A program made the translations under genes and the position numbers. A DNA stretch of 61,497 nucleotides from Sphingobacteriales bacterium (GTDB taxonomy: Bacteria > Bacteroidota > Bacteroidia > AKYH767-A > OLB10), in NCBI GenBank assembly GCA_021299095.1, contig JAJTFW010000002.1, positions 1 to 61,497 of the forward strand. Reading direction: 5' to 3'. Under the pieces are notes generated by a model that searched no databases, was not told the DNA's origin, and saw nothing but the letters and a program-made list of their open reading frames with translations. Positions 1 through 61,497 of this stretch are shown here, piece after piece. Position 1 is the stretch's first letter. Each line of letters starts with the position of its first letter.

Positions 1-897
<897 letters not shown>

Positions 898-1087
898 AAT
901 TGATGTTTGAGTACCGGTTCGCACCGGTACATGTTGTGCTCAGAGTTCTACTCATCACGAGACTTAGCTCGTGCTGCGCTTGTTATTTCCTTCCAATCCT
1001 TCAAAGAACGTTGACCCTGAAATCCCCTTCGGGATTTCTATAACTAAATTCAGATCAGTTCAGAACAACACTCTTCCCTTAAATCGG
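898..1087 (-). promoter_or_regulatory. rRNA operon leader with hairpins and a boxA-like element
   Basis: This is the transcribed leader between the proximal promoter and 16S. It holds three compact hairpins: an 8-bp palindromic stem with a 4-nt loop at 911-930, a 6-bp stem at 956-973, and an 8-bp stem at 1019-1038. Between the last two, the minus strand reads AACGTTCTTTGAAG (near 1001-1014), which resembles the antitermination boxA of rRNA leaders. The hairpins are seen directly; roles in processing or antitermination are inferred from position and from what rRNA leaders do elsewhere. Confidence 0.6.
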
Positions 1088-1092
1088 GGGTG

Positions 1093-1124
1093 CAAAAGTA
1101 TTGAGCCTTTTACATCCTACCAAA
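1093..1124 (-). promoter_or_regulatory. rRNA promoter P1 (Bacteroidota type)
   Basis: On the minus strand the -7 box TACTTTTG is at 1100-1093 and a -33 TTTG is at 1124-1121, separated by 20 bp. This matches the TTTG-N(19-21)-TAnnTTTG consensus of the primary Bacteroidota sigma factor. Transcription would start near 1087, about 190 nt before 16S. Confidence 0.7.
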
Positions 1125-1190
1125 TTTTTTTGCGGTTTTTTTAAGAACTTTTTTCACTCCGACCGCCCAGGTCACCGCAAAACGGGAGGG

Positions 1191-1220
1191 CAAAAGTAAG
1201 GACTCCATTTCCATTCTCAA
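1191..1220 (-). promoter_or_regulatory. candidate upstream rRNA promoter P2
   Basis: A second copy of the same -7 octamer (TACTTTTG, minus strand, 1198-1191) has a TTG 19 bp upstream at 1220-1218. Tandem promoters are common for rRNA operons. The -33 match is only three bases, so this is weaker than P1. The remaining stretch up to 1409 is AT-rich; I see no gene in it. Confidence 0.45.
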
Positions 1221-1409
1221 GTATTTATCAAAGAAATAATGTTCATGATAGTTATATAATTGATTTTCAATGTAATAATTTTATGTTCAATCGGTGTAAC
1301 GCTGAAAAAACGAACCGTTGGCTATAAACTCATCGCATATTCTTCACAAGTTTGAACGCCGGTAATGCCCGCAACTGTACTTTAGGCAGTCGGCAATCAG
1401 TCCTTTAGT

Positions 1410-2112
1410 ATGCAAACATTGTTGGAATTACATCAGGTTTCGAAGGTGTATGGTACACACAAAGCACTAGACCTTGTTTCTATGCAGGTACCTGCCGGTA
1501 GCGTATTCGGGCTACTGGGGCCCAATGGTGCGGGAAAAACTTCGCTGTTGCGAATGGTGGAAGAAGCGCATTGAAGAGCTATCGAAAGGCATGCAGCAAA
1601 AGGTGCAGTTTATTGTCACCGTCCTGCACGAGCCAGAACTACTGGTACTTGATGAACCTTTTACCGGTTTTGACCCCATCAATGCAGAGCTGATTCGGAA
1701 AGAACTGGAGTCGTTGCAGAAAAAAGGAACCACCATCCTCCTCTCTACCCACCGGATGGAATCCGTGGAGTCGATGTGTAGCCATATCGCTCTTATAGAT
1801 CGTTCTAAGAAATTGCTCGAGGGTCCTGTACGCGATATCAGAGCGGAATACCGACAGCATATCTATGAATTGGATTATTCAGGTGCGGAGCAAGCCATTC
1901 GATTTGACTTGCCTAGTCATGCAGTATTGCTGACGGACGTCGAATTCGAAGGCCACAGGCGAGCCCGGCTCAAGCTTCCCGATGAGCTATCCGTGAATTC
2001 GGCGGTACGTACTGTCATCAATAATCACTCGCTGATTTCTTTACGAGAGGAAATTCCAAGTATGCAGCAGATCTTCATTCAACATGTAAATCAAAACCGA
2101 CCCCATGCATAA
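1410..2112 (+). pseudogene. ABC transporter ATP-binding protein (NatA-like), internally deleted and frameshifted
   Basis: Reading from the ATG at 1410 gives a normal ABC ATPase start with the A-loop tyrosine (KVYG) and an intact Walker A (GPNGAGKT), then LLRM, and then runs into a stop at 1572-1574 after 54 codons. In the +1 frame the protein resumes at 1552 with EWWKKR, the signature LSKGMQQ, Walker B (LLVLDEP), the D-loop and the H-loop (STHRM), ending at 2112. Family members of about 300 residues have roughly 75 residues between these points, including the Q-loop, and these are absent here. The bases at 1552-1556 serve both sides of the join. The stop overlaps the start of the permease by 8 nt, so the pair was an operon. 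As read it cannot make a working ATPase. It is either a true lesion or an assembly error. Confidence 0.85.
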
Positions 2113-3436
2113 GATTCTGCTCATTCTTCAGCGGGAGTATCTGACCCGGGTTCGAAAAAAGTCGTTCATCGTAATGACCTTAGTTGGCCCCATTCTGATG
2201 GCCGGACTGATTCTTGCGCCCGCATTGATTGCTGCCTACTCCTCCGACCAAGAGATGCGCGTGCAAGTGATAGACCAGCACCCGGAAATCATCCGCTCGG
2301 TTCTTCCATCAAACGACCAAATCACCTTTATTCACAGCGTAATCAGCCTCGATTCAGCGAAGAACACCTTTGACCCTGATCGGTATGATGGCATTCTGTT
2401 CCTTCCCGCTGATCTTATCCGAAACCCGGGCGGGGCCATGCTTTTCACTGAGTCAAAAGCGAGCCTAAACCTCGCCACCCAAATCGAATCGGTTCTTGAG
2501 CGCCAGATTGAGGAGGATAAATTGAAGTCGCAGGGAATAAATCGAGACTTGCTTGAATCGGCCAAGACAAGCGTAGATCTTAAAACCTTATCGTTGAGCG
2601 GTGAAGAAAGCAGTGCGGAATTGGCTTCCGTTGTCGGCCTCATGGCAGGAGCCTTGATTTACATTTTCATCTTTTTGTATGGTGTCCAGGTAATGCGAGG
2701 GGTAATTGAAGAGAAGACAAGCCGAATTGTCGAAGTGATTATTTCATCGGTAAAACCGTTCGAACTGATGATGGGCAAGATCATCGGAATTGCCTTGGTC
2801 GGGCTAACACAATTCCTCTTGTGGATCACCCTCACCGGATTGATTGCAGGGAGTGCAGGCAATTTGATCCGATCGATGGTTCTTCAGCAAAACATAGAAC
2901 AAGGATCGCAACAACCACAAAATAGTCAGGTGGAAAAACTAGCCGAACTAGGAACTATAGAACAGACCACCGAAAATCCGGTCAACAAAATCCTAAACCA
3001 ATTCAGCAGAATTAATTTCGGTTTAATCCTTGTGTGTTTTCTGATTTATTTTTTAGGAGGGTATTTGCTCTACAGCGCCCTCTTCGCTGCAATCGGATCG
3101 GCTGTCGACAATGAAACTGAAACGCAGCAATTCATGCTCCCGGTCACGATTCCACTGATCATATCGTTCATCGCAGCCCAAACGGTGATACAGGATCCCG
3201 AAAGCAGTCTTGGGTTCTGGCTTTCTATTTTTCCGCTGACTTCACCGATCATCATGATGGTGCGGATTGCATTCGGTGTTCCGGCATGGGAACTAGCACT
3301 ATCGATCACACTGCTCATTGGCGGTTTCATTTTAACCACCGCACTTGCTGGCCGTATTTACCGTACGGGCATCCTGCTTTATGGCAAAAAAGTAACCTAC
3401 AAAGAATTGTATCGGTGGTTGTTTTATAAAGGATGA
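2105..3436 (+). CDS. ABC-2 type permease (NatB-like)
   Basis: This 443-residue membrane protein has one N-terminal transmembrane helix (about 20-45), a large extracytoplasmic region of about 130 residues, and then a block of helices from about 180 to the end. The LYGVQVMRGVIEEKTSRIVEVIISS stretch near 190-215 (split by its membrane helix end) is typical of the Na+-efflux NatB/ABC-2 exporter family. It starts inside the end of the ATPase gene (8-nt overlap), so the two should form one exporter. With the ATPase gene broken, the permease would lack its motor unless another ATPase substitutes. The substrate is unknown. Confidence 0.85.
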   Translation: MHKILLILQREYLTRVRKKSFIVMTLVGPILMAGLILAPALIAAYSSDQEMRVQVIDQHPEIIRSVLPSNDQITFIHSVISLDSAKNTFDPDRYDGILFLPADLIRNPGGAMLFTESKASLNLATQIESVLERQIEEDKLKSQGINRDLLESAKTSVDLKTLSLSGEESSAELASVVGLMAGALIYIFIFLYGVQVMRGVIEEKTSRIVEVIISSVKPFELMMGKIIGIALVGLTQFLLWITLTGLIAGSAGNLIRSMVLQQNIEQGSQQPQNSQVEKLAELGTIEQTTENPVNKILNQFSRINFGLILVCFLIYFLGGYLLYSALFAAIGSAVDNETETQQFMLPVTIPLIISFIAAQTVIQDPESSLGFWLSIFPLTSPIIMMVRIAFGVPAWELALSITLLIGGFILTTALAGRIYRTGILLYGKKVTYKELYRWLFYKG

Positions 3437-4380
3437 ATTCGCCGGATAAAATCGCAATTGTCGACTGCGGGACCAACACGTTTAACCTTTTAATCGCATC
3501 CCAAAAGGCGAATGACGGAATACGGTTTCATTGTCGTGAAAGAAGGTCTGTAAAAATCGGTACGCGCAAGAACCTCAAAAGTGAAATTCCACAGGATGGT
3601 CTGAACCGCGCCTACAATGCACTGACATCCTACAAATCAATCATTGAAGAGGCTGGTTGCAGCACTGTGATAGCTGTCGGAACTGCGGCACTTCGCGAAT
3701 CAGCAAACGGTCAATCATTCATTCAAACTGTCAGGACAACGCTTGGTATCGATATCAAAACCATCAGTGGCAACCGTGAAGCGACACTAATTACAAAAGG
3801 CGTGCTGGGTGCATTTTCGCCGGAAAAAGGATGCTCATTGATTGTGGATATCGGAGGAGGTAGCACTGAATTCATCCTGATTGACCGTGGTAAAATCCAT
3901 TGGAAAAAAAGCTTCAAATTGGGTGCTGCACGACTACTGGCCCTGCATCCACTTTCTGATTTACCCAAACGCAAAGAAATTCGTGATCTTGAATCCTACC
4001 TTGATGCATCGCTCACCGCACTCGCCAAAGCCTGCGATCTGTTCAGGCCGGTGCGGCTGATTGGCTCAAGTGGATCTTTCGACACGCTGGCAGAAATCAT
4101 CCTCAGACAACAGGACGACTCGCTTGGAAAATCCGTGCACTACCGTTTCAAAAAAGGCGAATACCAGAAAATGCATCAGTCGCTGATCTCCTCCACCAAA
4201 AAACAAAGAATTGGCATGCCGGGTATGTTGAGAATGCGTGCAGACATGATCGTTCCGGCATCTATCCTGATTAATTTTGTACTCAAACGGTTTTCGATAC
4301 GAAGCATGCACTTGAGTACGTTTGCGCTGAAGGAGGGCTTGTTGTTCGAATTTCTGGAAAAACGCAAAAACAACCTGTAA
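3433..4380 (+). CDS. Ppx/GppA family phosphatase (exopolyphosphatase-like)
   Basis: The 315-residue protein has the actin/ASKHA-fold motifs of the Ppx/GppA family: DCGTNTFNLL at 11-20 (phosphate-1 loop) and DIGGGSTEF at 139-147 (phosphate-2 loop). It lacks the C-terminal HD-like extension of long Ppx proteins, as is usual for short forms. Family members hydrolyse inorganic polyphosphate and/or pppGpp; the sequence does not tell which. Its ATG overlaps the permease stop (ATGA), and the regulator gene follows after 2 nt, so the four genes look cotranscribed. Confidence 0.88.
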   Translation: MNSPDKIAIVDCGTNTFNLLIASQKANDGIRFHCRERRSVKIGTRKNLKSEIPQDGLNRAYNALTSYKSIIEEAGCSTVIAVGTAALRESANGQSFIQTVRTTLGIDIKTISGNREATLITKGVLGAFSPEKGCSLIVDIGGGSTEFILIDRGKIHWKKSFKLGAARLLALHPLSDLPKRKEIRDLESYLDASLTALAKACDLFRPVRLIGSSGSFDTLAEIILRQQDDSLGKSVHYRFKKGEYQKMHQSLISSTKKQRIGMPGMLRMRADMIVPASILINFVLKRFSIRSMHLSTFALKEGLLFEFLEKRKNNL

Positions 4381-4382
4381 CG

Positions 4383-5543
4383 ATGGCGAAGATTCTGGTA
4401 ATCGACGACGAAAAAAGTATACGCAATACCTTGCGTGAAATCCTTGAATTTGAGGGACACGAAATACAAGATGCAGCTGATGGTGCCGAGGGCTTAAAGA
4501 AGATCGAATCTGAACGGTTCGACCTGATTCTGTCAGACATCAAAATGCCCAAAATTGATGGCCTGGAGTTGCTTGAGCGCAGCCTTGAGCTGCAGTCCGA
4601 CACACCGGTTGTCATGATTTCCGGTCACGGAACAATCGAGACGGCAGTAGAAGCCATTAAAAAGGGGGCTTTTGATTTTATTGCCAAACCACTAGACCTA
4701 AATCGGCTCTTGGTGACTTTGAGGAATGCCCTGGATCGCAATGTGCTGATCAAGGAAACAAAACAACTACGTAAGAAGGCGGGTACGGAAGATGAAATAA
4801 TCGGCCAATCGGATGCCATTCTCAAAATCAAGGAGATGGTAGACCGTGTAGCCAGCACGGATGCGCGGGTTTTAATTACTGGAGAAAACGGTACGGGAAA
4901 AGAATTGATTGCCCGGAAATTACATAGGCAAAGTACACGCAACGGGTTACCACTTATTGAAGTGAATTGCGCTGCCATTCCTTCGGAGCTTATTGAAAGC
5001 GAGTTATTCGGACATGAAAAAGGCGCCTTTACCTCTGCTATCAAACAGCGAATCGGAAAATTCGAACAGGCCCATAACGGGACTTTGTTCCTGGATGAAA
5101 TCGGTGATATGAGCTTGGGTGCCCAGGCCAAAGTGCTTCGTGCATTGCAGGAAAACAAAATCACCCGTGTAGGTGGTGAAAAAGAGATCTCTGTTGATGT
5201 CCGGATTATAGCTGCTACCAACAAAGACCTTCGCGAGGAGATTAAACAGCATCGTTTCCGTGAAGACCTATACCATCGCCTAAGTGTTATACTGCTTCAC
5301 GCTCCGCCGCTTCGTGAACGCAAGGGTGATGTTTCACTTATCGCAAATCACTTCCTGATTCGGATTTGCTCTGAACACAAAGTCGGCCCGAAGCGCTTTG
5401 AAGCAGCGGCACTCAAAGCCTTGGAAGCTATGCCCTGGACCGGAAACATCCGGGAGTTGAGGAATGTGGTTGAACGACTTGTAATCCTGGGCGGGAATGA
5501 AATCACCGCTGGGGATGTCAAACAATTTGCCGGCAACCAGTAA
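4383..5543 (+). CDS. NtrC-like response regulator without DNA-binding domain
   Basis: The protein has 386 residues. Residues 1-120 are a receiver domain with the acidic pair at 9-10, the phosphoacceptor D52 and K102. Residues about 140-370 are an AAA+ sigma-54 interaction domain with Walker A GENGTGKE (167-174), Walker B LFLDEI (235-240) and the arginine-finger region FREDLYHRL. The loop that contacts sigma-54, normally GAFTGA, reads GAFTSA (214-219). The protein stops right after the AAA+ lid, so the usual Fis-type helix-turn-helix is absent. I recall the same layout from other Bacteroidota, so this is probably a lineage form rather than a truncation. No histidine kinase gene is adjacent. 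Confidence 0.9.
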   Translation: MAKILVIDDEKSIRNTLREILEFEGHEIQDAADGAEGLKKIESERFDLILSDIKMPKIDGLELLERSLELQSDTPVVMISGHGTIETAVEAIKKGAFDFIAKPLDLNRLLVTLRNALDRNVLIKETKQLRKKAGTEDEIIGQSDAILKIKEMVDRVASTDARVLITGENGTGKELIARKLHRQSTRNGLPLIEVNCAAIPSELIESELFGHEKGAFTSAIKQRIGKFEQAHNGTLFLDEIGDMSLGAQAKVLRALQENKITRVGGEKEISVDVRIIAATNKDLREEIKQHRFREDLYHRLSVILLHAPPLRERKGDVSLIANHFLIRICSEHKVGPKRFEAAALKALEAMPWTGNIRELRNVVERLVILGGNEITAGDVKQFAGNQ

Positions 5544-5544
5544 A

Positions 5545-5880
5545 TCAGTGCGTGTCGTGACCGCCCTTTTTACAACAATCAGGCAATTGCTTGTATGCAC
5601 GCGGATCAGCCAAAAGTGAGTCTGCATCATATCCGATGCGGGTAACGGCCTTACGCAGTTTTTCAGGGTTGGTTTTTTTCGGATCGTAAATGAGCTCAAG
5701 CACCTTGGTATCGATGTCGAGTTCAACACCATTTACCCCTTTCACAGATCGCATTCCGCGCTCGAGGGTCGCCTTGCATGTGCCACACTGTGCACTGGTT
5801 TTAATGTTTAGTGTATCCTGACCAACGCAGGCACCAACAGAAAACCACATCAAGATGAGAAATGCAATGTATTTCTTCAT
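5545..5880 (-). CDS. secreted heavy-metal-associated (HMA) domain protein
   Basis: This is a 111-residue protein with a signal peptide (MKKYIAFLILMW...) followed by a ferredoxin-like HMA domain of the MerP/CopZ type. The metal site is AQCGTC (a CxxC motif in place of GMTCxxC). A Cys-Cys pair and a His-containing tail (GGHDTH) close the protein. The segment SVGAC near the signal end could be a lipobox. The start at 5880 is chosen because its ATG overlaps the stop of the TonB receptor gene (ATGA at 5880-5877). It probably binds copper or a similar metal in the periplasm; the metal is not determined by the sequence. Confidence 0.85.
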   Translation of the reverse strand: MKKYIAFLILMWFSVGACVGQDTLNIKTSAQCGTCKATLERGMRSVKGVNGVELDIDTKVLELIYDPKKTNPEKLRKAVTRIGYDADSLLADPRAYKQLPDCCKKGGHDTH

Positions 5881-8132
5881 TGTGATTCGGATTTTACGGG
5901 TTTGCCAATATTCCAACGAATCCCCAGGTAAACCCTGCGACCCATAACAGGCCCCCAGATCCGGTTGGCATCAAATGTAGCTCCAAAAGGATTGTCTGCT
6001 CCTAAAATCGGGTTTGCTTGTGTGAAACCAAACAGGTTTTCCGAGCCGATATACATTTCCCATTGCGAAAAAACACGTGTCAGTTGAGCCATGACCGTTT
6101 GAACCTCCGGTGACTTTTCGGGCGCTACCAAGAGTTCGCCTGCAGCTTGAGGAAGATTCTTGGGGCTTTCCCATTGCCATGTTGCATCTGCCCTCCACCG
6201 TTCGGCACGACTGGTCCAAGCGATATTCACCAACGACTTGTACCTAGAGAGCAAGGGCTTTGCTATATCCTTAAATTCGATATAATCAACTCGAACATCA
6301 TCCATACGACCTGCCAGTCGCAACTGCAATCCCGGCACCAGTTCATAATTTACAACAAGCTGGGCACTGTTGGCGGTTGATCCTCCACTCAGGTTATAAT
6401 AATACACAAACTCCTTGCTACTGAACTGATCGGAAACCCATTGATTTTGGAATACGGTTCTGAACAGATCGGCAACAACCGAGCCTTCCCTTCCTCCCAC
6501 ATAAAAGCGGTTCGTAAAACTCAGACCTGCATTCCAAGCATGTTCCAAACGCGGGGCCTCAAGTACTTTGAGGGATTTTGCGCTCGTAAACAATCCGATG
6601 TTATCCGCATACGGATTCGGGTATCGCCTGGCAGAACCTGCACTCGCCCGAAGGATGGCATCGTCGCTGAAGTTGTATTTCAAATTCAGTCGCGGAGTCA
6701 CCATGAGACCGAACATATTGTGAAGGTCGGCTCGAAGTCCGGCAATTGCACCGAAAGGACGCGATTCACAGCCGAAGGTATATTCGAAGTAGGCACCCGG
6801 TATCCACTCTGTACGACTGAATGCACTATCGTTCACACGTTCATTGAGCTTGTCCATTCTGAAATCAAGACCTGTTTTGAACTTGTGATCCGTGGTCGTA
6901 AAAACCCCCATGTAAATACCATTCACATATACACTGGTCTGAGTTCCGGAATAATCTTGCCTACCAAAAAACGCGTCCTGGCTGTGGAGAGCTGTAGAGA
7001 TCTGAATTCCTGCAGAACGATACGGTTCATCGGGAAAGATAAGACCTGTTTTTGCATAGGCTTCCACTCGACTCAGTCGAATCCGAATCCCATACTTATC
7101 GTATGTTGAACGATCACGCGTTTCATCGAAGTTCAGCTGGCCGCCGTTTCGCTCCTCGGCAAATGCCTTGATTCCAAGTTGACCTTCGTATCGATTGCGC
7201 ACATTGAAATGCAGGCGATTGTAGACATTCGCCTGCCTGTATTTCGGCATATCCAGAAACCCATCCTTGTTATCATCCCACTCCCGCTGCATTCCACTGA
7301 AATGGGTCATTAGCATATAATTCCAATTCCCGCGCAGGGGCTTAGAATAAATCGAATTCACTTCTCCCCTACCGAATGCGTCCGCATACAAATTCAAATG
7401 AACCAATGGCTGCGGCTTCAACGGCTTTCTGAACTCGACATTGATCTGACCGGTCAGGCCTTCATAGCCAGTCGAAACAGAACCCGCACCTTTACTGATC
7501 TGGATTGACTCCATCCATGAGCCCGGGATAGCGGTAAGACCAAATGGAGCGGCCAATACCCGCATTGTTGGAATCGCTTCTCCCAGCAATAAAGTGTAAA
7601 TACCGGATAGACCCAGAAGTTGAATTTCTTTGGTCCCTGTCAAGGCGTCGCTGTAATTCACATCGACAGAGGGATTGGTCTCAAAACTCTCCGATAGATT
7701 ACAACAAGCAGCCTTAAGCAACTCACCTTCATTGAGCGTTTCTACGCCTCGGATCTGAAGCGTAGACATCTCGGTAGTTTGACGACGGGAAACCACTTCA
7801 GCCTCTTTTAGGTTCTTTCCGGCCTGTAGGCTAAAAACAATTTCGCGATTGCTATTCAACTGTTCTTTTCCGAAGCATAGTGAATCGGTAGAATACCCGA
7901 GCAATTGAACCACCAGACATCCCTCCTCCAGTCGGGATGATTCCATGCGAAAAAAGCCGGAATCGTTGGTGGTAGTGAACTGATCCGTGCCCGACCAGCC
8001 GACGACAGCTCCGGGCAAAGGCAATTTTGTAGCGCCATCGTTAACCACCCCGAATATGACTGGGGTTTGCGCCGATAGGCGGATTGAAATGAGTAGCAGG
8101 AGGATAACCCGCAGAAGATGAGATGGTATCAT
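5877..8132 (-). CDS. TonB-dependent receptor, probably for metal uptake or sensing
   Basis: This outer membrane receptor has 751 residues: a signal peptide (MIPSHLLRVILLLLI...LSAQ), a carboxypeptidase-regulatory-like beta domain (about 25-105), a plug domain and a 22-stranded barrel ending near the C-terminus. The plug contains KAACCNLSESFETNP, a Cys-Cys motif I associate with Bacteroidota receptors encoded beside HMA proteins. The start at 8132 gives a clean signal peptide; upstream codons in frame offer only TTG. It overlaps the HMA gene by 4 nt and follows the Cys-rich gene by 61 nt, so the three are likely one transcript for metal (copper-like) handling. Confidence 0.9.
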   Translation of the reverse strand: MIPSHLLRVILLLLISIRLSAQTPVIFGVVNDGATKLPLPGAVVGWSGTDQFTTTNDSGFFRMESSRLEEGCLVVQLLGYSTDSLCFGKEQLNSNREIVFSLQAGKNLKEAEVVSRRQTTEMSTLQIRGVETLNEGELLKAACCNLSESFETNPSVDVNYSDALTGTKEIQLLGLSGIYTLLLGEAIPTMRVLAAPFGLTAIPGSWMESIQISKGAGSVSTGYEGLTGQINVEFRKPLKPQPLVHLNLYADAFGRGEVNSIYSKPLRGNWNYMLMTHFSGMQREWDDNKDGFLDMPKYRQANVYNRLHFNVRNRYEGQLGIKAFAEERNGGQLNFDETRDRSTYDKYGIRIRLSRVEAYAKTGLIFPDEPYRSAGIQISTALHSQDAFFGRQDYSGTQTSVYVNGIYMGVFTTTDHKFKTGLDFRMDKLNERVNDSAFSRTEWIPGAYFEYTFGCESRPFGAIAGLRADLHNMFGLMVTPRLNLKYNFSDDAILRASAGSARRYPNPYADNIGLFTSAKSLKVLEAPRLEHAWNAGLSFTNRFYVGGREGSVVADLFRTVFQNQWVSDQFSSKEFVYYYNLSGGSTANSAQLVVNYELVPGLQLRLAGRMDDVRVDYIEFKDIAKPLLSRYKSLVNIAWTSRAERWRADATWQWESPKNLPQAAGELLVAPEKSPEVQTVMAQLTRVFSQWEMYIGSENLFGFTQANPILGADNPFGATFDANRIWGPVMGRRVYLGIRWNIGKPVKSESQ

Positions 8133-8193
8133 TGAGAAGGTGATTGAATATGAGACATCGGGTTCGGCTTCAGAGACCAACCAATGTAAATTC

Positions 8194-8568
8194 TCATATT
8201 CTCAACACACCATTTCCCGCAAGAATGGAAGCGGCGGGCGGCCGCCAGATACTAGTCTGATAGAGCCCATGACTTTGAACCATTGGCCACTCAGTTTTAC
8301 CGAGGGCCATACATAAATCCGTCATCTGAAAATCCACTTCGAAAAAACCGGCCGGAGTACAGGCGGGCAAGCAGAAATAAGCGTCGATCTGCAAACAACA
8401 TCCATCCGACTCATTCCTGACCGGGTCACAGCATGTTTCCACTGCTGCCGAGCAACAACAAGGCTCAGCATCCATGCAAAGTTCACTTGGAATAAAACTT
8501 CCAAAGAGCGTCCAAATCAGTAAAAAACTGACAGGCAACAAAGCCAGACGACGGCGGGTTAAATTCAC
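8194..8568 (-). CDS. small Cys-rich secreted protein (HYC_CC_PP-like)
   Basis: The protein has 124 residues with a GTG start, an arginine-rich N-terminus and a hydrophobic signal segment, followed by eleven cysteines within about 70 residues (PCCCS, TCCD, GCCLQID and single Cys). The CC...QID pattern resembles the small HYC_CC_PP family that neighbours metal-linked TonB receptors in Bacteroidota, although the HYC motif itself is not present. The start was set at 8568 because a -7 box ends 5 nt upstream. A metal-binding role is inferred from the cysteines and the neighbouring receptor and HMA protein. Confidence 0.6.
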   Translation of the reverse strand: MNLTRRRLALLPVSFLLIWTLFGSFIPSELCMDAEPCCCSAAVETCCDPVRNESDGCCLQIDAYFCLPACTPAGFFEVDFQMTDLCMALGKTEWPMVQSHGLYQTSIWRPPAASILAGNGVLRI

Positions 8569-8572
8569 GGAA

Positions 8573-8580
8573 CGAAGGTA
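8573..8580 (-). promoter_or_regulatory. -7 box of the metal-handling operon (TACCTTCG)
   Basis: The octamer TACCTTCG (minus strand) is a TTCG variant of TAnnTTTG. It ends 4 nt before the GTG at 8568, so the transcript would begin at or next to the start codon (leaderless). No clear -33 TTTG was found. Confidence 0.45.
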
Positions 8581-8616
8581 CTTCGAAAACAGCGAAAAAT
8601 CAATGAAAATCCTTAA

Positions 8617-9963
<1,347 letters not shown>

Positions 9964-9975
9964 GCACAATTCACC

Positions 9976-10308
9976 ATGGACCCTGAAGAGCAAGAGAATA
10001 CTGCGGGAGAGGAACAGGAAGGCCACCTCATCGAAGAGCACCTTGAAGAAAAATCCAATCGCCGAAGAAAGAAGATTAAGATCCGTCAACGTGTTCGAAT
10101 CAAACGAAAAAGCGACCCTAAAAAGCGTGTCAAAAAAATGCTTGAGACCATTGCATGGATCCTGATCATAGCGGCCTTTGTGGTTACGCTAGTCGTTCTG
10201 GTGATGCAATTGGACTTCAACTCCAAAAACAAGAAAAAGCGTTCGGAACTCTCAACCAGTCCACCTGTAACCCTTTCGCTGCCAAACATTCATTCTCAAC
10301 TGTCATAA
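9976..10308 (+). CDS. small single-pass membrane protein, unknown function
   Basis: The protein has 110 residues: an acidic N-terminus (about 1-28), a strongly basic stretch rich in Arg and Lys (about 28-57), one transmembrane helix (about 61-82) and a short polar tail. It is not a family I recognise. The basic segment before the helix predicts a cytoplasmic N-terminus. It sits between eno (12 nt upstream) and gltA (49 nt downstream), probably in the same transcript as eno. Confidence 0.7.
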   Translation: MDPEEQENTAGEEQEGHLIEEHLEEKSNRRRKKIKIRQRVRIKRKSDPKKRVKKMLETIAWILIIAAFVVTLVVLVMQLDFNSKNKKKRSELSTSPPVTLSLPNIHSQLS

Positions 10309-10357
10309 CCAAACCTAAAATCGTTTGTTTTCAAACGTAACTACACCGATTGTCCCC

Positions 10358-11674
10358 ATGGATAGCCTAAAAGAAACATTCGCACAAACCGCTTTACCTC
10401 TGGCCGATGAAATCAAAGCCATGATCAAAGAAAATGGCCACATCGTGCTGGGCTCCTATACCATGGAGCAGGTTTACCATGGCATGAAGGGCATGATTGG
10501 AATGGTGACAGAAACCTCCAAACTCGATCCTGAAGAAGGTATTCGCTTCAGGGGATATTCTATTCCAGAGCTGCGCGAAAAACTCCCTCAAGGGCCTGGT
10601 GGCGGACCTATGCCAGAGGGTATCTTTTACCTGTTGTTGACCGGAAACCTTCCGAGCGAATTAGATGTAAAGGAAGTGAGCAACGCTTGGGCTAGACGCA
10701 GCCAGGTTCCCAAGCACGTGTTCGACTTGCTGGATTCACTTCCCGTTGGAACCCACCCCATGACGCAGTTCAGCCTGGCGATACTGGCCATGCAAACAGA
10801 GAGCAATTTCGCTGCAGCTTACCGGAAGGGCATCAACAAGAAGCAATATTGGGACCCGATGTTCGAGGATGTGATGAATTGCATTGCGCGACTACCGCGC
10901 ATTGCAGCGTACATCTATCGTCGTACCTACAAAAATGGCGTACACATTGAACCAGATCCAAAGCTGGATTGGGGAGCAAACTTCGCACACATGCTCGGCT
11001 TCGACGACGACGGCATGAAATCTCTGATGCGCCTTTACCTAACCATTCACGTTGATCATGAGGGCGGAAACGTCTCAGCTCACGCAACTCACCTGGTAGG
11101 CTCAGCACTGAGTGATGCATACTACTCATTATCTGCCGGCATGAATGGCCTGGCGGGTCCTCTGCATGGTCTGGCGAATCAGGAAGTAGTGCGATGGATT
11201 TATGACTTGAGGGATTACTATGGCGGTCGACTCCCAAGCAAAGAGGAGATTTCGGAATACGTGAAGAAGACCCTCGCAGACGGACGTGTAGTACCTGGTT
11301 ACGGACATGCTGTTTTGAGAAAAACCGATCCACGCTACATTGCACAAATGGAATTCGGTCTGGCGCACATGCCTGACGATGAACTTTTCAAGATTGTCGG
11401 TATGCTGTATGAAGTTGTTCCGGGCATTCTGGAGGCAACTGGTAAAATCAAAAACCCGTGGCCAAATGTTGACGCGCACAGTGGTGTATTGTTAATCCAC
11501 TACGGACTTACAGAATACGACTTCTATACCGTGCTGGTTGGTGTGTCAAGGGCCATCGGTGTGTTGACCAGCTTGCTTTGGGATAGGGCATTGGGTCATC
11601 CGATTGAAAGGCCTGGTTCGGTGACTAGCGAGTGGATGAAGAAGCAGGTTGACAAGGCGAAAGCCAATGCTTGA
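10358..11674 (+). CDS. gltA: citrate synthase, eukaryotic (mitochondrial) type
   Basis: The enzyme has 438 residues and condenses oxaloacetate and acetyl-CoA to citrate at the entry of the TCA cycle. Catalytic residues are H270 (GPLHGLANQE), H317 (VPGYGHAVLRKTDPR) and D372 (NVDAHSGV). The blocks LDPEEGIRFRGYSIPE, DHEGGNVSAHATHLVGSALSD and NPWPNVDAHSG follow the mitochondrial enzyme closely rather than the NADH-regulated GltA of E. coli. The start is the ATG at 10358; the open frame extends to a TTG at 10325 that lies in a small hairpin (10322-10337) and is unlikely to be used. Confidence 0.95.
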   Translation: MDSLKETFAQTALPLADEIKAMIKENGHIVLGSYTMEQVYHGMKGMIGMVTETSKLDPEEGIRFRGYSIPELREKLPQGPGGGPMPEGIFYLLLTGNLPSELDVKEVSNAWARRSQVPKHVFDLLDSLPVGTHPMTQFSLAILAMQTESNFAAAYRKGINKKQYWDPMFEDVMNCIARLPRIAAYIYRRTYKNGVHIEPDPKLDWGANFAHMLGFDDDGMKSLMRLYLTIHVDHEGGNVSAHATHLVGSALSDAYYSLSAGMNGLAGPLHGLANQEVVRWIYDLRDYYGGRLPSKEEISEYVKKTLADGRVVPGYGHAVLRKTDPRYIAQMEFGLAHMPDDELFKIVGMLYEVVPGILEATGKIKNPWPNVDAHSGVLLIHYGLTEYDFYTVLVGVSRAIGVLTSLLWDRALGHPIERPGSVTSEWMKKQVDKAKANA

Positions 11675-11778
11675 GGCGAAAGCTTGAAGGGTTATTAAGC
11701 GGCCGGATGGATGTAAAAGCAGTCATCCGAATCGCTCGGGTGTCTAAACAAAGATAAGACAGGCTAAAGTGCGCTTGG

Positions 11779-11801
11779 TAATCAGTGTAAAAAACTGATT
11801 A
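11779..11801. other. hairpin between convergent gltA and POT genes
   Basis: An 8-bp stem (TAATCAGT/ACTGATTA) with a 7-nt A-rich loop lies in the 282-nt gap after gltA. It lacks a clear T-run on either side, so a terminator role is uncertain. Nothing else was recognised between 11675 and 11956. Confidence 0.3.
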
Positions 11802-11956
11802 TGAATATCTTAATGAATCCTTCAAAGGGGGCCGCCACTCCTCCTCCCCAGTCGCAAATTTATCGGATGCGCCGCATATTCACCCTGTTTTAAGCATTTG
11901 TATACGGCTACCTCCAGAAACCCGGACTGGCTTTCTCAGTGCATCTGAATTATGCC

Positions 11957-13579
11957 TTACGTGTGTGCATTGAACACCTTATTCAGCCACCTCAACAACA
12001 CAAAGGCAAGTGCGGTAGCAGCCAAGAGTAGTGAGCAGTTGAATAAAAAGAAATCCGCCTTCTGCTCATAATTATCCCACATACTGGCCAGTACTCCGCT
12101 GAGTTTGTTTCCAATTGAAGTGCTAAGAAACCATCCACCCATCATAAGGGAGGTAATACGCGGCGGACTAAGCTTGGAAACGAGACTCAATCCCATTGGA
12201 CTTAGAAACAACTCACCGATGGTGATAACGCCGTAGCAGGCAATCAACCACCACACAGTGACTTTCTCCGCTCCATTTGATCCGGCCTTCGCAGCAGCAA
12301 CCATCACCAAAGCAGACAACGCAGAAATAAATAGTCCATAGGCGATTTTTGCAGGAGTACTGGGCTCCTTCCCCTTGCCTCTCAACCAGGTAAAGAATGC
12401 AACGACAAGCGGCGTAAGTAAAATTACCCAGCCGGGGTTGATACTTTGGCTGAGATTTGTTGCCCAAACACTTATGCTAGTACCCTCTGAAGGAATCCTA
12501 TCGGGATGTTCGTTCCGGAAATAGACGGGATAGTTAACTTCCTTGATGGCTTCTCCATTCTCTTTCTTAAGACGGAAATACTCATCGTACAAGGGTACGC
12601 TATCCTTGCTATACGTAATTTCCTTGCTTTGCTTGAAGGTGTCGAACAAGACCGCCGTATTCCCCTCAACGCGCCGGTCAGTGTAACGATCTGCCCATGT
12701 GTTCAGTGCTGAACCATTTTGCTTGAAAACGGCCCAGAACAAAATAACGACAGCAAAAATGGCCAACATAGCAGCGATAGGTGCCTTTTCGGCTTTCGGA
12801 GCGCTGCCCCAAAGGCTGGCGTAAAACAAGACTACTGGGATGCAGCTTAGAATGAATGCGTCGGTGCTGTCACTGCCGAATAAATCACCAGGAATCATCC
12901 AACCCAAGACGCCAAAAAGTACTGCTGGCAACAAAATCAATCCAACGATGCGTGTCATGGGCATATCCCCAGGCTGCACTCCCTTTTTCTGATCAAAGCC
13001 CTGGTAGTGGCGCTTACCCATAAGGAATACAATGAGGCCAATGAACATCCCTACTCCAGCAGCAAAAAATGCCCAGGTCCAGCCGAACAGAATTTGCAGT
13101 GCGGCGCCAAAAAAGTTGCAGACAAATGCGCCGACATTGATTCCCATGTAAAAGATGTTGTATCCCTCATCTTTCCTGGCTCGGTACTGGTCGGTTGAAT
13201 AAAGATTCCCAAGGAGAGTGGAGATGTTAGGCTTGAAAAAACCATTGCCCAGCATCACGAGCGTCATGGCTGCGTATAGCACATTGATATCATGTATGCC
13301 CATAAGGCAATATCCGGTCCCCATCAGGACACCACCAATAACGACCGACTTGGTATATCCCAGGTAACGATCCGCAATCAGACCACCCAAGAATGGCGTC
13401 AAAAAGACGAGGGCGATAAAGGTCCCATACAGATCGGAGGCCTCTTTCTCGGTCATGGCGAAGCCGGTCTCTACATCCTTCAAGTAAAGGGTGAAGATTC
13501 CAATCATCAGGTAATAGCCGAAGCGCTCCCACATTTCGGAGAGGAATAGGTACGGTAAACCGGCAGGATGCTTGCTCAT
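11957..13579 (-). CDS. proton-dependent oligopeptide transporter (POT/PTR2 family)
   Basis: This 540-residue major facilitator protein has the POT family proton-coupling motif ExxER (EMWERFGYY at about 15-23), the GGLIADRYLG loop between helices 2 and 3, and the FKPNISTLLG segment. There are about 14 hydrophobic segments, with a hydrophilic insert around 310-370. POT carriers import di- and tripeptides with protons across the inner membrane. The gene is monocistronic by layout: it converges on gltA and lies 108 nt from alaS. Confidence 0.92.
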   Translation of the reverse strand: MSKHPAGLPYLFLSEMWERFGYYLMIGIFTLYLKDVETGFAMTEKEASDLYGTFIALVFLTPFLGGLIADRYLGYTKSVVIGGVLMGTGYCLMGIHDINVLYAAMTLVMLGNGFFKPNISTLLGNLYSTDQYRARKDEGYNIFYMGINVGAFVCNFFGAALQILFGWTWAFFAAGVGMFIGLIVFLMGKRHYQGFDQKKGVQPGDMPMTRIVGLILLPAVLFGVLGWMIPGDLFGSDSTDAFILSCIPVVLFYASLWGSAPKAEKAPIAAMLAIFAVVILFWAVFKQNGSALNTWADRYTDRRVEGNTAVLFDTFKQSKEITYSKDSVPLYDEYFRLKKENGEAIKEVNYPVYFRNEHPDRIPSEGTSISVWATNLSQSINPGWVILLTPLVVAFFTWLRGKGKEPSTPAKIAYGLFISALSALVMVAAAKAGSNGAEKVTVWWLIACYGVITIGELFLSPMGLSLVSKLSPPRITSLMMGGWFLSTSIGNKLSGVLASMWDNYEQKADFFLFNCSLLLAATALAFVLLRWLNKVFNAHT

Positions 13580-13600
13580 AGGATAGACATGGGTGATGTA

Positions 13601-13608
13601 CGAAGTTA
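13601..13608 (-). promoter_or_regulatory. -7 box of the POT transporter gene (TAACTTCG)
   Basis: TAACTTCG on the minus strand is a TTCG variant of the Bacteroidota -7 element. It ends 21 nt before the ATG at 13579, predicting a leader of about 15 nt. No -33 match was found. Confidence 0.4.
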
Positions 13609-13687
13609 CCGAAAGAAAAGTATAGACAGGAATGCTAACCCGCCACTCCGAATCAGTAATTAAGCTGTGTAATAAGCTTTCCAGCTA

Positions 13688-16294
13688 TCACACCATGTTT
13701 CGGGCCTTTTGTAAAGCAGCATCGATTCCATCCACGTTCTTGCCACCCGCGGTAGCATAAAAAGGCTGTCCGCCTCCACCGCCCTGAATTTCTTTTGCAA
13801 GATCGCGGATGATTTGGGTGGCATTGAGGCTTTTGCTCGCAACCACATCATCCGAAAGCATCAACGAAAGCATGGGCTTGTCATCATACACTGACGCGAT
13901 GAGGCAGAATAAGCTGTTGAATTGCTGTCGCAGTTCATACGAAATCGCCTTGACGGATTCGGGATCGATGTCGGCGCGTGCAATGATGACCTGTAGGCCT
14001 GAGCGCTCCTCGACCTCACGGATTAACCCGGCTTTCACTTCGCGGGCTTTTTCACGATTGAACGTGTCGATTTTTTCTCGTAATGAACTGTTCTCATCGA
14101 GAATAGCCTGAACACCTTTTACCAGGTCTTTCGGATTACGCAACAGTTCTCTGACAGCATCGATTGCCTGAAGTTGCCCGCGATACCACTCCTCCGCCCC
14201 ATCTGCAGTAAAAGCTTCTATGCGTCGAACACCTGCTGCAACGGCACCTTCGGAAATAATCTTAAACAGGCCAATTTCACCTGTGGAACGAACAAGGGTG
14301 CCTCCACACAACTCGACAGAGTAGTCTCGGTCGAATGTAATCACCCGAACGAAATCGCCATACTTCTCGCCGAATAAGGCCGTGGCGCCACTTTCCATTG
14401 CCTGGGCAACAGGTACGTTACGCTGCTCATTCAATGCGATGTTCTGTCGGATACGCTGGTTGACCAACTCCTCCACTTTAGCAATTTCATCATCAGACAT
14501 TTTTGCAAAGTGACTAAAATCGAACCGGGTGTATTCGGGATTGACGAGCGAACCTTTTTGTGCAACGTGTGCACCAAGCACACGACGCAAAGCGGAATGC
14601 ATCAAGTGGGTTGCGCTGTGATTTTTGGATGTCAACGAGCGTTTACGGAAATCAATACGGGCAATGAATGTTGCGGCGGGATTTTCCGGAAGAGCATCAC
14701 AAAAATGGACAATCAGGTTGTTTTCTTTCTGAGTGTCCGTAATCCGTACTGATTTCCCGTTCGCCTCGATGACTCCGGCATCTCCTACCTGCCCGCCGCT
14801 TTCAGCATAAAATGGCGTGCGGTTCAAAACAAGCTGGAATTGCTCACGTGACCCTTTTTTGATTTTTCGGTACCTCAGGATCTCCGATTCGCACTCCAGA
14901 ACATCATAACCGACGAACTCTACTGCATCTTCGTCGCGTACTACTGTCCAGTCATCCGTACTCATGGCTGTAGCCTTACGGCTCCGGTTTTTCTGCTCCT
15001 CCATACAGGCATGAAAACCATCCATGTCAACATGCTTCCCGTTCTCCCTGGCCATTAACTGAGTCAGATCGATGGGAAAACCATAGGTATCGTACAGCTC
15101 AAATGCAAAATCTCCCGCAATGGAACCGGGCTCATAGGCTTCGAATTTTCGAATACCGGTTTCAAGCGTTCGAAGGAACGAGGCTTCTTCTTCATTGATC
15201 ACACGGGCTACAAAGTCCTGCTGTGCTTTCAATTCGGGAAACACCTGTGCGAACTGCTCAGAGATGAGTGCGACAAGCTGATAAAGAAACGGCTCCTTGA
15301 TGTTCAGAAATGTAAAGCAATAGCGAACCGCACGACGCAGGATTCGGCGGATTACATAACCGGCCTTGTTGTTGGAGGGGAGTTGTCCGTCGGCGATGGT
15401 AAAACTGATTGCACGAATGTGGTCGGCCACCACGCGCATAGCAATGTCCGTCTTTTCATTGCTTCCGTACGTGACACCGGATGCCTGCTCGATGTAGCGA
15501 ATGGTTGGCATGAACACATCGGTATCGTAATTCGATGTCTTAACTTGCATCGCCATACAAAGTCGCTCGAAACCCATACCGGTATCAACATGCTTCGCAG
15601 GCAAAGGCTCGAGTGAGCCATCGGCCTTGCGGTTGAATTCCATGAATACGTTGTTCCAAATTTCGATGACCTGCGGGTGACTTTCATTTACGAGCGATTT
15701 TCCATCGACCTTACTTCTGTCCTCTTCGCTGCGTAAATCGACGTGTATTTCGGAACAAGGTCCACATGGGCCAGTCTCACCCATTTCCCAAAAATTATCT
15801 TTCTTATTGCCTCTCAGAATTCGATCCTCCGCAATCCACTTCTTCCAAAAATCATACGCCTCCTGGTCAAAAGCCAGATCCTCCTTTGCATCCCCTTCAA
15901 AAACGGTCACGTACAATCGATCTGCCGGAAGCTTGTAGACATCTGTCAGCAACTCCCATGCCCAGGCAATGGCTTCTTCTTTGAAATAATCACCAAACGA
16001 CCAATTGCCGAGCATTTCGAACATGGTGTGGTGGTAGGTATCTACGCCAACTTCTTCCAAATCGTTGTGCTTACCACTCACACGAAGGCATTTCTGCGTG
16101 TTTGCCACCCGAGTAGATGCAGCCGGGGCATTGCCCAAAATGATGTCCTTGAACTGGTTCATTCCAGCATTGGTGAACATCAAGGTCGGGTCATTCTTGA
16201 CAACAATGGGCGCAGACGGAACGATTGCATGGCCCTTGGATCTGAAAAAATCCAGAAAGGCCTGACGGATCTGAGCGGAAGTCTCGATAGGCAT
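13688..16294 (-). CDS. alaS: alanyl-tRNA synthetase
   Basis: The enzyme has 868 residues, full length, and charges tRNA-Ala. In order it has the class II aminoacylation core with SKGHAIVPSAPIV and TNAGMNQFKD (motif 2 region), the tRNA-binding domain, the editing domain with HSATHLMHSAL, and the C-terminal DHHA1-type region with a glycine-rich GGGGGQPF. The second half of the editing-site zinc motif reads CGGTLV where the family has CGGTHV; the Leu codon is at 14294-14296. The start at 16294 (MPIETSAQIRQAFLDFF) fits homologues; the longer open frame is rejected because a -7 box lies at 16330-16337. Confidence 0.96.
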   Translation of the reverse strand: MPIETSAQIRQAFLDFFRSKGHAIVPSAPIVVKNDPTLMFTNAGMNQFKDIILGNAPAASTRVANTQKCLRVSGKHNDLEEVGVDTYHHTMFEMLGNWSFGDYFKEEAIAWAWELLTDVYKLPADRLYVTVFEGDAKEDLAFDQEAYDFWKKWIAEDRILRGNKKDNFWEMGETGPCGPCSEIHVDLRSEEDRSKVDGKSLVNESHPQVIEIWNNVFMEFNRKADGSLEPLPAKHVDTGMGFERLCMAMQVKTSNYDTDVFMPTIRYIEQASGVTYGSNEKTDIAMRVVADHIRAISFTIADGQLPSNNKAGYVIRRILRRAVRYCFTFLNIKEPFLYQLVALISEQFAQVFPELKAQQDFVARVINEEEASFLRTLETGIRKFEAYEPGSIAGDFAFELYDTYGFPIDLTQLMARENGKHVDMDGFHACMEEQKNRSRKATAMSTDDWTVVRDEDAVEFVGYDVLECESEILRYRKIKKGSREQFQLVLNRTPFYAESGGQVGDAGVIEANGKSVRITDTQKENNLIVHFCDALPENPAATFIARIDFRKRSLTSKNHSATHLMHSALRRVLGAHVAQKGSLVNPEYTRFDFSHFAKMSDDEIAKVEELVNQRIRQNIALNEQRNVPVAQAMESGATALFGEKYGDFVRVITFDRDYSVELCGGTLVRSTGEIGLFKIISEGAVAAGVRRIEAFTADGAEEWYRGQLQAIDAVRELLRNPKDLVKGVQAILDENSSLREKIDTFNREKAREVKAGLIREVEERSGLQVIIARADIDPESVKAISYELRQQFNSLFCLIASVYDDKPMLSLMLSDDVVASKSLNATQIIRDLAKEIQGGGGGQPFYATAGGKNVDGIDAALQKARNMV

Positions 16295-16329
16295 AGTAAG
16301 GGAGGATTCGCTTATATTTGTAAGAGAGG

Positions 16330-16337
16330 CAAAGTTA
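16330..16337 (-). promoter_or_regulatory. -7 box of alaS (TAACTTTG)
   Basis: A perfect TAnnTTTG on the minus strand lies 35 nt before the alaS ATG. A TTCG occurs about 20 bp further upstream (16360-16357), inside the start of the divergent M23 peptidase gene. Confidence 0.5.
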
Positions 16338-16346
16338 ATCAAAGAG

Positions 16347-17318
16347 ATGCCCCGGGCGAAGTACTATTTCAACACCGAATCGCTCAAATTCGAGCGAATT
16401 GTGGTCACCTTCCGGAAACGCTTTCTGCGTATCCTTGGCTGGCTGGCCTCAGCTGCCGTTTTCGGAACCATCGTACTGCTACTCGCCTACTCCTTTCTAG
16501 ATTCTCCAAAGGAAAAACAGCTCCGCCGGGAACTCGACGAGATGACTATCCAGTATGATTTACTCTACCAACGCATGCAGTTGGCCTCTGCAGTCCTGGA
16601 AGACCTGCAAAAACGTGACGACCAAGTTTATCGGGTCATCTTCGAAGCTGATCCGATACCGGCCGAGGTCAGGGGAGCGGGATTTGGAGGAATAAACCGC
16701 TACCGCGACCTGGAAGGGTATGACAATTCGGAATTGATGGTTCGGACCTCCAAAACCATGGACAAGCTGTTCAGGCGGCTTTATATCCAGAGCAAATCGT
16801 ACGATGAAATCTATGGTCTGGTAAGGCAGAAGTCTGAACTCTTGGCCTCCATTCCAGCAATTCAACCTGTCGGCAAGAAATCGAACGCCAGGCTTGCGTC
16901 GGGTTTCGGCTACAGGATTCATCCAATCTACAAAACCTCGATGCCTCATGAGGGAATCGACTTCACCAGTCCAATCGGCACTCCGATCTACGCGACAGGG
17001 AATGGAACGATTTCCAAAGTAGAATATAACGGTCGCGGATATGGGAACAATGTCACGGTCAACCATGGTTTCGGCTTCGCGACATTGTATGCACACATGA
17101 GTCGTTTTGCTGTGCGTCCCGGCCAGCGCGTAAACCGTGGCGACATCATCGGCTATGTCGGCAGCACCGGTTCATCAACGGGCCCTCATCTTCACTACGA
17201 GGTCATCCGTAACGGGAAGAAAATCGACCCGATCAATTTCTTTTTCAACGACCTGACTCCTGAGGAATACGAACAGGTCCGCATGCTTGCTTCACAATCA
17301 AACCAGTCCTTCGACTAA
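16347..17318 (+). CDS. membrane-anchored M23 family metallopeptidase
   Basis: The 323-residue protein has one N-terminal transmembrane helix (about 30-51), a coiled-coil region (about 55-95) and a C-terminal LytM/M23 domain (about 190-300). Zinc and catalytic motifs are visible: HEGIDF (first His and Asp) and the HLHYE motif near the end of the domain. M23 enzymes cut peptidoglycan cross-bridges or act as scaffolds; with an intact HxH this one should be active in the periplasm. It is divergent from alaS, and the MerR-like gene follows after 15 nt. Confidence 0.9.
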   Translation: MPRAKYYFNTESLKFERIVVTFRKRFLRILGWLASAAVFGTIVLLLAYSFLDSPKEKQLRRELDEMTIQYDLLYQRMQLASAVLEDLQKRDDQVYRVIFEADPIPAEVRGAGFGGINRYRDLEGYDNSELMVRTSKTMDKLFRRLYIQSKSYDEIYGLVRQKSELLASIPAIQPVGKKSNARLASGFGYRIHPIYKTSMPHEGIDFTSPIGTPIYATGNGTISKVEYNGRGYGNNVTVNHGFGFATLYAHMSRFAVRPGQRVNRGDIIGYVGSTGSSTGPHLHYEVIRNGKKIDPINFFFNDLTPEEYEQVRMLASQSNQSFD

Positions 17319-17333
17319 CTTACATCATCCGGC

Positions 17334-17678
17334 ATGGAAACGCACTCCCAATCTGAACAGGACCAGGAAAAGCTGTACTACCCGATCGGAGAGGTGGCAA
17401 CAATTTTTGGTGTAAACACATCGCTCATCCGGTTCTGGGAAAAGGAGTTTGAGGTGCTAAAGCCAAAGAAGAATAAAAAAGGAAACCGTTTATTCACCCG
17501 TGAGGATATGGCGAATCTGCGGTTGATCTACCACCTGGTAAAAGAACGTGGTTATACGCTCGACGGTGCCAAGAAAGTATTGAATGGGAAGCGTGAAGAA
17601 GTGGATAAGCAGGTAGAACTACGAAATGCACTCACGGGCCTGCGCAGCTTTTTGGTTGAGTTGAAGGACCAACTTTGA
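17334..17678 (+). CDS. MerR family transcriptional regulator
   Basis: The protein has 114 residues. The winged helix-turn-helix spans about 15-85 (YPIGEVATIFGVNTSLIRFW, then the wing with NRLFTREDMANL), followed by a short dimerisation helix. No cysteines suited to metal binding and no effector domain are present, so the signal is unknown. Short MerR proteins of this type are commonly found behind M23 peptidases in Bacteroidota; the 15-nt spacing suggests cotranscription. Confidence 0.88.
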   Translation: METHSQSEQDQEKLYYPIGEVATIFGVNTSLIRFWEKEFEVLKPKKNKKGNRLFTREDMANLRLIYHLVKERGYTLDGAKKVLNGKREEVDKQVELRNALTGLRSFLVELKDQL

Positions 17679-17685
17679 TTGAAAT

Positions 17686-18129
17686 TCAGGATTTCACCCG
17701 GAACGAGAATACCCGGTGAATGAAGAAACTCAGAAATCCGATAAACAAAGCGGAAGCCGCACGTGAAAGTGTTGGATACCATTCGAGGTTTCGGATCAAA
17801 ACACGCATAAGCATCCAGTTTAAGGCAAGGATCAGCATGGCCACAAGCACATAACGGAACAATTGCTTGTGTGTCTCAAGTTCTGACTCCTTGAACACAA
17901 GCCATTTCGTCAAGGTGAAATTGGTAAGTAATCCCGCAGTGTAACTCATCAGCAAGGATGCAGTCGTTGACGCCACAACCAGCCCGTTCGTGATGACGAT
18001 ATCAGTCTTTTTGTAGAGGTAATTGTAAACCAGAAAATACGTCAGCACGTCCACCCAAGTAGCCAATCCGGCGGATAGGAAATACCTGAACAGTTTGTTG
18101 TCCAGAATGTGCTGAACAAATTTGTGCAT
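17686..18129 (-). CDS. GtrA family membrane protein
   Basis: The protein has 147 residues with four transmembrane helices and the GtrA pattern (FRYFLSAGLATWVDVLTYF near the N-terminus, RAASALFIGFLSFFIHRVFSF at the end, quoted separately). GtrA proteins act in moving polyprenyl-linked sugars across the inner membrane. The ATG at 18129 is preferred to the upstream TTG. A TACTTTTG octamer (18140-18133) overlapping the hldD stop could serve as its own promoter 3 nt before the start. Confidence 0.85.
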   Translation of the reverse strand: MHKFVQHILDNKLFRYFLSAGLATWVDVLTYFLVYNYLYKKTDIVITNGLVVASTTASLLMSYTAGLLTNFTLTKWLVFKESELETHKQLFRYVLVAMLILALNWMLMRVLIRNLEWYPTLSRAASALFIGFLSFFIHRVFSFRVKS

Positions 18130-18131
18130 GG

Positions 18132-19121
18132 TCAAAAGTAGGTTCCAGTCCGCAGGTAATGTCCCACATAATCCGCGACCCCCTCTTCCAAACGGGTGAA
18201 TGGCTTGGAATAGCCTGCCGAAATGAGTTTGGACATGTCAGCCTCTGTAAAATACTGGTATTTATCACGGATATCGGTGGGCATATCGACGTACTCGACT
18301 TGAGTTTCTTTATTCAAGGATGAGAATACGGCAGCTGCCAGATCGTAAAACGAACGGGCAGTTCCGGAACCCAGGTTGTAAATTCCGGAAGGAGTGCCCC
18401 TTCCCATCAAATGAAGGCAAACTTCAACCACATCTTTCACATAAACGAAATCACGCAGTTGCCAGCCATCCGCATAGTCTGATCGGTGAGATCTGAATAA
18501 GCGAACAGAACCCTTCTCTAAAATCTGGTGGTAAGCATGAAAAATCACCGAAGCCATTCTGCCTTTGTGGTATTCATTCGGTCCATATACGTTGAAGAAC
18601 TTCAGTCCATGCCAAGCGGGAGGCGCCTCAGTCTGCTCCAATGCCCAAAGATCAAAGCGGTGCTTAGACCAACCGTAGGGGTTTAGTGGCTGTAATAATG
18701 GAATTCCAACGTGGCTATCCGAGTATCCATGCTCTCCTCCACCGTATGTGGCTGCAGATGACGCATAAACAAAGGGGATTCGCCCTGATGCACAAATACT
18801 CCAAAGGGACTTGGTATAATCCAGATTGAGACGAGACAACAAGGCTTCATTCTGCTCTGTGGTATCTGTTCTGGCACCTATGTGAAATACGAAAGAAACT
18901 TCCTCAGCATGTTCTTTGAACCAGTCAATAAACAATTCCCGCTCGATTTTTTTCTCAAAACGCTTAGCCTGGAGATTGTGTGATTTGGAGAGTACACTGA
19001 AATCATCCACCAGGATCAAACGTTCATACCCCGCATGGTTTAAACGGGACACCAGACAACTGCCGATAAATCCAGCGGCACCGGTTACAACAATACAGGA
19101 TTCAGGATTTGAGGGTTTCAT
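18132..19121 (-). CDS. hldD: ADP-L-glycero-D-manno-heptose 6-epimerase-like SDR enzyme
   Basis: The enzyme has 329 residues and is an extended short-chain dehydrogenase. It has the Rossmann motif TGAAGFIG (13-20), the GARTDTTEQN segment matching the HldD family, and the catalytic YxxxK (Y149, K153 in NPYGWSKH). HldD epimerises ADP-heptose for lipopolysaccharide core synthesis. The start at 19121 puts the Rossmann motif at the usual place; the longer frame would lie inside mqnD. Its 5' end overlaps the 3' end of mqnD by 20 nt, so the genes mqnD, hldD and gtrA are probably linked. Confidence 0.85.
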   Translation of the reverse strand: MKPSNPESCIVVTGAAGFIGSCLVSRLNHAGYERLILVDDFSVLSKSHNLQAKRFEKKIERELFIDWFKEHAEEVSFVFHIGARTDTTEQNEALLSRLNLDYTKSLWSICASGRIPFVYASSAATYGGGEHGYSDSHVGIPLLQPLNPYGWSKHRFDLWALEQTEAPPAWHGLKFFNVYGPNEYHKGRMASVIFHAYHQILEKGSVRLFRSHRSDYADGWQLRDFVYVKDVVEVCLHLMGRGTPSGIYNLGSGTARSFYDLAAAVFSSLNKETQVEYVDMPTDIRDKYQYFTEADMSKLISAGYSKPFTRLEEGVADYVGHYLRTGTYF

Positions 19122-19953
19122 CGTCGAGGAACAAAGGTTCAGTGGGTAATGACAAGATGCCGGAGGAAATGCCAACACGATACAATTGCCGGATGGCAGA
19201 CTTACCCTCTTCACCCAAATCTATTGAATATCGGTTTACGTAGAGCTCGATATGGCTACGTTGAACTACTGGATCCATATCATTTGCATGAGCAGCCACA
19301 AATCCGGAGGAGATATCGGGATTGGCCAACGCCATTTCAACGGAGTGACGTAGCGATTCCTGGAAAGCCACCTTGGTTTTATGATCAAGGCTTCGTCTAA
19401 TTAGGATACACCCTAACGGCACAGGCATACCGAAACGGCTTTCCCAAAGGGCTCCGAGATCGGATAATTTGACAAGACCATCCTTGTTATAGGTGAACCG
19501 TTTTTCATGAATTAACAATCCGCAAGTACCCGGATGAGCCATGATACGTTCACCGACATCAGAAAACAAACAGGATTCTTTCCGTTTTAGTTGGGGATAA
19601 AAAGTTGAAAGCAATAAATTGGCGGTTGTACGTTCTCCAGGAATATAGACCAGCGTTTCAATGTCCAAATCTGCATGCGGAAATCCTGCTCTGGTCACAA
19701 GCAATGGCCCACAACCAAACCCCAATGCGGCTCCGCATGAAAGCACCTGATACTGTGCTGAAACAGCAGGCACCTGAGCTATACTGACTTTGATGACGTC
19801 CGCGGTAGACTCTTCGGCCATCTGGTTCAGAACTTCCACATCGTGGAACTCAACCTCTGCAGAGAAAGGGTGATCGAATCGCCGGTTGACCAGGCCATCA
19901 AAAATAAATGTATCGTTCGGGCAGGGAGAAAATGCCAGCCTCAGGTTCTGCAT
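19102..19953 (-). CDS. mqnD: 1,4-dihydroxy-6-naphthoate synthase (futalosine pathway)
   Basis: The 283-residue protein begins LRLAFSPCPNDTFIFDGLV, the hallmark of MqnD, which converts cyclic dehypoxanthinyl futalosine to 1,4-dihydroxy-6-naphthoate in the alternative menaquinone pathway. The two-lobed periplasmic-binding-protein-like fold fits the length; STADVIKVSIAQVPAV and GCGPLLVTR are further family blocks. The ATG at 19953 is preferred over the GTG one codon upstream because a -7 box ends 4 nt before it. The UbiD-like decarboxylase gene at 21149-22976 is a likely pathway partner. Confidence 0.9.
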   Translation of the reverse strand: MQNLRLAFSPCPNDTFIFDGLVNRRFDHPFSAEVEFHDVEVLNQMAEESTADVIKVSIAQVPAVSAQYQVLSCGAALGFGCGPLLVTRAGFPHADLDIETLVYIPGERTTANLLLSTFYPQLKRKESCLFSDVGERIMAHPGTCGLLIHEKRFTYNKDGLVKLSDLGALWESRFGMPVPLGCILIRRSLDHKTKVAFQESLRHSVEMALANPDISSGFVAAHANDMDPVVQRSHIELYVNRYSIDLGEEGKSAIRQLYRVGISSGILSLPTEPLFLDDETLKS

Positions 19954-19957
19954 CACA

Positions 19958-19965
19958 CAAATTTA
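19958..19965 (-). promoter_or_regulatory. -7 box of mqnD (TAAATTTG), predicts a leaderless mRNA
   Basis: TAAATTTG matches the consensus exactly and ends 4 nt before the ATG at 19953. With initiation 4-7 nt past the box, the first transcribed base would be at or beside the A of ATG. Confidence 0.5.
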
Positions 19966-20002
19966 ACAGGTTCCACACACCTAAACGCTATAGAGAATCA
20001 AC

Positions 20003-20010
20003 TACCTTCG
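20003..20010 (+). promoter_or_regulatory. -7 box of the endonuclease/phosphatase gene (TACCTTCG)
   Basis: TACCTTCG lies 14 nt before the GTG at 20025. It also supports choosing this start over the earlier open frame, which overlaps the mqnD promoter and coding start. Confidence 0.45.
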
Positions 20011-20024
20011 TTCTGCTCTCGTCC

Positions 20025-21152
20025 GTGAAACAGGAAACCGAACCTACCAGAAAAAAAACCGGTCGAACCCGGATTGTTTTGCTTCTGACGAATGTTGGAC
20101 TGGCCTTGCTTTTGTTTTTAGCGCAGACACTTACAACCATTTCTCCTGCGCGCTATTGGATACTGGAACTATTCACCAATTCGTATCCGATCCTCCTGCT
20201 TCTTAATTTGTGTTTTATCGCATTTTGGCTGCTGCGAAAAAGCAAATTCGCATTGATTTCATCGGTGGTTCTTCTGTTTGGCTTAGGAAAGATTGGTGAA
20301 TTTTTCCAACCCGGATTTCACCCTAGTCTTGACACGGACACCGATTCGACCTTGCATGTTCTGAGCTACAACGTTCGTTCGTTCGATTTATATAATTGGA
20401 CCGGCAATGCTGAAACTCGTCGTAAAATTTTCGAGATGCTTGAATCCGAGCAGCCACAATTGCTCTGTCTACAGGAGTATTACAGCTGCGACGAAGGCGA
20501 ATTCCAGAATACGGCTGAAATTGCGCGCAGACTTAAGCTGCCCTACCAGCATATCCGATACAGTAATACGGTATTGGGTAGTCACCACTGGGGATTGGCC
20601 ACCTTTTCAAAATACCCCATCGTGCAAGAAGGCGCACTCTCCTACAAACCGGGCAAATCGAATTTCATCCAATATACCGACTTGTTGATTGATGCTGATA
20701 CGGTTCGTGTGTACAACCTGCATCTGCAGTCGAATCATTTCAAGAAACAGGATTATGAGTTCATCGAAAACCCTGATGACACGGTTCACAAAGGCTGGAT
20801 ACAGGGCTCCAAAAGCATTTTGAGAAAACTGAGAAAAGCCGTTGTAACACGCAGCCAACAGGCCGATACACTTGCGAACCACATCCGCGAATGTCCGCAT
20901 CCGGTTATTGTTTGTGGTGACTTTAACGACACTCCGTTCACGTATACATACCGAACGGCTAAAGGCGATTTGGTAGATGCATTTGTAGAAAAAGGAAAAG
21001 GATTCGGTGGCTCCTACACGGAGTTGCCCCTGCCGTTGCGAATCGACTATGTGTTACACAGCAGCGACATCGCCACAACATCCTTCGAAATGCAGCGCAA
21101 CCGCCTAAGCGACCATTACCCCCTCATAGTCGGTCTCAGACTTCCAAATTAA
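20025..21152 (+). CDS. endonuclease/exonuclease/phosphatase family membrane protein
   Basis: The protein has 375 residues from a GTG start. Two to three transmembrane helices occupy about 15-90, followed by an EEP domain (about 105-375) with the catalytic series LSYNVRSFD, LCLQEY, NLHLQSN, CGDFNDTPF and LSDHYPL. The domain faces the periplasm or cytoplasm depending on helix number; the substrate (nucleic acid, phospholipid or other phosphodiester) cannot be read from the sequence. Its stop codon shares TTAA (21149-21152) with the convergent UbiD gene. Confidence 0.85.
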   Translation: MKQETEPTRKKTGRTRIVLLLTNVGLALLLFLAQTLTTISPARYWILELFTNSYPILLLLNLCFIAFWLLRKSKFALISSVVLLFGLGKIGEFFQPGFHPSLDTDTDSTLHVLSYNVRSFDLYNWTGNAETRRKIFEMLESEQPQLLCLQEYYSCDEGEFQNTAEIARRLKLPYQHIRYSNTVLGSHHWGLATFSKYPIVQEGALSYKPGKSNFIQYTDLLIDADTVRVYNLHLQSNHFKKQDYEFIENPDDTVHKGWIQGSKSILRKLRKAVVTRSQQADTLANHIRECPHPVIVCGDFNDTPFTYTYRTAKGDLVDAFVEKGKGFGGSYTELPLPLRIDYVLHSSDIATTSFEMQRNRLSDHYPLIVGLRLPN

Positions 21153-22976
21153 TTGTCGGCTACAGCTCCGGTACCATACAATTGCCGGGCGTATTTTCTG
21201 GAAGGAGAGACAATCGGCTCACCCAATCCAAGCTTGGGCCATAGGGCATCAACTGCGTCTATCGTTTGGATATCAGAAGCTAGAATATTGGGCCAGTCAC
21301 GCTCGAAACCATCAAACGCCAGGGTTTTTCGCGTTCCATCGAATGCAACATGATTCACTTCACCTTCACGCTCGGCTGAAATATCGATATGATCCCTACG
21401 CGGATCAACGTTGTTTGCAAAACGCCAAACGGCATCTGCAATATCCGTGATATCCATCGTAGACTCAAGGAAAATTAGCATTTTGACTTTAGCGAAGGCC
21501 GCATTGCGGAGTAACTGCCCTGCCATTTCCTTTACATGGTTTTTACGCGACTTCTCAATTGACACAAAAGCCAACGGAAGCCCAAGTGAGAGGAGCCTGG
21601 TATTGCACGATTTTAGCTCTGAGAACGAACCGACGAGTCCTGTAATGGCCGAAATTTCGCTCTCGGAAAACATGAATTGACCCTCAGGCTGGCTGCTTTC
21701 TTTTTCCTCCGGAAATTTCACAGTCGCATCCACACCCATTTTTCCACCGAAGGCCATCCGCGAACAACTGTGATCGAGCACATCCGTCGGGCCCTGTGCG
21801 TAGGTAATGTCGCGTAGCGGATCCATGTGCTGCGAAACATGCAGTGCGACCTGCAACGGATCGTGAATGTCCACATGCTCATCGACCACAATCATCATTT
21901 TGGTGAACATCATTTGCCCGGCACCCCACAGTGAATTCATGACCTTAAGTGCCTGTCCGGGATATTCCTTTTTGATTTTTACAATCACGAGGTTGTGAAA
22001 AACACCCTCAACCGGAAGGACCATATCCACAATCTCTGGAACCATGGTCATCTTGATTGGTGCGATAAAAATGCGCTCCGTCGCTTTTCCAATCCACGCA
22101 TCCTCTTGTGGAGGTATACCGACAATGGTTGTCAGGTAAACAGGATTCTTACGATGTGTTATGGCGGTGACATGAAAACGCGGATAATAGTCGGCCAGCG
22201 AATAATATCCGGTATGATCGCCAAACGGGCCTTCAAGGATAAAATCCTCTTCGGGATCGACGTAGCCTTCAATTACAAAATCCGCATCGGCAGGAACATG
22301 CATGTCAATGGTCAGACACTTCACCAAATCAACACGCTTTTTTCGGAGAAAACCCGCCAACATGAACTCATCCACACCATCAGGCAAGGGAGCCGTGGGA
22401 AACCTTATGCCTATGCCAGTGCATACCGGTCATCGTCGGATTGAACACCTGCATGCGATATAGTCCGACATTTCGGATTCCGGTTTGAGGATCGCGGGTT
22501 TGAATTACCGGCAGCGTGACGAATGGCCCTCCATCTTCTGGCCAGCAGGTGAGCACCGGAAGCTTACTCAGGTCAGGCTCGGACATCACAACCTCTTGAC
22601 AGGCGCCGCGGCCGCTAATCTCCCTCGGCATCCAGGATGCGATCGCACCCAATTGTGGAAGCACCTTCAATTTATCCATGAAGCCCTGCTTGGGGCCTGT
22701 AATCAACTTGAACAGCGATTCGATTTCAGCCGCTACATCGTCAAGACGCTCTACACCCAAGGCCATCGCCATACGGCGTTCGGTACCCATGGCATTGATG
22801 AGAACCGGAAACGCGGTGCCTGTATTTTCAAACAGAAGCGCAGGACCATACTGCTTGGAGACACGATCGGTGATTTCGGTGATTTCAAGGTGGGGATTAA
22901 CTTTCTCCTGAATGCGCACCAACTCACCGGCTGCTTCGAGCCGCGCGATGAATTCCTGAAGATTTTTATAGGCCAT
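21149..22976 (-). pseudogene. UbiD family decarboxylase, internally deleted and frameshifted
   Basis: The N-terminal part (22976 to 22380, 198 codons) is a normal UbiD start reaching MTGMHWHRHKVS and then leaves frame. The rest resumes in another frame at TAPLPDGVDEFMLAGFLRKK and runs to 21149 with typical blocks such as EGPFGDHTGYY and DHSCSRMAFGGKMGVDAT. About 30 residues expected between these points (the stretch with the ALGGDP-type motif, recalled from the family) are missing, with the join near 22392-22402. The second part has no natural ATG start. UbiD enzymes use prenylated FMN; with mqnD nearby this one probably served menaquinone synthesis. Either a true lesion or an assembly error. 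Confidence 0.85.
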
Positions 22977-23026
22977 GTCGCTGAATCAACTTTCCATCCC
23001 TAACAACCAAGCACCCTATCGGGTTT

Positions 23027-23932
23027 TCAACTGAATAAGACCCGTTCAAAACGGTGCCGCATGTGCGTGTCCCGACCCGCACGCGTCAGATCGGTTTCGT
23101 AAACCACCTCCTCCGAAAGCTGTCCCTCGTCATCGTAAGCACTTTGTTTTCGGGAGATTACGAAACCATTTTCATCAGACAGGGATTCCTCAACCAGTCG
23201 GCCCGCATCATCATATCGAAAGTTTGAAATGCGGATATAAAATGCTTTTGAGGTTCGGGCAATCAACCGACCGACTTCATCGTATTCCGATTCAAGTACA
23301 GAAAGGACTTTCCCCGCTGCATTGGCATGAACCACCTTTACCTCCCTTCCATTCATATCGTATTCAAACGCAGTGGTCGAAACAGTTTTGCCGCTAGCGT
23401 CACTTTCCGTTTCGGATTTCGGCAATCCCTGCTCGTTGTATTCGATGCATGTGATGGTAATTTCGCCAGCAGCATTCTTCAGCTCGCGCAAAACGAGTCT
23501 GGATTCGCTGTCGTATTTCCGAATTTCCTCTTCCTCGAACTCCCCATCCGCATCGGTTCTGTAAATCCGAACGGGATGCCCATGCTCGGCATACGTCGTT
23601 TCAACACATTCACCGGCATCATCACCATAGAATTTTCGCACACTTAGCGGAAGACCATCGGCGTTTCGCTCAGTCACAAAGCGCTCGAGGATACCCTCCT
23701 GCGGCAACTGCATTTCATGATTGATCAACTGTCCGGCATCGTTGTAGGTAAACCGATGCACCTCCTCTGGATTGCCATGCTGGTCGTGGCGCACTTCTAC
23801 CAGCAACTTTCCTGCAGGTTCGAATTCAAGGGATAAGCTCAGGATTTCCGGCTCTTCGGCCTGGCTTTGCTCACCCAAGAGAAAAGGCCTTAAGGCCTGG
23901 CTGTGGCGAAGAATTTGACGAATGGCGTTCAT
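23027..23932 (-). CDS. cytoplasmic YD-repeat protein
   Basis: The protein has 301 residues without a signal peptide or membrane helix. It is made of about nine YD/RHS-like repeats of 24-30 residues with the core [YF][ND][DE]xG[RQ]L, for example YNDAGQL, YNEQGLP, YDEVGRL, YDDAGRL and YDDEGQL. RHS/YD repeats usually build large secreted toxin shells, but this is short, acidic and apparently cytosolic, with no toxin tip. Its ATG overlaps the stop of the DUF454 gene (ATGA), so the two are coupled. Function unknown. Confidence 0.75.
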   Translation of the reverse strand: MNAIRQILRHSQALRPFLLGEQSQAEEPEILSLSLEFEPAGKLLVEVRHDQHGNPEEVHRFTYNDAGQLINHEMQLPQEGILERFVTERNADGLPLSVRKFYGDDAGECVETTYAEHGHPVRIYRTDADGEFEEEEIRKYDSESRLVLRELKNAAGEITITCIEYNEQGLPKSETESDASGKTVSTTAFEYDMNGREVKVVHANAAGKVLSVLESEYDEVGRLIARTSKAFYIRISNFRYDDAGRLVEESLSDENGFVISRKQSAYDDEGQLSEEVVYETDLTRAGRDTHMRHRFERVLFS

Positions 23933-24339
23933 GGTTTTTTTGAAGCTGTACGTATGGGGTCACGCCGTGTTTTTTGAATCAGTATGTAGGCATCAATCCC
24001 GATAATCGAAACAAAAATGATCCACTTAACCCAGTACAGTTCGACCATGAAAAAAATACTGTAGGTCAAACTGAGTGTTACGAGGCTGACAGCGATAATC
24101 GTGGTACGGACCCGCATACCTTTTCCACGTTTCCAATCCATCACTTGTGGTCCGATGACGGGATGTCCGATAATCATTCGCAGGAATTTCGGGGAACTTT
24201 TGGCAAAACAGAACGAGGCTGCGATGAAAAACACCAGGCCGGGCATCATGGGTAAAATCAAACCGGCAACCCCCAGTCCTGAAAACAGGAATCCCGCAAA
24301 CAACCAAACCGGACGGGGCAATTGAAGGTGTTTAATCAT
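23929..24339 (-). CDS. DUF454 (YbaN-like) inner membrane protein
   Basis: The protein has 136 residues with three to four hydrophobic segments and the family opening (GLGVAGLILPMMPGLVFFIAAS read as GxxGxxLPxxPxxxFxxxA). The function of YbaN-like proteins is not established. It is the first gene of a two-gene unit with the YD-repeat protein. A TACCTTTG box (24379-24372) sits 32 nt upstream. Confidence 0.8.
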   Translation of the reverse strand: MIKHLQLPRPVWLFAGFLFSGLGVAGLILPMMPGLVFFIAASFCFAKSSPKFLRMIIGHPVIGPQVMDWKRGKGMRVRTTIIAVSLVTLSLTYSIFFMVELYWVKWIIFVSIIGIDAYILIQKTRRDPIRTASKKP

Positions 24340-24371
24340 AGTGCAGACTATCTGCGCGGGTTGTGCCGTAG

Positions 24372-24379
24372 CAAAGGTA
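24372..24379 (-). promoter_or_regulatory. -7 box of the DUF454/YD-repeat operon (TACCTTTG)
   Basis: A perfect TAnnTTTG on the minus strand, 32 nt before the ATG at 24339. Confidence 0.5.
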
Positions 24380-24414
24380 GTTAATGCGATTCCGGTAGTG
24401 GGTATCCGGAACAG

Positions 24415-24445
24415 TTCGTTGACTAAACAGGAAGCATTACCTTCG
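24415..24445 (+). promoter_or_regulatory. promoter of tRNA-Leu
   Basis: TTCG (24415-24418) and TACCTTCG (24438-24445) are spaced by 19 bp. The tRNA 5' end follows 22 nt after the -7 box, giving a short 5' leader for RNase P removal. Confidence 0.5.
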
Positions 24446-24467
24446 TGCCTCCAATGAATGCCACCTT

Positions 24468-24552
24468 GCCCGGGTGGTGGAACTGGTAGACACGCAGGAC
24501 TTAAAATCCTGTGGCCCTAAAAGCCGTACGGGTTCGATTCCCGTCCCGGGTA
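24468..24552 (+). tRNA. tRNA-Leu (anticodon UAA)
   Basis: The 85-nt sequence folds with a 7-bp acceptor stem (GCCCGGG with CCCGGGT, closing G-U pair), an anticodon stem CAGGA/TCCTG around a loop with TAA, a long class II variable arm (TGGCCCTAAAAGCCG) and a T arm with GGTTCGATTCC. The discriminator is A, as for leucine. CCA is not encoded. Confidence 0.95.
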
Positions 24553-24557
24553 CACCT

Positions 24558-24588
24558 AAAAAACGCTCCCAAATGGGGGCGTTTTTTT
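24558..24588 (+). terminator. intrinsic terminator of tRNA-Leu
   Basis: An AAAACGCTCCC/GGGGGCGTTTT stem with an AAAT loop is followed by a T-run (24582-24588), right after the tRNA. Confidence 0.8.
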
Positions 24589-24608
24589 GTTGGAGGGCCT
24601 AAAATGAA

Positions 24609-24630
24609 ACAGCCCCCATCTGGAGGCTGT
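24609..24630 (-). terminator. intrinsic terminator of tRNA-Gly
   Basis: On the minus strand ACAGCCTCC and GGGGGCTGT pair around an AGAT loop, followed by TTCATTTT. It lies 6 nt beyond the tRNA-Gly 3' end and faces the terminator of the convergent tRNA-Leu. Confidence 0.7.
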
Positions 24631-24635
24631 GAAAC

Positions 24636-24711
<76 letters not shown>

Positions 24712-24719
24712 GGGGTTAG

Positions 24720-24752
24720 CAAAAATACGGCGAAAGCGTATTCAATTTCAAA
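24720..24752 (-). promoter_or_regulatory. promoter of tRNA-Gly
   Basis: On the minus strand -33 TTTG is at 24752-24749 and -7 TATTTTTG at 24727-24720, spaced by 21 bp. It lies between the mutS stop and the tRNA, whose 5' end is 8 nt downstream. Confidence 0.7.
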
Positions 24753-27374
24753 TTACAGCCCGTTTATTTTCACTTTTTGTTTGGAAATCAGCTTTTTAAT
24801 TTCGTTTAGCTTGAAAAGGGCCTCAACGGGGGTCAGGGTATTGATGTCAATATTGACCAGTTCATCCCGAATTTGCTCCAGAACAGGATCATCAAGCTGG
24901 AAGAAGCTGAGCTGAAGTTTATCCTTCCGAACCTCTTCCCGCTCGCTCCGAATCAATTCCGTATTGCTGTGGGCTTGCTCTAAAGTTTCGAGCATACGCG
25001 TTGCGCGCTGAATCACAGTTTGAGGCATGCCGGCCATACGGGCCACATGAATACCGAAACTGTGCTCGCTTCCACCAGGCACAAGTTTCCGTAGAAAGAG
25101 GATGCTCGAGCCAGTCTCCCGAATTGAAATGTGGAAATTCCGGATCCGCGAAAAACTGGCTGCCATTTCATTCAATTCATGATAGTGGGTCGCAAACAGG
25201 GTTTTGGGGCGATGCTGGGGATGTTCGTGCAGGTACTCGGCTATTGCCCAGGCAATAGAAATCCCATCATAGGTACTGGTCCCCCGACCAATTTCATCGA
25301 GCAGAACGAGGCTGCGAGAACTGATGTTGTGCAGAATACTCGCGGTCTCGTTCATTTCAACCATGAACGTGGATTCACCCTGACTGAGGTTGTCGGAAGC
25401 GCCCACACGAGTAAATACTTTGTCGACTACACCGAACTCAGCATGGCTTGCCGGAACGAAACAACCCGTCTGAGCCATGAGTACGATCAATGCCGTTTGT
25501 CTGAGTACTGCTGATTTACCGGACATATTCGGACCGGTAATCATGATGATCTGACTGTTATCGTGATCGAGACTCACATCGTTGGGTACATAGAGCTCGC
25601 CGGGGGGCAGCAAGGTCTCCAGTACAGGGTGGCGACCACCCAGGATATCCAGTCGCAGCGAATCATTAACTGTCGGTTTCATGTAGCCATTCGTACGCGA
25701 CACGGTAGCATGGCTACACAGGCAATCCAGGACAGACAATTCAGCAGCGTTCTGCTGAAGCATGGGGATGTAATCCGTCATGAAAGAAAGCAACTCAGCA
25801 TACAAACGATCCTCAATGGCGGCGATCCGGGATTCTGCACCCAGGATTTTTTCCTCATACACCTTGAGTTCTTCGGTTATGTAACGCTCTGCATTGGTTA
25901 AAGTCTGCTTCCTAATCCAGCTTGACGGAACCTTGGATTTATGCGCGTTGGTAACCTCTATATAGTATCCGAATACGCTGTTATACGCGATTTTGAGGTT
26001 GGTGATCCCAGTACGTTCCGCTTCCTCTCGCTGGATACGCAGCAGCGTTTCTTTGCCCTCTCCGGAAAGATTCCTGATCTCATCCAGTTCATTATCGTAG
26101 CCCAACCTGAAAATTCCACCCTTGGCGGCCACGGCCGGGGCATCATCAGAAACGGCTACTTCTAGTCGTTCCCGAAGCGCAGAACACAGCTGGAGCCGGT
26201 CGGCCAGTGCGATAAATGACGGGTGACCACTTTGCACCAACAACTCTCTGAGGGGAGCAAGCACAGCCAGTGACCGGCACAATTGTAGCGCCTCACGCGG
26301 ACCAAGTTTGCGGATGGCAATCCTTGCCGCAATTCGTTCAGGATCACCCATTGAAGCGAGGCGTTCTGTGATCTGCCCCAGCAACTCTTCACGGTTCACC
26401 AGCACTTCAACATTATCCAGCCTTTGCTGAACGGCCAAATGTTCCTTCAATGGCAAAAGGATCCATCTTCTCAACATGCGACCACCCATAGGCGTGACCG
26501 TATGATCCATCACATCAAGCAGTGTTTTAGCTTGTTCATGTGGCGAGCTGACGAGTTCAAGATTACGAATCGTGAAACGATCAAGCCAGACATGGCGATC
26601 CTCGTCAATTCGCGACAGAGCAGCAATATGCACCAAGGCCTCCTGACGAGTTTGACGGATGTAATGAAGCGCAGCGCCCGCTGCAACCAGACCTGCATTG
26701 AAATCATCCACCCCGAACCCCTTAAGGGAGGTTGTCTGGAAATGCGACATCAGCAAATCGCGTGCGAATGCATGCTGGAAAGCCCAGTCATCCAGTGCAT
26801 ACTCGTGATATCGCTGCCCGTGCCTTGAGGCAAAAGCATCACGCATTGATCTGGACAACAACACTTCACTGGGCGAAAAGGTCTGCAACAAACGGTCAGT
26901 GTATTCTGCATCACCTTCTGCAACAAAGAACTCACCGGTACTGGCATCGATAAAAGCCAATCCGAATCGGTTTTCAATCTGGACCCATGCGGCCAGAAAG
27001 TTGTTGCTTTTTTGATCGAGAATCTTGTCGCTGAACGTAACACCCGGAGTCACTACTTCGGTAACGCCACGCTTGACAATCTTTTTCGTGGTCTTCGGAT
27101 CTTCAAGTTGATCACAAATCGCAACACGCAATCCTGCTCTTACAAGGCGTGGCAGGTAGGTGTCGAGTGAATGGTGCGGAAAACCCGCAAGGTCCATATC
27201 GGCAGCAGCTCCGTTGCTACGCTTGGTCAATACAATGCCGAGTACCTTGCTTGCCCGAACAGCGTCTTCGTTAAAGGTTTCGTAAAAATCACCGACCCTG
27301 AACAGCAGCAACGCATCGGGGTATTTAGCCTTGATGCTGTTGTACTGCTGCATCAACGGTGTATCCTCTTTCAC
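24753..27374 (-). CDS. mutS: DNA mismatch repair protein MutS
   Basis: The protein has 873 residues from the GTG at 27374. The mismatch-recognition domain carries the FRVGDFYETF motif (Phe wedge and Glu), followed by connector, lever and clamp domains, then the ATPase with Walker A TGPNMSGKS, Walker B LVLLDEIGRGTSTYDG and the ATHYHEL switch. It recognises mismatches and starts repair. Start choice: the open frame continues upstream only to a TTG inside the divergent methyltransferase gene; the GTG at 27374 (VKEDTPLMQQ) fits homologues, with ATG 27356 as the alternative. No mutL is in this window. Confidence 0.95.
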   Translation of the reverse strand: MKEDTPLMQQYNSIKAKYPDALLLFRVGDFYETFNEDAVRASKVLGIVLTKRSNGAAADMDLAGFPHHSLDTYLPRLVRAGLRVAICDQLEDPKTTKKIVKRGVTEVVTPGVTFSDKILDQKSNNFLAAWVQIENRFGLAFIDASTGEFFVAEGDAEYTDRLLQTFSPSEVLLSRSMRDAFASRHGQRYHEYALDDWAFQHAFARDLLMSHFQTTSLKGFGVDDFNAGLVAAGAALHYIRQTRQEALVHIAALSRIDEDRHVWLDRFTIRNLELVSSPHEQAKTLLDVMDHTVTPMGGRMLRRWILLPLKEHLAVQQRLDNVEVLVNREELLGQITERLASMGDPERIAARIAIRKLGPREALQLCRSLAVLAPLRELLVQSGHPSFIALADRLQLCSALRERLEVAVSDDAPAVAAKGGIFRLGYDNELDEIRNLSGEGKETLLRIQREEAERTGITNLKIAYNSVFGYYIEVTNAHKSKVPSSWIRKQTLTNAERYITEELKVYEEKILGAESRIAAIEDRLYAELLSFMTDYIPMLQQNAAELSVLDCLCSHATVSRTNGYMKPTVNDSLRLDILGGRHPVLETLLPPGELYVPNDVSLDHDNSQIIMITGPNMSGKSAVLRQTALIVLMAQTGCFVPASHAEFGVVDKVFTRVGASDNLSQGESTFMVEMNETASILHNISSRSLVLLDEIGRGTSTYDGISIAWAIAEYLHEHPQHRPKTLFATHYHELNEMAASFSRIRNFHISIRETGSSILFLRKLVPGGSEHSFGIHVARMAGMPQTVIQRATRMLETLEQAHSNTELIRSEREEVRKDKLQLSFFQLDDPVLEQIRDELVNIDINTLTPVEALFKLNEIKKLISKQKVKINGL

Positions 27375-27383
27375 GACGCTTTC

Positions 27384-27391
27384 TAACTTTG
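27384..27391 (+). promoter_or_regulatory. -7 box of the SpoU methyltransferase gene (TAACTTTG)
   Basis: A perfect TAnnTTTG lies 19 nt before the GTG at 27411. A weaker minus-strand box for mutS (TATCTTAG, 27401-27394) is interleaved, so the two promoters face across the 36-nt gap. Confidence 0.5.
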
Positions 27392-27410
27392 TGCTAAGAT
27401 ATCGATTCGC

Positions 27411-27944
27411 GTGCAGAAGATCAGCAACGAGGCACTGGGAAGACCCGACCTCGACACCTACCGTCAATTAGCCAAATTACCCGTACACCTCGTGCTCGAT
27501 AATGTACGCAGCGCATTGAACGTGGGTTCTGTTTTCCGCTCGGCCGATGCCTTTCGGATTGCCCACATTCACCTCTGCGGAATTACGGCTCAACCACCAC
27601 ACCGGGAAATCAGTAAGACTGCACTAGGCGCCACGGAATCGGTGCCCTGGAGTTATCACGAAAGCACCATCGAGGCCGTGAGGGCAATTCAAATCAAGGG
27701 GATGAAGGTTTATGTTCTCGAGCAGGTCGAGGGCAGCATCCCACTTGAACAGATGCCGGTCTCCGCTCCTCTGGCTATCGTATTCGGGCATGAAATGGAA
27801 GGGGTTAGCCAGGAGGTAGTTGACCTTTGCGATGGCGCGCTTGAAATCGCCCAATCGGGTACAAAACACAGCCTGAACGTAGCGGTTTGCGCCGGAATTG
27901 TATGCTGGGAGGTTCACCGCAAATGGCCACATTTGCAGGGATGA
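27411..27944 (+). CDS. SpoU/TrmH family RNA 2'-O-methyltransferase
   Basis: The protein has 177 residues with a GTG start and is a SPOUT-fold enzyme using S-adenosylmethionine. The three family motifs are present: NVRSALNVGSVFRSADA (motif 1), IVFGHEMEGVSQEV (motif 2) and QSGTKHSLNVAVCAGI (motif 3, knot). Members methylate ribose in tRNA or rRNA; the target is not evident. Stop and ruvC start overlap as ATGA. Confidence 0.9.
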   Translation: MQKISNEALGRPDLDTYRQLAKLPVHLVLDNVRSALNVGSVFRSADAFRIAHIHLCGITAQPPHREISKTALGATESVPWSYHESTIEAVRAIQIKGMKVYVLEQVEGSIPLEQMPVSAPLAIVFGHEMEGVSQEVVDLCDGALEIAQSGTKHSLNVAVCAGIVCWEVHRKWPHLQG

Positions 27945-28552
27945 GTAAAGCGAAAGAGCGTATCATTTTGGGCATTGATCCTGGCACCGTAGTTATGGGT
28001 TATGGTGTCATCCGTATTTTGGGAAATAAGATTGAACTGGTCTCTGCAGGTGTCTTGAAGCTTGCGACCGATACAGATCACCTCGACCGGCTGCGGGTCA
28101 TTTTTCGACGAATGCTTGAGCTGATTGACACCCATCTCCCCGATGAGCTGGCCATTGAAGAACCCTTCTTTGGAAAAAACGTGCAATCGATGCTAAAACT
28201 CGGACGTGCTCAAGGAGTTGCCATGGCTGCGGCATTGTACAGAAACATCCCTGTAACCGGTTATTCACCCCGATTGATCAAGCAATCAATCACCGGAAAA
28301 GGAGGTGCAAGTAAGGAGCAGGTTTCCGCTATGCTACAACGCATCCTGGCTTTTGAACAATCGCCTAAACACCTTGACGCAACCGATGCAGTTGGTGTTG
28401 CGCTTTGTCATCACTTCCAAACGAGTGGTGCTGCCATTCGGTTATCAGAAGAGCGCGCATCCAGTGCCAAAAAAGGCGCCACTAACAAGAAATCAGGTTC
28501 AAAGGGAAGTTGGTCCGGTTTTTTAAATCAGAACCCCGACAGGCTCGTCTGA
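27941..28552 (+). CDS. ruvC: Holliday junction resolvase RuvC
   Basis: The enzyme has 203 residues. Catalytic acidic residues sit in ILGIDPGT (N-terminal Asp), AIEEPFF (Glu) and HLDATDAVGVALCH (C-terminal Asp residues). It cuts Holliday junctions with RuvAB. The ATG at 27941 is preferred because it forms an ATGA overlap with the preceding gene and starts just before the first strand; upstream ATGs at 27887 and 27923 are inside that gene. A basic Ser/Lys-rich tail of about 45 residues extends past the core. Confidence 0.95.
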   Translation: MSKAKERIILGIDPGTVVMGYGVIRILGNKIELVSAGVLKLATDTDHLDRLRVIFRRMLELIDTHLPDELAIEEPFFGKNVQSMLKLGRAQGVAMAAALYRNIPVTGYSPRLIKQSITGKGGASKEQVSAMLQRILAFEQSPKHLDATDAVGVALCHHFQTSGAAIRLSEERASSAKKGATNKKSGSKGSWSGFLNQNPDRLV

Positions 28553-28557
28553 TCGCC

Positions 28558-28950
28558 TTAAAGTTTCTCGCGAATCAGTGAGGCGACTTCGGCAAGGCGC
28601 TCATGGCCCGGATTCAGTTTGGCTTGAGTAAAGTTGATGTCACCCACATGATTCATTGGAACCAGGTGAATGTGCGCATGTGGTACTTCAAGCCCAATAA
28701 CTGCGACACCGATACGCTTACAGGGGATTGCCGAACGAATTGCGGGCGCTACGGAATATGCAAAGGACCAAAGGTTGCGAAAGGACTGCTCATCCATATC
28801 GAACAGGTAATCCGTTTCAACCTTTGGAATAACTAACACGTGTCCCTCAACCAGGGGCATGATGTCTAAAAATGCGAGGTGATGCTCGTCCTCGGCAATC
28901 TTATGGCATGGAATCTCCCCGTCTACTATTCGTGTGAAAATGGATGGCAT
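28558..28950 (-). CDS. HIT family hydrolase
   Basis: The protein has 130 residues with the histidine triad PHAHIHLVP (about 90-98) and the N-terminal IVDGEIPCHKIAED block of the HINT branch. HIT proteins hydrolyse nucleotide phosphoramidates or dinucleotide polyphosphates. It follows greA by 1 nt, so the two are cotranscribed, and it converges on ruvC. Confidence 0.92.
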   Translation of the reverse strand: MPSIFTRIVDGEIPCHKIAEDEHHLAFLDIMPLVEGHVLVIPKVETDYLFDMDEQSFRNLWSFAYSVAPAIRSAIPCKRIGVAVIGLEVPHAHIHLVPMNHVGDINFTQAKLNPGHERLAEVASLIREKL

Positions 28951-28951
28951 C

Positions 28952-29434
28952 TTAAGAACTAGACAATGAAATATCCAAAATCTCGAATTTCATTACTCCA
29001 CCGGGAGTGGTGATATCAGCAACTTCACCCACTTTTTTCCCGAGGAGGCCTTTCCCGATGGGTGAGGAAACGGAGATTTTTCCGGCCTTGAGGTCAGCTT
29101 CGTTTTCCGCAACGAGTATGTAAGCCATTTCTGCCTTGTTGCCCAGGTTCCTGATTTTCACTTTACACAACACCGAGACCTTCGACGTATCCAGTTTTGA
29201 TTCGTCGATAAGTCGGGCCGAGGCAACAAGTTCCTCCATTTTCGAAATTTTAAGTTCGAGTAGCCCCTGTGCATCTTTTGCTGCATCGTATTCGGCATTT
29301 TCGGAAAGGTCACCCTTGTCGCGCGCCTCTGCGATCTGGCGAGATATACTCGGCCGCTCAACGTTTTTGAGATGAGCTAGTTCGTCCTGAAGTTTTCGAA
29401 GACCTTCTTCGGTTAGGTAAGTGATTTTTGACAT
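28952..29434 (-). CDS. greA: transcription elongation factor GreA
   Basis: The factor has 160 residues: an N-terminal coiled coil (about 1-75) with the tip motif RDKGDLSENAEYDAAK, then an FKBP-like domain with SPIGKGLLGKKVGEVADI. It rescues backtracked RNA polymerase through the secondary channel. The tip acidic residues (D and E in DLSENAE) are intact. It is the first gene of the greA-HIT pair. Confidence 0.96.
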   Translation of the reverse strand: MSKITYLTEEGLRKLQDELAHLKNVERPSISRQIAEARDKGDLSENAEYDAAKDAQGLLELKISKMEELVASARLIDESKLDTSKVSVLCKVKIRNLGNKAEMAYILVAENEADLKAGKISVSSPIGKGLLGKKVGEVADITTPGGVMKFEILDISLSSS

Positions 29435-29465
29435 GGAAAAAACAAGTTGAGCTGGGCCCGAATAT

Positions 29466-29498
29466 GAAAGACCCCTCCTTTTAAAGGAGAGGTCTTTC
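29466..29498 (-). terminator. terminator-like hairpin after the PorV-like gene
   Basis: A long stem pairs GAAAGACC(C)CTCCTTT with AAAGGAGAGGTCTTTC. It lies 17 nt past the stop of the PorV-like gene and before greA, separating the envelope operon from greA. The T-run on the minus strand is short (TTTCATATTC). Confidence 0.65.
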
Positions 29499-29515
29499 TC
29501 GGGTCAAGTGATGAA

Positions 29516-30583
29516 TCAGAGATTGAAACGTGCACCGATGGTGTGCGAACCATCAAAGGTGCGTGTGGCGCGGTAACCGTAGTCGATTGCAAAGGACTTC
29601 TCGGACTTTTTACCCAGAGGAACTTGCACAGTCATACCACCGCTCAAACCGATGAGTGATGAAATGGGGTCATCCACAATCGCATTCTTATCCTTCTTGT
29701 CGAAGGTATATGCGCCTCGCAACATGAACATCTGACGGAATCCGTATTCGAAACCAACCCCGAACTGATCGCGGATGAACGAATTGGAAGTGAACGACAA
29801 GGCAGGTGTAAGACGATGGTCAGTTGCGAGTGGGATATTGTAAGAAACTCCGATACAAACCAGTGACGGCATTTCAAACCGCTCCGCGCGCTGCTGCTGC
29901 AGTACGTTGATATCGGCAAGGGCGTTGTCGTTCCGGAAGGCAAGACCTTCACCATCGAACTTCATCGGAGTTCCGACGTTGCGCAGGGCAATGCCGAACT
30001 TCAAATCATCTTTGGCTTCATTGAAACCGGTGATGTATTGAATACCAGCATCAATGGTCAGACCTTGAGACTTAACATCGTTGATGGACTCAGATACCAT
30101 CCGTACGGTCAAGCCACCATAGATGCTATTGCTGAATTCCTTCGCATAACTAAATGCCACTGTCAGGAATTGTGGGCTAAATGTACCCAGGCCTCCATCG
30201 GGCTGAGCCTCAGTCGTACGCTCGATATCACCGAAACGCATCGACATGACTGAAAGTCCGAGTGAGCCAGACTCGCCCACCTTTTGTGCAACACCAAAAC
30301 TGGAAATCTTGATGTCTGAACCCTTCAGCCAGTCGGTTTGAGCAAAGACCACTTCAGTGCCTTTGTTCATTCCTAAGCCGGCTACGTTCAGGTTCATGGC
30401 TTCAACGCCACGGACAAGTGCTATGTTACAACCACCCCATCCGGCAGTGCGAGCCCAAGGGTTGATCAGCAATTCACTTGCACCGGCCTGGCCTACGCGG
30501 TCTTCATTGCCGGCAGTAGCCTGAGGAGCAGTCAGGACGAGGAGTAGTCCGGCTGCCAGAATATGATTGAGTGCTTTTTTCAT
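29516..30583 (-). CDS. PorV/PorQ family outer membrane protein
   Basis: The protein has 355 residues with a signal peptide (MKKALNHILAAGLLLVL...ATAG) followed by GQAGASELLINPWARTAGWGG, the start pattern of the PorV/PorQ family, and a FadL-like beta-barrel ending in ...TIGARFNL. PorV is the shuttle subunit of the type IX secretion system that binds sorting domains of cargo. This copy is the last gene of a TonB receptor/1310-residue protein/PorV-like operon (33-nt gap upstream), so it may serve that protein specifically. It may be a paralogue rather than the housekeeping PorV. Confidence 0.8.
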   Translation of the reverse strand: MKKALNHILAAGLLLVLTAPQATAGNEDRVGQAGASELLINPWARTAGWGGCNIALVRGVEAMNLNVAGLGMNKGTEVVFAQTDWLKGSDIKISSFGVAQKVGESGSLGLSVMSMRFGDIERTTEAQPDGGLGTFSPQFLTVAFSYAKEFSNSIYGGLTVRMVSESINDVKSQGLTIDAGIQYITGFNEAKDDLKFGIALRNVGTPMKFDGEGLAFRNDNALADINVLQQQRAERFEMPSLVCIGVSYNIPLATDHRLTPALSFTSNSFIRDQFGVGFEYGFRQMFMLRGAYTFDKKDKNAIVDDPISSLIGLSGGMTVQVPLGKKSEKSFAIDYGYRATRTFDGSHTIGARFNL

Positions 30584-30616
30584 ACGCGTGCTGTATAGTT
30601 TTTTCCGGTGCATTTA

Positions 30617-33600
30617 TTAGAATGAATCAAGGTCAATCGGACGCATGACGCCAAACCACTTAACAACTTTTTCGCCCAAATCACCGCCATCTACGTGGAT
30701 GATATAGATGCCACTGGCAACGGTAATACCAGCCGTGTTTTTCAAATCCCAATCCTGGGTAGTAGCTGTGTTGAAATCCTGACCTTCGAATACGGCCTGT
30801 CCGCCACTCACATCGCTGGGCACATCACGCTTGTACTGACGAACAAGCGTTCCATTCACCGTATAGATTGAAATAGTGCAGCGGGAGGGCAAGTTTGTAA
30901 TCCGTACCCGGTTGTCAAGCTGATCTTTCCGTGTCTTCTCATAGGTTGAATATGCGTAATACGGATTTGGAACAACACGAATCAAATCAAGGGCAGCCTC
31001 GGCAGCCGACTTGACTCCTGTTGAAGCCTGCATGCTTGTTGGAATCTCGAATTCGTACAAGGGGTTACCGGCGTTTACGGCTGTAGCTCCCGGGGTAACG
31101 AAGTTCTTGTAATCCTTGGTTACGCGCAGACGGATTTTAACGTCGCTCTCGAGGATAGAGTGCCCCTGGCCGAGAAGTGGTAGGCTGGTCCAGATACAAT
31201 CTTTGTACGTATTCCGCTTCGCTACCAGGTTGCCGGTTGACAGGAGTGAATCAATCCGCTTACCGTTGTCATAAATCGGAATGTCTGTTGCAAGGTTTCC
31301 GTTTTTGTTGAAGACATAGATGTAGTGGCCACCACCGAGTGACAAACGACCGTTGCTGTCAGTGCCAGTCGTACTCGTGGGGTTCCAAAGCATGTCGGTA
31401 CCGTTTTCACCTACAAGCGCAGAGTTTTCACCGAATGCGATGTTCAATCGCTCCCCGGTTTCAACATTGATGGCATAACCTGGGAACCAACCCATTCCTG
31501 TAGCGGAAACGAAATCGGCATCGGTTGGGTCGGTGCTAACAACACCGTCACCAGCTTGGCCATTCTTGTCTACAGAGGGTGATTTACGCTTGTCGAATTT
31601 CTTGGCTGCTCCGATGTTGGGCATTGTATCCTCGCCAATCTCAACCACAACCGAACGGGTCCACTTGCTCTTATCACTGGTGATTACCAGGTCAACGCTG
31701 GCAATAGAGGTAAACTTAATTACAGCGTCCAAAGGAGCGTTGTTCAACTTCGGAGCTCCGACGTAATTACGGGCAGCGAGTCGGAATGGAGCCCATGTAC
31801 CACCGAGGAGTGTTTCGTATACCGCATCAGGATCAACGGGTGTTGTTCCAACCGAATAGTCTGTTGATTCAGATCCAGCCAGAATCCAGTCCCTGGTTGT
31901 TGACCCATCAGCATCGGCAACACCAGTCAGCCAGTTCTTGCCCGGAATACTGAACTCCTGTGTCGCTTCAAGGAATCCATTACCCGGAGCTCCGTCTCCC
32001 GGCTCTCTACCATTCACCTTAGATATGTTGAATGCAATTTTATTCGCTTCAAGCAATTGCTCGTATGGAGTGTCAAGAGTAAACAAACTGCTGTCCACCA
32101 AGGTGCTGCTCGCATTGTCATACACAAAGTATCGCGAGTCATCAGTGATTCCGTTGAACTGAACCTTAAAACCTCCGCCCTGCAATTTGATCGGATCATA
32201 AACAGAGACATTAATCGGTCCTCGGCCTTTTTCATAAATCGGATTTACAGCACGATTGTCAGCACTGTTCAGGATTTCATTCACTGTCTCGTCTGTGAGA
32301 TCAAGCACATTACCACCGTTACCGGTTCCTTCAATCCTCTTAATCTTGAATCCATCACCGAACGATGCATTCAAAACCATTCCGCCATTGTTAACGACCG
32401 GCTTATGTGGAATACCGGAGTACACTTTCACGTTCTTACGACCTTGCAAATAGGGCTCAGGCTGTGAGTTGGTCGCATTGGGAGCCTGTGGATTGAACGT
32501 CCTAAAGTTGTTGCTGGCGTAAGAAATGACCAGGAAGTAATAAGGACGATAGTTTACGATCGGCTTCAGCGTGAAGAGATCCTGAGTGATGATGAAGTTG
32601 TGCGTTACACCCGCATTAACCTCATCGGTCTTCTGAACCGGGATGTATGAATTGAGGTTATTGTCGAAGGTGTAGTTGACAAGTTTAGTGACGCCATCTT
32701 CAAGATCGATCTGAGCAATCAATTTTGCTTTCGCAGGATCGTCGACATCGGAGACAGATACAATTTCATTGACAACCTGATACACTTTGTATCCCTGGAA
32801 TTTGTAGCTACGCTCGTCGACAGTAAGGGTGTCGAAAACGATTGTCGAGTCGTTGATCTGATCACCTACCACACCAGGAATGTTCTTGTCAAACTGAGAG
32901 TACAGTTCCACCTTGGGTGTCCGTGTATTCTCGAGGGTCAGAATAAGTTGCTTGTCAAGCTCGCGGATAGCAACCTCTGGCGCATCAGGACCGTCCAATA
33001 CTTTAAAGCAATTGTTGAACAGACGCTGGGCAAGGTCGTCGGCACGCTTTACAACCGCCACAGAAGCAAGCGGACCACCCGCTGCAGCACGTCCCCAAAC
33101 AACACCTGTAGTGATGTAATTTACAGCGCCAGGCTGCAGTGTGAAGATACCCGCTGATTGCAGAAAACGCATATCGGTAGGTTGAATGCTCGCAGTAACC
33201 ATGGTCCATGGAGTAGAGAACGAAGGATCCGTCGTTCCAGGAAACATGTAGTTACAAGGCGTAGTTGTAGCGCCGGTACCCGCTCCGCGACCGTTTCCAC
33301 CATATGTGATGGTTTGGCCATCGAGCCAGCTGCCGCTTAGGTATTCGTAGTAATCATCGGTTACTTGAGGGTTTCCGTTGGGAACACCGCTCGTATTTTC
33401 ATAGTACACGAAACGTGACATCGTAATCTGCTCGCCGGGTTCGTCAACGCGGCCGTCACGGTTATTGTCAATTCCATCGTTCAAATCAGCCAATGGTCCC
33501 TGGAAGAAGTCGATTCCGACAGCGGGGGGATTCAGTCCGTAAGCACCACCTCCGTCGTCATCCGGGTCACCGTTGTAGCAGTAGCCCAATCCCAGACCAA

Positions 33601-34549
33601 CGTCACAACCAACATAGTCATCGGCAGCGTTACCAAGATCCGGGTCACACCAAACACCAAAATACGTCGAATCGAGTTCGTTGCTGGAGCGGTTGATGAC
33701 CTGGTATTTGTAGAAGGTCATGAAGTTGATGTCGTTGGACGTGTTGAATGCGAAAGCCTGAGCACGCACTTCAAGTCCAATCGGATTGCTGTTGGTTTCT
33801 GTCTTGATACCACCTACATCATTGAATACCCACCAAATCGACTTGTCGCCGAACAGGTAGTCATTACAAACGGTTTCACCCGTTCCTGGATCCGTTGGAT
33901 AATCACCGTCCAGCTTGAAGTAGGGATAATCACCATCCTCGTGGTTGTAGACACCATCGTTGTTGGCATCAAAATAAGGGGCAAGGAAAGGCAATTCGCC
34001 GTTACCAACATTACCATTACCAGGCCAGCTCTGAATATTCGTAGATGCCTGACCGGTAGCCAGGAATTCTTCTACTTCATCACGGGTAACACCCCAAAAA
34101 CGATCGAATTCGTTGCAACGAGTGTCGTTGATGGTCATTGCGCCAGTTGATGGGTCTTTCGAAATCGGACCACCCCAAAAATCATTGGCACCTCCCTGGC
34201 GATAGGTTTGTGCCGCAACCAATAATTGGTTACTCTGGTCAAATCCACCGATCCAAAGAGCACCGGAGAAAATTGAGTTCTTATTGGAACCAATTGGCAC
34301 TTCATAGTAAGGGATTTGGCCTACCGGATCCCACCATAAGTCACCACCAACAAGGATACGCGCACGAACCTGATTTACGTCTAGGTCGATTTGCGCCTTG
34401 GTGGTAGGACATACTGCAGCCGACCTGGAAGCTTTCGGAGCCGGATTCGCATACCTGTTAGCGCCCACATTTTCTCTGGCAGATGCGCTCAGAGACAGGG
34501 CTGCCACGAGTACTCCACTGAGTACGGATTTATATCGAAGCATATTCAT
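30617..34549 (-). CDS. 1310-residue secreted protein with a T9SS-like C-terminal domain
   Basis: It has a signal peptide (about 1-24), then a long beta-rich region. Asp-rich, calcium-loop-like stretches occur at 193-217 (FDANNDGVYNHEDGD) and near 360 (DGIDNNRDGRVDEPGE). The C-terminal 110 residues have VVPNPYYAYS, ISIYTVNGTLVRQYKRD, a WDLKN step and GITVASGIYIIHV, the layout of a type A T9SS sorting (or FlgD Ig-like) domain, with an extra tail after the usual end. No catalytic domain was recognised. It is cotranscribed with the TonB receptor (23 nt upstream) and the PorV-like protein, which suggests surface display or release through T9SS. Function unknown. Confidence 0.75.
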   Translation of the reverse strand: MNMLRYKSVLSGVLVAALSLSASARENVGANRYANPAPKASRSAAVCPTTKAQIDLDVNQVRARILVGGDLWWDPVGQIPYYEVPIGSNKNSIFSGALWIGGFDQSNQLLVAAQTYRQGGANDFWGGPISKDPSTGAMTINDTRCNEFDRFWGVTRDEVEEFLATGQASTNIQSWPGNGNVGNGELPFLAPYFDANNDGVYNHEDGDYPYFKLDGDYPTDPGTGETVCNDYLFGDKSIWWVFNDVGGIKTETNSNPIGLEVRAQAFAFNTSNDINFMTFYKYQVINRSSNELDSTYFGVWCDPDLGNAADDYVGCDVGLGLGYCYNGDPDDDGGGAYGLNPPAVGIDFFQGPLADLNDGIDNNRDGRVDEPGEQITMSRFVYYENTSGVPNGNPQVTDDYYEYLSGSWLDGQTITYGGNGRGAGTGATTTPCNYMFPGTTDPSFSTPWTMVTASIQPTDMRFLQSAGIFTLQPGAVNYITTGVVWGRAAAGGPLASVAVVKRADDLAQRLFNNCFKVLDGPDAPEVAIRELDKQLILTLENTRTPKVELYSQFDKNIPGVVGDQINDSTIVFDTLTVDERSYKFQGYKVYQVVNEIVSVSDVDDPAKAKLIAQIDLEDGVTKLVNYTFDNNLNSYIPVQKTDEVNAGVTHNFIITQDLFTLKPIVNYRPYYFLVISYASNNFRTFNPQAPNATNSQPEPYLQGRKNVKVYSGIPHKPVVNNGGMVLNASFGDGFKIKRIEGTGNGGNVLDLTDETVNEILNSADNRAVNPIYEKGRGPINVSVYDPIKLQGGGFKVQFNGITDDSRYFVYDNASSTLVDSSLFTLDTPYEQLLEANKIAFNISKVNGREPGDGAPGNGFLEATQEFSIPGKNWLTGVADADGSTTRDWILAGSESTDYSVGTTPVDPDAVYETLLGGTWAPFRLAARNYVGAPKLNNAPLDAVIKFTSIASVDLVITSDKSKWTRSVVVEIGEDTMPNIGAAKKFDKRKSPSVDKNGQAGDGVVSTDPTDADFVSATGMGWFPGYAINVETGERLNIAFGENSALVGENGTDMLWNPTSTTGTDSNGRLSLGGGHYIYVFNKNGNLATDIPIYDNGKRIDSLLSTGNLVAKRNTYKDCIWTSLPLLGQGHSILESDVKIRLRVTKDYKNFVTPGATAVNAGNPLYEFEIPTSMQASTGVKSAAEAALDLIRVVPNPYYAYSTYEKTRKDQLDNRVRITNLPSRCTISIYTVNGTLVRQYKRDVPSDVSGGQAVFEGQDFNTATTQDWDLKNTAGITVASGIYIIHVDGGDLGEKVVKWFGVMRPIDLDSF

Positions 34550-34572
34550 AGCGTGTTGACGTGGTTAGTGGA

Positions 34573-37500
34573 TTAAAAGTCAAAGCGGACTCCCACACGC
34601 GTACGGCGGGGAAGGCTGTAGTTATCGGGATTTTGAATCCGGATGTTATACTGGTCGATAAATGCCTGAGGAGAGGCCTGCTGATTGGCAAGCTGCTGTC
34701 CTTCCGCAGAGGCGATAAAGCCATCATCCGTTGGGTTACCCGTTGCACGATAAACACCGGTGATGTTCTGTGTATTGAGCAGGTTCTGTACCCACAGATA
34801 TACGTTAAACGTAGCGGTCTTTTTCTCGTTGATCTTAATGTTGATGTCTTTTTCGATACGTGCATCGATGCGGAACTGCCAGGGTGTGCGGGCTCCGTTG
34901 ACCAGACCTTCAACACGACGCTGGCCGTTGTCCTGCCAGCCAATGGCTGCACCTTCGCGGGTTGCAATCAACTGACGGGTATAAGGAGTTCCGGAATTGG
35001 TTCGGAATACAAGGTTGGCACCTGTGTTTTGCAGGATTGGCTTACCCCAAAGCATTGGACCATTGTATGCACTGCCTTCGCCATAACGGTAATCGAGCGA
35101 TACAGTAAATGAATGGCGGGTGTCAAAATCCAGTGGCACCATGAAACGCAGATTAGGCTGCTCGGTGTCGGTCAACTCGAGGTTTGATGTTGCACCTGAA
35201 CCTGTACCATCGGCGAACTGCAAGGTGTAGTTTGCCAACATACGCACATTGCCTGTACGACGAAGGTCATAGATCAAGGAGAATCCTTTAACCGTTCCAA
35301 AGTCGATGTTGGCATACGATGTATAGGAGAACGGATAAGCGAAGTTCACACGCGTAACCTGAATCATGTTCTTCATTTCACGGTAGAATGCCGAAATGGT
35401 GAAGGCAGATGTCTTTGAAACAACTTGCTTGAAACCAACTTCGTAATCGGTGGTGCGCTCAGGTAAAAGGCCTGCATTGTTCAGTGTTCCGTCAGGATTC
35501 CGCACCAAGGAGAAATACTCGGACGGATCGTTCCGCAGGTTGGAAGATGGACGCTGAGTCAGTACATCATAGTGTGCGAAGAACTGAGCTTGGTCGGTGA
35601 TTGAGAAACTGAATGCCACACGGGGCATGATGCTGATCTGGGGCTCATAATCCTTGAATACGGCATCAATGTTCCAATCTTCTTCTGCCAGGGTTCCTGC
35701 ACCCGGCGTCTTGGCAGGAACAATGGTTCCGGTAGTTGACTGCTGAGCGATCAGGTCGGGGTTGGTAACAATCTGACCGTTCACATCATACCATACATCA
35801 CGGTCACGGTATCCGACAACAGAAGTCAAGTCGTTCTCATCCGCCAGGTATGGGACAAAATCGTCCTCAATGTTGCCTGGCTTGTTGGGAATGGCAACCG
35901 GATAGTTTCCAACGTTGTAGGCATCCAAAAGCAGGTAACGATCGCGCAATTGCTTTTGATTCGCGTCGAAACGGTCAACACGGACACCGACGTTGAAATT
36001 CAGGTTGTCGATGGCGAAATTATCCTGAATGTACGCTGACATGTATGTAGGACGGAAGGCATCGATTTCACGGGTGAAAACACCATTCTCCTTCTTGGTG
36101 AAGAAGTCCTTGAAGGTGGCTTTGTTGTTGCTAAGTTGACCGGTGTAATCGTAACCATAGTATCCTACCAAATTGTTAACGATCAGCTCATCAGGAGTGA
36201 ACATACCGATATCCAACTGTGAAGGATCTAGCGCATCGAAATCAACATATTCGTTGTTTGCAATTCCAAGGCTTGAACGGAGGTTTTCGTAAAAGCCATT
36301 GATGATGGTACCATCGGCATCCGTTTGGGGGACATAACCCGTAGCGTAATCGTTGGTCACCGTTAAATCCACAAAGTTGGTGTCGGAGCTGATCAGGTTG
36401 CTTTGGTCAACTAGCAGCAGCTTGTTCAGGTCGTTTGCGTACTGACGACCAAGCGTCCACAGACTACGCGGAGCCAAACCATAAGAACGGTCTACACGCT
36501 GCTCGAACTCGAAGCCGACCTGGATGGCATGCTTCTTAATATCAGCATTACCGCTCAGGGTTACGCGGTACTGTTCCGCATTCAAGTCCTGGAATGTATT
36601 ACGGCCGTTACCGATTGATTCCCAAATCGCCATTACGCTTTGAGTTCCATCTCCGTTCCTTAATCCACCCGGGCCACGGATGACGTTTATATTGCTGAAT
36701 GTGTTGCTTCCAGTTGCGGCCTGGTAAAAGTTGTACGCAGTTGAAGTGTAAGCCTCACTCAAGGGGTTCAATCCTCCGGCCTCGTACGTAAAGTTATCCT
36801 GGTAGAAAGGTGATAGAATCAGGAAGTCGTTCTCAATTGCTGTCGGGAAGAACGTCTTAACACGATTGTTCTTGAATTTTCCCAGGAATCCATAATTCCA
36901 GTAATTGTCCTGATGAACAGGATCCTGGTTACGCGACGTGCTCTTGTTGTATTCGGCCTGCAGTGTGAAATACACGTTGCGGAATGCAGAGGCTGACTCA
37001 CCCTCGGTTGACTTGTAGGTAGAGGCGATTCGCTGGGTAAATCGTCCGAAGATGCGGTAATCCGTGTCAATGATTTCGGGGTTCTCCTCGAAATTGTACA
37101 TCGAGCGGTTAATGGCGAAAGAAGTTCTGTTGTTACGGTTGTACGTTCCACCCAAGGTGAAATTGGTGTTTTCGAGGGGTTGGAAATCGACTTTACCGGT
37201 GAAACGCAGCGCCTGCTGCGCTACATTATTCTTGTTGGCAACCTTTTCAAAATTGTCCGAAGTGTAAAAAGCAGCGTTATTATCGAAACCGAATCCACCG
37301 GAAGTTTGGAAGGGGCGCACAGGGTTTTGGGAAAGCTCCTGGTAGTACTCGTCTTTCAACTTGTACATGCCAATAGCGGAGGGATCGGGATCCTTGTCAC
37401 TTTGAAACTCACCACTGATAAAGAATCCTAGAACTGGACGAGTGGCGCCATTGGCCATCTGGCGCTTCAGGATTGGTCTCGACAAGTTACCGGAAACCAA

Positions 37501-38247
37501 GTTATAACCGAAATTGTCCAGCACTTCGCTGGTAACTACCTCAAGTCCGCCTGAAAATTCCTTCGAGGGACCACGGGTTGTGATGCTGATGATACCACCG
37601 GTTGCATCACCGTACTGCGCTGGCGTACCACCTACAATGGTAGTAACCTGTTCTACGCCGGCCTGGGGCAGTGCTGAACTTCCACGGATTCGGATACCGT
37701 CCACGTAGTAATCGGTAGCATTGTCGCGTGAACCGCGCACGTTGAGTGCATCGCCATCATCTTTCTGGAAGACACCAGCAGCTTGAGAGGCAACTGAACG
37801 AACGTCCCTGGTTGGGGCAGCCTGGATTTCCTCGCGGGTCAGGGTGGCACCTACTGTTGTGTTACCTTTATCAATCAGAGGAACCTTGTAAGATTCCACA
37901 ACCACCTCCTTGGTTTCAATGGCTTTTGAGGCCATGTTGATATCCCAGAAAGTGATTTTGTCGTTTGCTACAACAACGCCGGTGATGACATAATCCGTGT
38001 AACCGACATAACTCACCTTCACCGTGTAACTACCCGGTTGCAGGGGCTTGATGGTGTATTCTCCATTGAAATCAGACTGTGAACCTCCGACCTGGGTGCC
38101 GTTCATCTCCGCAACTACAGAGGCGAATGGCAAGGGCTCCTTGGTGGTTTTGTCCATGATCTTTCCGCGAATCGCACCGGTCTGTGCGAATGCTCCAGTC
38201 ACGGCCATGATCACAATCAGCAGTGTGGTGTAGGCATTCCTTATCAT
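34573..38247 (-). CDS. large TonB-dependent receptor with carboxypeptidase-like N-terminal domain
   Basis: The receptor has 1224 residues: a signal peptide ending ...GAFAQ, a carboxypeptidase-regulatory-like domain (about 25-110; GKIMDKTTKEPLPFASV), a plug (about 115-225; ALNVRGSRDNATDYYVDGI) and an outer membrane barrel ending in F (VGVRFDF). It is longer than SusC-type receptors and has no SusD partner; instead the 1310-residue protein and a PorV-like barrel follow. The ligand is unknown. A promoter lies at 38315-38346. Confidence 0.88.
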   Translation of the reverse strand: MIRNAYTTLLIVIMAVTGAFAQTGAIRGKIMDKTTKEPLPFASVVAEMNGTQVGGSQSDFNGEYTIKPLQPGSYTVKVSYVGYTDYVITGVVVANDKITFWDINMASKAIETKEVVVESYKVPLIDKGNTTVGATLTREEIQAAPTRDVRSVASQAAGVFQKDDGDALNVRGSRDNATDYYVDGIRIRGSSALPQAGVEQVTTIVGGTPAQYGDATGGIISITTRGPSKEFSGGLEVVTSEVLDNFGYNLVSGNLSRPILKRQMANGATRPVLGFFISGEFQSDKDPDPSAIGMYKLKDEYYQELSQNPVRPFQTSGGFGFDNNAAFYTSDNFEKVANKNNVAQQALRFTGKVDFQPLENTNFTLGGTYNRNNRTSFAINRSMYNFEENPEIIDTDYRIFGRFTQRIASTYKSTEGESASAFRNVYFTLQAEYNKSTSRNQDPVHQDNYWNYGFLGKFKNNRVKTFFPTAIENDFLILSPFYQDNFTYEAGGLNPLSEAYTSTAYNFYQAATGSNTFSNINVIRGPGGLRNGDGTQSVMAIWESIGNGRNTFQDLNAEQYRVTLSGNADIKKHAIQVGFEFEQRVDRSYGLAPRSLWTLGRQYANDLNKLLLVDQSNLISSDTNFVDLTVTNDYATGYVPQTDADGTIINGFYENLRSSLGIANNEYVDFDALDPSQLDIGMFTPDELIVNNLVGYYGYDYTGQLSNNKATFKDFFTKKENGVFTREIDAFRPTYMSAYIQDNFAIDNLNFNVGVRVDRFDANQKQLRDRYLLLDAYNVGNYPVAIPNKPGNIEDDFVPYLADENDLTSVVGYRDRDVWYDVNGQIVTNPDLIAQQSTTGTIVPAKTPGAGTLAEEDWNIDAVFKDYEPQISIMPRVAFSFSITDQAQFFAHYDVLTQRPSSNLRNDPSEYFSLVRNPDGTLNNAGLLPERTTDYEVGFKQVVSKTSAFTISAFYREMKNMIQVTRVNFAYPFSYTSYANIDFGTVKGFSLIYDLRRTGNVRMLANYTLQFADGTGSGATSNLELTDTEQPNLRFMVPLDFDTRHSFTVSLDYRYGEGSAYNGPMLWGKPILQNTGANLVFRTNSGTPYTRQLIATREGAAIGWQDNGQRRVEGLVNGARTPWQFRIDARIEKDINIKINEKKTATFNVYLWVQNLLNTQNITGVYRATGNPTDDGFIASAEGQQLANQQASPQAFIDQYNIRIQNPDNYSLPRRTRVGVRFDF

Positions 38248-38314
38248 AGAGTTTGGTTTGTGTCGGTGTAAAAGAGTGAAATGAGGTTAATGTTCGGTTA
38301 ATTTTCAGAAGGGC

Positions 38315-38346
38315 TAAAAATAGAAACAAATGATTTGAATTTCAAA
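38315..38346 (-). promoter_or_regulatory. promoter of the TonB receptor/large protein/PorV operon
   Basis: On the minus strand -33 TTTG (38346-38343) and -7 TATTTTTA (38322-38315) are spaced by exactly 20 bp, about 67 nt before the ATG. The last -7 base deviates from the consensus G. Confidence 0.4.
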
Positions 38347-38390
38347 AAGCACTGATTATTGACAGCGAGTTATTAACAGCCTGTGCTGTT

Positions 38391-38828
38391 TTAATTGTAT
38401 TTCCTGCTCATTAACTCATTGATTAAGAAAGCCTTCTTTAAATCTATTGTCCCGTTGCTAACTTCTTCACCAATCAGAGCCGCCCTGGAAGGTTCCACAG
38501 TTCCCGCAACTGAATTGTTTTCTACAGGGTCACTTATTATCCCCGCATCTAACGGCTTCGACTCTGCTAATTCATACGCGTAAGCGTCTGGCAACTCTTG
38601 ATTCGGCCGTATGAAAGAACCCGATTTTTTTTGTGTGGTTTTAATTAACGTAGGCCGAGGAGCTGGCCGTTTCAATGATCTGGAAACAGCAGTAGGTGCG
38701 GGGACATCGACTGGGCGCATATCAGATGAAGGTATCGGCGACTTGATCGGTGATTGCTGTTTATGAAGCAATTTCGAGAGCAGCCAGGCCAATCCGACGA
38801 TGATGTAAACGAGGGTCTTGAACTCCAT
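38391..38828 (-). CDS. hypothetical protein with N-terminal membrane anchor
   Basis: The protein has 145 residues with one N-terminal transmembrane helix (about 4-20) followed by a Pro/Ser/Lys-rich disordered region and an amphipathic C-terminal segment ending LKKAFLINELMSRKYN. No family recognised. It is divergent from smc. A TACATTTA box (38841-38834) ends 5 nt before its ATG. Confidence 0.6.
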   Translation of the reverse strand: MEFKTLVYIIVGLAWLLSKLLHKQQSPIKSPIPSSDMRPVDVPAPTAVSRSLKRPAPRPTLIKTTQKKSGSFIRPNQELPDAYAYELAESKPLDAGIISDPVENNSVAGTVEPSRAALIGEEVSNGTIDLKKAFLINELMSRKYN

Positions 38829-38939
38829 GCGGATAAATGTATCGGGTTTTCCACAATTTGAGTAGAAATGTTAAAAACTCTGACCGCACAAAGCAATCGG
38901 TTTTTGCAGCGTATTCCGCCTTGCTTTGTTAACTTGCGT

Positions 38940-38999
38940 GCCCCAAAGCGCCACCTAAAATCAGGCCGGTGTACATTCGATTTGCTCGTCCCTTGGGGC
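38940..38999 (+). promoter_or_regulatory. upstream region of smc
   Basis: The 204-nt gap before smc holds a TACATTCG octamer (38972-38979), a plausible -7 box 53 nt before the ATG. A 7-bp inverted repeat (GCCCCAA at 38940-38946 and TTGGGGC at 38993-38999) flanks it. No -33 match was found. Confidence 0.3.
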
Positions 39000-39032
39000 G
39001 GGCTTTCTTGTCTTAATTAACAGTGAAATGCA

Positions 39033-42000
39033 ATGCGACTAAAATCACTCGAAATCAAAGGTTTTAAAAGTTTTGGAGATAAAGTAATCATCCACTTCGA
39101 TGAAGGCGTAACCGCCATCGTAGGTCCAAACGGTTCTGGTAAATCAAATGTAGTTGACGCCATGCGCTGGGTACTCGGTGAGCAGAAGACCCGTATGCTT
39201 CGGAGCGAGAAAATGGAAAACATCATTTTCAACGGAACAAAAAACAGAAAGCCTTCCAATCTGGCTGAAGTCAGCCTGAGTTTCGAAAACACCAAAGGCA
39301 TTCTTCCGACAGAATACTCTACAGTTACTATCACACGCCGACTTTACCGATCCGGCGAATCAGAATACTTGCTCAATGGAGTAACATGCAGGTTGAAAGA
39401 CATCAATGACCTCTTCCTGGATACCGGAATCGGACCGGACTCCTATGCAATCATCGAACTGAATATGGTTGATGATATTTTGAAGGACCGGAACAACACC
39501 ATCAAAACGCTCTTGGAGGAGGCAGCCGGAATTTCGAAATACAAAATCAGGAAACGCCAGACATTTAATAAGCTCGAAGAAACCGATTCCGACCTGAACC
39601 GTGTCAATGACCTGCTGTTCGAGATCGAGAAAAGCCTAAAGCAGCTAGAGAGCCAGGCTAAGAAAACCGATAAATACTACAGACTCCGCGAGGAATACCG
39701 GACCTTAAGTACCCAGTTAGCCCTGTTCACAATCAGGCATCACAGCGGTGCAATGGAGTCCCTTCAGGCACGTGAACAAAGTCAGCATTCAAACCGAGGA
39801 GATCTTCAGCAAAAAATCGATGCGCTCGAAGCTCGTGTCGCTTCGCTGAAAACGGAGAGCTCCGACAAGGAAAGGCATTTTCAGGCAGTACAAAAAGCAC
39901 TGAATGAAAAAACGCTTGAGCTAACCGTATTTGAAAACGAAGAGAAAAACAGGAACGAACGTCTGACTTTTCTGCTCGAAAAGCAACGTCAACTTCAGGA
40001 GCAGCGTACGCAGGACGAAGGCAGCCTGAAGGACCTTTCGACAAAACTTGAGGCTCTGCAGCTTGAAAAAGTAGCAGAGGAGGAATACCTACGCACCCTC
40101 GAACAAAACGTGCAGACCCTGCGGGAGGAAGCCGACCGCTGTCGTGCAGCATATGATGCCGCTCAAATCAGTATTCGTGAACTCAACCAGCAAGTGTACC
40201 AACTCCGCAGCATGATCAATGAGCTGGAGACGAAGCAGGCTGTTAAAGACACACGCATCCAATCGATCGGAGAAGAGCTAAAACGATACCTCACTCAACA
40301 GGAAGAGCATAGTTCGCGTATCGCACAACTCGAATCGGAACTTGAGCTATTGAAGCCACAGCAGGAAAACGCCGATCAATCGTTACGCGACCTCAAACAA
40401 GAGCGTATCCGCCTTGACGAATCCCTTAACCTGTCGGAAGCGAAACTGAAAGAACTCAATCAGGTTTTACAAGCCGAATCCCGAAAACTGGATGCCAGAC
40501 ACAACGAATATCAGCTCACGAAAAATCTTCTTGAGCAAATGGAAGGTTATCCGGAATCAATTCGCTACCTAAAGAAAAACCACGATCGGTACAAACAAGC
40601 GCCACTGCTAAGCGAAATCGTTGTATGCGACGAGGAATACAAGGTTGCGATTGAGAATTTACTGGAACCTTACCTCAATCATTTCGTTGTTGATACCTAC
40701 CCAGAGGCCTGGGCAGCTGTACAAACCCTAAACGAATCAGCCAAGGGACGGGCGAACTTCTTCGTCTTGGAATCCCTGCGAAAATTCAGTGCACCTACAA
40801 TACACGCACTGGAGGGATGCGTTTCTGCCTTATCTGTCGTTGAAAAAGACGCGAGATACGAACCCTTGTTCCGTTTTCTGCTGGGCCATGTTCAGATTCT
40901 CGACAAGGATAGATCCTTACAGGATTTTCCAGAAGGCAGCGATCAGACAACCGTCGTCATATCGCAAAGCGGAAATTACCTGCGCCAGAAATACACGGTT
41001 GGCGGAGGTTCGATTGGCTTATTCGACGGTAAACGAACCGGAAAATTCCGCAACCTTGAAAAGCTTGCCGAGGAATTGAAGCAGCAGGAGCTGCTAATTG
41101 AACAATACAGAGAGCAGGTTCGACAAGCCGAATCGGAACTTACCAGGTTCAAACAGGACTTGCAGGATAATCAGCGCGCCTTGAGTGCCGGAGAAAATGA
41201 GTTTGTGAAGCTGAACTCCCAATCACATTCTTTACGTAGCAACCTAGACTTCTTTGGCAATAGTCTTGAGCAATCACGTCAGCGTTCTTCCAAATTGCAG
41301 GAGGAGGCAGACACCCTTCAACGCATTCAGGAAGAAGAACAGAACAACCCCGACCTCTCCCCTGCCCTGTTGCGCGAACGACTGGAACACCTGATCGAAC
41401 AATTGAATGTTCAACAGGAACAAAGTCTTCAACTGCAAACAGAATCCGCCGAAAAGGCACAGGCATTCAACCAACAGAATATTGTCATGCTCCAGCAGCA
41501 GAACAAAATTCAAAATGTCGTGCGCGAGATCGGCTACTGCAACACGCAAACAGACTCCATCGGAAAGAACATGGCGCAGTCGGCACTCGAACTGGAAACC
41601 ATCACCGAGCAATCGGTAGTGCTGATGGGCAACCAGGAGGGCAAAGGCGATTCTTACCGATTGTTAACCGAGGAAAAGGTGTCCTTCGAAAATGCCTACC
41701 GGGAAACGGAAGCAGAATACAACCAGGCCAAGCAGGCCATCGATCAGGAAGAACGCAACCTAAACGAACTCAGGAGGCAAAAGGAGCAAGCAGATGCATC
41801 CCTACAGGGAGTGCACGAAGAACTCAATGAGCTCAAGCTGCAAATGCACTCCTTGAAAGAACGCCTCAACATTGAATTCAACATCGACATCCAGGACCTC
41901 GGCGCAACTGAGCCGGACCCCGAATTCAATGAGGAGGAATCCCGCCCCCGTGCCGAGCAACTACGTAAGCGCCTCGCTGATTTCGGCCCCATCAACCCGA

Positions 42001-42590
42001 TGGCACTTGAGCAGTACAAGGAAATCAAAGAGCGGTACGACTTCATCATCGCCGAAAAAACCGATTTGCAGAATGCAAAAGAGGCGCTTCTGAAAACCAT
42101 CAGCGAGATTGACGAGACCGCTCGAACCGTATTTTCTGAGGCATTCACCCAGGTGCGCGCCAATTTTATTCGAGTATTCCGCTCCTTGTTCACCGAGGAT
42201 GACAATTGCGACTTGGTACTTTCAGATCCGAACGACCCATTGGAATGTGATATCAATATCATAGCACAACCAAAAGGTAAAAAACCGCTGAGTATCCATC
42301 AACTTTCGGGGGGAGAAAAGACCCTTACGGCCACCGCACTACTGTTCGGAATCTACCTGCTGAAGCCTGCACCTTTCTGCATTTTTGATGAGGTTGATGC
42401 GCCACTCGATGACAACAACATCGATAAATTCAACAACATCATTAAAACGTTCAGCAACGAATCGCAGTTCATCATCATTACGCACAACAAAAAGACCATG
42501 GCGGCAACGGATATCATGTACGGAATCACCATGGCTGAACAAGGTGTAACCACTGTAGTGCCTGTGGACATGAGGGCCTTTGCCGAATAA
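39033..42590 (+). CDS. smc: chromosome segregation protein SMC
   Basis: The 1185-residue ATPase has the head Walker A GPNGSGKSN (32-40), a long coiled coil, the hinge (about 510-660, with ALLSEIVVCDEEYKVAIENLL split by its strand and the conserved GRANFFVLESL), a return coiled coil, the signature LSGGEKTL and Walker B FCIFDEVDAPLDD near the C-terminus. It folds and segregates the chromosome, normally with ScpA and ScpB, which are not in this window. Full length for the family. Confidence 0.97.
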   Translation: MRLKSLEIKGFKSFGDKVIIHFDEGVTAIVGPNGSGKSNVVDAMRWVLGEQKTRMLRSEKMENIIFNGTKNRKPSNLAEVSLSFENTKGILPTEYSTVTITRRLYRSGESEYLLNGVTCRLKDINDLFLDTGIGPDSYAIIELNMVDDILKDRNNTIKTLLEEAAGISKYKIRKRQTFNKLEETDSDLNRVNDLLFEIEKSLKQLESQAKKTDKYYRLREEYRTLSTQLALFTIRHHSGAMESLQAREQSQHSNRGDLQQKIDALEARVASLKTESSDKERHFQAVQKALNEKTLELTVFENEEKNRNERLTFLLEKQRQLQEQRTQDEGSLKDLSTKLEALQLEKVAEEEYLRTLEQNVQTLREEADRCRAAYDAAQISIRELNQQVYQLRSMINELETKQAVKDTRIQSIGEELKRYLTQQEEHSSRIAQLESELELLKPQQENADQSLRDLKQERIRLDESLNLSEAKLKELNQVLQAESRKLDARHNEYQLTKNLLEQMEGYPESIRYLKKNHDRYKQAPLLSEIVVCDEEYKVAIENLLEPYLNHFVVDTYPEAWAAVQTLNESAKGRANFFVLESLRKFSAPTIHALEGCVSALSVVEKDARYEPLFRFLLGHVQILDKDRSLQDFPEGSDQTTVVISQSGNYLRQKYTVGGGSIGLFDGKRTGKFRNLEKLAEELKQQELLIEQYREQVRQAESELTRFKQDLQDNQRALSAGENEFVKLNSQSHSLRSNLDFFGNSLEQSRQRSSKLQEEADTLQRIQEEEQNNPDLSPALLRERLEHLIEQLNVQQEQSLQLQTESAEKAQAFNQQNIVMLQQQNKIQNVVREIGYCNTQTDSIGKNMAQSALELETITEQSVVLMGNQEGKGDSYRLLTEEKVSFENAYRETEAEYNQAKQAIDQEERNLNELRRQKEQADASLQGVHEELNELKLQMHSLKERLNIEFNIDIQDLGATEPDPEFNEEESRPRAEQLRKRLADFGPINPMALEQYKEIKERYDFIIAEKTDLQNAKEALLKTISEIDETARTVFSEAFTQVRANFIRVFRSLFTEDDNCDLVLSDPNDPLECDINIIAQPKGKKPLSIHQLSGGEKTLTATALLFGIYLLKPAPFCIFDEVDAPLDDNNIDKFNNIIKTFSNESQFIIITHNKKTMAATDIMYGITMAEQGVTTVVPVDMRAFAE

Positions 42591-42601
42591 GCGGACGCGG
42601 C

Positions 42602-42913
42602 TCAATTACTGCTCGGGCGCTTTTTGGGGAATAGCCGCCTCCAAAACGTGGAGCGGTTGTCGTACGAGTCAATATGCCGGTATCGACGGTTGTTTCGCTT
42701 CCAGCGTTTCTTCACATCCTTGGATTGAAGTTTAGTGTGCCGTTTTCGGCCGAGCTCTTCCGCCTTGGCTTGCCGTTTAGCTTGCTCGACTTTCGCTTTC
42801 TCGGCTTTTTTCTGTTTACTACCGGCGCTACCATCCGTTTGAGCAATCAAAACATGATGGGCTGCAATTAGCAATGCAAAAACGAGTAGGACACGGCGAA
42901 TGACACGAACCAT
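42602..42913 (-). CDS. small basic secreted protein
   Basis: The protein has 103 residues with a signal peptide (RRVLLVFALLIAAHHVLIAQ) and a strongly basic mature part rich in Lys and Arg (KKAEKAKVEQAKRQAK, then KRWKRNNRRYR). No domain recognised; I recall similar short basic periplasmic proteins in Bacteroidota without a known role. It converges on smc (11 nt between stops). Confidence 0.6.
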   Translation of the reverse strand: MVRVIRRVLLVFALLIAAHHVLIAQTDGSAGSKQKKAEKAKVEQAKRQAKAEELGRKRHTKLQSKDVKKRWKRNNRRYRHIDSYDNRSTFWRRLFPKKRPSSN

Positions 42914-42927
42914 TCAGCAATATTCAC

Positions 42928-42955
42928 AAAAAAACCCCGCCGTATAGGCAGGGTT
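42928..42955 (-). terminator. intrinsic terminator of the 42975-43382 gene
   Basis: On the minus strand AACCCTGCC pairs with GGCGGGGTT (one U-G pair) around TATAC, followed by a T-run (42934-42928). Confidence 0.8.
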
Positions 42956-42974
42956 CAAGGATTTCATTTCAAGT

Positions 42975-43382
42975 TTAACGAACAGGCTCAGAAAAATCCC
43001 TGTACTTGGCGTAAACGTTCGAGCCGTTGTATTCGCATGATATTCCGTAGAGGAAAATCTTCATGTCACGCGGAGGGTTAACCGTAAACGCGCCTTCGTG
43101 GAGCTCCACATTTCGTTCATGGTGCTTTACCTGCGTGTCAATGTATACAATGTTAATCTCTGCATGGGTTGGCATCGTACTCAGCATTTCCCCCTGCGGA
43201 CCAACCGGAAAAAACCGAATTGAAGCGCCGTCATCAATCATTTCGAAACGAATTTTCTCGCCATCACCGATTAGGAGGCCTCCCCTTTTTCCCTTCGGAG
43301 CATCATCTGATCCAGCAAATGACATGAGAGGAAGTGCAAAAACGAGGATTGCACAGAACAAGGCATTCATGATTTTCTTCAT
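42975..43382 (-). CDS. secreted protein, unknown function
   Basis: The protein has 135 residues with a signal peptide (MKKIMNALFCAILVFALPLMSFAG) and a mature beta-rich domain of about 110 residues. No family recognised. The ATG at 43382 is chosen for the clean signal peptide and because the promoter lies at 43400-43432, inside the longer frame. It is transcribed alone, ending at a strong terminator. Confidence 0.65.
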   Translation of the reverse strand: MKKIMNALFCAILVFALPLMSFAGSDDAPKGKRGGLLIGDGEKIRFEMIDDGASIRFFPVGPQGEMLSTMPTHAEINIVYIDTQVKHHERNVELHEGAFTVNPPRDMKIFLYGISCEYNGSNVYAKYRDFSEPVR

Positions 43383-43399
43383 GGCTCTTATATTTAACT

Positions 43400-43432
43400 C
43401 AAATATAGTGCAATCCCCCCAAATCATCCAAA
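43400..43432 (-). promoter_or_regulatory. promoter of the 42975-43382 gene
   Basis: On the minus strand -33 TTTG (43432-43429) and -7 TATATTTG (43407-43400) are spaced by 21 bp; the ATG is 17 nt downstream. A good consensus match. Confidence 0.65.
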
Positions 43433-43436
43433 TCCG

Positions 43437-43444
43437 TAATTTCG
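43437..43444 (+). promoter_or_regulatory. -7 box (TAATTTCG), predicts a leaderless lipoprotein mRNA
   Basis: TAATTTCG ends 4 nt before the ATG at 43449. The divergent promoter at 43400-43432 begins 5 nt away, so the two promoter regions abut. Confidence 0.45.
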
Positions 43445-43448
43445 AACC

Positions 43449-43874
43449 ATGCAGAAGCGCATCATTCTGGCGGGTTTAGTTATCGTGCTGATTTTCAGTG
43501 CATGCCGAAAGAACAACAGCCAGGTACCCAATGTTGCTGTTGATGAGTATCTCAACCTGAATCTGCCTGAATACCTGCCGTTGAATGCCGTAAACAACTG
43601 GATTTATTACAATTATGCGGGCTACAAGGGTATTATTGTCATCCGTACGGCACCCAATGAATTCGCCGCCCTTGAACGCTCATGCACCTTTGACCCCAAC
43701 CAAAGCGGAGCCATTGTGGACGGTTTGCAGGCTGATATTTTTGGTGTGGATTCGCTTTGCGGAAGTAAATTCAGCCTGATTGACGGATCCGTGGTGAATG
43801 GCCCCGCTGCGCAGCCCCTTATTCGGTACAAAGCCGACCTGCTACCAAACAACATCCTACACATCTACAACTGA
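43449..43874 (+). CDS. lipoprotein with a Rieske-like fold lacking cluster ligands
   Basis: The protein has 141 residues with a lipoprotein signal (VLIFSAC, Cys at about 19). The mature part resembles a Rieske domain in spacing: ALERSCTFDP where CTHxx would be, then SLCGSKFSLIDGSVVNGPAAQPL, matching the CxxCxSxF...GxxxxGPAxxPL box. The cluster-binding histidines are missing and only one Cys is present at each site, so it should not hold a 2Fe-2S cluster in the normal way. Function unknown. Confidence 0.7.
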   Translation: MQKRIILAGLVIVLIFSACRKNNSQVPNVAVDEYLNLNLPEYLPLNAVNNWIYYNYAGYKGIIVIRTAPNEFAALERSCTFDPNQSGAIVDGLQADIFGVDSLCGSKFSLIDGSVVNGPAAQPLIRYKADLLPNNILHIYN

Positions 43875-43889
43875 AGTCTCTGTTGTAAA

Positions 43890-44771
43890 TCACACTTTGG
43901 TGTAGCCCATTATCTCCTTCACGTTTTTCCGGATGGAGGCTGAAATTTCATCGGTGGGTAAATCGTTGGCATCCGCACCAAATGGATCTTCGATTTCCTC
44001 TGCAATAAGCTCAAGACTTGCCAGCACATAAAAAATAACGGCAGTGACCGGGATGGTATAATACCCCAACGAAAAAACAAAGCCAAAAGGAAGTGTCATG
44101 ATATACAGAAACATGAACTTCTTCAGAAACACGGAATAAGAGTATGGAATCGGAGTATTTCTTATTCGTTCACAGGCCCCGAGACAATCCGCGAAGTTGT
44201 TGAGTTCAGACTGCAAAAACAGCATGTGTCCGTTTCCAAGACGGGACTCCCTCTCGGCTACTGCACATTTCTCTACAATTGCCCAGGCTATAAAACCAGG
44301 GACATTATTCCTTTCATCAAGCTCTTCTACTATAAAGTCACCAGCCGACTCGAACTCACCCGGCATATATTGTTTTCGCAAGTGGTTTTTAAGTGCAAAT
44401 GCGAAATTGGGAATCATCCTGCTAAAATACTCTCGCTCGTCGGGCAAAAGTATACTGAGTTTAATTGCTAAATTTCGACTGGAATTCATGAGTCCACCCC
44501 ATACTTTGCGCCCCTCCCACCAGCGTTCATACGCTGTGTTGGTACGAAATACAAGTAGCAAGGAAATAACCATTCCCAATGAAGAGTGAATTAACGACAG
44601 GTTTTTTACATTGCTTGTGGCGCTGAGTTGCCAGACTGACACCTCCAACCAGGTTACCATCCATGAATAAACGCACAATGCGACAATAAGGGGCAAAAGC
44701 TTGCGAAAGGTATCTGCCTTGTGAAATTTGAAGATGATCAGGAACCACTCCTTGGGATTGTAGCGAATCAT
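43890..44771 (-). CDS. bestrophin family ion channel protein
   Basis: The protein has 293 residues with membrane helices near 25-45, 60-75 and 215-255. Family marks are the RTNTAYERWWEGRKVWG block (about 75-92) and EEIEDPFGADANDLPTD near the end. Bacterial bestrophins form pentameric chloride or cation channels in the inner membrane. It converges on the lipoprotein gene. Confidence 0.9.
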   Translation of the reverse strand: MIRYNPKEWFLIIFKFHKADTFRKLLPLIVALCVYSWMVTWLEVSVWQLSATSNVKNLSLIHSSLGMVISLLLVFRTNTAYERWWEGRKVWGGLMNSSRNLAIKLSILLPDEREYFSRMIPNFAFALKNHLRKQYMPGEFESAGDFIVEELDERNNVPGFIAWAIVEKCAVAERESRLGNGHMLFLQSELNNFADCLGACERIRNTPIPYSYSVFLKKFMFLYIMTLPFGFVFSLGYYTIPVTAVIFYVLASLELIAEEIEDPFGADANDLPTDEISASIRKNVKEIMGYTKV

Positions 44772-44799
44772 AATCCAAAACTAGTTCAGCAGTATGAAT

Positions 44800-44828
44800 A
44801 AAAAAGGCCGCCCATGATGGAGCGGCCT
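44800..44828 (-). terminator. intrinsic terminator of ahcY
   Basis: On the minus strand AGGCCGC and GCGGCCT pair around a 10-nt loop, followed by T residues (44805-44800). It is 22 nt past the ahcY stop. Confidence 0.8.
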
Positions 44829-44850
44829 CTGGAATTGTCTGAAGCAGATA

Positions 44851-46167
44851 TCAATACCTGTACTGGTCGTTTTTGTAGGGGCCATTGACCTCTACACCAA
44901 TGTAAGAAGCCTGGTCGGAGCTCAAAGTATCGATTTCAACACCAATTTTCGCAAGGTGAAGTCGGGCCACTTTCTCGTCGAGTTGCTTCGGGAGCGTGTA
45001 CACCCGGTTCTCGTATGCTTGGTTGTTCATCCAAAGCTCGAGCTGGGCGAGTGTCTGGTTGGTGAATGAGTTTGACATCACGAAACTGGGGTGACCCATT
45101 GCGCAACCCAAGTTGACAAGACGTCCTTCCGCCAAAATAATGATGTCTTTGCCGTCGATTGTATACTTATCTACCTGAGGCTTAATCGTCTCCATGGTAT
45201 GTCCGTAGTTGGCATTCAGCCAGGCCATATCAATTTCATTGTCGAAGTGTCCGATGTTGCAGACGACAGCATTGTGCTTCATAGCCCGGAAATGCTCTTC
45301 TGAAATGATGTTGAAGTTACCCGTCGCAGTCACAACGATATCGGCTTCACGAATAGCGTTGATCATTTTCTTCACTTCGTAACCTTCCATAGCTGCCTGA
45401 AGCGCGCAAATGGGATCAATTTCGGTCACGATGGTACGAACCTTGGCATCCTTTAGGCTTTCAGCAGAACCCTTGCCCACATCACCAAAACCGGCAACAA
45501 CGGCAACTTTACCGGCCAACATGAGATCGGTAGCACGGCGGAGCGCATCTACCAATGATTCGCGGCAACCGTATTTGTTGTCGAACTTCGATTTGGTCAC
45601 TGAATCGTTGATATTGATGGCCGGAAGCGGCAAGGTACCATTCTTCATACGCTCATAGAGGCGCAATACACCCGTAGTGGTTTCCTCAGAAATCCCCTTA
45701 ATACCACTGATCAGCTCAGGATATTTGTCGAGAACCATATTGGTCAGGTCGCCACCATCATCCAAAATCATGTTGAGTGGATTACGATCTTCTCCGAAAA
45801 AGAGGGTTTGCTCTATGCACCAATCGAATTCCTCGTTGTTCATCCCTTTCCAGGCGTACACAGAGATTCCAGCGGCGGCAATGGCCGCTGCGGCATGATC
45901 TTGCGTACTGAAAATGTTGCAGGATGACCAGGTCACCTCGGCTCCGAGCTCAACCAGCGTTTCGATCAGAACTGCCGTCTGAATAGTCATATGCAGACAA
46001 CCGGCAATACGCGCGCCCTTGAGCGGCTTTTGCGATCCATACTCCTCACGGAGGGCCATCAGACCTGGCATTTCTGCCTCAGCGAGGCGAATTTCCTTAC
46101 GTCCCCATTCGGCGAGGGACATGTCCTTAACTTTGTATTTCACGTACTGATCTACTTGAGTTTTCAT
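44851..46167 (-). CDS. ahcY: adenosylhomocysteinase
   Basis: The 438-residue enzyme hydrolyses S-adenosylhomocysteine to adenosine and homocysteine, closing the methyl cycle. The NAD-binding loop [10 protein letters not shown], the substrate blocks [13 protein letters not shown] and [13 protein letters not shown], and the C-terminal KNDQYRY ending are intact. A TAACTTCG box (46194-46187) lies 19 nt upstream, and a strong terminator follows. Homocysteine made here could feed the CBS-like enzyme at 52360-53637, if that is functional. Confidence 0.97.
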
Positions 46168-46186
46168 TGTTTAGGTAAATTTAGTG

Positions 46187-46194
46187 CGAAGTTA
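46187..46194 (-). promoter_or_regulatory. -7 box of ahcY (TAACTTCG)
   Basis: TAACTTCG on the minus strand, 19 nt before the ATG at 46167. No riboswitch-like structure was seen in the 68-nt gap to the divergent gene. Confidence 0.45.
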
Positions 46195-46235
46195 CGTTTT
46201 ACAGTTTTAGCTTGCAATCAGAATAACAGCCATTT

Positions 46236-46889
46236 ATGCCCCTTTTTACGAATGCTGAAGTTGATGGAGGCGGCCGCTTGGCCGTTTGGCGCATCGATGA
46301 AACAAGTGAGGAATTAAAAAAGTTCATCCCCGATGAAATTTTTAATTCCCTTATGCAGCGACCACTACACCCCAGGCGCAGGATTCAAAAACTGGCACTG
46401 GAGGCCCTCCTGCGCGAGGCCCAAGGCGAAATCGCCGATTTAATCCATTATTCCAATCTGGGCAAACCGCTTTTACCTACCGGAAAAGGGTTTATCAGCA
46501 TTGCACACAACCCCCAACATGTGGCCATCATTGTACACCCCAGGCTTGCCTGCGGCATTGATGTGGAACGGAGCGACCGACGTGCACTTAAGGTGTCAGA
46601 ACGTTTCATGCATCCTGAGGAAAACGAATGGGTTAGGGACTCTCACCGAGCCTTTGACGCCACATTAGTTTGGGCTGTGAAGGAATGCCTGTTTAAGCAG
46701 CTGGGCGAGGAAAATGTTCCATTTCGAGAAGGCTTGCGCGTGAAGAAACCCCAGTTTATGGGTAGCCGAAGCGGGACCGGATCGGCCTTGGCCTTTCGGA
46801 ATGAGCGCACGCACTACACCGAATACCGTTTCACAGAACTTGGAGGTGATCTGCTCGCATACACCTTCTCACAACCCGAGCGCTCATGA
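46236..46889 (+). CDS. 4'-phosphopantetheinyl transferase (Sfp-like)
   Basis: The protein has 217 residues. The PPTase motifs are ISIAHNPQHVAIIV, GIDVER (magnesium site) and WAVKECLFKQLG (WxxKE). It transfers phosphopantetheine from CoA to acyl or peptidyl carrier proteins. Its stop overlaps the GGGP synthase start (ATGA), linking it to the lipid enzyme downstream. Confidence 0.9.
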   Translation: MPLFTNAEVDGGGRLAVWRIDETSEELKKFIPDEIFNSLMQRPLHPRRRIQKLALEALLREAQGEIADLIHYSNLGKPLLPTGKGFISIAHNPQHVAIIVHPRLACGIDVERSDRRALKVSERFMHPEENEWVRDSHRAFDATLVWAVKECLFKQLGEENVPFREGLRVKKPQFMGSRSGTGSALAFRNERTHYTEYRFTELGGDLLAYTFSQPERS

Positions 46890-47638
46890 GCCTGTATCAA
46901 CGTATGTTCGAAACCCTTCAGCAAGGCCGTCGGCAAATGGCCGTCCTGATTGACCCTGACAAGGTCAATGCGAAGCATTTGGATGAGCTGTGCAAACGGG
47001 CCGAGCTGGCGTCAATCGATTTTTTCTTTGTTGGCGGAAGCCTGATTACCCGCGGCAATATTCACGACACAATACGTGCACTAAAGGCAAGAACGCACAT
47101 TCCCGTTGTCATTTTCCCAGGCGGACATCAGCAGATCGACGGGAATGCCGATGCGATTTTGCTGCTCTCGCTTATTTCTGGCAGAAATCCAGAAATGCTG
47201 ATTGGTCAGCACGTACTCGCCGCGCCACGATTGAAGGCCAGCGAACTTGAAATCATACCTACGGGCTACATTTTGGTTGACGGAGGCAAAATGACAACGG
47301 TGCAATACGTCAGCGACACGGTTCCGATTCCGACCGACAAGCCAGAAATTGCGGCCTACACTGCGCTCGCCGGACAACAATTGGGTTTGAAAGCAATTTT
47401 TGCGGAAGCAGGTAGCGGCGCCCTGTATCCGGTTCCGACCTCCATTGTGAAGGCCATTCGTCGGGAAGTTAACATCCCGATTATCGTTGGAGGTGGAATC
47501 CGCACACCAGAACAGGCGCTTGACCTCTACGATGCAGGTGCTGACGTACTGGTTATCGGCAATCACCTCGAGAACCATCCTGATCAGTTGGAAATCCTGG
47601 CGGCAACTCGTCACCCAAGCGCTCGAATCGGCAAATAG
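46886..47638 (+). CDS. geranylgeranylglyceryl phosphate synthase family protein (group II)
   Basis: This 250-residue TIM-barrel enzyme has LIDPDKV near the N-terminus, FFFVGGSLIT, FPGG, a central VDGG, the AEAGSGA block and IIVGGGIRTPEQA with AGADVLVIGNHLE. These fit the GGGPS/PcrB family that makes the first ether bond of archaeal-type lipids; Bacteroidota carry the group II form. The product in bacteria of this phylum is not well settled. It is coupled to the phosphopantetheinyl transferase by ATGA. Confidence 0.9.
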   Translation: MSLYQRMFETLQQGRRQMAVLIDPDKVNAKHLDELCKRAELASIDFFFVGGSLITRGNIHDTIRALKARTHIPVVIFPGGHQQIDGNADAILLLSLISGRNPEMLIGQHVLAAPRLKASELEIIPTGYILVDGGKMTTVQYVSDTVPIPTDKPEIAAYTALAGQQLGLKAIFAEAGSGALYPVPTSIVKAIRREVNIPIIVGGGIRTPEQALDLYDAGADVLVIGNHLENHPDQLEILAATRHPSARIGK

Positions 47639-47738
47639 GAGGATTTGTAAGGTTTAAGGCGAATTTGCCCGTCCCCGAGTGAAAAAACTGAGCCTAATCA
47701 GTTCGGATTCATCAACCTGGACCCTACTACAGCGTACA

Positions 47739-47763
47739 ACATTCCGGATAAACACATTCCGGA
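47739..47763 (+). repeat. 10-bp direct repeat before the DUF5723 gene
   Basis: ACATTCCGGA occurs at 47739-47748 and again at 47754-47763, a 15-bp period, ending 6 nt before the ATG at 47770. Each copy contains the palindrome TCCGGA. It could be an operator or a chance repeat. Confidence 0.45.
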
Positions 47764-47769
47764 AACGCC

Positions 47770-49191
47770 ATGAAGCTTGTACGCCACCTCCTTGTCTTTC
47801 TAATTCTAACCACCTCCGAAAACCTTGTGCTAGCACAGGACAACCTGATGCTGTTCCATCACACCGAACTGCAACAATCGGCTTTACTGGCGAACCCGGC
47901 ACAATTACCGATGGCCCGAATCAATGTTGCGGTTGCCCCTTTATTTCTACCGTTTCCGGCACCTGGAATCGCATTAAGGATCAGTAACACCAGTTTCCGA
48001 CTGAACGACATTTTCAGTTCCGGAACCGACGGCAACCGTGAAATAAACTGGATAAAACTGCTTGAAAACAGCAATTCGGAAAATCGTGTGGCCGGAGGAT
48101 TTAGGCTCGACTTACTAGCCCTCAGTTTTCGCGCCGGCGAGCGATCCGCATTCAATTTGTCTTTATCGAACCGTGCGGAAGGGCAATTCCGGTTTAGCGG
48201 AAACCTGATTGCACTTCTTGTTGAAGGAAACCTACAGGATGCGCTCCTAAACACCCAGCAAGACTTGGAACTTGATGCGGACTTCCAACACTTCACAGAA
48301 CTTGGAATCGGCTTTACGCGCGAGCTTGTTCCGGGTAAGCTCAGCATTGGTACGCGAACAAAATATCTGATTGGGCAGGAAAACATACGCACAGCGCAGT
48401 CAGCATTATCGGTGATTGCCGATGCGGAAAACGGACAGTTTACAGCCAGCGCAGATGTGGATATTCTCAGCGCAGGCTTGGACGGCAGCGGAATCGGACG
48501 TGATGGTTTTTCATGGACAAACTACCTCATGAATACAGGCAACACGGGTTTTTCTGTCGATTTTGGAGCACAAATCCGATTCAGCGATCACTGGACCGCT
48601 TCATTGGCAGCAAACGACCTGGGCAGTATCCAATGGCGTTCCGGCATCCGAAATCTGACGGGCGATCTGCCTTACACCGAATTGAACCTTGCCGATGTGA
48701 ACATTGAAGCCTACTTGAACGACACGACGGGAATGGAAGCAGCATTCGCCCAAACCCTTGACTCATTGTCAGGACTTATGGATTTAGAGGAGAACCAGCA
48801 GAGCTATTCCAGTACACTGCCATCTACCTACAGCATCGGAACACAGGTTCAAATAGGCAACAACCACCAGTTTTCGGCGGTGGTTCAAGCGCGCACCTAC
48901 AAAGGGCTGATGACCCCGTCCGCGAGTATCGCCTACCGTGCAAACCTTGGTCGCTGGCTTTATGGAAGCCTATCGTGGACCATGTTGCAAAAAAACATGA
49001 ATAACATTGGACTAGGTATAACTATCAACCCAGGCTTCTGCCAGTGGTACATCATGACCGACAACATAGGAGGTTTACTGGCAATTGACCGATACAAAGG
49101 CGTGTGGATACCGACTGGATCAAGGCACAGCAACATCCGTCTCGGATTCAACCTGACCTTTGGCAAACCGGATAAAGCGGAGCCCCGGTAA
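47770..49191 (+). CDS. DUF5723-like outer membrane protein
   Basis: The protein has 473 residues with a signal peptide ending VLAQ, followed by a repeated beta-strand pattern typical of an outer membrane barrel. The N-terminal block (QSALLANPAQLPMARINVAVAP) and the FALSFR-type strands fit the DUF5723 family of Bacteroidota, whose function is not known. It converges on the S9 peptidase gene with 4 nt between stops. Confidence 0.75.
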   Translation: MKLVRHLLVFLILTTSENLVLAQDNLMLFHHTELQQSALLANPAQLPMARINVAVAPLFLPFPAPGIALRISNTSFRLNDIFSSGTDGNREINWIKLLENSNSENRVAGGFRLDLLALSFRAGERSAFNLSLSNRAEGQFRFSGNLIALLVEGNLQDALLNTQQDLELDADFQHFTELGIGFTRELVPGKLSIGTRTKYLIGQENIRTAQSALSVIADAENGQFTASADVDILSAGLDGSGIGRDGFSWTNYLMNTGNTGFSVDFGAQIRFSDHWTASLAANDLGSIQWRSGIRNLTGDLPYTELNLADVNIEAYLNDTTGMEAAFAQTLDSLSGLMDLEENQQSYSSTLPSTYSIGTQVQIGNNHQFSAVVQARTYKGLMTPSASIAYRANLGRWLYGSLSWTMLQKNMNNIGLGITINPGFCQWYIMTDNIGGLLAIDRYKGVWIPTGSRHSNIRLGFNLTFGKPDKAEPR

Positions 49192-49195
49192 GAAA

Positions 49196-51133
49196 TCAGG
49201 GTGCCAACAGATACTTTTTAACGAACAGGATTGTAGAATAGAACTGGAAGTCGGTATTGGTCTTCTTTTTGAATCCATGACCTTCGTCCTTGGCCTCTAA
49301 ATACCACACGGGCACTTTGTTTTTCCTCAAGGCATCCGCCATCTGAACAGCCTCGCTGCGCGGCACACGCGGATCATTCCCACCCTGGACGATAAACATC
49401 GGAATCTGAATCTTATCGACGTTATTCAGCGGCGAAATTCGTTCGAGAAACGCATACATCGCCGAATCCTGCTCATTGCCGTACTCAACCCTACGCAAGT
49501 CTCTGCGATAACTTTCGGTGTTCTTCAGGAAGGTGTTGAAATTTGAAATTCCGACGATATCGTTGGAACAACGAAGTCGGTCACTGTAGTAAACAGCACA
49601 AGCTAAGGCCATGTATCCACCGTAGCTGCCTCCCATAGTCATGACCCTACCGGCATCCAGCTCGGGCTGCTGCGCAATCCAATCCAGCAACGCTCCGATA
49701 TCCTTCACAGAGTTCTCCCGCAGCATACCATTATCAAGCTTTACGAACTCCTTCCCATAACCCGTACTCCCACGAACGTTCGGATAAATGATCGCTACTC
49801 CAAGCTCATTCAGAAAATAATTGTTCCGTCCCTGAAACCCAGGGAAACTCTGCCCTTCGGGTCCACCGTGGATGCTGATAATTACAGGTCGCTTACCCGT
49901 GAATTTTGCGGCCGGCTTATAATAAAAGCCACTGATTTCGGTTCCATCAAAACTCTTCCACTTGATCAGACTGGCCGGGCTCAACTGCGTTGACACAAGA
50001 CCGCCGAGCTCACTCTCAGTCCAACGTTCAAGTTTGCCACTGGACAATGTGTAAGAATACACGTCGGAAGACATCCTTGCATCGGACCATCCCAACGAAA
50101 ACTCCTTCCCGTTTTTGTGCCATTGGATTCCCCCCAAAAGCCCTTCTGGAATTCCGCTAATCGGCTTAAAAGTTCCGTTGGACACAGAAAGCATATACAC
50201 TTTGCTTAACCCGGCTTCGTTGGTAGTGAACACCACCTGCGACCCATCTGGCGAGATATCATAACCGGAAACATCCCAAGGGATGGTTTTGGTCAAGGGC
50301 TTGATTTCCCCACTGGACAAATTCAGTTGAGCCAGATACCTGAATCCGTGGTTCAGATCTGTGGTGAGGAAAACACTTTTCCCGTCCTTACTAAATCGAG
50401 CCGAACCGAAAACAACCTGAGCATCCACCTCAGGGGAAAGGCGACTTCGCTGACCTGATTGTAGATCAACCATCCACAATCTGCTTTCGTTTACCGATAC
50501 GCTTTCACCTAAAATAAACCGTTTCTCATCTTCTGACCAATCGTTGACACCCCATCCACCACCTTTGAGTTCAAGAACCAACCGTTGACCCGATGGGTTC
50601 ATGGGGTCCATCATCCAAATGTCGCGGTCAGAACCATTCCGTCGCGTGGAGGCGTACAAGACCTTATCGCCGCGATCGTTCCATTCCATTCCGCCGTTTT
50701 GGGAACGTCCTCCATCTGTAAGCAAGGTCACAGTCCCATCAACCACATCGTACCGATACAATTGGGCAAACTCGTTTCCGCCTGCATCACGCGAGAAAAT
50801 AAAATATCGACCATCAATCGGCTGGTAGGTTGCCCCGCTTACCGGTTCATCAAAAAACGTAATCTGACGACGGCTTCCCAAAGGCATTCGAACCTCGTGG
50901 AGTTGAGACGTATTGCCAAATCGTGTACTGATTAGCATCTCCCTGCGTTGCGGATGCCAATCGACGAAAGATGCTGACCGCACATTGGTATACCGATTCA
51001 CGTCCTTCACCAACTCCATCGGAATCGGATCCAGCCCTTCGGCGATGAGGTTATCGGTTACCGGAAGCACCTGTGCTGCGGCTGTGAATCCCGTAAACAG
51101 AAGCAAGGATAAAATCGTGTGGTTTAACTGCAT
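49196..51133 (-). CDS. S9 family prolyl oligopeptidase-like peptidase
   Basis: The protein has 645 residues with a signal peptide (MQLNHTILSLLLFTGFTAAAQ). It has an N-terminal beta-propeller (about 40-390; TolB/WD40-like repeats with GSRRQITFF and SPDGSQVVF) and a C-terminal alpha/beta hydrolase domain with the triad Ser in MGGSYGGYMA, Asp in GGNDPRVP and His in EGHGFKKK. It probably trims peptides in the periplasm or at the surface. A POT peptide importer is encoded elsewhere in the window. Confidence 0.92.
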   Translation of the reverse strand: MQLNHTILSLLLFTGFTAAAQVLPVTDNLIAEGLDPIPMELVKDVNRYTNVRSASFVDWHPQRREMLISTRFGNTSQLHEVRMPLGSRRQITFFDEPVSGATYQPIDGRYFIFSRDAGGNEFAQLYRYDVVDGTVTLLTDGGRSQNGGMEWNDRGDKVLYASTRRNGSDRDIWMMDPMNPSGQRLVLELKGGGWGVNDWSEDEKRFILGESVSVNESRLWMVDLQSGQRSRLSPEVDAQVVFGSARFSKDGKSVFLTTDLNHGFRYLAQLNLSSGEIKPLTKTIPWDVSGYDISPDGSQVVFTTNEAGLSKVYMLSVSNGTFKPISGIPEGLLGGIQWHKNGKEFSLGWSDARMSSDVYSYTLSSGKLERWTESELGGLVSTQLSPASLIKWKSFDGTEISGFYYKPAAKFTGKRPVIISIHGGPEGQSFPGFQGRNNYFLNELGVAIIYPNVRGSTGYGKEFVKLDNGMLRENSVKDIGALLDWIAQQPELDAGRVMTMGGSYGGYMALACAVYYSDRLRCSNDIVGISNFNTFLKNTESYRRDLRRVEYGNEQDSAMYAFLERISPLNNVDKIQIPMFIVQGGNDPRVPRSEAVQMADALRKNKVPVWYLEAKDEGHGFKKKTNTDFQFYSTILFVKKYLLAP

Positions 51134-51212
51134 GGTGCTAACATAGAAAAATCAATGGCAAGTCGGTCGAATCCGAGCCATTCATGTGAAACGAACCCTG
51201 CATTTTTGCAGT

Positions 51213-51794
51213 GTGGACTATTGGGTAGTTATCGAATGGATCGGGGCGTTGAGTGGTATTGCCGGAGTATGGCTTACCGCCAGACACACCAGTTGGTGTT
51301 ATCCGGTTGGGCTGATTAACGTCGGTCTATCTGCTGTGCTCTTTTACTACCAAAAATTGTATGCGGATTCACTTCAACAATTCATGTACATGATACTGTT
51401 GGTCTATGGGTGGCTTTGCTGGACCGGCGTGTTTCGAAAGGAAAATCCTAAGCAAATCTCGAGCAGCCCTATGCAGGAGCAAGTGATGCTAGGCTTTTGC
51501 ATGGTCGTGGGCGGGTCATGTCTTGGATGGCTATTGAAGGAACATACCGATGCCTCGCTACCTTGGGCCGACAGCTTTGCTACGGCAGCGGCATTCTCTG
51601 CCCAGTTCCTGGTAGCCCGAAAGAGAATCGAAAACTGGCTGTGGTGGATTCCGGTTAACCTGTGCTACATGTGGATTTACTGGCTAAAAGGAGTTGATGC
51701 CTATGTGCTTTTGTCCGGCATCTATCTACTATTGGCCATTCACGGTTTTACTGCCTGGCGAAGGGCGCTGCATGGATACGCACAAGAAAAATGA
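51213..51794 (+). CDS. pnuC: nicotinamide riboside transporter PnuC
   Basis: The protein has 193 residues from the GTG at 51213 (202 if the GTG at 51186 is used). It has seven hydrophobic segments and PnuC marks: WIGALSGIAGVWL at the start, YADSLQQFMYMILLVYGWLCW in the middle and WWIPVNLCYMWIYWLKG near the end. PnuC lets nicotinamide riboside into the cell for trapping by a kinase. The inner start is favoured by a CATTTTTG box ending 4 nt before it. Its stop overlaps nadR (ATGA). Confidence 0.9.
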   Translation: MDYWVVIEWIGALSGIAGVWLTARHTSWCYPVGLINVGLSAVLFYYQKLYADSLQQFMYMILLVYGWLCWTGVFRKENPKQISSSPMQEQVMLGFCMVVGGSCLGWLLKEHTDASLPWADSFATAAAFSAQFLVARKRIENWLWWIPVNLCYMWIYWLKGVDAYVLLSGIYLLLAIHGFTAWRRALHGYAQEK

Positions 51795-52312
51795 GCAGTA
51801 GAGCTATCATTTACATTGTAGGTCCTGAAAGTACGGGCAAGTCGACTTTGAGTCAGCACCTTGCCAAACACTTCAAGGCATGCATTGTACCGGAAATTGC
51901 CCGTACCTACCTGCCGGAGCTGGGAAGACCTTATGTTGAAGAGGATCTCTTAAGGATTGCACGCCTTCAACATGCTGCCATGCTAGAACAATTCGAAACA
52001 GGAGCCGAATGGTTGATTTGCGATACCAACATCAGCGTTATCCGAATCTGGAGCGAGTACAAATACGGAAGGGTTCACCCCGAAATAATCCAGCTGGAGG
52101 AAAACACACCGCAAGGCTTGTTTTTGCTCACCGATACAGACTTGGCCTGGGAGGATGATCCGCTCCGAGAACATCCAGATGAAAGAAATGCCATTTTCGG
52201 TGCTTACTACAACCTGATGCTGAAGCGCGGCGTTTCGTTTAGACTGGTATTCGGCCAGGGAGAAGAACGGATAAGCAGGGCCATTCGGCATTGCGTTGAT
52301 TTTTACCCCTAA
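51791..52312 (+). CDS. nadR: NadR-like ribosylnicotinamide kinase
   Basis: The protein has 173 residues and contains only the C-terminal P-loop kinase domain of NadR: Walker A GPESTGKST (11-19), PEIARTYLPELG and LLTDTDLAWEDDPLREHP. The nucleotidyltransferase and DNA-binding domains of enterobacterial NadR are absent. It phosphorylates imported nicotinamide riboside to NMN, trapping it. Overlap with pnuC shows that uptake and trapping are coupled. Confidence 0.9.
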   Translation: MSSRAIIYIVGPESTGKSTLSQHLAKHFKACIVPEIARTYLPELGRPYVEEDLLRIARLQHAAMLEQFETGAEWLICDTNISVIRIWSEYKYGRVHPEIIQLEENTPQGLFLLTDTDLAWEDDPLREHPDERNAIFGAYYNLMLKRGVSFRLVFGQGEERISRAIRHCVDFYP

Positions 52313-52327
52313 GCCCACCCTATTCCT

Positions 52328-52335
52328 TACCTTTG
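52328..52335 (+). promoter_or_regulatory. -7 box of the CBS-like gene (TACCTTTG)
   Basis: TACCTTTG matches TAnnTTTG and lies 24 nt before the ATG at 52360, just after nadR. Confidence 0.5.
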
Positions 52336-52359
52336 CACGCTTAGAAGAACCAGCATTCC

Positions 52360-53637
52360 ATGAAGATCTGCAACAACATTTTGGACGCCATTGGCAACAC
52401 ACCCTTGGTACGGTTAAACCGGATAACAGCCGGAGTAAACGCAACCATCCTCGCCAAAGTCGAAACCTTCAATCCGGGCAACTCCATCAAAGACCGTATG
52501 GCGCTCAAAATGATTGAAGATGCAGAAGCTGCAGGAATCCTGAAGCCAGGCGGAACCATCATCGAAGGCACCTCAGGAAACACGGGCATGGGACTCGCCA
52601 TAGCCGGAATTGTAAAAGGATCCAATGTAGAACCCGAAGATCCAAGGTCATATTATTCGGTAGCCGCACGTCTGAGCAGGGAAATACCCAACTCGTTTTA
52701 CCCGAACCAGTACGACAACCTTAGCAACCGAAAAGCACACTACGAACAAACCGGACCTGAACTTTGGGACCAGACGGACGGAAAAATCACACACCTGGTG
52801 GTCGGAGCCGGGACGGGAGGAACTGTCACAGGGACGGGTATGTACTTGAAAGAAAAGAACCCGGACATCAAAATCTGGGCGATTGACACCTACGGCTCGA
52901 CCCTGAAAGCCTATCACGAAACCGGAAAAATCGTAAAGGATGAAATTTACCCGTATGTCACGGAAGGCATAGGTGAAGACTTCATTCCAAAGAACTATGC
53001 ATTTGATGTGATTGATCACTTCGAGAAAGTGACAGACAAAGACGCCGCTGTGATGACTCGTGAAATTTGCCGTCAAGAGGGCATCTGGGTTGGCAACTCC
53101 TGCGGTGCTGCTCTTCAGGGCCTCATGCAATTGAAGGACAAACTGAAACCCAGCGATGTAGCGGTAGTGATTTTTCACGACCATGGTTCCCGCTATATTG
53201 GCAAGATGTTCAATGATGATTGGATGCGAAAAATGGGATACCTTGATCGTGCGGGCATGACTGCGCAGGACATTGTCAACCCTCGCATGCACATTGACCT
53301 GAAAACAGTCGAGAAGCACGAGACCATTGGCCATACATTGCGTATGATGATGGAGCACGGATACAGCCAGATGCCCGTGACTTCAGACGGACACATCGTA
53401 GGCTCTGTTTTTGAAGGACGATTGATGGGTCATGTACTGAAAAACACCGAAGCCCGTGAGCAACGCATCGAAGAAGTCATGAGTGCGGCTTTACCCTTTG
53501 TTGATATCAACACCAGCATCAATGATCTTGCGGGAATGGTCAGTGCAGAGCACGAGGCTGTACTTGTGAAAGACTTCAAGCGTGACAAGACGTTTATAAT
53601 TACGCGGGCGGATCTTGCTGAACTCATGGTTCGCTGA
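52360..53637 (+). CDS. cystathionine beta-synthase-like PLP enzyme with an internal in-frame deletion
   Basis: The gene encodes 425 residues. The PLP lysine is K44 (NSIKDR), the phosphate loop is SGNTG (72-76), and VGAGTGGTVTGTG follows. Two CBS domains occupy about 300-425. After AIAGIVKGS (to residue 88) the protein jumps straight to NVEPEDPRSYYSV; family members have about 31 more residues here (the strand-helix with the AExVxxP-type end, recalled). The join is at about 52618-52627 and is in frame. The lost piece is part of the small PLP domain, so activity is doubtful. An intact form would make cystathionine or cysteine from serine and a sulfur donor. Confidence 0.85.
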   Translation: MKICNNILDAIGNTPLVRLNRITAGVNATILAKVETFNPGNSIKDRMALKMIEDAEAAGILKPGGTIIEGTSGNTGMGLAIAGIVKGSNVEPEDPRSYYSVAARLSREIPNSFYPNQYDNLSNRKAHYEQTGPELWDQTDGKITHLVVGAGTGGTVTGTGMYLKEKNPDIKIWAIDTYGSTLKAYHETGKIVKDEIYPYVTEGIGEDFIPKNYAFDVIDHFEKVTDKDAAVMTREICRQEGIWVGNSCGAALQGLMQLKDKLKPSDVAVVIFHDHGSRYIGKMFNDDWMRKMGYLDRAGMTAQDIVNPRMHIDLKTVEKHETIGHTLRMMMEHGYSQMPVTSDGHIVGSVFEGRLMGHVLKNTEAREQRIEEVMSAALPFVDINTSINDLAGMVSAEHEAVLVKDFKRDKTFIITRADLAELMVR

Positions 53638-53654
53638 ATTTTCCAGCCTGCCGT

Positions 53655-54452
53655 ATGCAGATTACCGACCAGACCGGGTATCGGACTCAGCTGACTAAGG
53701 AACCACAACGTATTGTCTCGTTGGTTCCTTCTCAAACAGAATTACTGTACGACCTGGGATTAGAAGATCGTGTGTTGGGGATCACCCGATTTTGCACTCG
53801 CCCCGGCCATTGGAAAGAACAGAAAGTCTGCATTGGGGGAACCAAAGACCTACAAATCGAACGGATTCTGGAACTGAAACCGGATTTGATTCTGGCAAAC
53901 AAGGAAGAGAATGAACGAGGTCAAATCGAAGCACTACGCGCTGTTGCACCTGTTTACACCAGTAACATCAGTATCCTTGGCGAGGCAATTGACTTCATTT
54001 CAGCAACGGGAAAAATTACCGGAGCCAGTGAAAGAGCAGAAAACCTGAACCAGCAGATAAGAGCCGAATTCGATTCATTGCAAGCGCAGGTTGGATCTAT
54101 GACAATCAAACCGTCATCCGTTTTATACCTGATTTGGCGCAAACCTTGGATGGCAGCCGGTTCCGACACCTTCATTTCAGACATGCTTCGGCGATGCGGA
54201 ATGGCACCAGTAGTCCATGAATCGCGCTATCCGATCTTGAACCGCCTACAGGATTTTTCTGACACGACCGACTTGGTTTTATTATCGAGCGAGCCGTATC
54301 CATTCAAGTCTCGGCATCTGGAGGAAGTATCCGCTCTGCTTCCGAACAGCAGAATCGAATTGGTCGATGGCGAACCATTTAGCTGGTACGGTTCAAGGCT
54401 AGCGTCTGCCCCGGAATATTTCAGAACCCTGCTGTTGAAACTGCAATCCTGA
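53655..54452 (+). CDS. BtuF-like helical-backbone metal/cofactor receptor, no signal peptide
   Basis: The protein has 265 residues with the two-lobed fold of class III periplasmic binding proteins (PQRIVSLVPSQTELLYDLGL at the start, ERILELKPDLILA in lobe one, AAGSDTFISDMLRRCG in lobe two). Homologues bind cobalamin or iron chelates for ABC import. Here the domain begins at residue 1 with no signal peptide, so it may act in the cytoplasm or its true start lies elsewhere. No permease or ATPase is adjacent. It follows the CBS-like gene by 17 nt. Confidence 0.8.
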   Translation: MQITDQTGYRTQLTKEPQRIVSLVPSQTELLYDLGLEDRVLGITRFCTRPGHWKEQKVCIGGTKDLQIERILELKPDLILANKEENERGQIEALRAVAPVYTSNISILGEAIDFISATGKITGASERAENLNQQIRAEFDSLQAQVGSMTIKPSSVLYLIWRKPWMAAGSDTFISDMLRRCGMAPVVHESRYPILNRLQDFSDTTDLVLLSSEPYPFKSRHLEEVSALLPNSRIELVDGEPFSWYGSRLASAPEYFRTLLLKLQS

Positions 54453-54493
54453 CACCCCGATCTAACATACAGGTCAAGCTATATTTACACCAC

Positions 54494-56782
54494 ATGTGGA
54501 TTCAGCGATTTCTGACACTCGCCCTTATTGGATTGTCTTCTATGGAGACAGTCGGCCAATCGGTCGGTTTGGTACTGAGTGGTGGAGGCGTGAAGTCGAT
54601 GGCCCATATTGGAGCATTAAAAGCACTTGAAGAAGCCGAGATACCCATTGACTTCATCGTTGGAACTTCTGGTGGAGCCCTGGTTGGGGCACTGTATGCT
54701 TCCGGTTATTCACCCAGTGAAATCGAAAAACTGCTGACCTCACCCGATTTCATCCGTCGGGCATCGGGGGAACAGAGCGAAAATAGCAGATACTTCTTCG
54801 CAGAAAAAGATGCGGACGCTTCCATTGCCGGTGTAAACATCAGCTTGGATTCAACCCTACACACACGCATCCCAAGCAACATCGTCAATACCGCAGAAAT
54901 CGACTTCACCCTGATGCGTGCATTTAGCGCAGCATCTGCAATAAGCGGTGGGGATTTCGATCAGTTGATGATTCCGTTTAGGTGCCTAGCCTCGGACATC
55001 ACTGAAAAAAAACCGGTTGTATTCAAAAAAACAGACCTTGCGATGGCCGTAAGAGCAAGCATGGCCTTTCCCTTTTACTTTCCACCTGTGGTTATTGGAT
55101 CGCATTTGTATTTCGACGGGGGCATCTACGACAATTTCCCGCAAAAGACTATGCTTGACGAGTTCAATCCGGATGTTCTGATTGGAGTAAATGCGTCGGA
55201 TGAAATGGAACAGCCGTTCGATGGCAATTTCCTCAGCCAGCTCAAAAGCATGATCCAACAGCCGCAGCAGCACGATAAAATCAGAGCAGAAGACATCCTG
55301 ATCAAACCTGATTTCGCTTCCATCGGCACACTTGACTTCAAGTATGCGAAGGCAGCCATCGATAGCGGTTACGTTGCGACACGGAATCAACTACCCGAGA
55401 TACAGTCGAAGATCACGAACCGAACAGGATCAGTTGTGTTGACAAAAAAAAGAACTGACTTTACCACTCAGCAACACACCACACGCATTGGTCATATTCA
55501 GGCGAACGGACTTTCTGCCGAACAAAACAACTACGTTGTTTCAACCCTCAACCCCAAAAATAAGCCCCTTGATATAGCTGCTATCGAGCGTAATTGGTAT
55601 CGGCTGACCAGCGATCAGAACATCAGCTACATATACCCTGTCATACAAAGCACTTCAAATCCCGATTCTTCAATCCTTGAAGTGCAGGCAAGCCCTAAAA
55701 GAGGCCTTGACCTTGAATTTGGCGGCATTGTTTCCTCTCGTCCGGTCAACACTGGTTTTGTGAGTGCCAAACACAGCTTCTGGGCTCAGCAATGCCTGAA
55801 CCTTTATGGAAACCTATATTTCGGAAAACTTTACAACTCCGGCCTCGTCACCATGCGACTTGATATTCCGGGCAGATTACCACTTCAAGTTGAACCTTCC
55901 GCATCCATCAGTCAAACGAATTACTTCAAGAGCAGTTCAACATTCTACAGCGACCTGAAGCCCTCTTTTCTAATTCAGCAGGAGCGCATATACGGACTGT
56001 CGGTTTCGACACCACTACGAAACAACGGTAAGCTCACTGCATCAATCCAAAGCTTTACGCGAAAGGACAACTACTACCTAACACGCTCCTTTTCGGTTTC
56101 GGACACCGCTGATATTACACGCCTTGATGGATTTACAGCAAAATTGACAGCGCAACGAAATACGCTAAATAGAAAAATGTACCCGAACAAGGGGCAATTG
56201 CTTCGGTTGGATGTGCGCGGATTTATTGCAGATGAAACTACCACACCAGGCAGCACGGGAATTATTACCGATACCACTACTGCACTTCACCAATGGCTTC
56301 AATTGAATGCAAAGATTGACCAATACATCGAGATGAAATCGTGGCTGAGATTCGGCTATACAGCTGAATTGCAATTCAGCGGAATGCCGTTCCTCAGCAA
56401 CCAATATGCAACAAGTTCAGTGTCGCCTGCTTTTCAACCGCTGACAGAAATGCAGACTCTTTATTTGGAGCGCTTCAGGTCACACAATTTTCTAGGCCTC
56501 GGCCTAAGGAGTATTTTCCTGCTAGCGGATGACATTGATATCCGCGCAGAGGGATACATGTTTCAACCCTTCCAGGAAATACTTCCAAAAGCGGATATGA
56601 AAGGAACATATGGCAATGCATTCAGTAAGCGATATTTTGCCGCCAGCCTGAATACGGTTTATCAAAGTCCCGTAGGGCCAATCAGCCTTGCACTGAATTA
56701 CATTGACGGGCGGGAAAATCCAGTGTCAGTCATGTTCCATTTAGGTTACCTGTTATTTAACAGGAAAATCATTCAAGATTGA
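54494..56782 (+). CDS. patatin-like phospholipase fused to an Omp85-type barrel
   Basis: The protein has 762 residues: a signal peptide (about 1-20), a patatin domain (about 27-215) with the oxyanion loop LSGGGVKSM, nucleophile GTSGG and catalytic DGGIYDNFP, then a POTRA-like segment (about 330-400) and a C-terminal barrel (about 410-762). This is the PlpD-like (type Vd secretion-like) arrangement, in which the barrel anchors or exports the lipase. The substrate is probably membrane phospholipid. Confidence 0.88.
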   Translation: MWIQRFLTLALIGLSSMETVGQSVGLVLSGGGVKSMAHIGALKALEEAEIPIDFIVGTSGGALVGALYASGYSPSEIEKLLTSPDFIRRASGEQSENSRYFFAEKDADASIAGVNISLDSTLHTRIPSNIVNTAEIDFTLMRAFSAASAISGGDFDQLMIPFRCLASDITEKKPVVFKKTDLAMAVRASMAFPFYFPPVVIGSHLYFDGGIYDNFPQKTMLDEFNPDVLIGVNASDEMEQPFDGNFLSQLKSMIQQPQQHDKIRAEDILIKPDFASIGTLDFKYAKAAIDSGYVATRNQLPEIQSKITNRTGSVVLTKKRTDFTTQQHTTRIGHIQANGLSAEQNNYVVSTLNPKNKPLDIAAIERNWYRLTSDQNISYIYPVIQSTSNPDSSILEVQASPKRGLDLEFGGIVSSRPVNTGFVSAKHSFWAQQCLNLYGNLYFGKLYNSGLVTMRLDIPGRLPLQVEPSASISQTNYFKSSSTFYSDLKPSFLIQQERIYGLSVSTPLRNNGKLTASIQSFTRKDNYYLTRSFSVSDTADITRLDGFTAKLTAQRNTLNRKMYPNKGQLLRLDVRGFIADETTTPGSTGIITDTTTALHQWLQLNAKIDQYIEMKSWLRFGYTAELQFSGMPFLSNQYATSSVSPAFQPLTEMQTLYLERFRSHNFLGLGLRSIFLLADDIDIRAEGYMFQPFQEILPKADMKGTYGNAFSKRYFAASLNTVYQSPVGPISLALNYIDGRENPVSVMFHLGYLLFNRKIIQD

Positions 56783-56979
56783 CCAGACGTTTCGAATTCT
56801 ATTTTAAACGCACTTAAACGTTTTTTATACGACTATTAGCCTTATGCCCCTATAACTTTGCTTTGGGGAGGGCGGTGTGGTGGCCCCCTTTGGAAATACG
56901 ATTATTGTTAGTCCTATTGATAGTTGCCGATGCACAAGAGTCCGTCAAGAAAAAACTATCCACTTGAACTTCCAAGACC

Positions 56980-58302
56980 CTAATTAATCTCTTTATTTCG
57001 CTCCTTACTCCTGAAACTGAGCAAAAGAGGAACACCAGAAAGTTCGAAGTGCTCTCTTAACTTGTTTTCTAAAAATCGCTTGTATGCAGTTTGCACATAT
57101 TGAGGCAGGTTGCAGAAAAAAGCAAAGTGCGGGCTCTGCCCAGGAATCTGTGTAATATACTTGATGCTCACACTTTTTCCCTTAACGGACACAGGAGGAT
57201 AGTGGTCAATAATCGGCAACATCACCTTGTTCAGTTTAGATGTGGCCACCTTCCGGGTTTTGTTCTGGTATACTTGTACCGCGGTCTCAAGGGCCTTATG
57301 CACCCGCTGCTTGTTCTGAACAGAAACAAACAAAATGGGTACATCATCAAAGGGCTGTATTCGTGATCGGATTTCAGTTTCGGTCTTCAAAGCGGTTTTC
57401 GTGTCTTTTTCAACCAAGTCCCACTTGTTCACCAAAATCACAACACCCTTTCGGTTTCGCTCGCATAGGTGAAAAATATTCAGATCCTGTGCTGTAATAC
57501 CTACAGTTGCATCAATAAGCATCAAACACACATCGGCCTCCTCAATCGCGCGAATGGACCGCATCACGGAATAAAACTCAATATCCTCTTTGACGCTGCG
57601 TTTCTTGCGAAGTCCGGCAGTATCAATCAGAAGGAAATCAAAACCGAAGCTATTGTATCGCTTGTAAATGGTGTCTCGGGTTGTTCCGGCAATCGGAGTC
57701 ACAATGCTCCGCTCCTCTCCAATCAAGGTATTTAGTAGGGAGGATTTTCCCACATTGGGTTGACCGATAATGGCTAATCGCGGAAGTTCAGGGTCGACCA
57801 AATCGTCGGGGTCGAACGCTTTAACGGTCTCGTCTAGCAATTCTCCCGTACCGCCACCGCTCATCCCGGAGATTGGGAACGGATCGCCCAAACCGAGTGC
57901 ATAAAATTCACCGGTATGGTGGAAGCGAGCGGAACTATCGACCTTATTTGCTACAAGAATGATTTTCTTGCCGGAGCGGCGAAGCAGATTGGCGACCTCT
58001 TTATCCAAATCTGTGAGTCCATCCGCCACATCAACTACAAAATAAATGATGTTAGCCTCATCGATTGCGAGCTCGACTTGCTTTCGGATTTCCTTCTCGA
58101 ATATATCGTCTGAACCAACTATATATCCGCCGGTATCAATCACCGAAAATGTACGGCCTATCCAATCCACTTTACCGTAGTGCCGGTCGCGGGTGACGCC
58201 AGCCGTTTCGTCAACAATCGCCTTGCGCGACTCTGTCAAACGGTTGAACAGGGTCGACTTGCCTACATTGGGGCGTCCTACGATCGCTACGATATTTGCC
58301 AT
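56980..58302 (-). CDS. der: ribosome assembly GTPase Der (EngA)
   Basis: The 440-residue protein has two tandem G domains: first GRPNVGKST (9-17) with DETAGVTRD, DTGG and NKVD; second GQPNVGKSS with TPIAGTTRD, DTAGL and NKWD. A C-terminal KH-like domain follows (about 350-440). It acts in 50S subunit maturation. The gene lies 12 nt after era, so the two GTPase genes are cotranscribed. Confidence 0.96.
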   Translation of the reverse strand: MANIVAIVGRPNVGKSTLFNRLTESRKAIVDETAGVTRDRHYGKVDWIGRTFSVIDTGGYIVGSDDIFEKEIRKQVELAIDEANIIYFVVDVADGLTDLDKEVANLLRRSGKKIILVANKVDSSARFHHTGEFYALGLGDPFPISGMSGGGTGELLDETVKAFDPDDLVDPELPRLAIIGQPNVGKSSLLNTLIGEERSIVTPIAGTTRDTIYKRYNSFGFDFLLIDTAGLRKKRSVKEDIEFYSVMRSIRAIEEADVCLMLIDATVGITAQDLNIFHLCERNRKGVVILVNKWDLVEKDTKTALKTETEIRSRIQPFDDVPILFVSVQNKQRVHKALETAVQVYQNKTRKVATSKLNKVMLPIIDHYPPVSVKGKSVSIKYITQIPGQSPHFAFFCNLPQYVQTAYKRFLENKLREHFELSGVPLLLSFRSKERNKEIN

Positions 58303-58314
58303 GGTTGTATAAAA

Positions 58315-59193
58315 TTATTCGTAACCGAAGCGCTTGAGTAGTCTGTCATTATCACGCCAATCGTCAGCAACCTTCACGGTCAGTTCGATGTAGGCATGTT
58401 TGCCGATGAAAGCTTCAATGCGTTTGCGGGATTCAGTTCCCAGTTTCTTGATGGCTGATCCGCGATGACCCAGCAAGATTGCTTTCTGGGTTTCACGGGC
58501 ACAATGTATCAGCACTTTTATTCTATCAATTTCAGGCGACTCCTTGTATTCTTCAACGGTGACCTCGACACTATATGGGATTTCCTTTTGGTATTGCTGA
58601 AGTATCACCCCACGGATAATTTCCGACACAAAAAATCGCACACTTCGATCGCTCACCTCATCATCCTTGTCGAAATACGCCGGCGCAACGGGCAATACAT
58701 CTAGAATGTAGCGCAGCAGAACATCAAGCTGAAATTTGTGCAAAGCAGACAGCGGAAGGATGCATACCGGGTCAAGTAGGTCTTTCCAATGCTGTACCGC
58801 AGCCTCAACAGCGGACTGATCACCGGTATCCACTTTGTTGATTAGCACAAACAAGGGCACATTCAGCCCACGGAGTTTAGATGCAAGCTCATCGCTGATG
58901 GTTCGGTCGTTCAGCTCTGTCACATAAAGTACCAAATCTGCATCTGTAAAGGTTTCCTCTACCGCATCAAGCATTCGCTCATGCAGTTTGTAGGCAGGCT
59001 TCATAATACCAGGCGTATCCGAAAAAACGATCTGGTAATCGTCGTGGTTCAAGATAGCCTTGATCCGATGCCGTGTAGTTTGAGCCTTGGGGGTCACTAC
59101 AGACAAGTCCTGACCGATAAGCGCATTGACGAGGGTGCTTTTACCCACATTCGGCTTACCGATGATATTGACGAAACCCGACTTGTGCTCCAT
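58315..59193 (-). CDS. era: ribosome assembly GTPase Era
   Basis: The protein has 292 residues: a G domain with GKPNVGKST (12-20), TPKAQTTRHRI (switch I), SDTPGIMKP (switch II), NKVD and SALH, then a KH domain with ILLGHRGSAIKKLG (about 235-248). Era binds the 3' end of 16S rRNA during 30S assembly. A TATCTTTG box ends 7 nt before the ATG. Confidence 0.97.
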   Translation of the reverse strand: MEHKSGFVNIIGKPNVGKSTLVNALIGQDLSVVTPKAQTTRHRIKAILNHDDYQIVFSDTPGIMKPAYKLHERMLDAVEETFTDADLVLYVTELNDRTISDELASKLRGLNVPLFVLINKVDTGDQSAVEAAVQHWKDLLDPVCILPLSALHKFQLDVLLRYILDVLPVAPAYFDKDDEVSDRSVRFFVSEIIRGVILQQYQKEIPYSVEVTVEEYKESPEIDRIKVLIHCARETQKAILLGHRGSAIKKLGTESRKRIEAFIGKHAYIELTVKVADDWRDNDRLLKRFGYE

Positions 59194-59200
59194 GAGGGGG

Positions 59201-59208
59201 CAAAGATA
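59201..59208 (-). promoter_or_regulatory. -7 box of era-der (TATCTTTG)
   Basis: A perfect TAnnTTTG on the minus strand ends 7 nt before the era ATG at 59193, so the transcript would be leaderless or nearly so. Confidence 0.5.
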
Positions 59209-59231
59209 GTCAATGCCCTGCGGAGATGAGG

Positions 59232-60998
59232 CTAAAAGGTATTCAGCAGGCCAAAATGGATTTTCCCTGAGCGAAACTCCAAGGGATTACCCTGCTGACT
59301 TCCCAACGCATACGTAAACGCAAAGATTCCGACGTTCGATTCGAAGGTTATTCCAGCACCTACACCAAACGGCCGATCCTCAGGAGAATTGGGTTTGCTG
59401 GCATCCTGGTACCAGGCTGCATTCCCGAAAACCAGCAGGTAGGAGTTTGTGTCGATGATGTAGCGCACCTCCGATTTAAGAATCGCGTAGGTGGAGGCGG
59501 TAAGCGACTGCTCATCGAAACCGCGGAGGGAACGAAGCCCACCGAAACGATAAAGCTCATTGCTGAAGATGCGGTCCGCATCAATCCATGCTGCCATGCA
59601 ACCGATGTTTAAGACCGCATTTCCCCGAATCGGTAAAAAGGAATCAAATACCATCCTGGCCCTGCTTTGGGTGCTTCTCAGCTTCAGGCTATCGTAGACT
59701 GTTTCCGGAAAGGCCGGATTCCGCGTAATGACCCGGACACCACTCTGTCCTTCTAGCTCCACCGAAAAGCCTTTTCGCGGATTCAAACGGTAGTCGAGTT
59801 TGCTGAGTTGGAAGCCTAGCCCCAGCTGGTTAACCGCTACATCGGCAAAATCAGGAAGGACAGTCGCATTTCTGAATCGCTCGGTATCGATTAAGCGACT
59901 CGACTTCCGACCTACAGAAACAATCAAGGCATCAGCCGGACCAAGTATATACCTGAAACCGAGTGTTTGGTTCAGTTCAAGAAAGGTGCTATCCTTCTTG
60001 AAGAGATCAAATGCGCCCTCAAGCCCAATGGGCAAATCAAACAAAAACGGAACAGCAGCCTTGACTTTCAAGTCCTGTGATCGAGGCTGAGGATTTCCCC
60101 AGCTGAGGTCAACCGATTCCGATCGCCCGAACGCATTTTGCAACTTCAGGCGAAGATCACCGGTCACATAAACCTTGCCCGAGCCCGCATTGTCAGGTTG
60201 TATTCCTACGACACCATTGAACTGGCTGGCCTTTTTGTCTTTGAGGAACAAAACCGCCCGCGCTTTTTCGCCTTGAAATTCGATCTCTGCCGGACGCACT
60301 TCGCTAACGAATGGAATCTCTTTGATTCGGCTACTGATTCGGTTGGCCACCCGGTCTGAATACGGATCACCGGCATGGACCTCCAATTGGTTTTCAATGT
60401 AACGCATCCGAAGCTTGGGCTCACCTCGTATCAGCAAGGTGTCGAACAGGATTAAGGGGCCGCGATCGAATATAAGATTGGCCTCCAGCATTCCATCGTC
60501 AGCAACAACACTGTCGAGCCGAACAGACGCAAAGGGAAAGCCGTTTTCAGAGCCCCACCGCAGTAAGCGCTCACAAAATCGACGATACGAATCCGAACTG
60601 AATCGTGCGTTCGATTTTACGCCGGCTTTAACGGGCAAATCGTTAATCGATTCATCGAGGTGCAATCCCGACCAGGAATATTGAGGGCCAATTTGCCAAT
60701 AAAAATCAAAAAGGGTATCACGCAACACCACGTGGTCAACACGAGCCTCTAAAAAGCCCCGACTCCAAAGTACCTCTTTGATTCGGCCCAGCTCCTGTAT
60801 CATTTTGAGGGTATCGCGGCTCAGTACTGGCGGGGGCTTCAAGTCTCGGGACGCATTGCGAAGTTCTCGTTGGGATTCCAGACCGTCAATGGCAAACAGA
60901 CAATCATCAATACGTTCTTGAGCAAAAGTTGTAAGCGTACAACACACCAAAAACATGTGCAGACACAGCATTGAAATGCGCCGTTCCAGTTGGCTCAT
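59232..60998 (-). CDS. Omp85-superfamily outer membrane protein with POTRA domains
   Basis: The protein has 588 residues with a signal peptide (about 1-26), a POTRA-like region (about 75-260; [15 protein letters not shown] and [13 protein letters not shown]) and a C-terminal 16-stranded barrel. The barrel has the Omp85 lid motif in [14 protein letters not shown] and ends in ...LLNTF. It is shorter than BamA and more like TamA or an accessory Omp85; the substrate is unknown. Its ATG overlaps the ung stop. Confidence 0.85.
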
Positions 60999-61497
60999 TG
61001 GATCGGGGATTCAATCGGTGTGCGGGGAGTCCAATCGATGGGGTTTTGTCCCTGAGATGTTAAGATGGCATTGGTGCGACTGAAGTGTTTGCAACCGAAA
61101 AAACCTCCGCGCGCCAAAGGAGAAGGATGAGGCGCTTCAAGTACGTGATGTCGGGAACGATCAATGTGCGCTCCTTTTTCTTTCGCGGCATTTCCCCAGA
61201 GTAAAAAAACCAATCCACTTTGCTGCTCAGACAATGCACGAATGACCGCATCTGTAAACTGCTCCCACCCTTTGCGTTGATGCGATGCGGCCTGATGAGC
61301 CCTGACGGTTAAGGTGGCGTTCATCAACAACACGCCCTGATCGGCCCAAGCCTCCAGTTGACCATGGTCCGGAATTGGAATACCAATATCGGTTTGCAAC
61401 TCTTTGAAAATATTCTGCAAGGATGGCGGCTTGGCAATTCCGGGGCCAACCGAAAAACAGAGTCCGTTGGCCTGTCCGGGTCCATGGTAGGGATCCT
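60995..61497 (-). CDS. ung: uracil-DNA glycosylase, 5' end outside window
   Basis: About 167 codons are present. The visible part starts within the catalytic [13 protein letters not shown] motif (the general base Asp codon is at 61495-61493) and includes [19 protein letters not shown] and the DNA-binding [14 protein letters not shown] loop. Roughly the first 60 residues lie beyond the right edge. It removes uracil from DNA as the first step of base excision repair. The reading frame is open to the edge. Confidence 0.96.

Follow-up and report, generated by a model that had tools for sequence, protein, structure and literature searches.

A recurrent TonB-dependent receptor, T9SS cargo and PorV-like barrel gene trio in Bacteroidota, a candidate counterpart of SusCD

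We uncovered, in a 61,497-nucleotide stretch of Bacteroidota DNA (henceforth the window), a three-gene unit coding for a TonB-dependent receptor (TBDT), a 1310-residue secreted protein (the cargo) with a PorZ-type C-terminal T9SS sorting domain (CTD), and a PorV-like outer-membrane barrel. The trio recurs with conserved gene order, families and CTD type, co-occurs with the T9SS, diverges as a set of three genes, and is distributed in a nearly complementary manner to SusD. While no interaction, localisation or transport data exist, we lean slightly towards the proposal that this operon is an analogue of SusCD, in which the TBDT works with a T9SS-exported surface lid or receptor held on its own barrel. 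The export of the cargo and the family assignments are well supported, and its T9SS-dependent surface location is inferred. The more general proposition is evenly poised in our judgement: namely, that such trios form a Bacteroidota-wide class of TBDT uptake systems, wherein a T9SS-delivered receptor resides by means of an uncleaved PorZ-type CTD on a dedicated PorV-like barrel, replacing SusCD in SusD-free T9SS lineages. The parts all belong to known families, but we did not find their combination, its repetition or its relation to SusD described in open-access papers; the trio would work like SusCD and like SprB-SprF while being a member of neither. Likewise, searches of open-access papers on PorV-like proteins, PorQ, TonB, T9SS operons and Ignavibacteria yielded no description of the trio itself.

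The window belongs to a 2.5-Mb assembly that is 96% complete; its nearest named records, with 78-80% identity, are assemblies from Bacteroidota metagenomes. The three minus-strand reading frames reported in the preliminary description are indeed open (Table 1), and the gaps of 23 and 33 nt between them stand, the latter only if the barrel starts at 30583 (MKK...), which is the start common to its homologues; an in-frame ATG is also present at 30613. The first product is, as claimed, a TonB receptor, combining a carboxypeptidase-D-regulatory-like domain with a Plug domain scoring above its cut-off. It gave no match to the SusC/RagA model TIGR04056 at E<=0.1, and a distant trio TBDT that does match this model aligns with it only over about 120 N-terminal residues (54.7 bits vs the cut-off of 368).

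Table 1. Features of the trio and its downstream flank (positions are those of the window; residues are those of the respective protein)
Feature	Position	Strand	Basis
TonB-dependent receptor (TBDT), 1224 aa, Sec signal peptide, not SusC family	34573..38247	-	ORF and profile search
Carboxypeptidase-D-regulatory-like N-terminal domain of receptor, residues 26-117	37897..38172	-	CarbopepD_reg_2 1.3e-17
Plug domain of receptor, residues 135-219	37591..37845	-	PF07715 38.9 bits vs cut-off 23.9
Secreted protein (cargo), 1310 aa, Sec signal peptide without lipobox at the cleavage site	30617..34549	-	ORF; signal peptide judged by eye
N-terminal passenger domain of cargo, about residues 40-520	32990..34432	-	Model resembles GH65/GH94/GH116 N-terminal super-sandwich domain
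Ca-loop-like stretch DANNDGVYNHEDGDYP, cargo residues 194-209	33923..33970	-	Sequence; DYP invariant in 18 homologues; metal binding inferred from sequence likeness only
Second Ca-loop-like stretch DLNDGIDNNRDGRVDEPGE, cargo residues 355-373	33431..33487	-	Sequence; not kept in all homologues
C-terminal T9SS sorting domain of cargo, PorZ type, residues 1188-1310	30620..30988	-	NF052228 (PorZ) 3.6e-7 at 1188-1299; PorZ 5m11 fold
Terminal signature KWFGxxRPxDLDxF of cargo, beyond the usual type A CTD end	30620..30661	-	Alignment of 18 homologues
PorV/PorQ-family outer-membrane barrel (P0003), 355 aa	29516..30583	-	NF033709 139.2 bits vs cut-off 90
Hairpin, terminator-like, between barrel gene and greA	29466-29498	.	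Fold -31.3 kcal/mol for the surrounding 61 nt; consensus scan lists 29472-29489

The cargo gene is present in a single copy in its own genome, and homologues were recovered from 40 of 41 relatives, including all 33 of good quality. We searched with profiles the 63 cargo loci that had enough flanking sequence (a few being near-duplicates from close relatives): 59 of these display the TBDT, cargo and barrel genes in this order on one strand, and a TBDT is present in 60, with the gaps within the trio being mostly 0-110 nt. The remark on similar neighbours in other Bacteroidota that accompanied the first description was correct, and the trio is far more widespread than it implied. In the other four loci (L029, L087, L089 and L091) the cargo gene is an additional copy, each genome also having a cargo-barrel locus in the usual place: the complete trios L086, L088 and L090 are present in the genomes of L087, L089 and L091, while the L029 genome has a cargo-barrel-greA arrangement at another site. 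These cargos without a barrel of their own indicate that the barrel is not strictly one-to-one with the cargo; L087, L089 and L091, which lack a PorV-like gene, may use the barrel of the main trio. Upstream of the orphans L087 and L089 there is in each case a TBDT-like gene, but a shorter one (about 810 aa).

In Bacteroidia the trio locus is single. In 35 homologous loci from this class, to which the window belongs, greA directly follows the barrel gene, with SMC lying upstream in many of them, which points to an old, vertically inherited site. The window itself has the trio lodged between SMC and greA-HIT (28558-42590); its neighbours are housekeeping genes, with no CAZyme or other substrate gene beside it. 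In other classes the locus is multi-copy: eight genomes yielded 71 matches to the cargo-type CTD, up to 13 per genome, and a PorV-family gene lies 6-164 nt after 54 of them. All 20 units fetched from two such genomes were complete trios, though, as they had been preselected for a PorV-family gene after the cargo, this result adds only the TBDT. The paralogous units are old, with mean identities of about 0.33-0.40 for the TBDT, CTD and barrel, and their within-genome distances are correlated (Mantel r 0.67 and 0.69 for CTD-barrel and 0.89 and 0.84 for barrel-TBDT in the two genomes; P<=0.005), which shows that the three genes are passed down together. These correlations speak of the co-inheritance of the unit and not of contact between its products.

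The host genome codes for SprA (G000:C41, 2632 bits) and about 100 type A CTDs above the cut-off. In a phylum-wide sample of 296 genomes with at least 90% completeness, SprA was found in 227 and the cargo in 143, all of which are SprA-positive; none of the 69 SprA-free genomes has the cargo. This co-occurrence is clade-structured, and its P values ignore phylogeny. Within the 227 SprA-positive genomes, 76 of the 77 that are free of SusD carry the cargo, and 83 of the 84 that are free of the cargo have SusD. The counts of SusD and cargo candidates are anticorrelated in these genomes (Spearman -0.72): of 42 with at least 20 cargo candidates, 36 are without SusD, and of 34 with at least 20 SusD candidates, 29 are without the cargo. 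The copy numbers in this comparison are first-look candidates; full SusD (PF07980) counts were made for 24 genomes, giving zero in the window genome (E<=1e-5), two relatives and ten trio-rich genomes, one in an eleventh trio-rich genome, and 20-37 in three cargo-free genomes from another family of the same class. The two are not mutually exclusive, as at least one SusD occurs in 67 of the 143 cargo genomes, such as G202 with 62 SusD and one trio, leaving 76 without SusD. The pattern is, moreover, clade-structured, such that nominal P values overstate the evidence. With these reservations, the near-complementarity in gene content is the pattern to be expected of a functional replacement. It lends unexpected support to the earlier remark that the giant protein stands in place of SusD, with the coupling to the TBDT remaining an inference. 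As the trio is widespread and repeated in bacteria without the classical SusCD, it may be their unrecognised counterpart. A single SprA-positive genome, G045, has neither SusD nor the cargo.

We propose that the trio might operate as follows. The TBDT would be inserted in the outer membrane. The cargo would be exported by Sec, its PorZ-type CTD folding in the periplasm, and threaded through SprA, whereupon it is inferred to be collected specifically by its own PorV-like barrel, P0003, and not by PorV. It would then remain parked, uncleaved, on P0003, with its large, super-sandwich-like passenger placed over the adjacent TBDT in a putative physical complex. Its retention on the barrel is inferred from the CTD being of the kind that is not removed: the CTD of PorZ is uncleaved, PorZ staying on PorQ, as PorU does on PorV (PMC8545088, PMC10202324). 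From there, the cargo might capture or gate a ligand for import powered by TonB; a saccharide or glycoconjugate is the probable, inferred class of this ligand. The cargo would thereby fill the role of SusD or BtuG by different means, as a T9SS-delivered, barrel-held lid without a lipid anchor. Precedents for the proposed mechanism are found in PMC10202324, PMC8545088, PMC9143113, PMC12618676 and PMC10994853.

The most serious rival, though an improbable one in our estimate, is that the cargo is a structural or adhesive T9SS surface protein with a dedicated barrel as its anchor and no part in uptake, the TBDT being merely co-transcribed or serving in energising or sorting. The pairing of a CTD with its barrel would then follow the logic of the type B/SprF pairs (PMC9143113, PMC12618676), and the single, greA-syntenic Bacteroidia locus amid housekeeping genes is indeed unlike substrate-specific uptake loci. 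However, the TBDT is the third constant member of the loci, its distances most closely track those of the barrel and the cargo body (r 0.84-0.91), and the complementarity with SusD points to a role for the cargo as a TBDT partner.

Two outcomes had been named as potential refutations of the earlier reading, a lack of co-occurrence of the three genes in other genomes and a failure of the tail, called T9SS-like, to match sorting profiles; neither materialised. The genes do co-occur, and the tail is a T9SS CTD of the PorZ type by both sequence and fold, but it misses the type A cut-off, its TIGR04183 score being 13 bits against the required 23 or more. No match to the type B CTD model TIGR04131 was seen for the window cargo at E<=0.1. 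The PorZ model NF052228 covers the CTD alone; it is matched by 12 of the 13 distant homologues and by 9 of the 18 near ones, and TIGR04183 is weakly matched by 11 and 7 of these, respectively, with some distant ones passing its cut-off (e.g., at 24.1 bits). In a predicted structure of cargo residues 600-1310 (pLDDT 64.6), the single PDB match below 0.001 is the PorZ CTD 5m11 (Foldseek 5.6e-5), with which the modelled CTD superposes at Z 9.7 (rmsd 2.6, 88 aligned residues, 26% identity), vs Z 7.1 for PorU (6za2) and 6.6 for the RgpB CTD (5ag8). In the terminal signature, K1297, W1298, R1303, P1304 and L1307 are invariant across 18 homologues, which are 41-80% identical. A Lys that contacts PorV is almost invariant close to the end of type A CTDs (PMC10994853); judged by sequence alone, the signature of the cargo also includes an invariant Lys.

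These features weigh on the doubtful possibility that the cargo is an ordinary T9SS substrate beside a generic PorV paralogue, with PorU cleaving the CTD for release or linkage to LPS, and that the linkage of the genes reflects nothing more than expression. The low-scoring homology to type A CTDs and the orphan cargo copies without a barrel gene are compatible with this account. Nevertheless, ten ordinary substrates of the same genome, picked as strong type A matches, all match TIGR04183, and none matches the PorZ model at E<=0.1. The passenger domain is shared by shorter stand-alone proteins that are not accompanied by a barrel gene of their own, and each of the seven tested ends in an ordinary type A tail (34-45 bits); hence, the PorZ-type tail goes with the barrel gene and not with the passenger. 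Moreover, the barrel gene adjoins the cargo gene in 59 of the 63 loci, as it does in each of the 20 paralogous units. Some paralogous cargos fit neither TIGR04183 nor the PorZ model well. As a separate observation, the locus L158 (G294:C96:3600-23474) holds, at 296-19532, 11 tandem genes for proteins of about 555 aa, all with the cargo passenger domain; the two members tested both have ordinary type A tails, and a second array is found at G294:C200.

Barring the PorZ match in the CTD, profile searches against Pfam and NCBIfam assigned the 1310-residue protein to no general family, and PDB sequence searches with the cargo and with the barrel returned nothing meaningful. Two other identities for the cargo were ruled out: a surface lipoprotein, as no lipobox Cys was seen by eye at the signal-peptide cleavage site (in the N-terminus MNMLRYKSVLSGVLVAALSLSASARE the first Cys does not come before residue 47); and a SusD/RagB protein, as neither PF07980 nor another SusD model in Pfam/NCBIfam was matched. 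The predicted structure of residues 40-620, of a mean pLDDT of only 58.6, resembles the N-terminal super-sandwich domains found in GH65, GH94, GH116 and enzymes related to them (216-250 residues superposed at Z 12.5-13.5; the best at Z 13.5, rmsd 3.9, 216 aligned), with Foldseek E-values of only about 1e-3. These N-terminal domains are not the catalytic domains of such enzymes. The likeness, which hinges on a model, is thus a lead towards carbohydrate and no proof, since a common fold does not show function. The structural search with the C-terminal half covers only the CTD, leaving the middle (about residues 620-1180) without a fold assignment. As for the description of the cargo as Ca-loop-containing, two Ca-loop-like stretches are present, but only parts of the first are well kept, and several homologues lack the second; accordingly, calcium was left out of the proposed mechanism.

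The barrel, true to its billing as PorV-like, exceeds the cut-off of the PorV/PorQ-family model (Table 1). It does not reach the equivalogs for PorV (NF033710, 61.2 bits vs 250) or PorQ (NF033711, 81.9 vs 220), nor the PorP/SprF models (TIGR03519, 20.8 vs 90.55; PF11751, 19.7 vs 22.3). The host genome has a PorU-PorV gene pair, PorQ and a PorP-family protein elsewhere; with true PorV and PorQ accounted for, the window barrel is a third PorV-family barrel. One could still imagine a second attachment-type complex, with the cargo as a PorZ-like handler of glycolipid or glycan in surface anchoring, seated on P0003 as PorZ is on PorQ, and the TBDT in charge of glycan recycling or import; the PorZ-nearest CTD and the family of the barrel are in its favour. 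We hold this to be distinctly unlikely, given that the PorZ likeness is limited to the CTD, the fold search with the passenger giving super-sandwich domains and not beta-propellers, that PorU, PorV and PorQ proper are encoded elsewhere in the genome, and that the roughly ten diverged copies per genome elsewhere are unfit for housekeeping attachment. Least credible, and set aside, is an accessory of BAM akin to BamG-BamH, in which a FadL-type barrel and its extracellular partner aid outer-membrane protein assembly: despite the core-like synteny in Bacteroidia and the precedent of BamG, a FadL homologue whose loops bind extracellular BamH (PMC12578637), the cargo carries a T9SS CTD and no lipobox, the barrel is recognised by the PorV/PorQ model, the units are multi-copy and tied to TBDTs, and the cargo is absent from half of the sampled genomes, when BamGH is reported to be universal in the phylum (PMC12611786).

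Comparisons with known systems place the favoured lidded-transporter reading at the junction of several of them. Like SusCD/RagAB, the trio combines a TBDT with a large, putatively surface-exposed partner encoded by a neighbouring gene, is found in many diverged copies per genome, and is a candidate for ligand capture over the transporter; unlike them, its partner is neither SusD nor a lipoprotein and ends in a T9SS CTD, its TBDT has no SusC match, and it has a constant third gene for a PorV-like barrel. BtuB-BtuG is a TBDT with a surface lipoprotein lid. The trio would share the lid-on-transporter logic of that system, which is cited in PMC12578637, but where BtuG is a lipoprotein, the anchor here would be a barrel reached via the T9SS. 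In the type B systems SprB-SprF and PG1035-PorP, too, a T9SS cargo gene is followed by that of its own FadL-family barrel, which exports and holds it (PMC9143113, PMC12618676); the trio differs in its CTD of the type A/PorZ fold, its PorV/PorQ-family barrel and the inclusion of a TBDT. PorZ-PorQ and PorU-PorV offer the closest CTD, the same barrel family and a CTD that stays on (PMC8545088, PMC10202324), whereas the trio has a different passenger, is no part of the machinery and is linked to a TBDT.

To date, the surface partners described for TBDTs are in the main lipoproteins, such as SusD and BtuG, and the T9SS barrels described are mainly shuttles, either generic or for type B substrates. 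If our proposal is true, the trio would join two hallmark systems of the phylum, TBDT uptake and the T9SS, and would explain lidded transporters in SusD-free lineages (76 of the 143 cargo-positive genomes). It would also widen the rule of CTD-shuttle specificity from type B to type A-like tails, and provide a role for many genes whose present annotation is no more than “PorV/PorQ family protein” or hypothetical.

The regulatory signals earlier ascribed to the operon fared unevenly. The proposed promoter at 38315-38346 is unsupported: promoter-like matches in the region number 10, vs 13.3 expected in shuffles, and its -7 element is TATTTTTA, not TAnnTTTG. The latter is the form known for Bacteroidota. 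The terminator placed after the barrel gene is a strong, near-perfect stem, but matches to the terminator consensus in the region are at the level of chance (16 vs 14 expected). Calling the operon a closed unit is a slight overstatement: the hairpin is there, but greA, the neighbour kept in the 35 homologous loci, starts on the same strand only 81 nt further downstream, so that it could be reached by read-through. Upstream of the trio lies a 145-aa reading frame (38391-38828) with an N-terminal hydrophobic segment, whose only matches among the loci searched are L021/L101, from one relative, at 32% identity.
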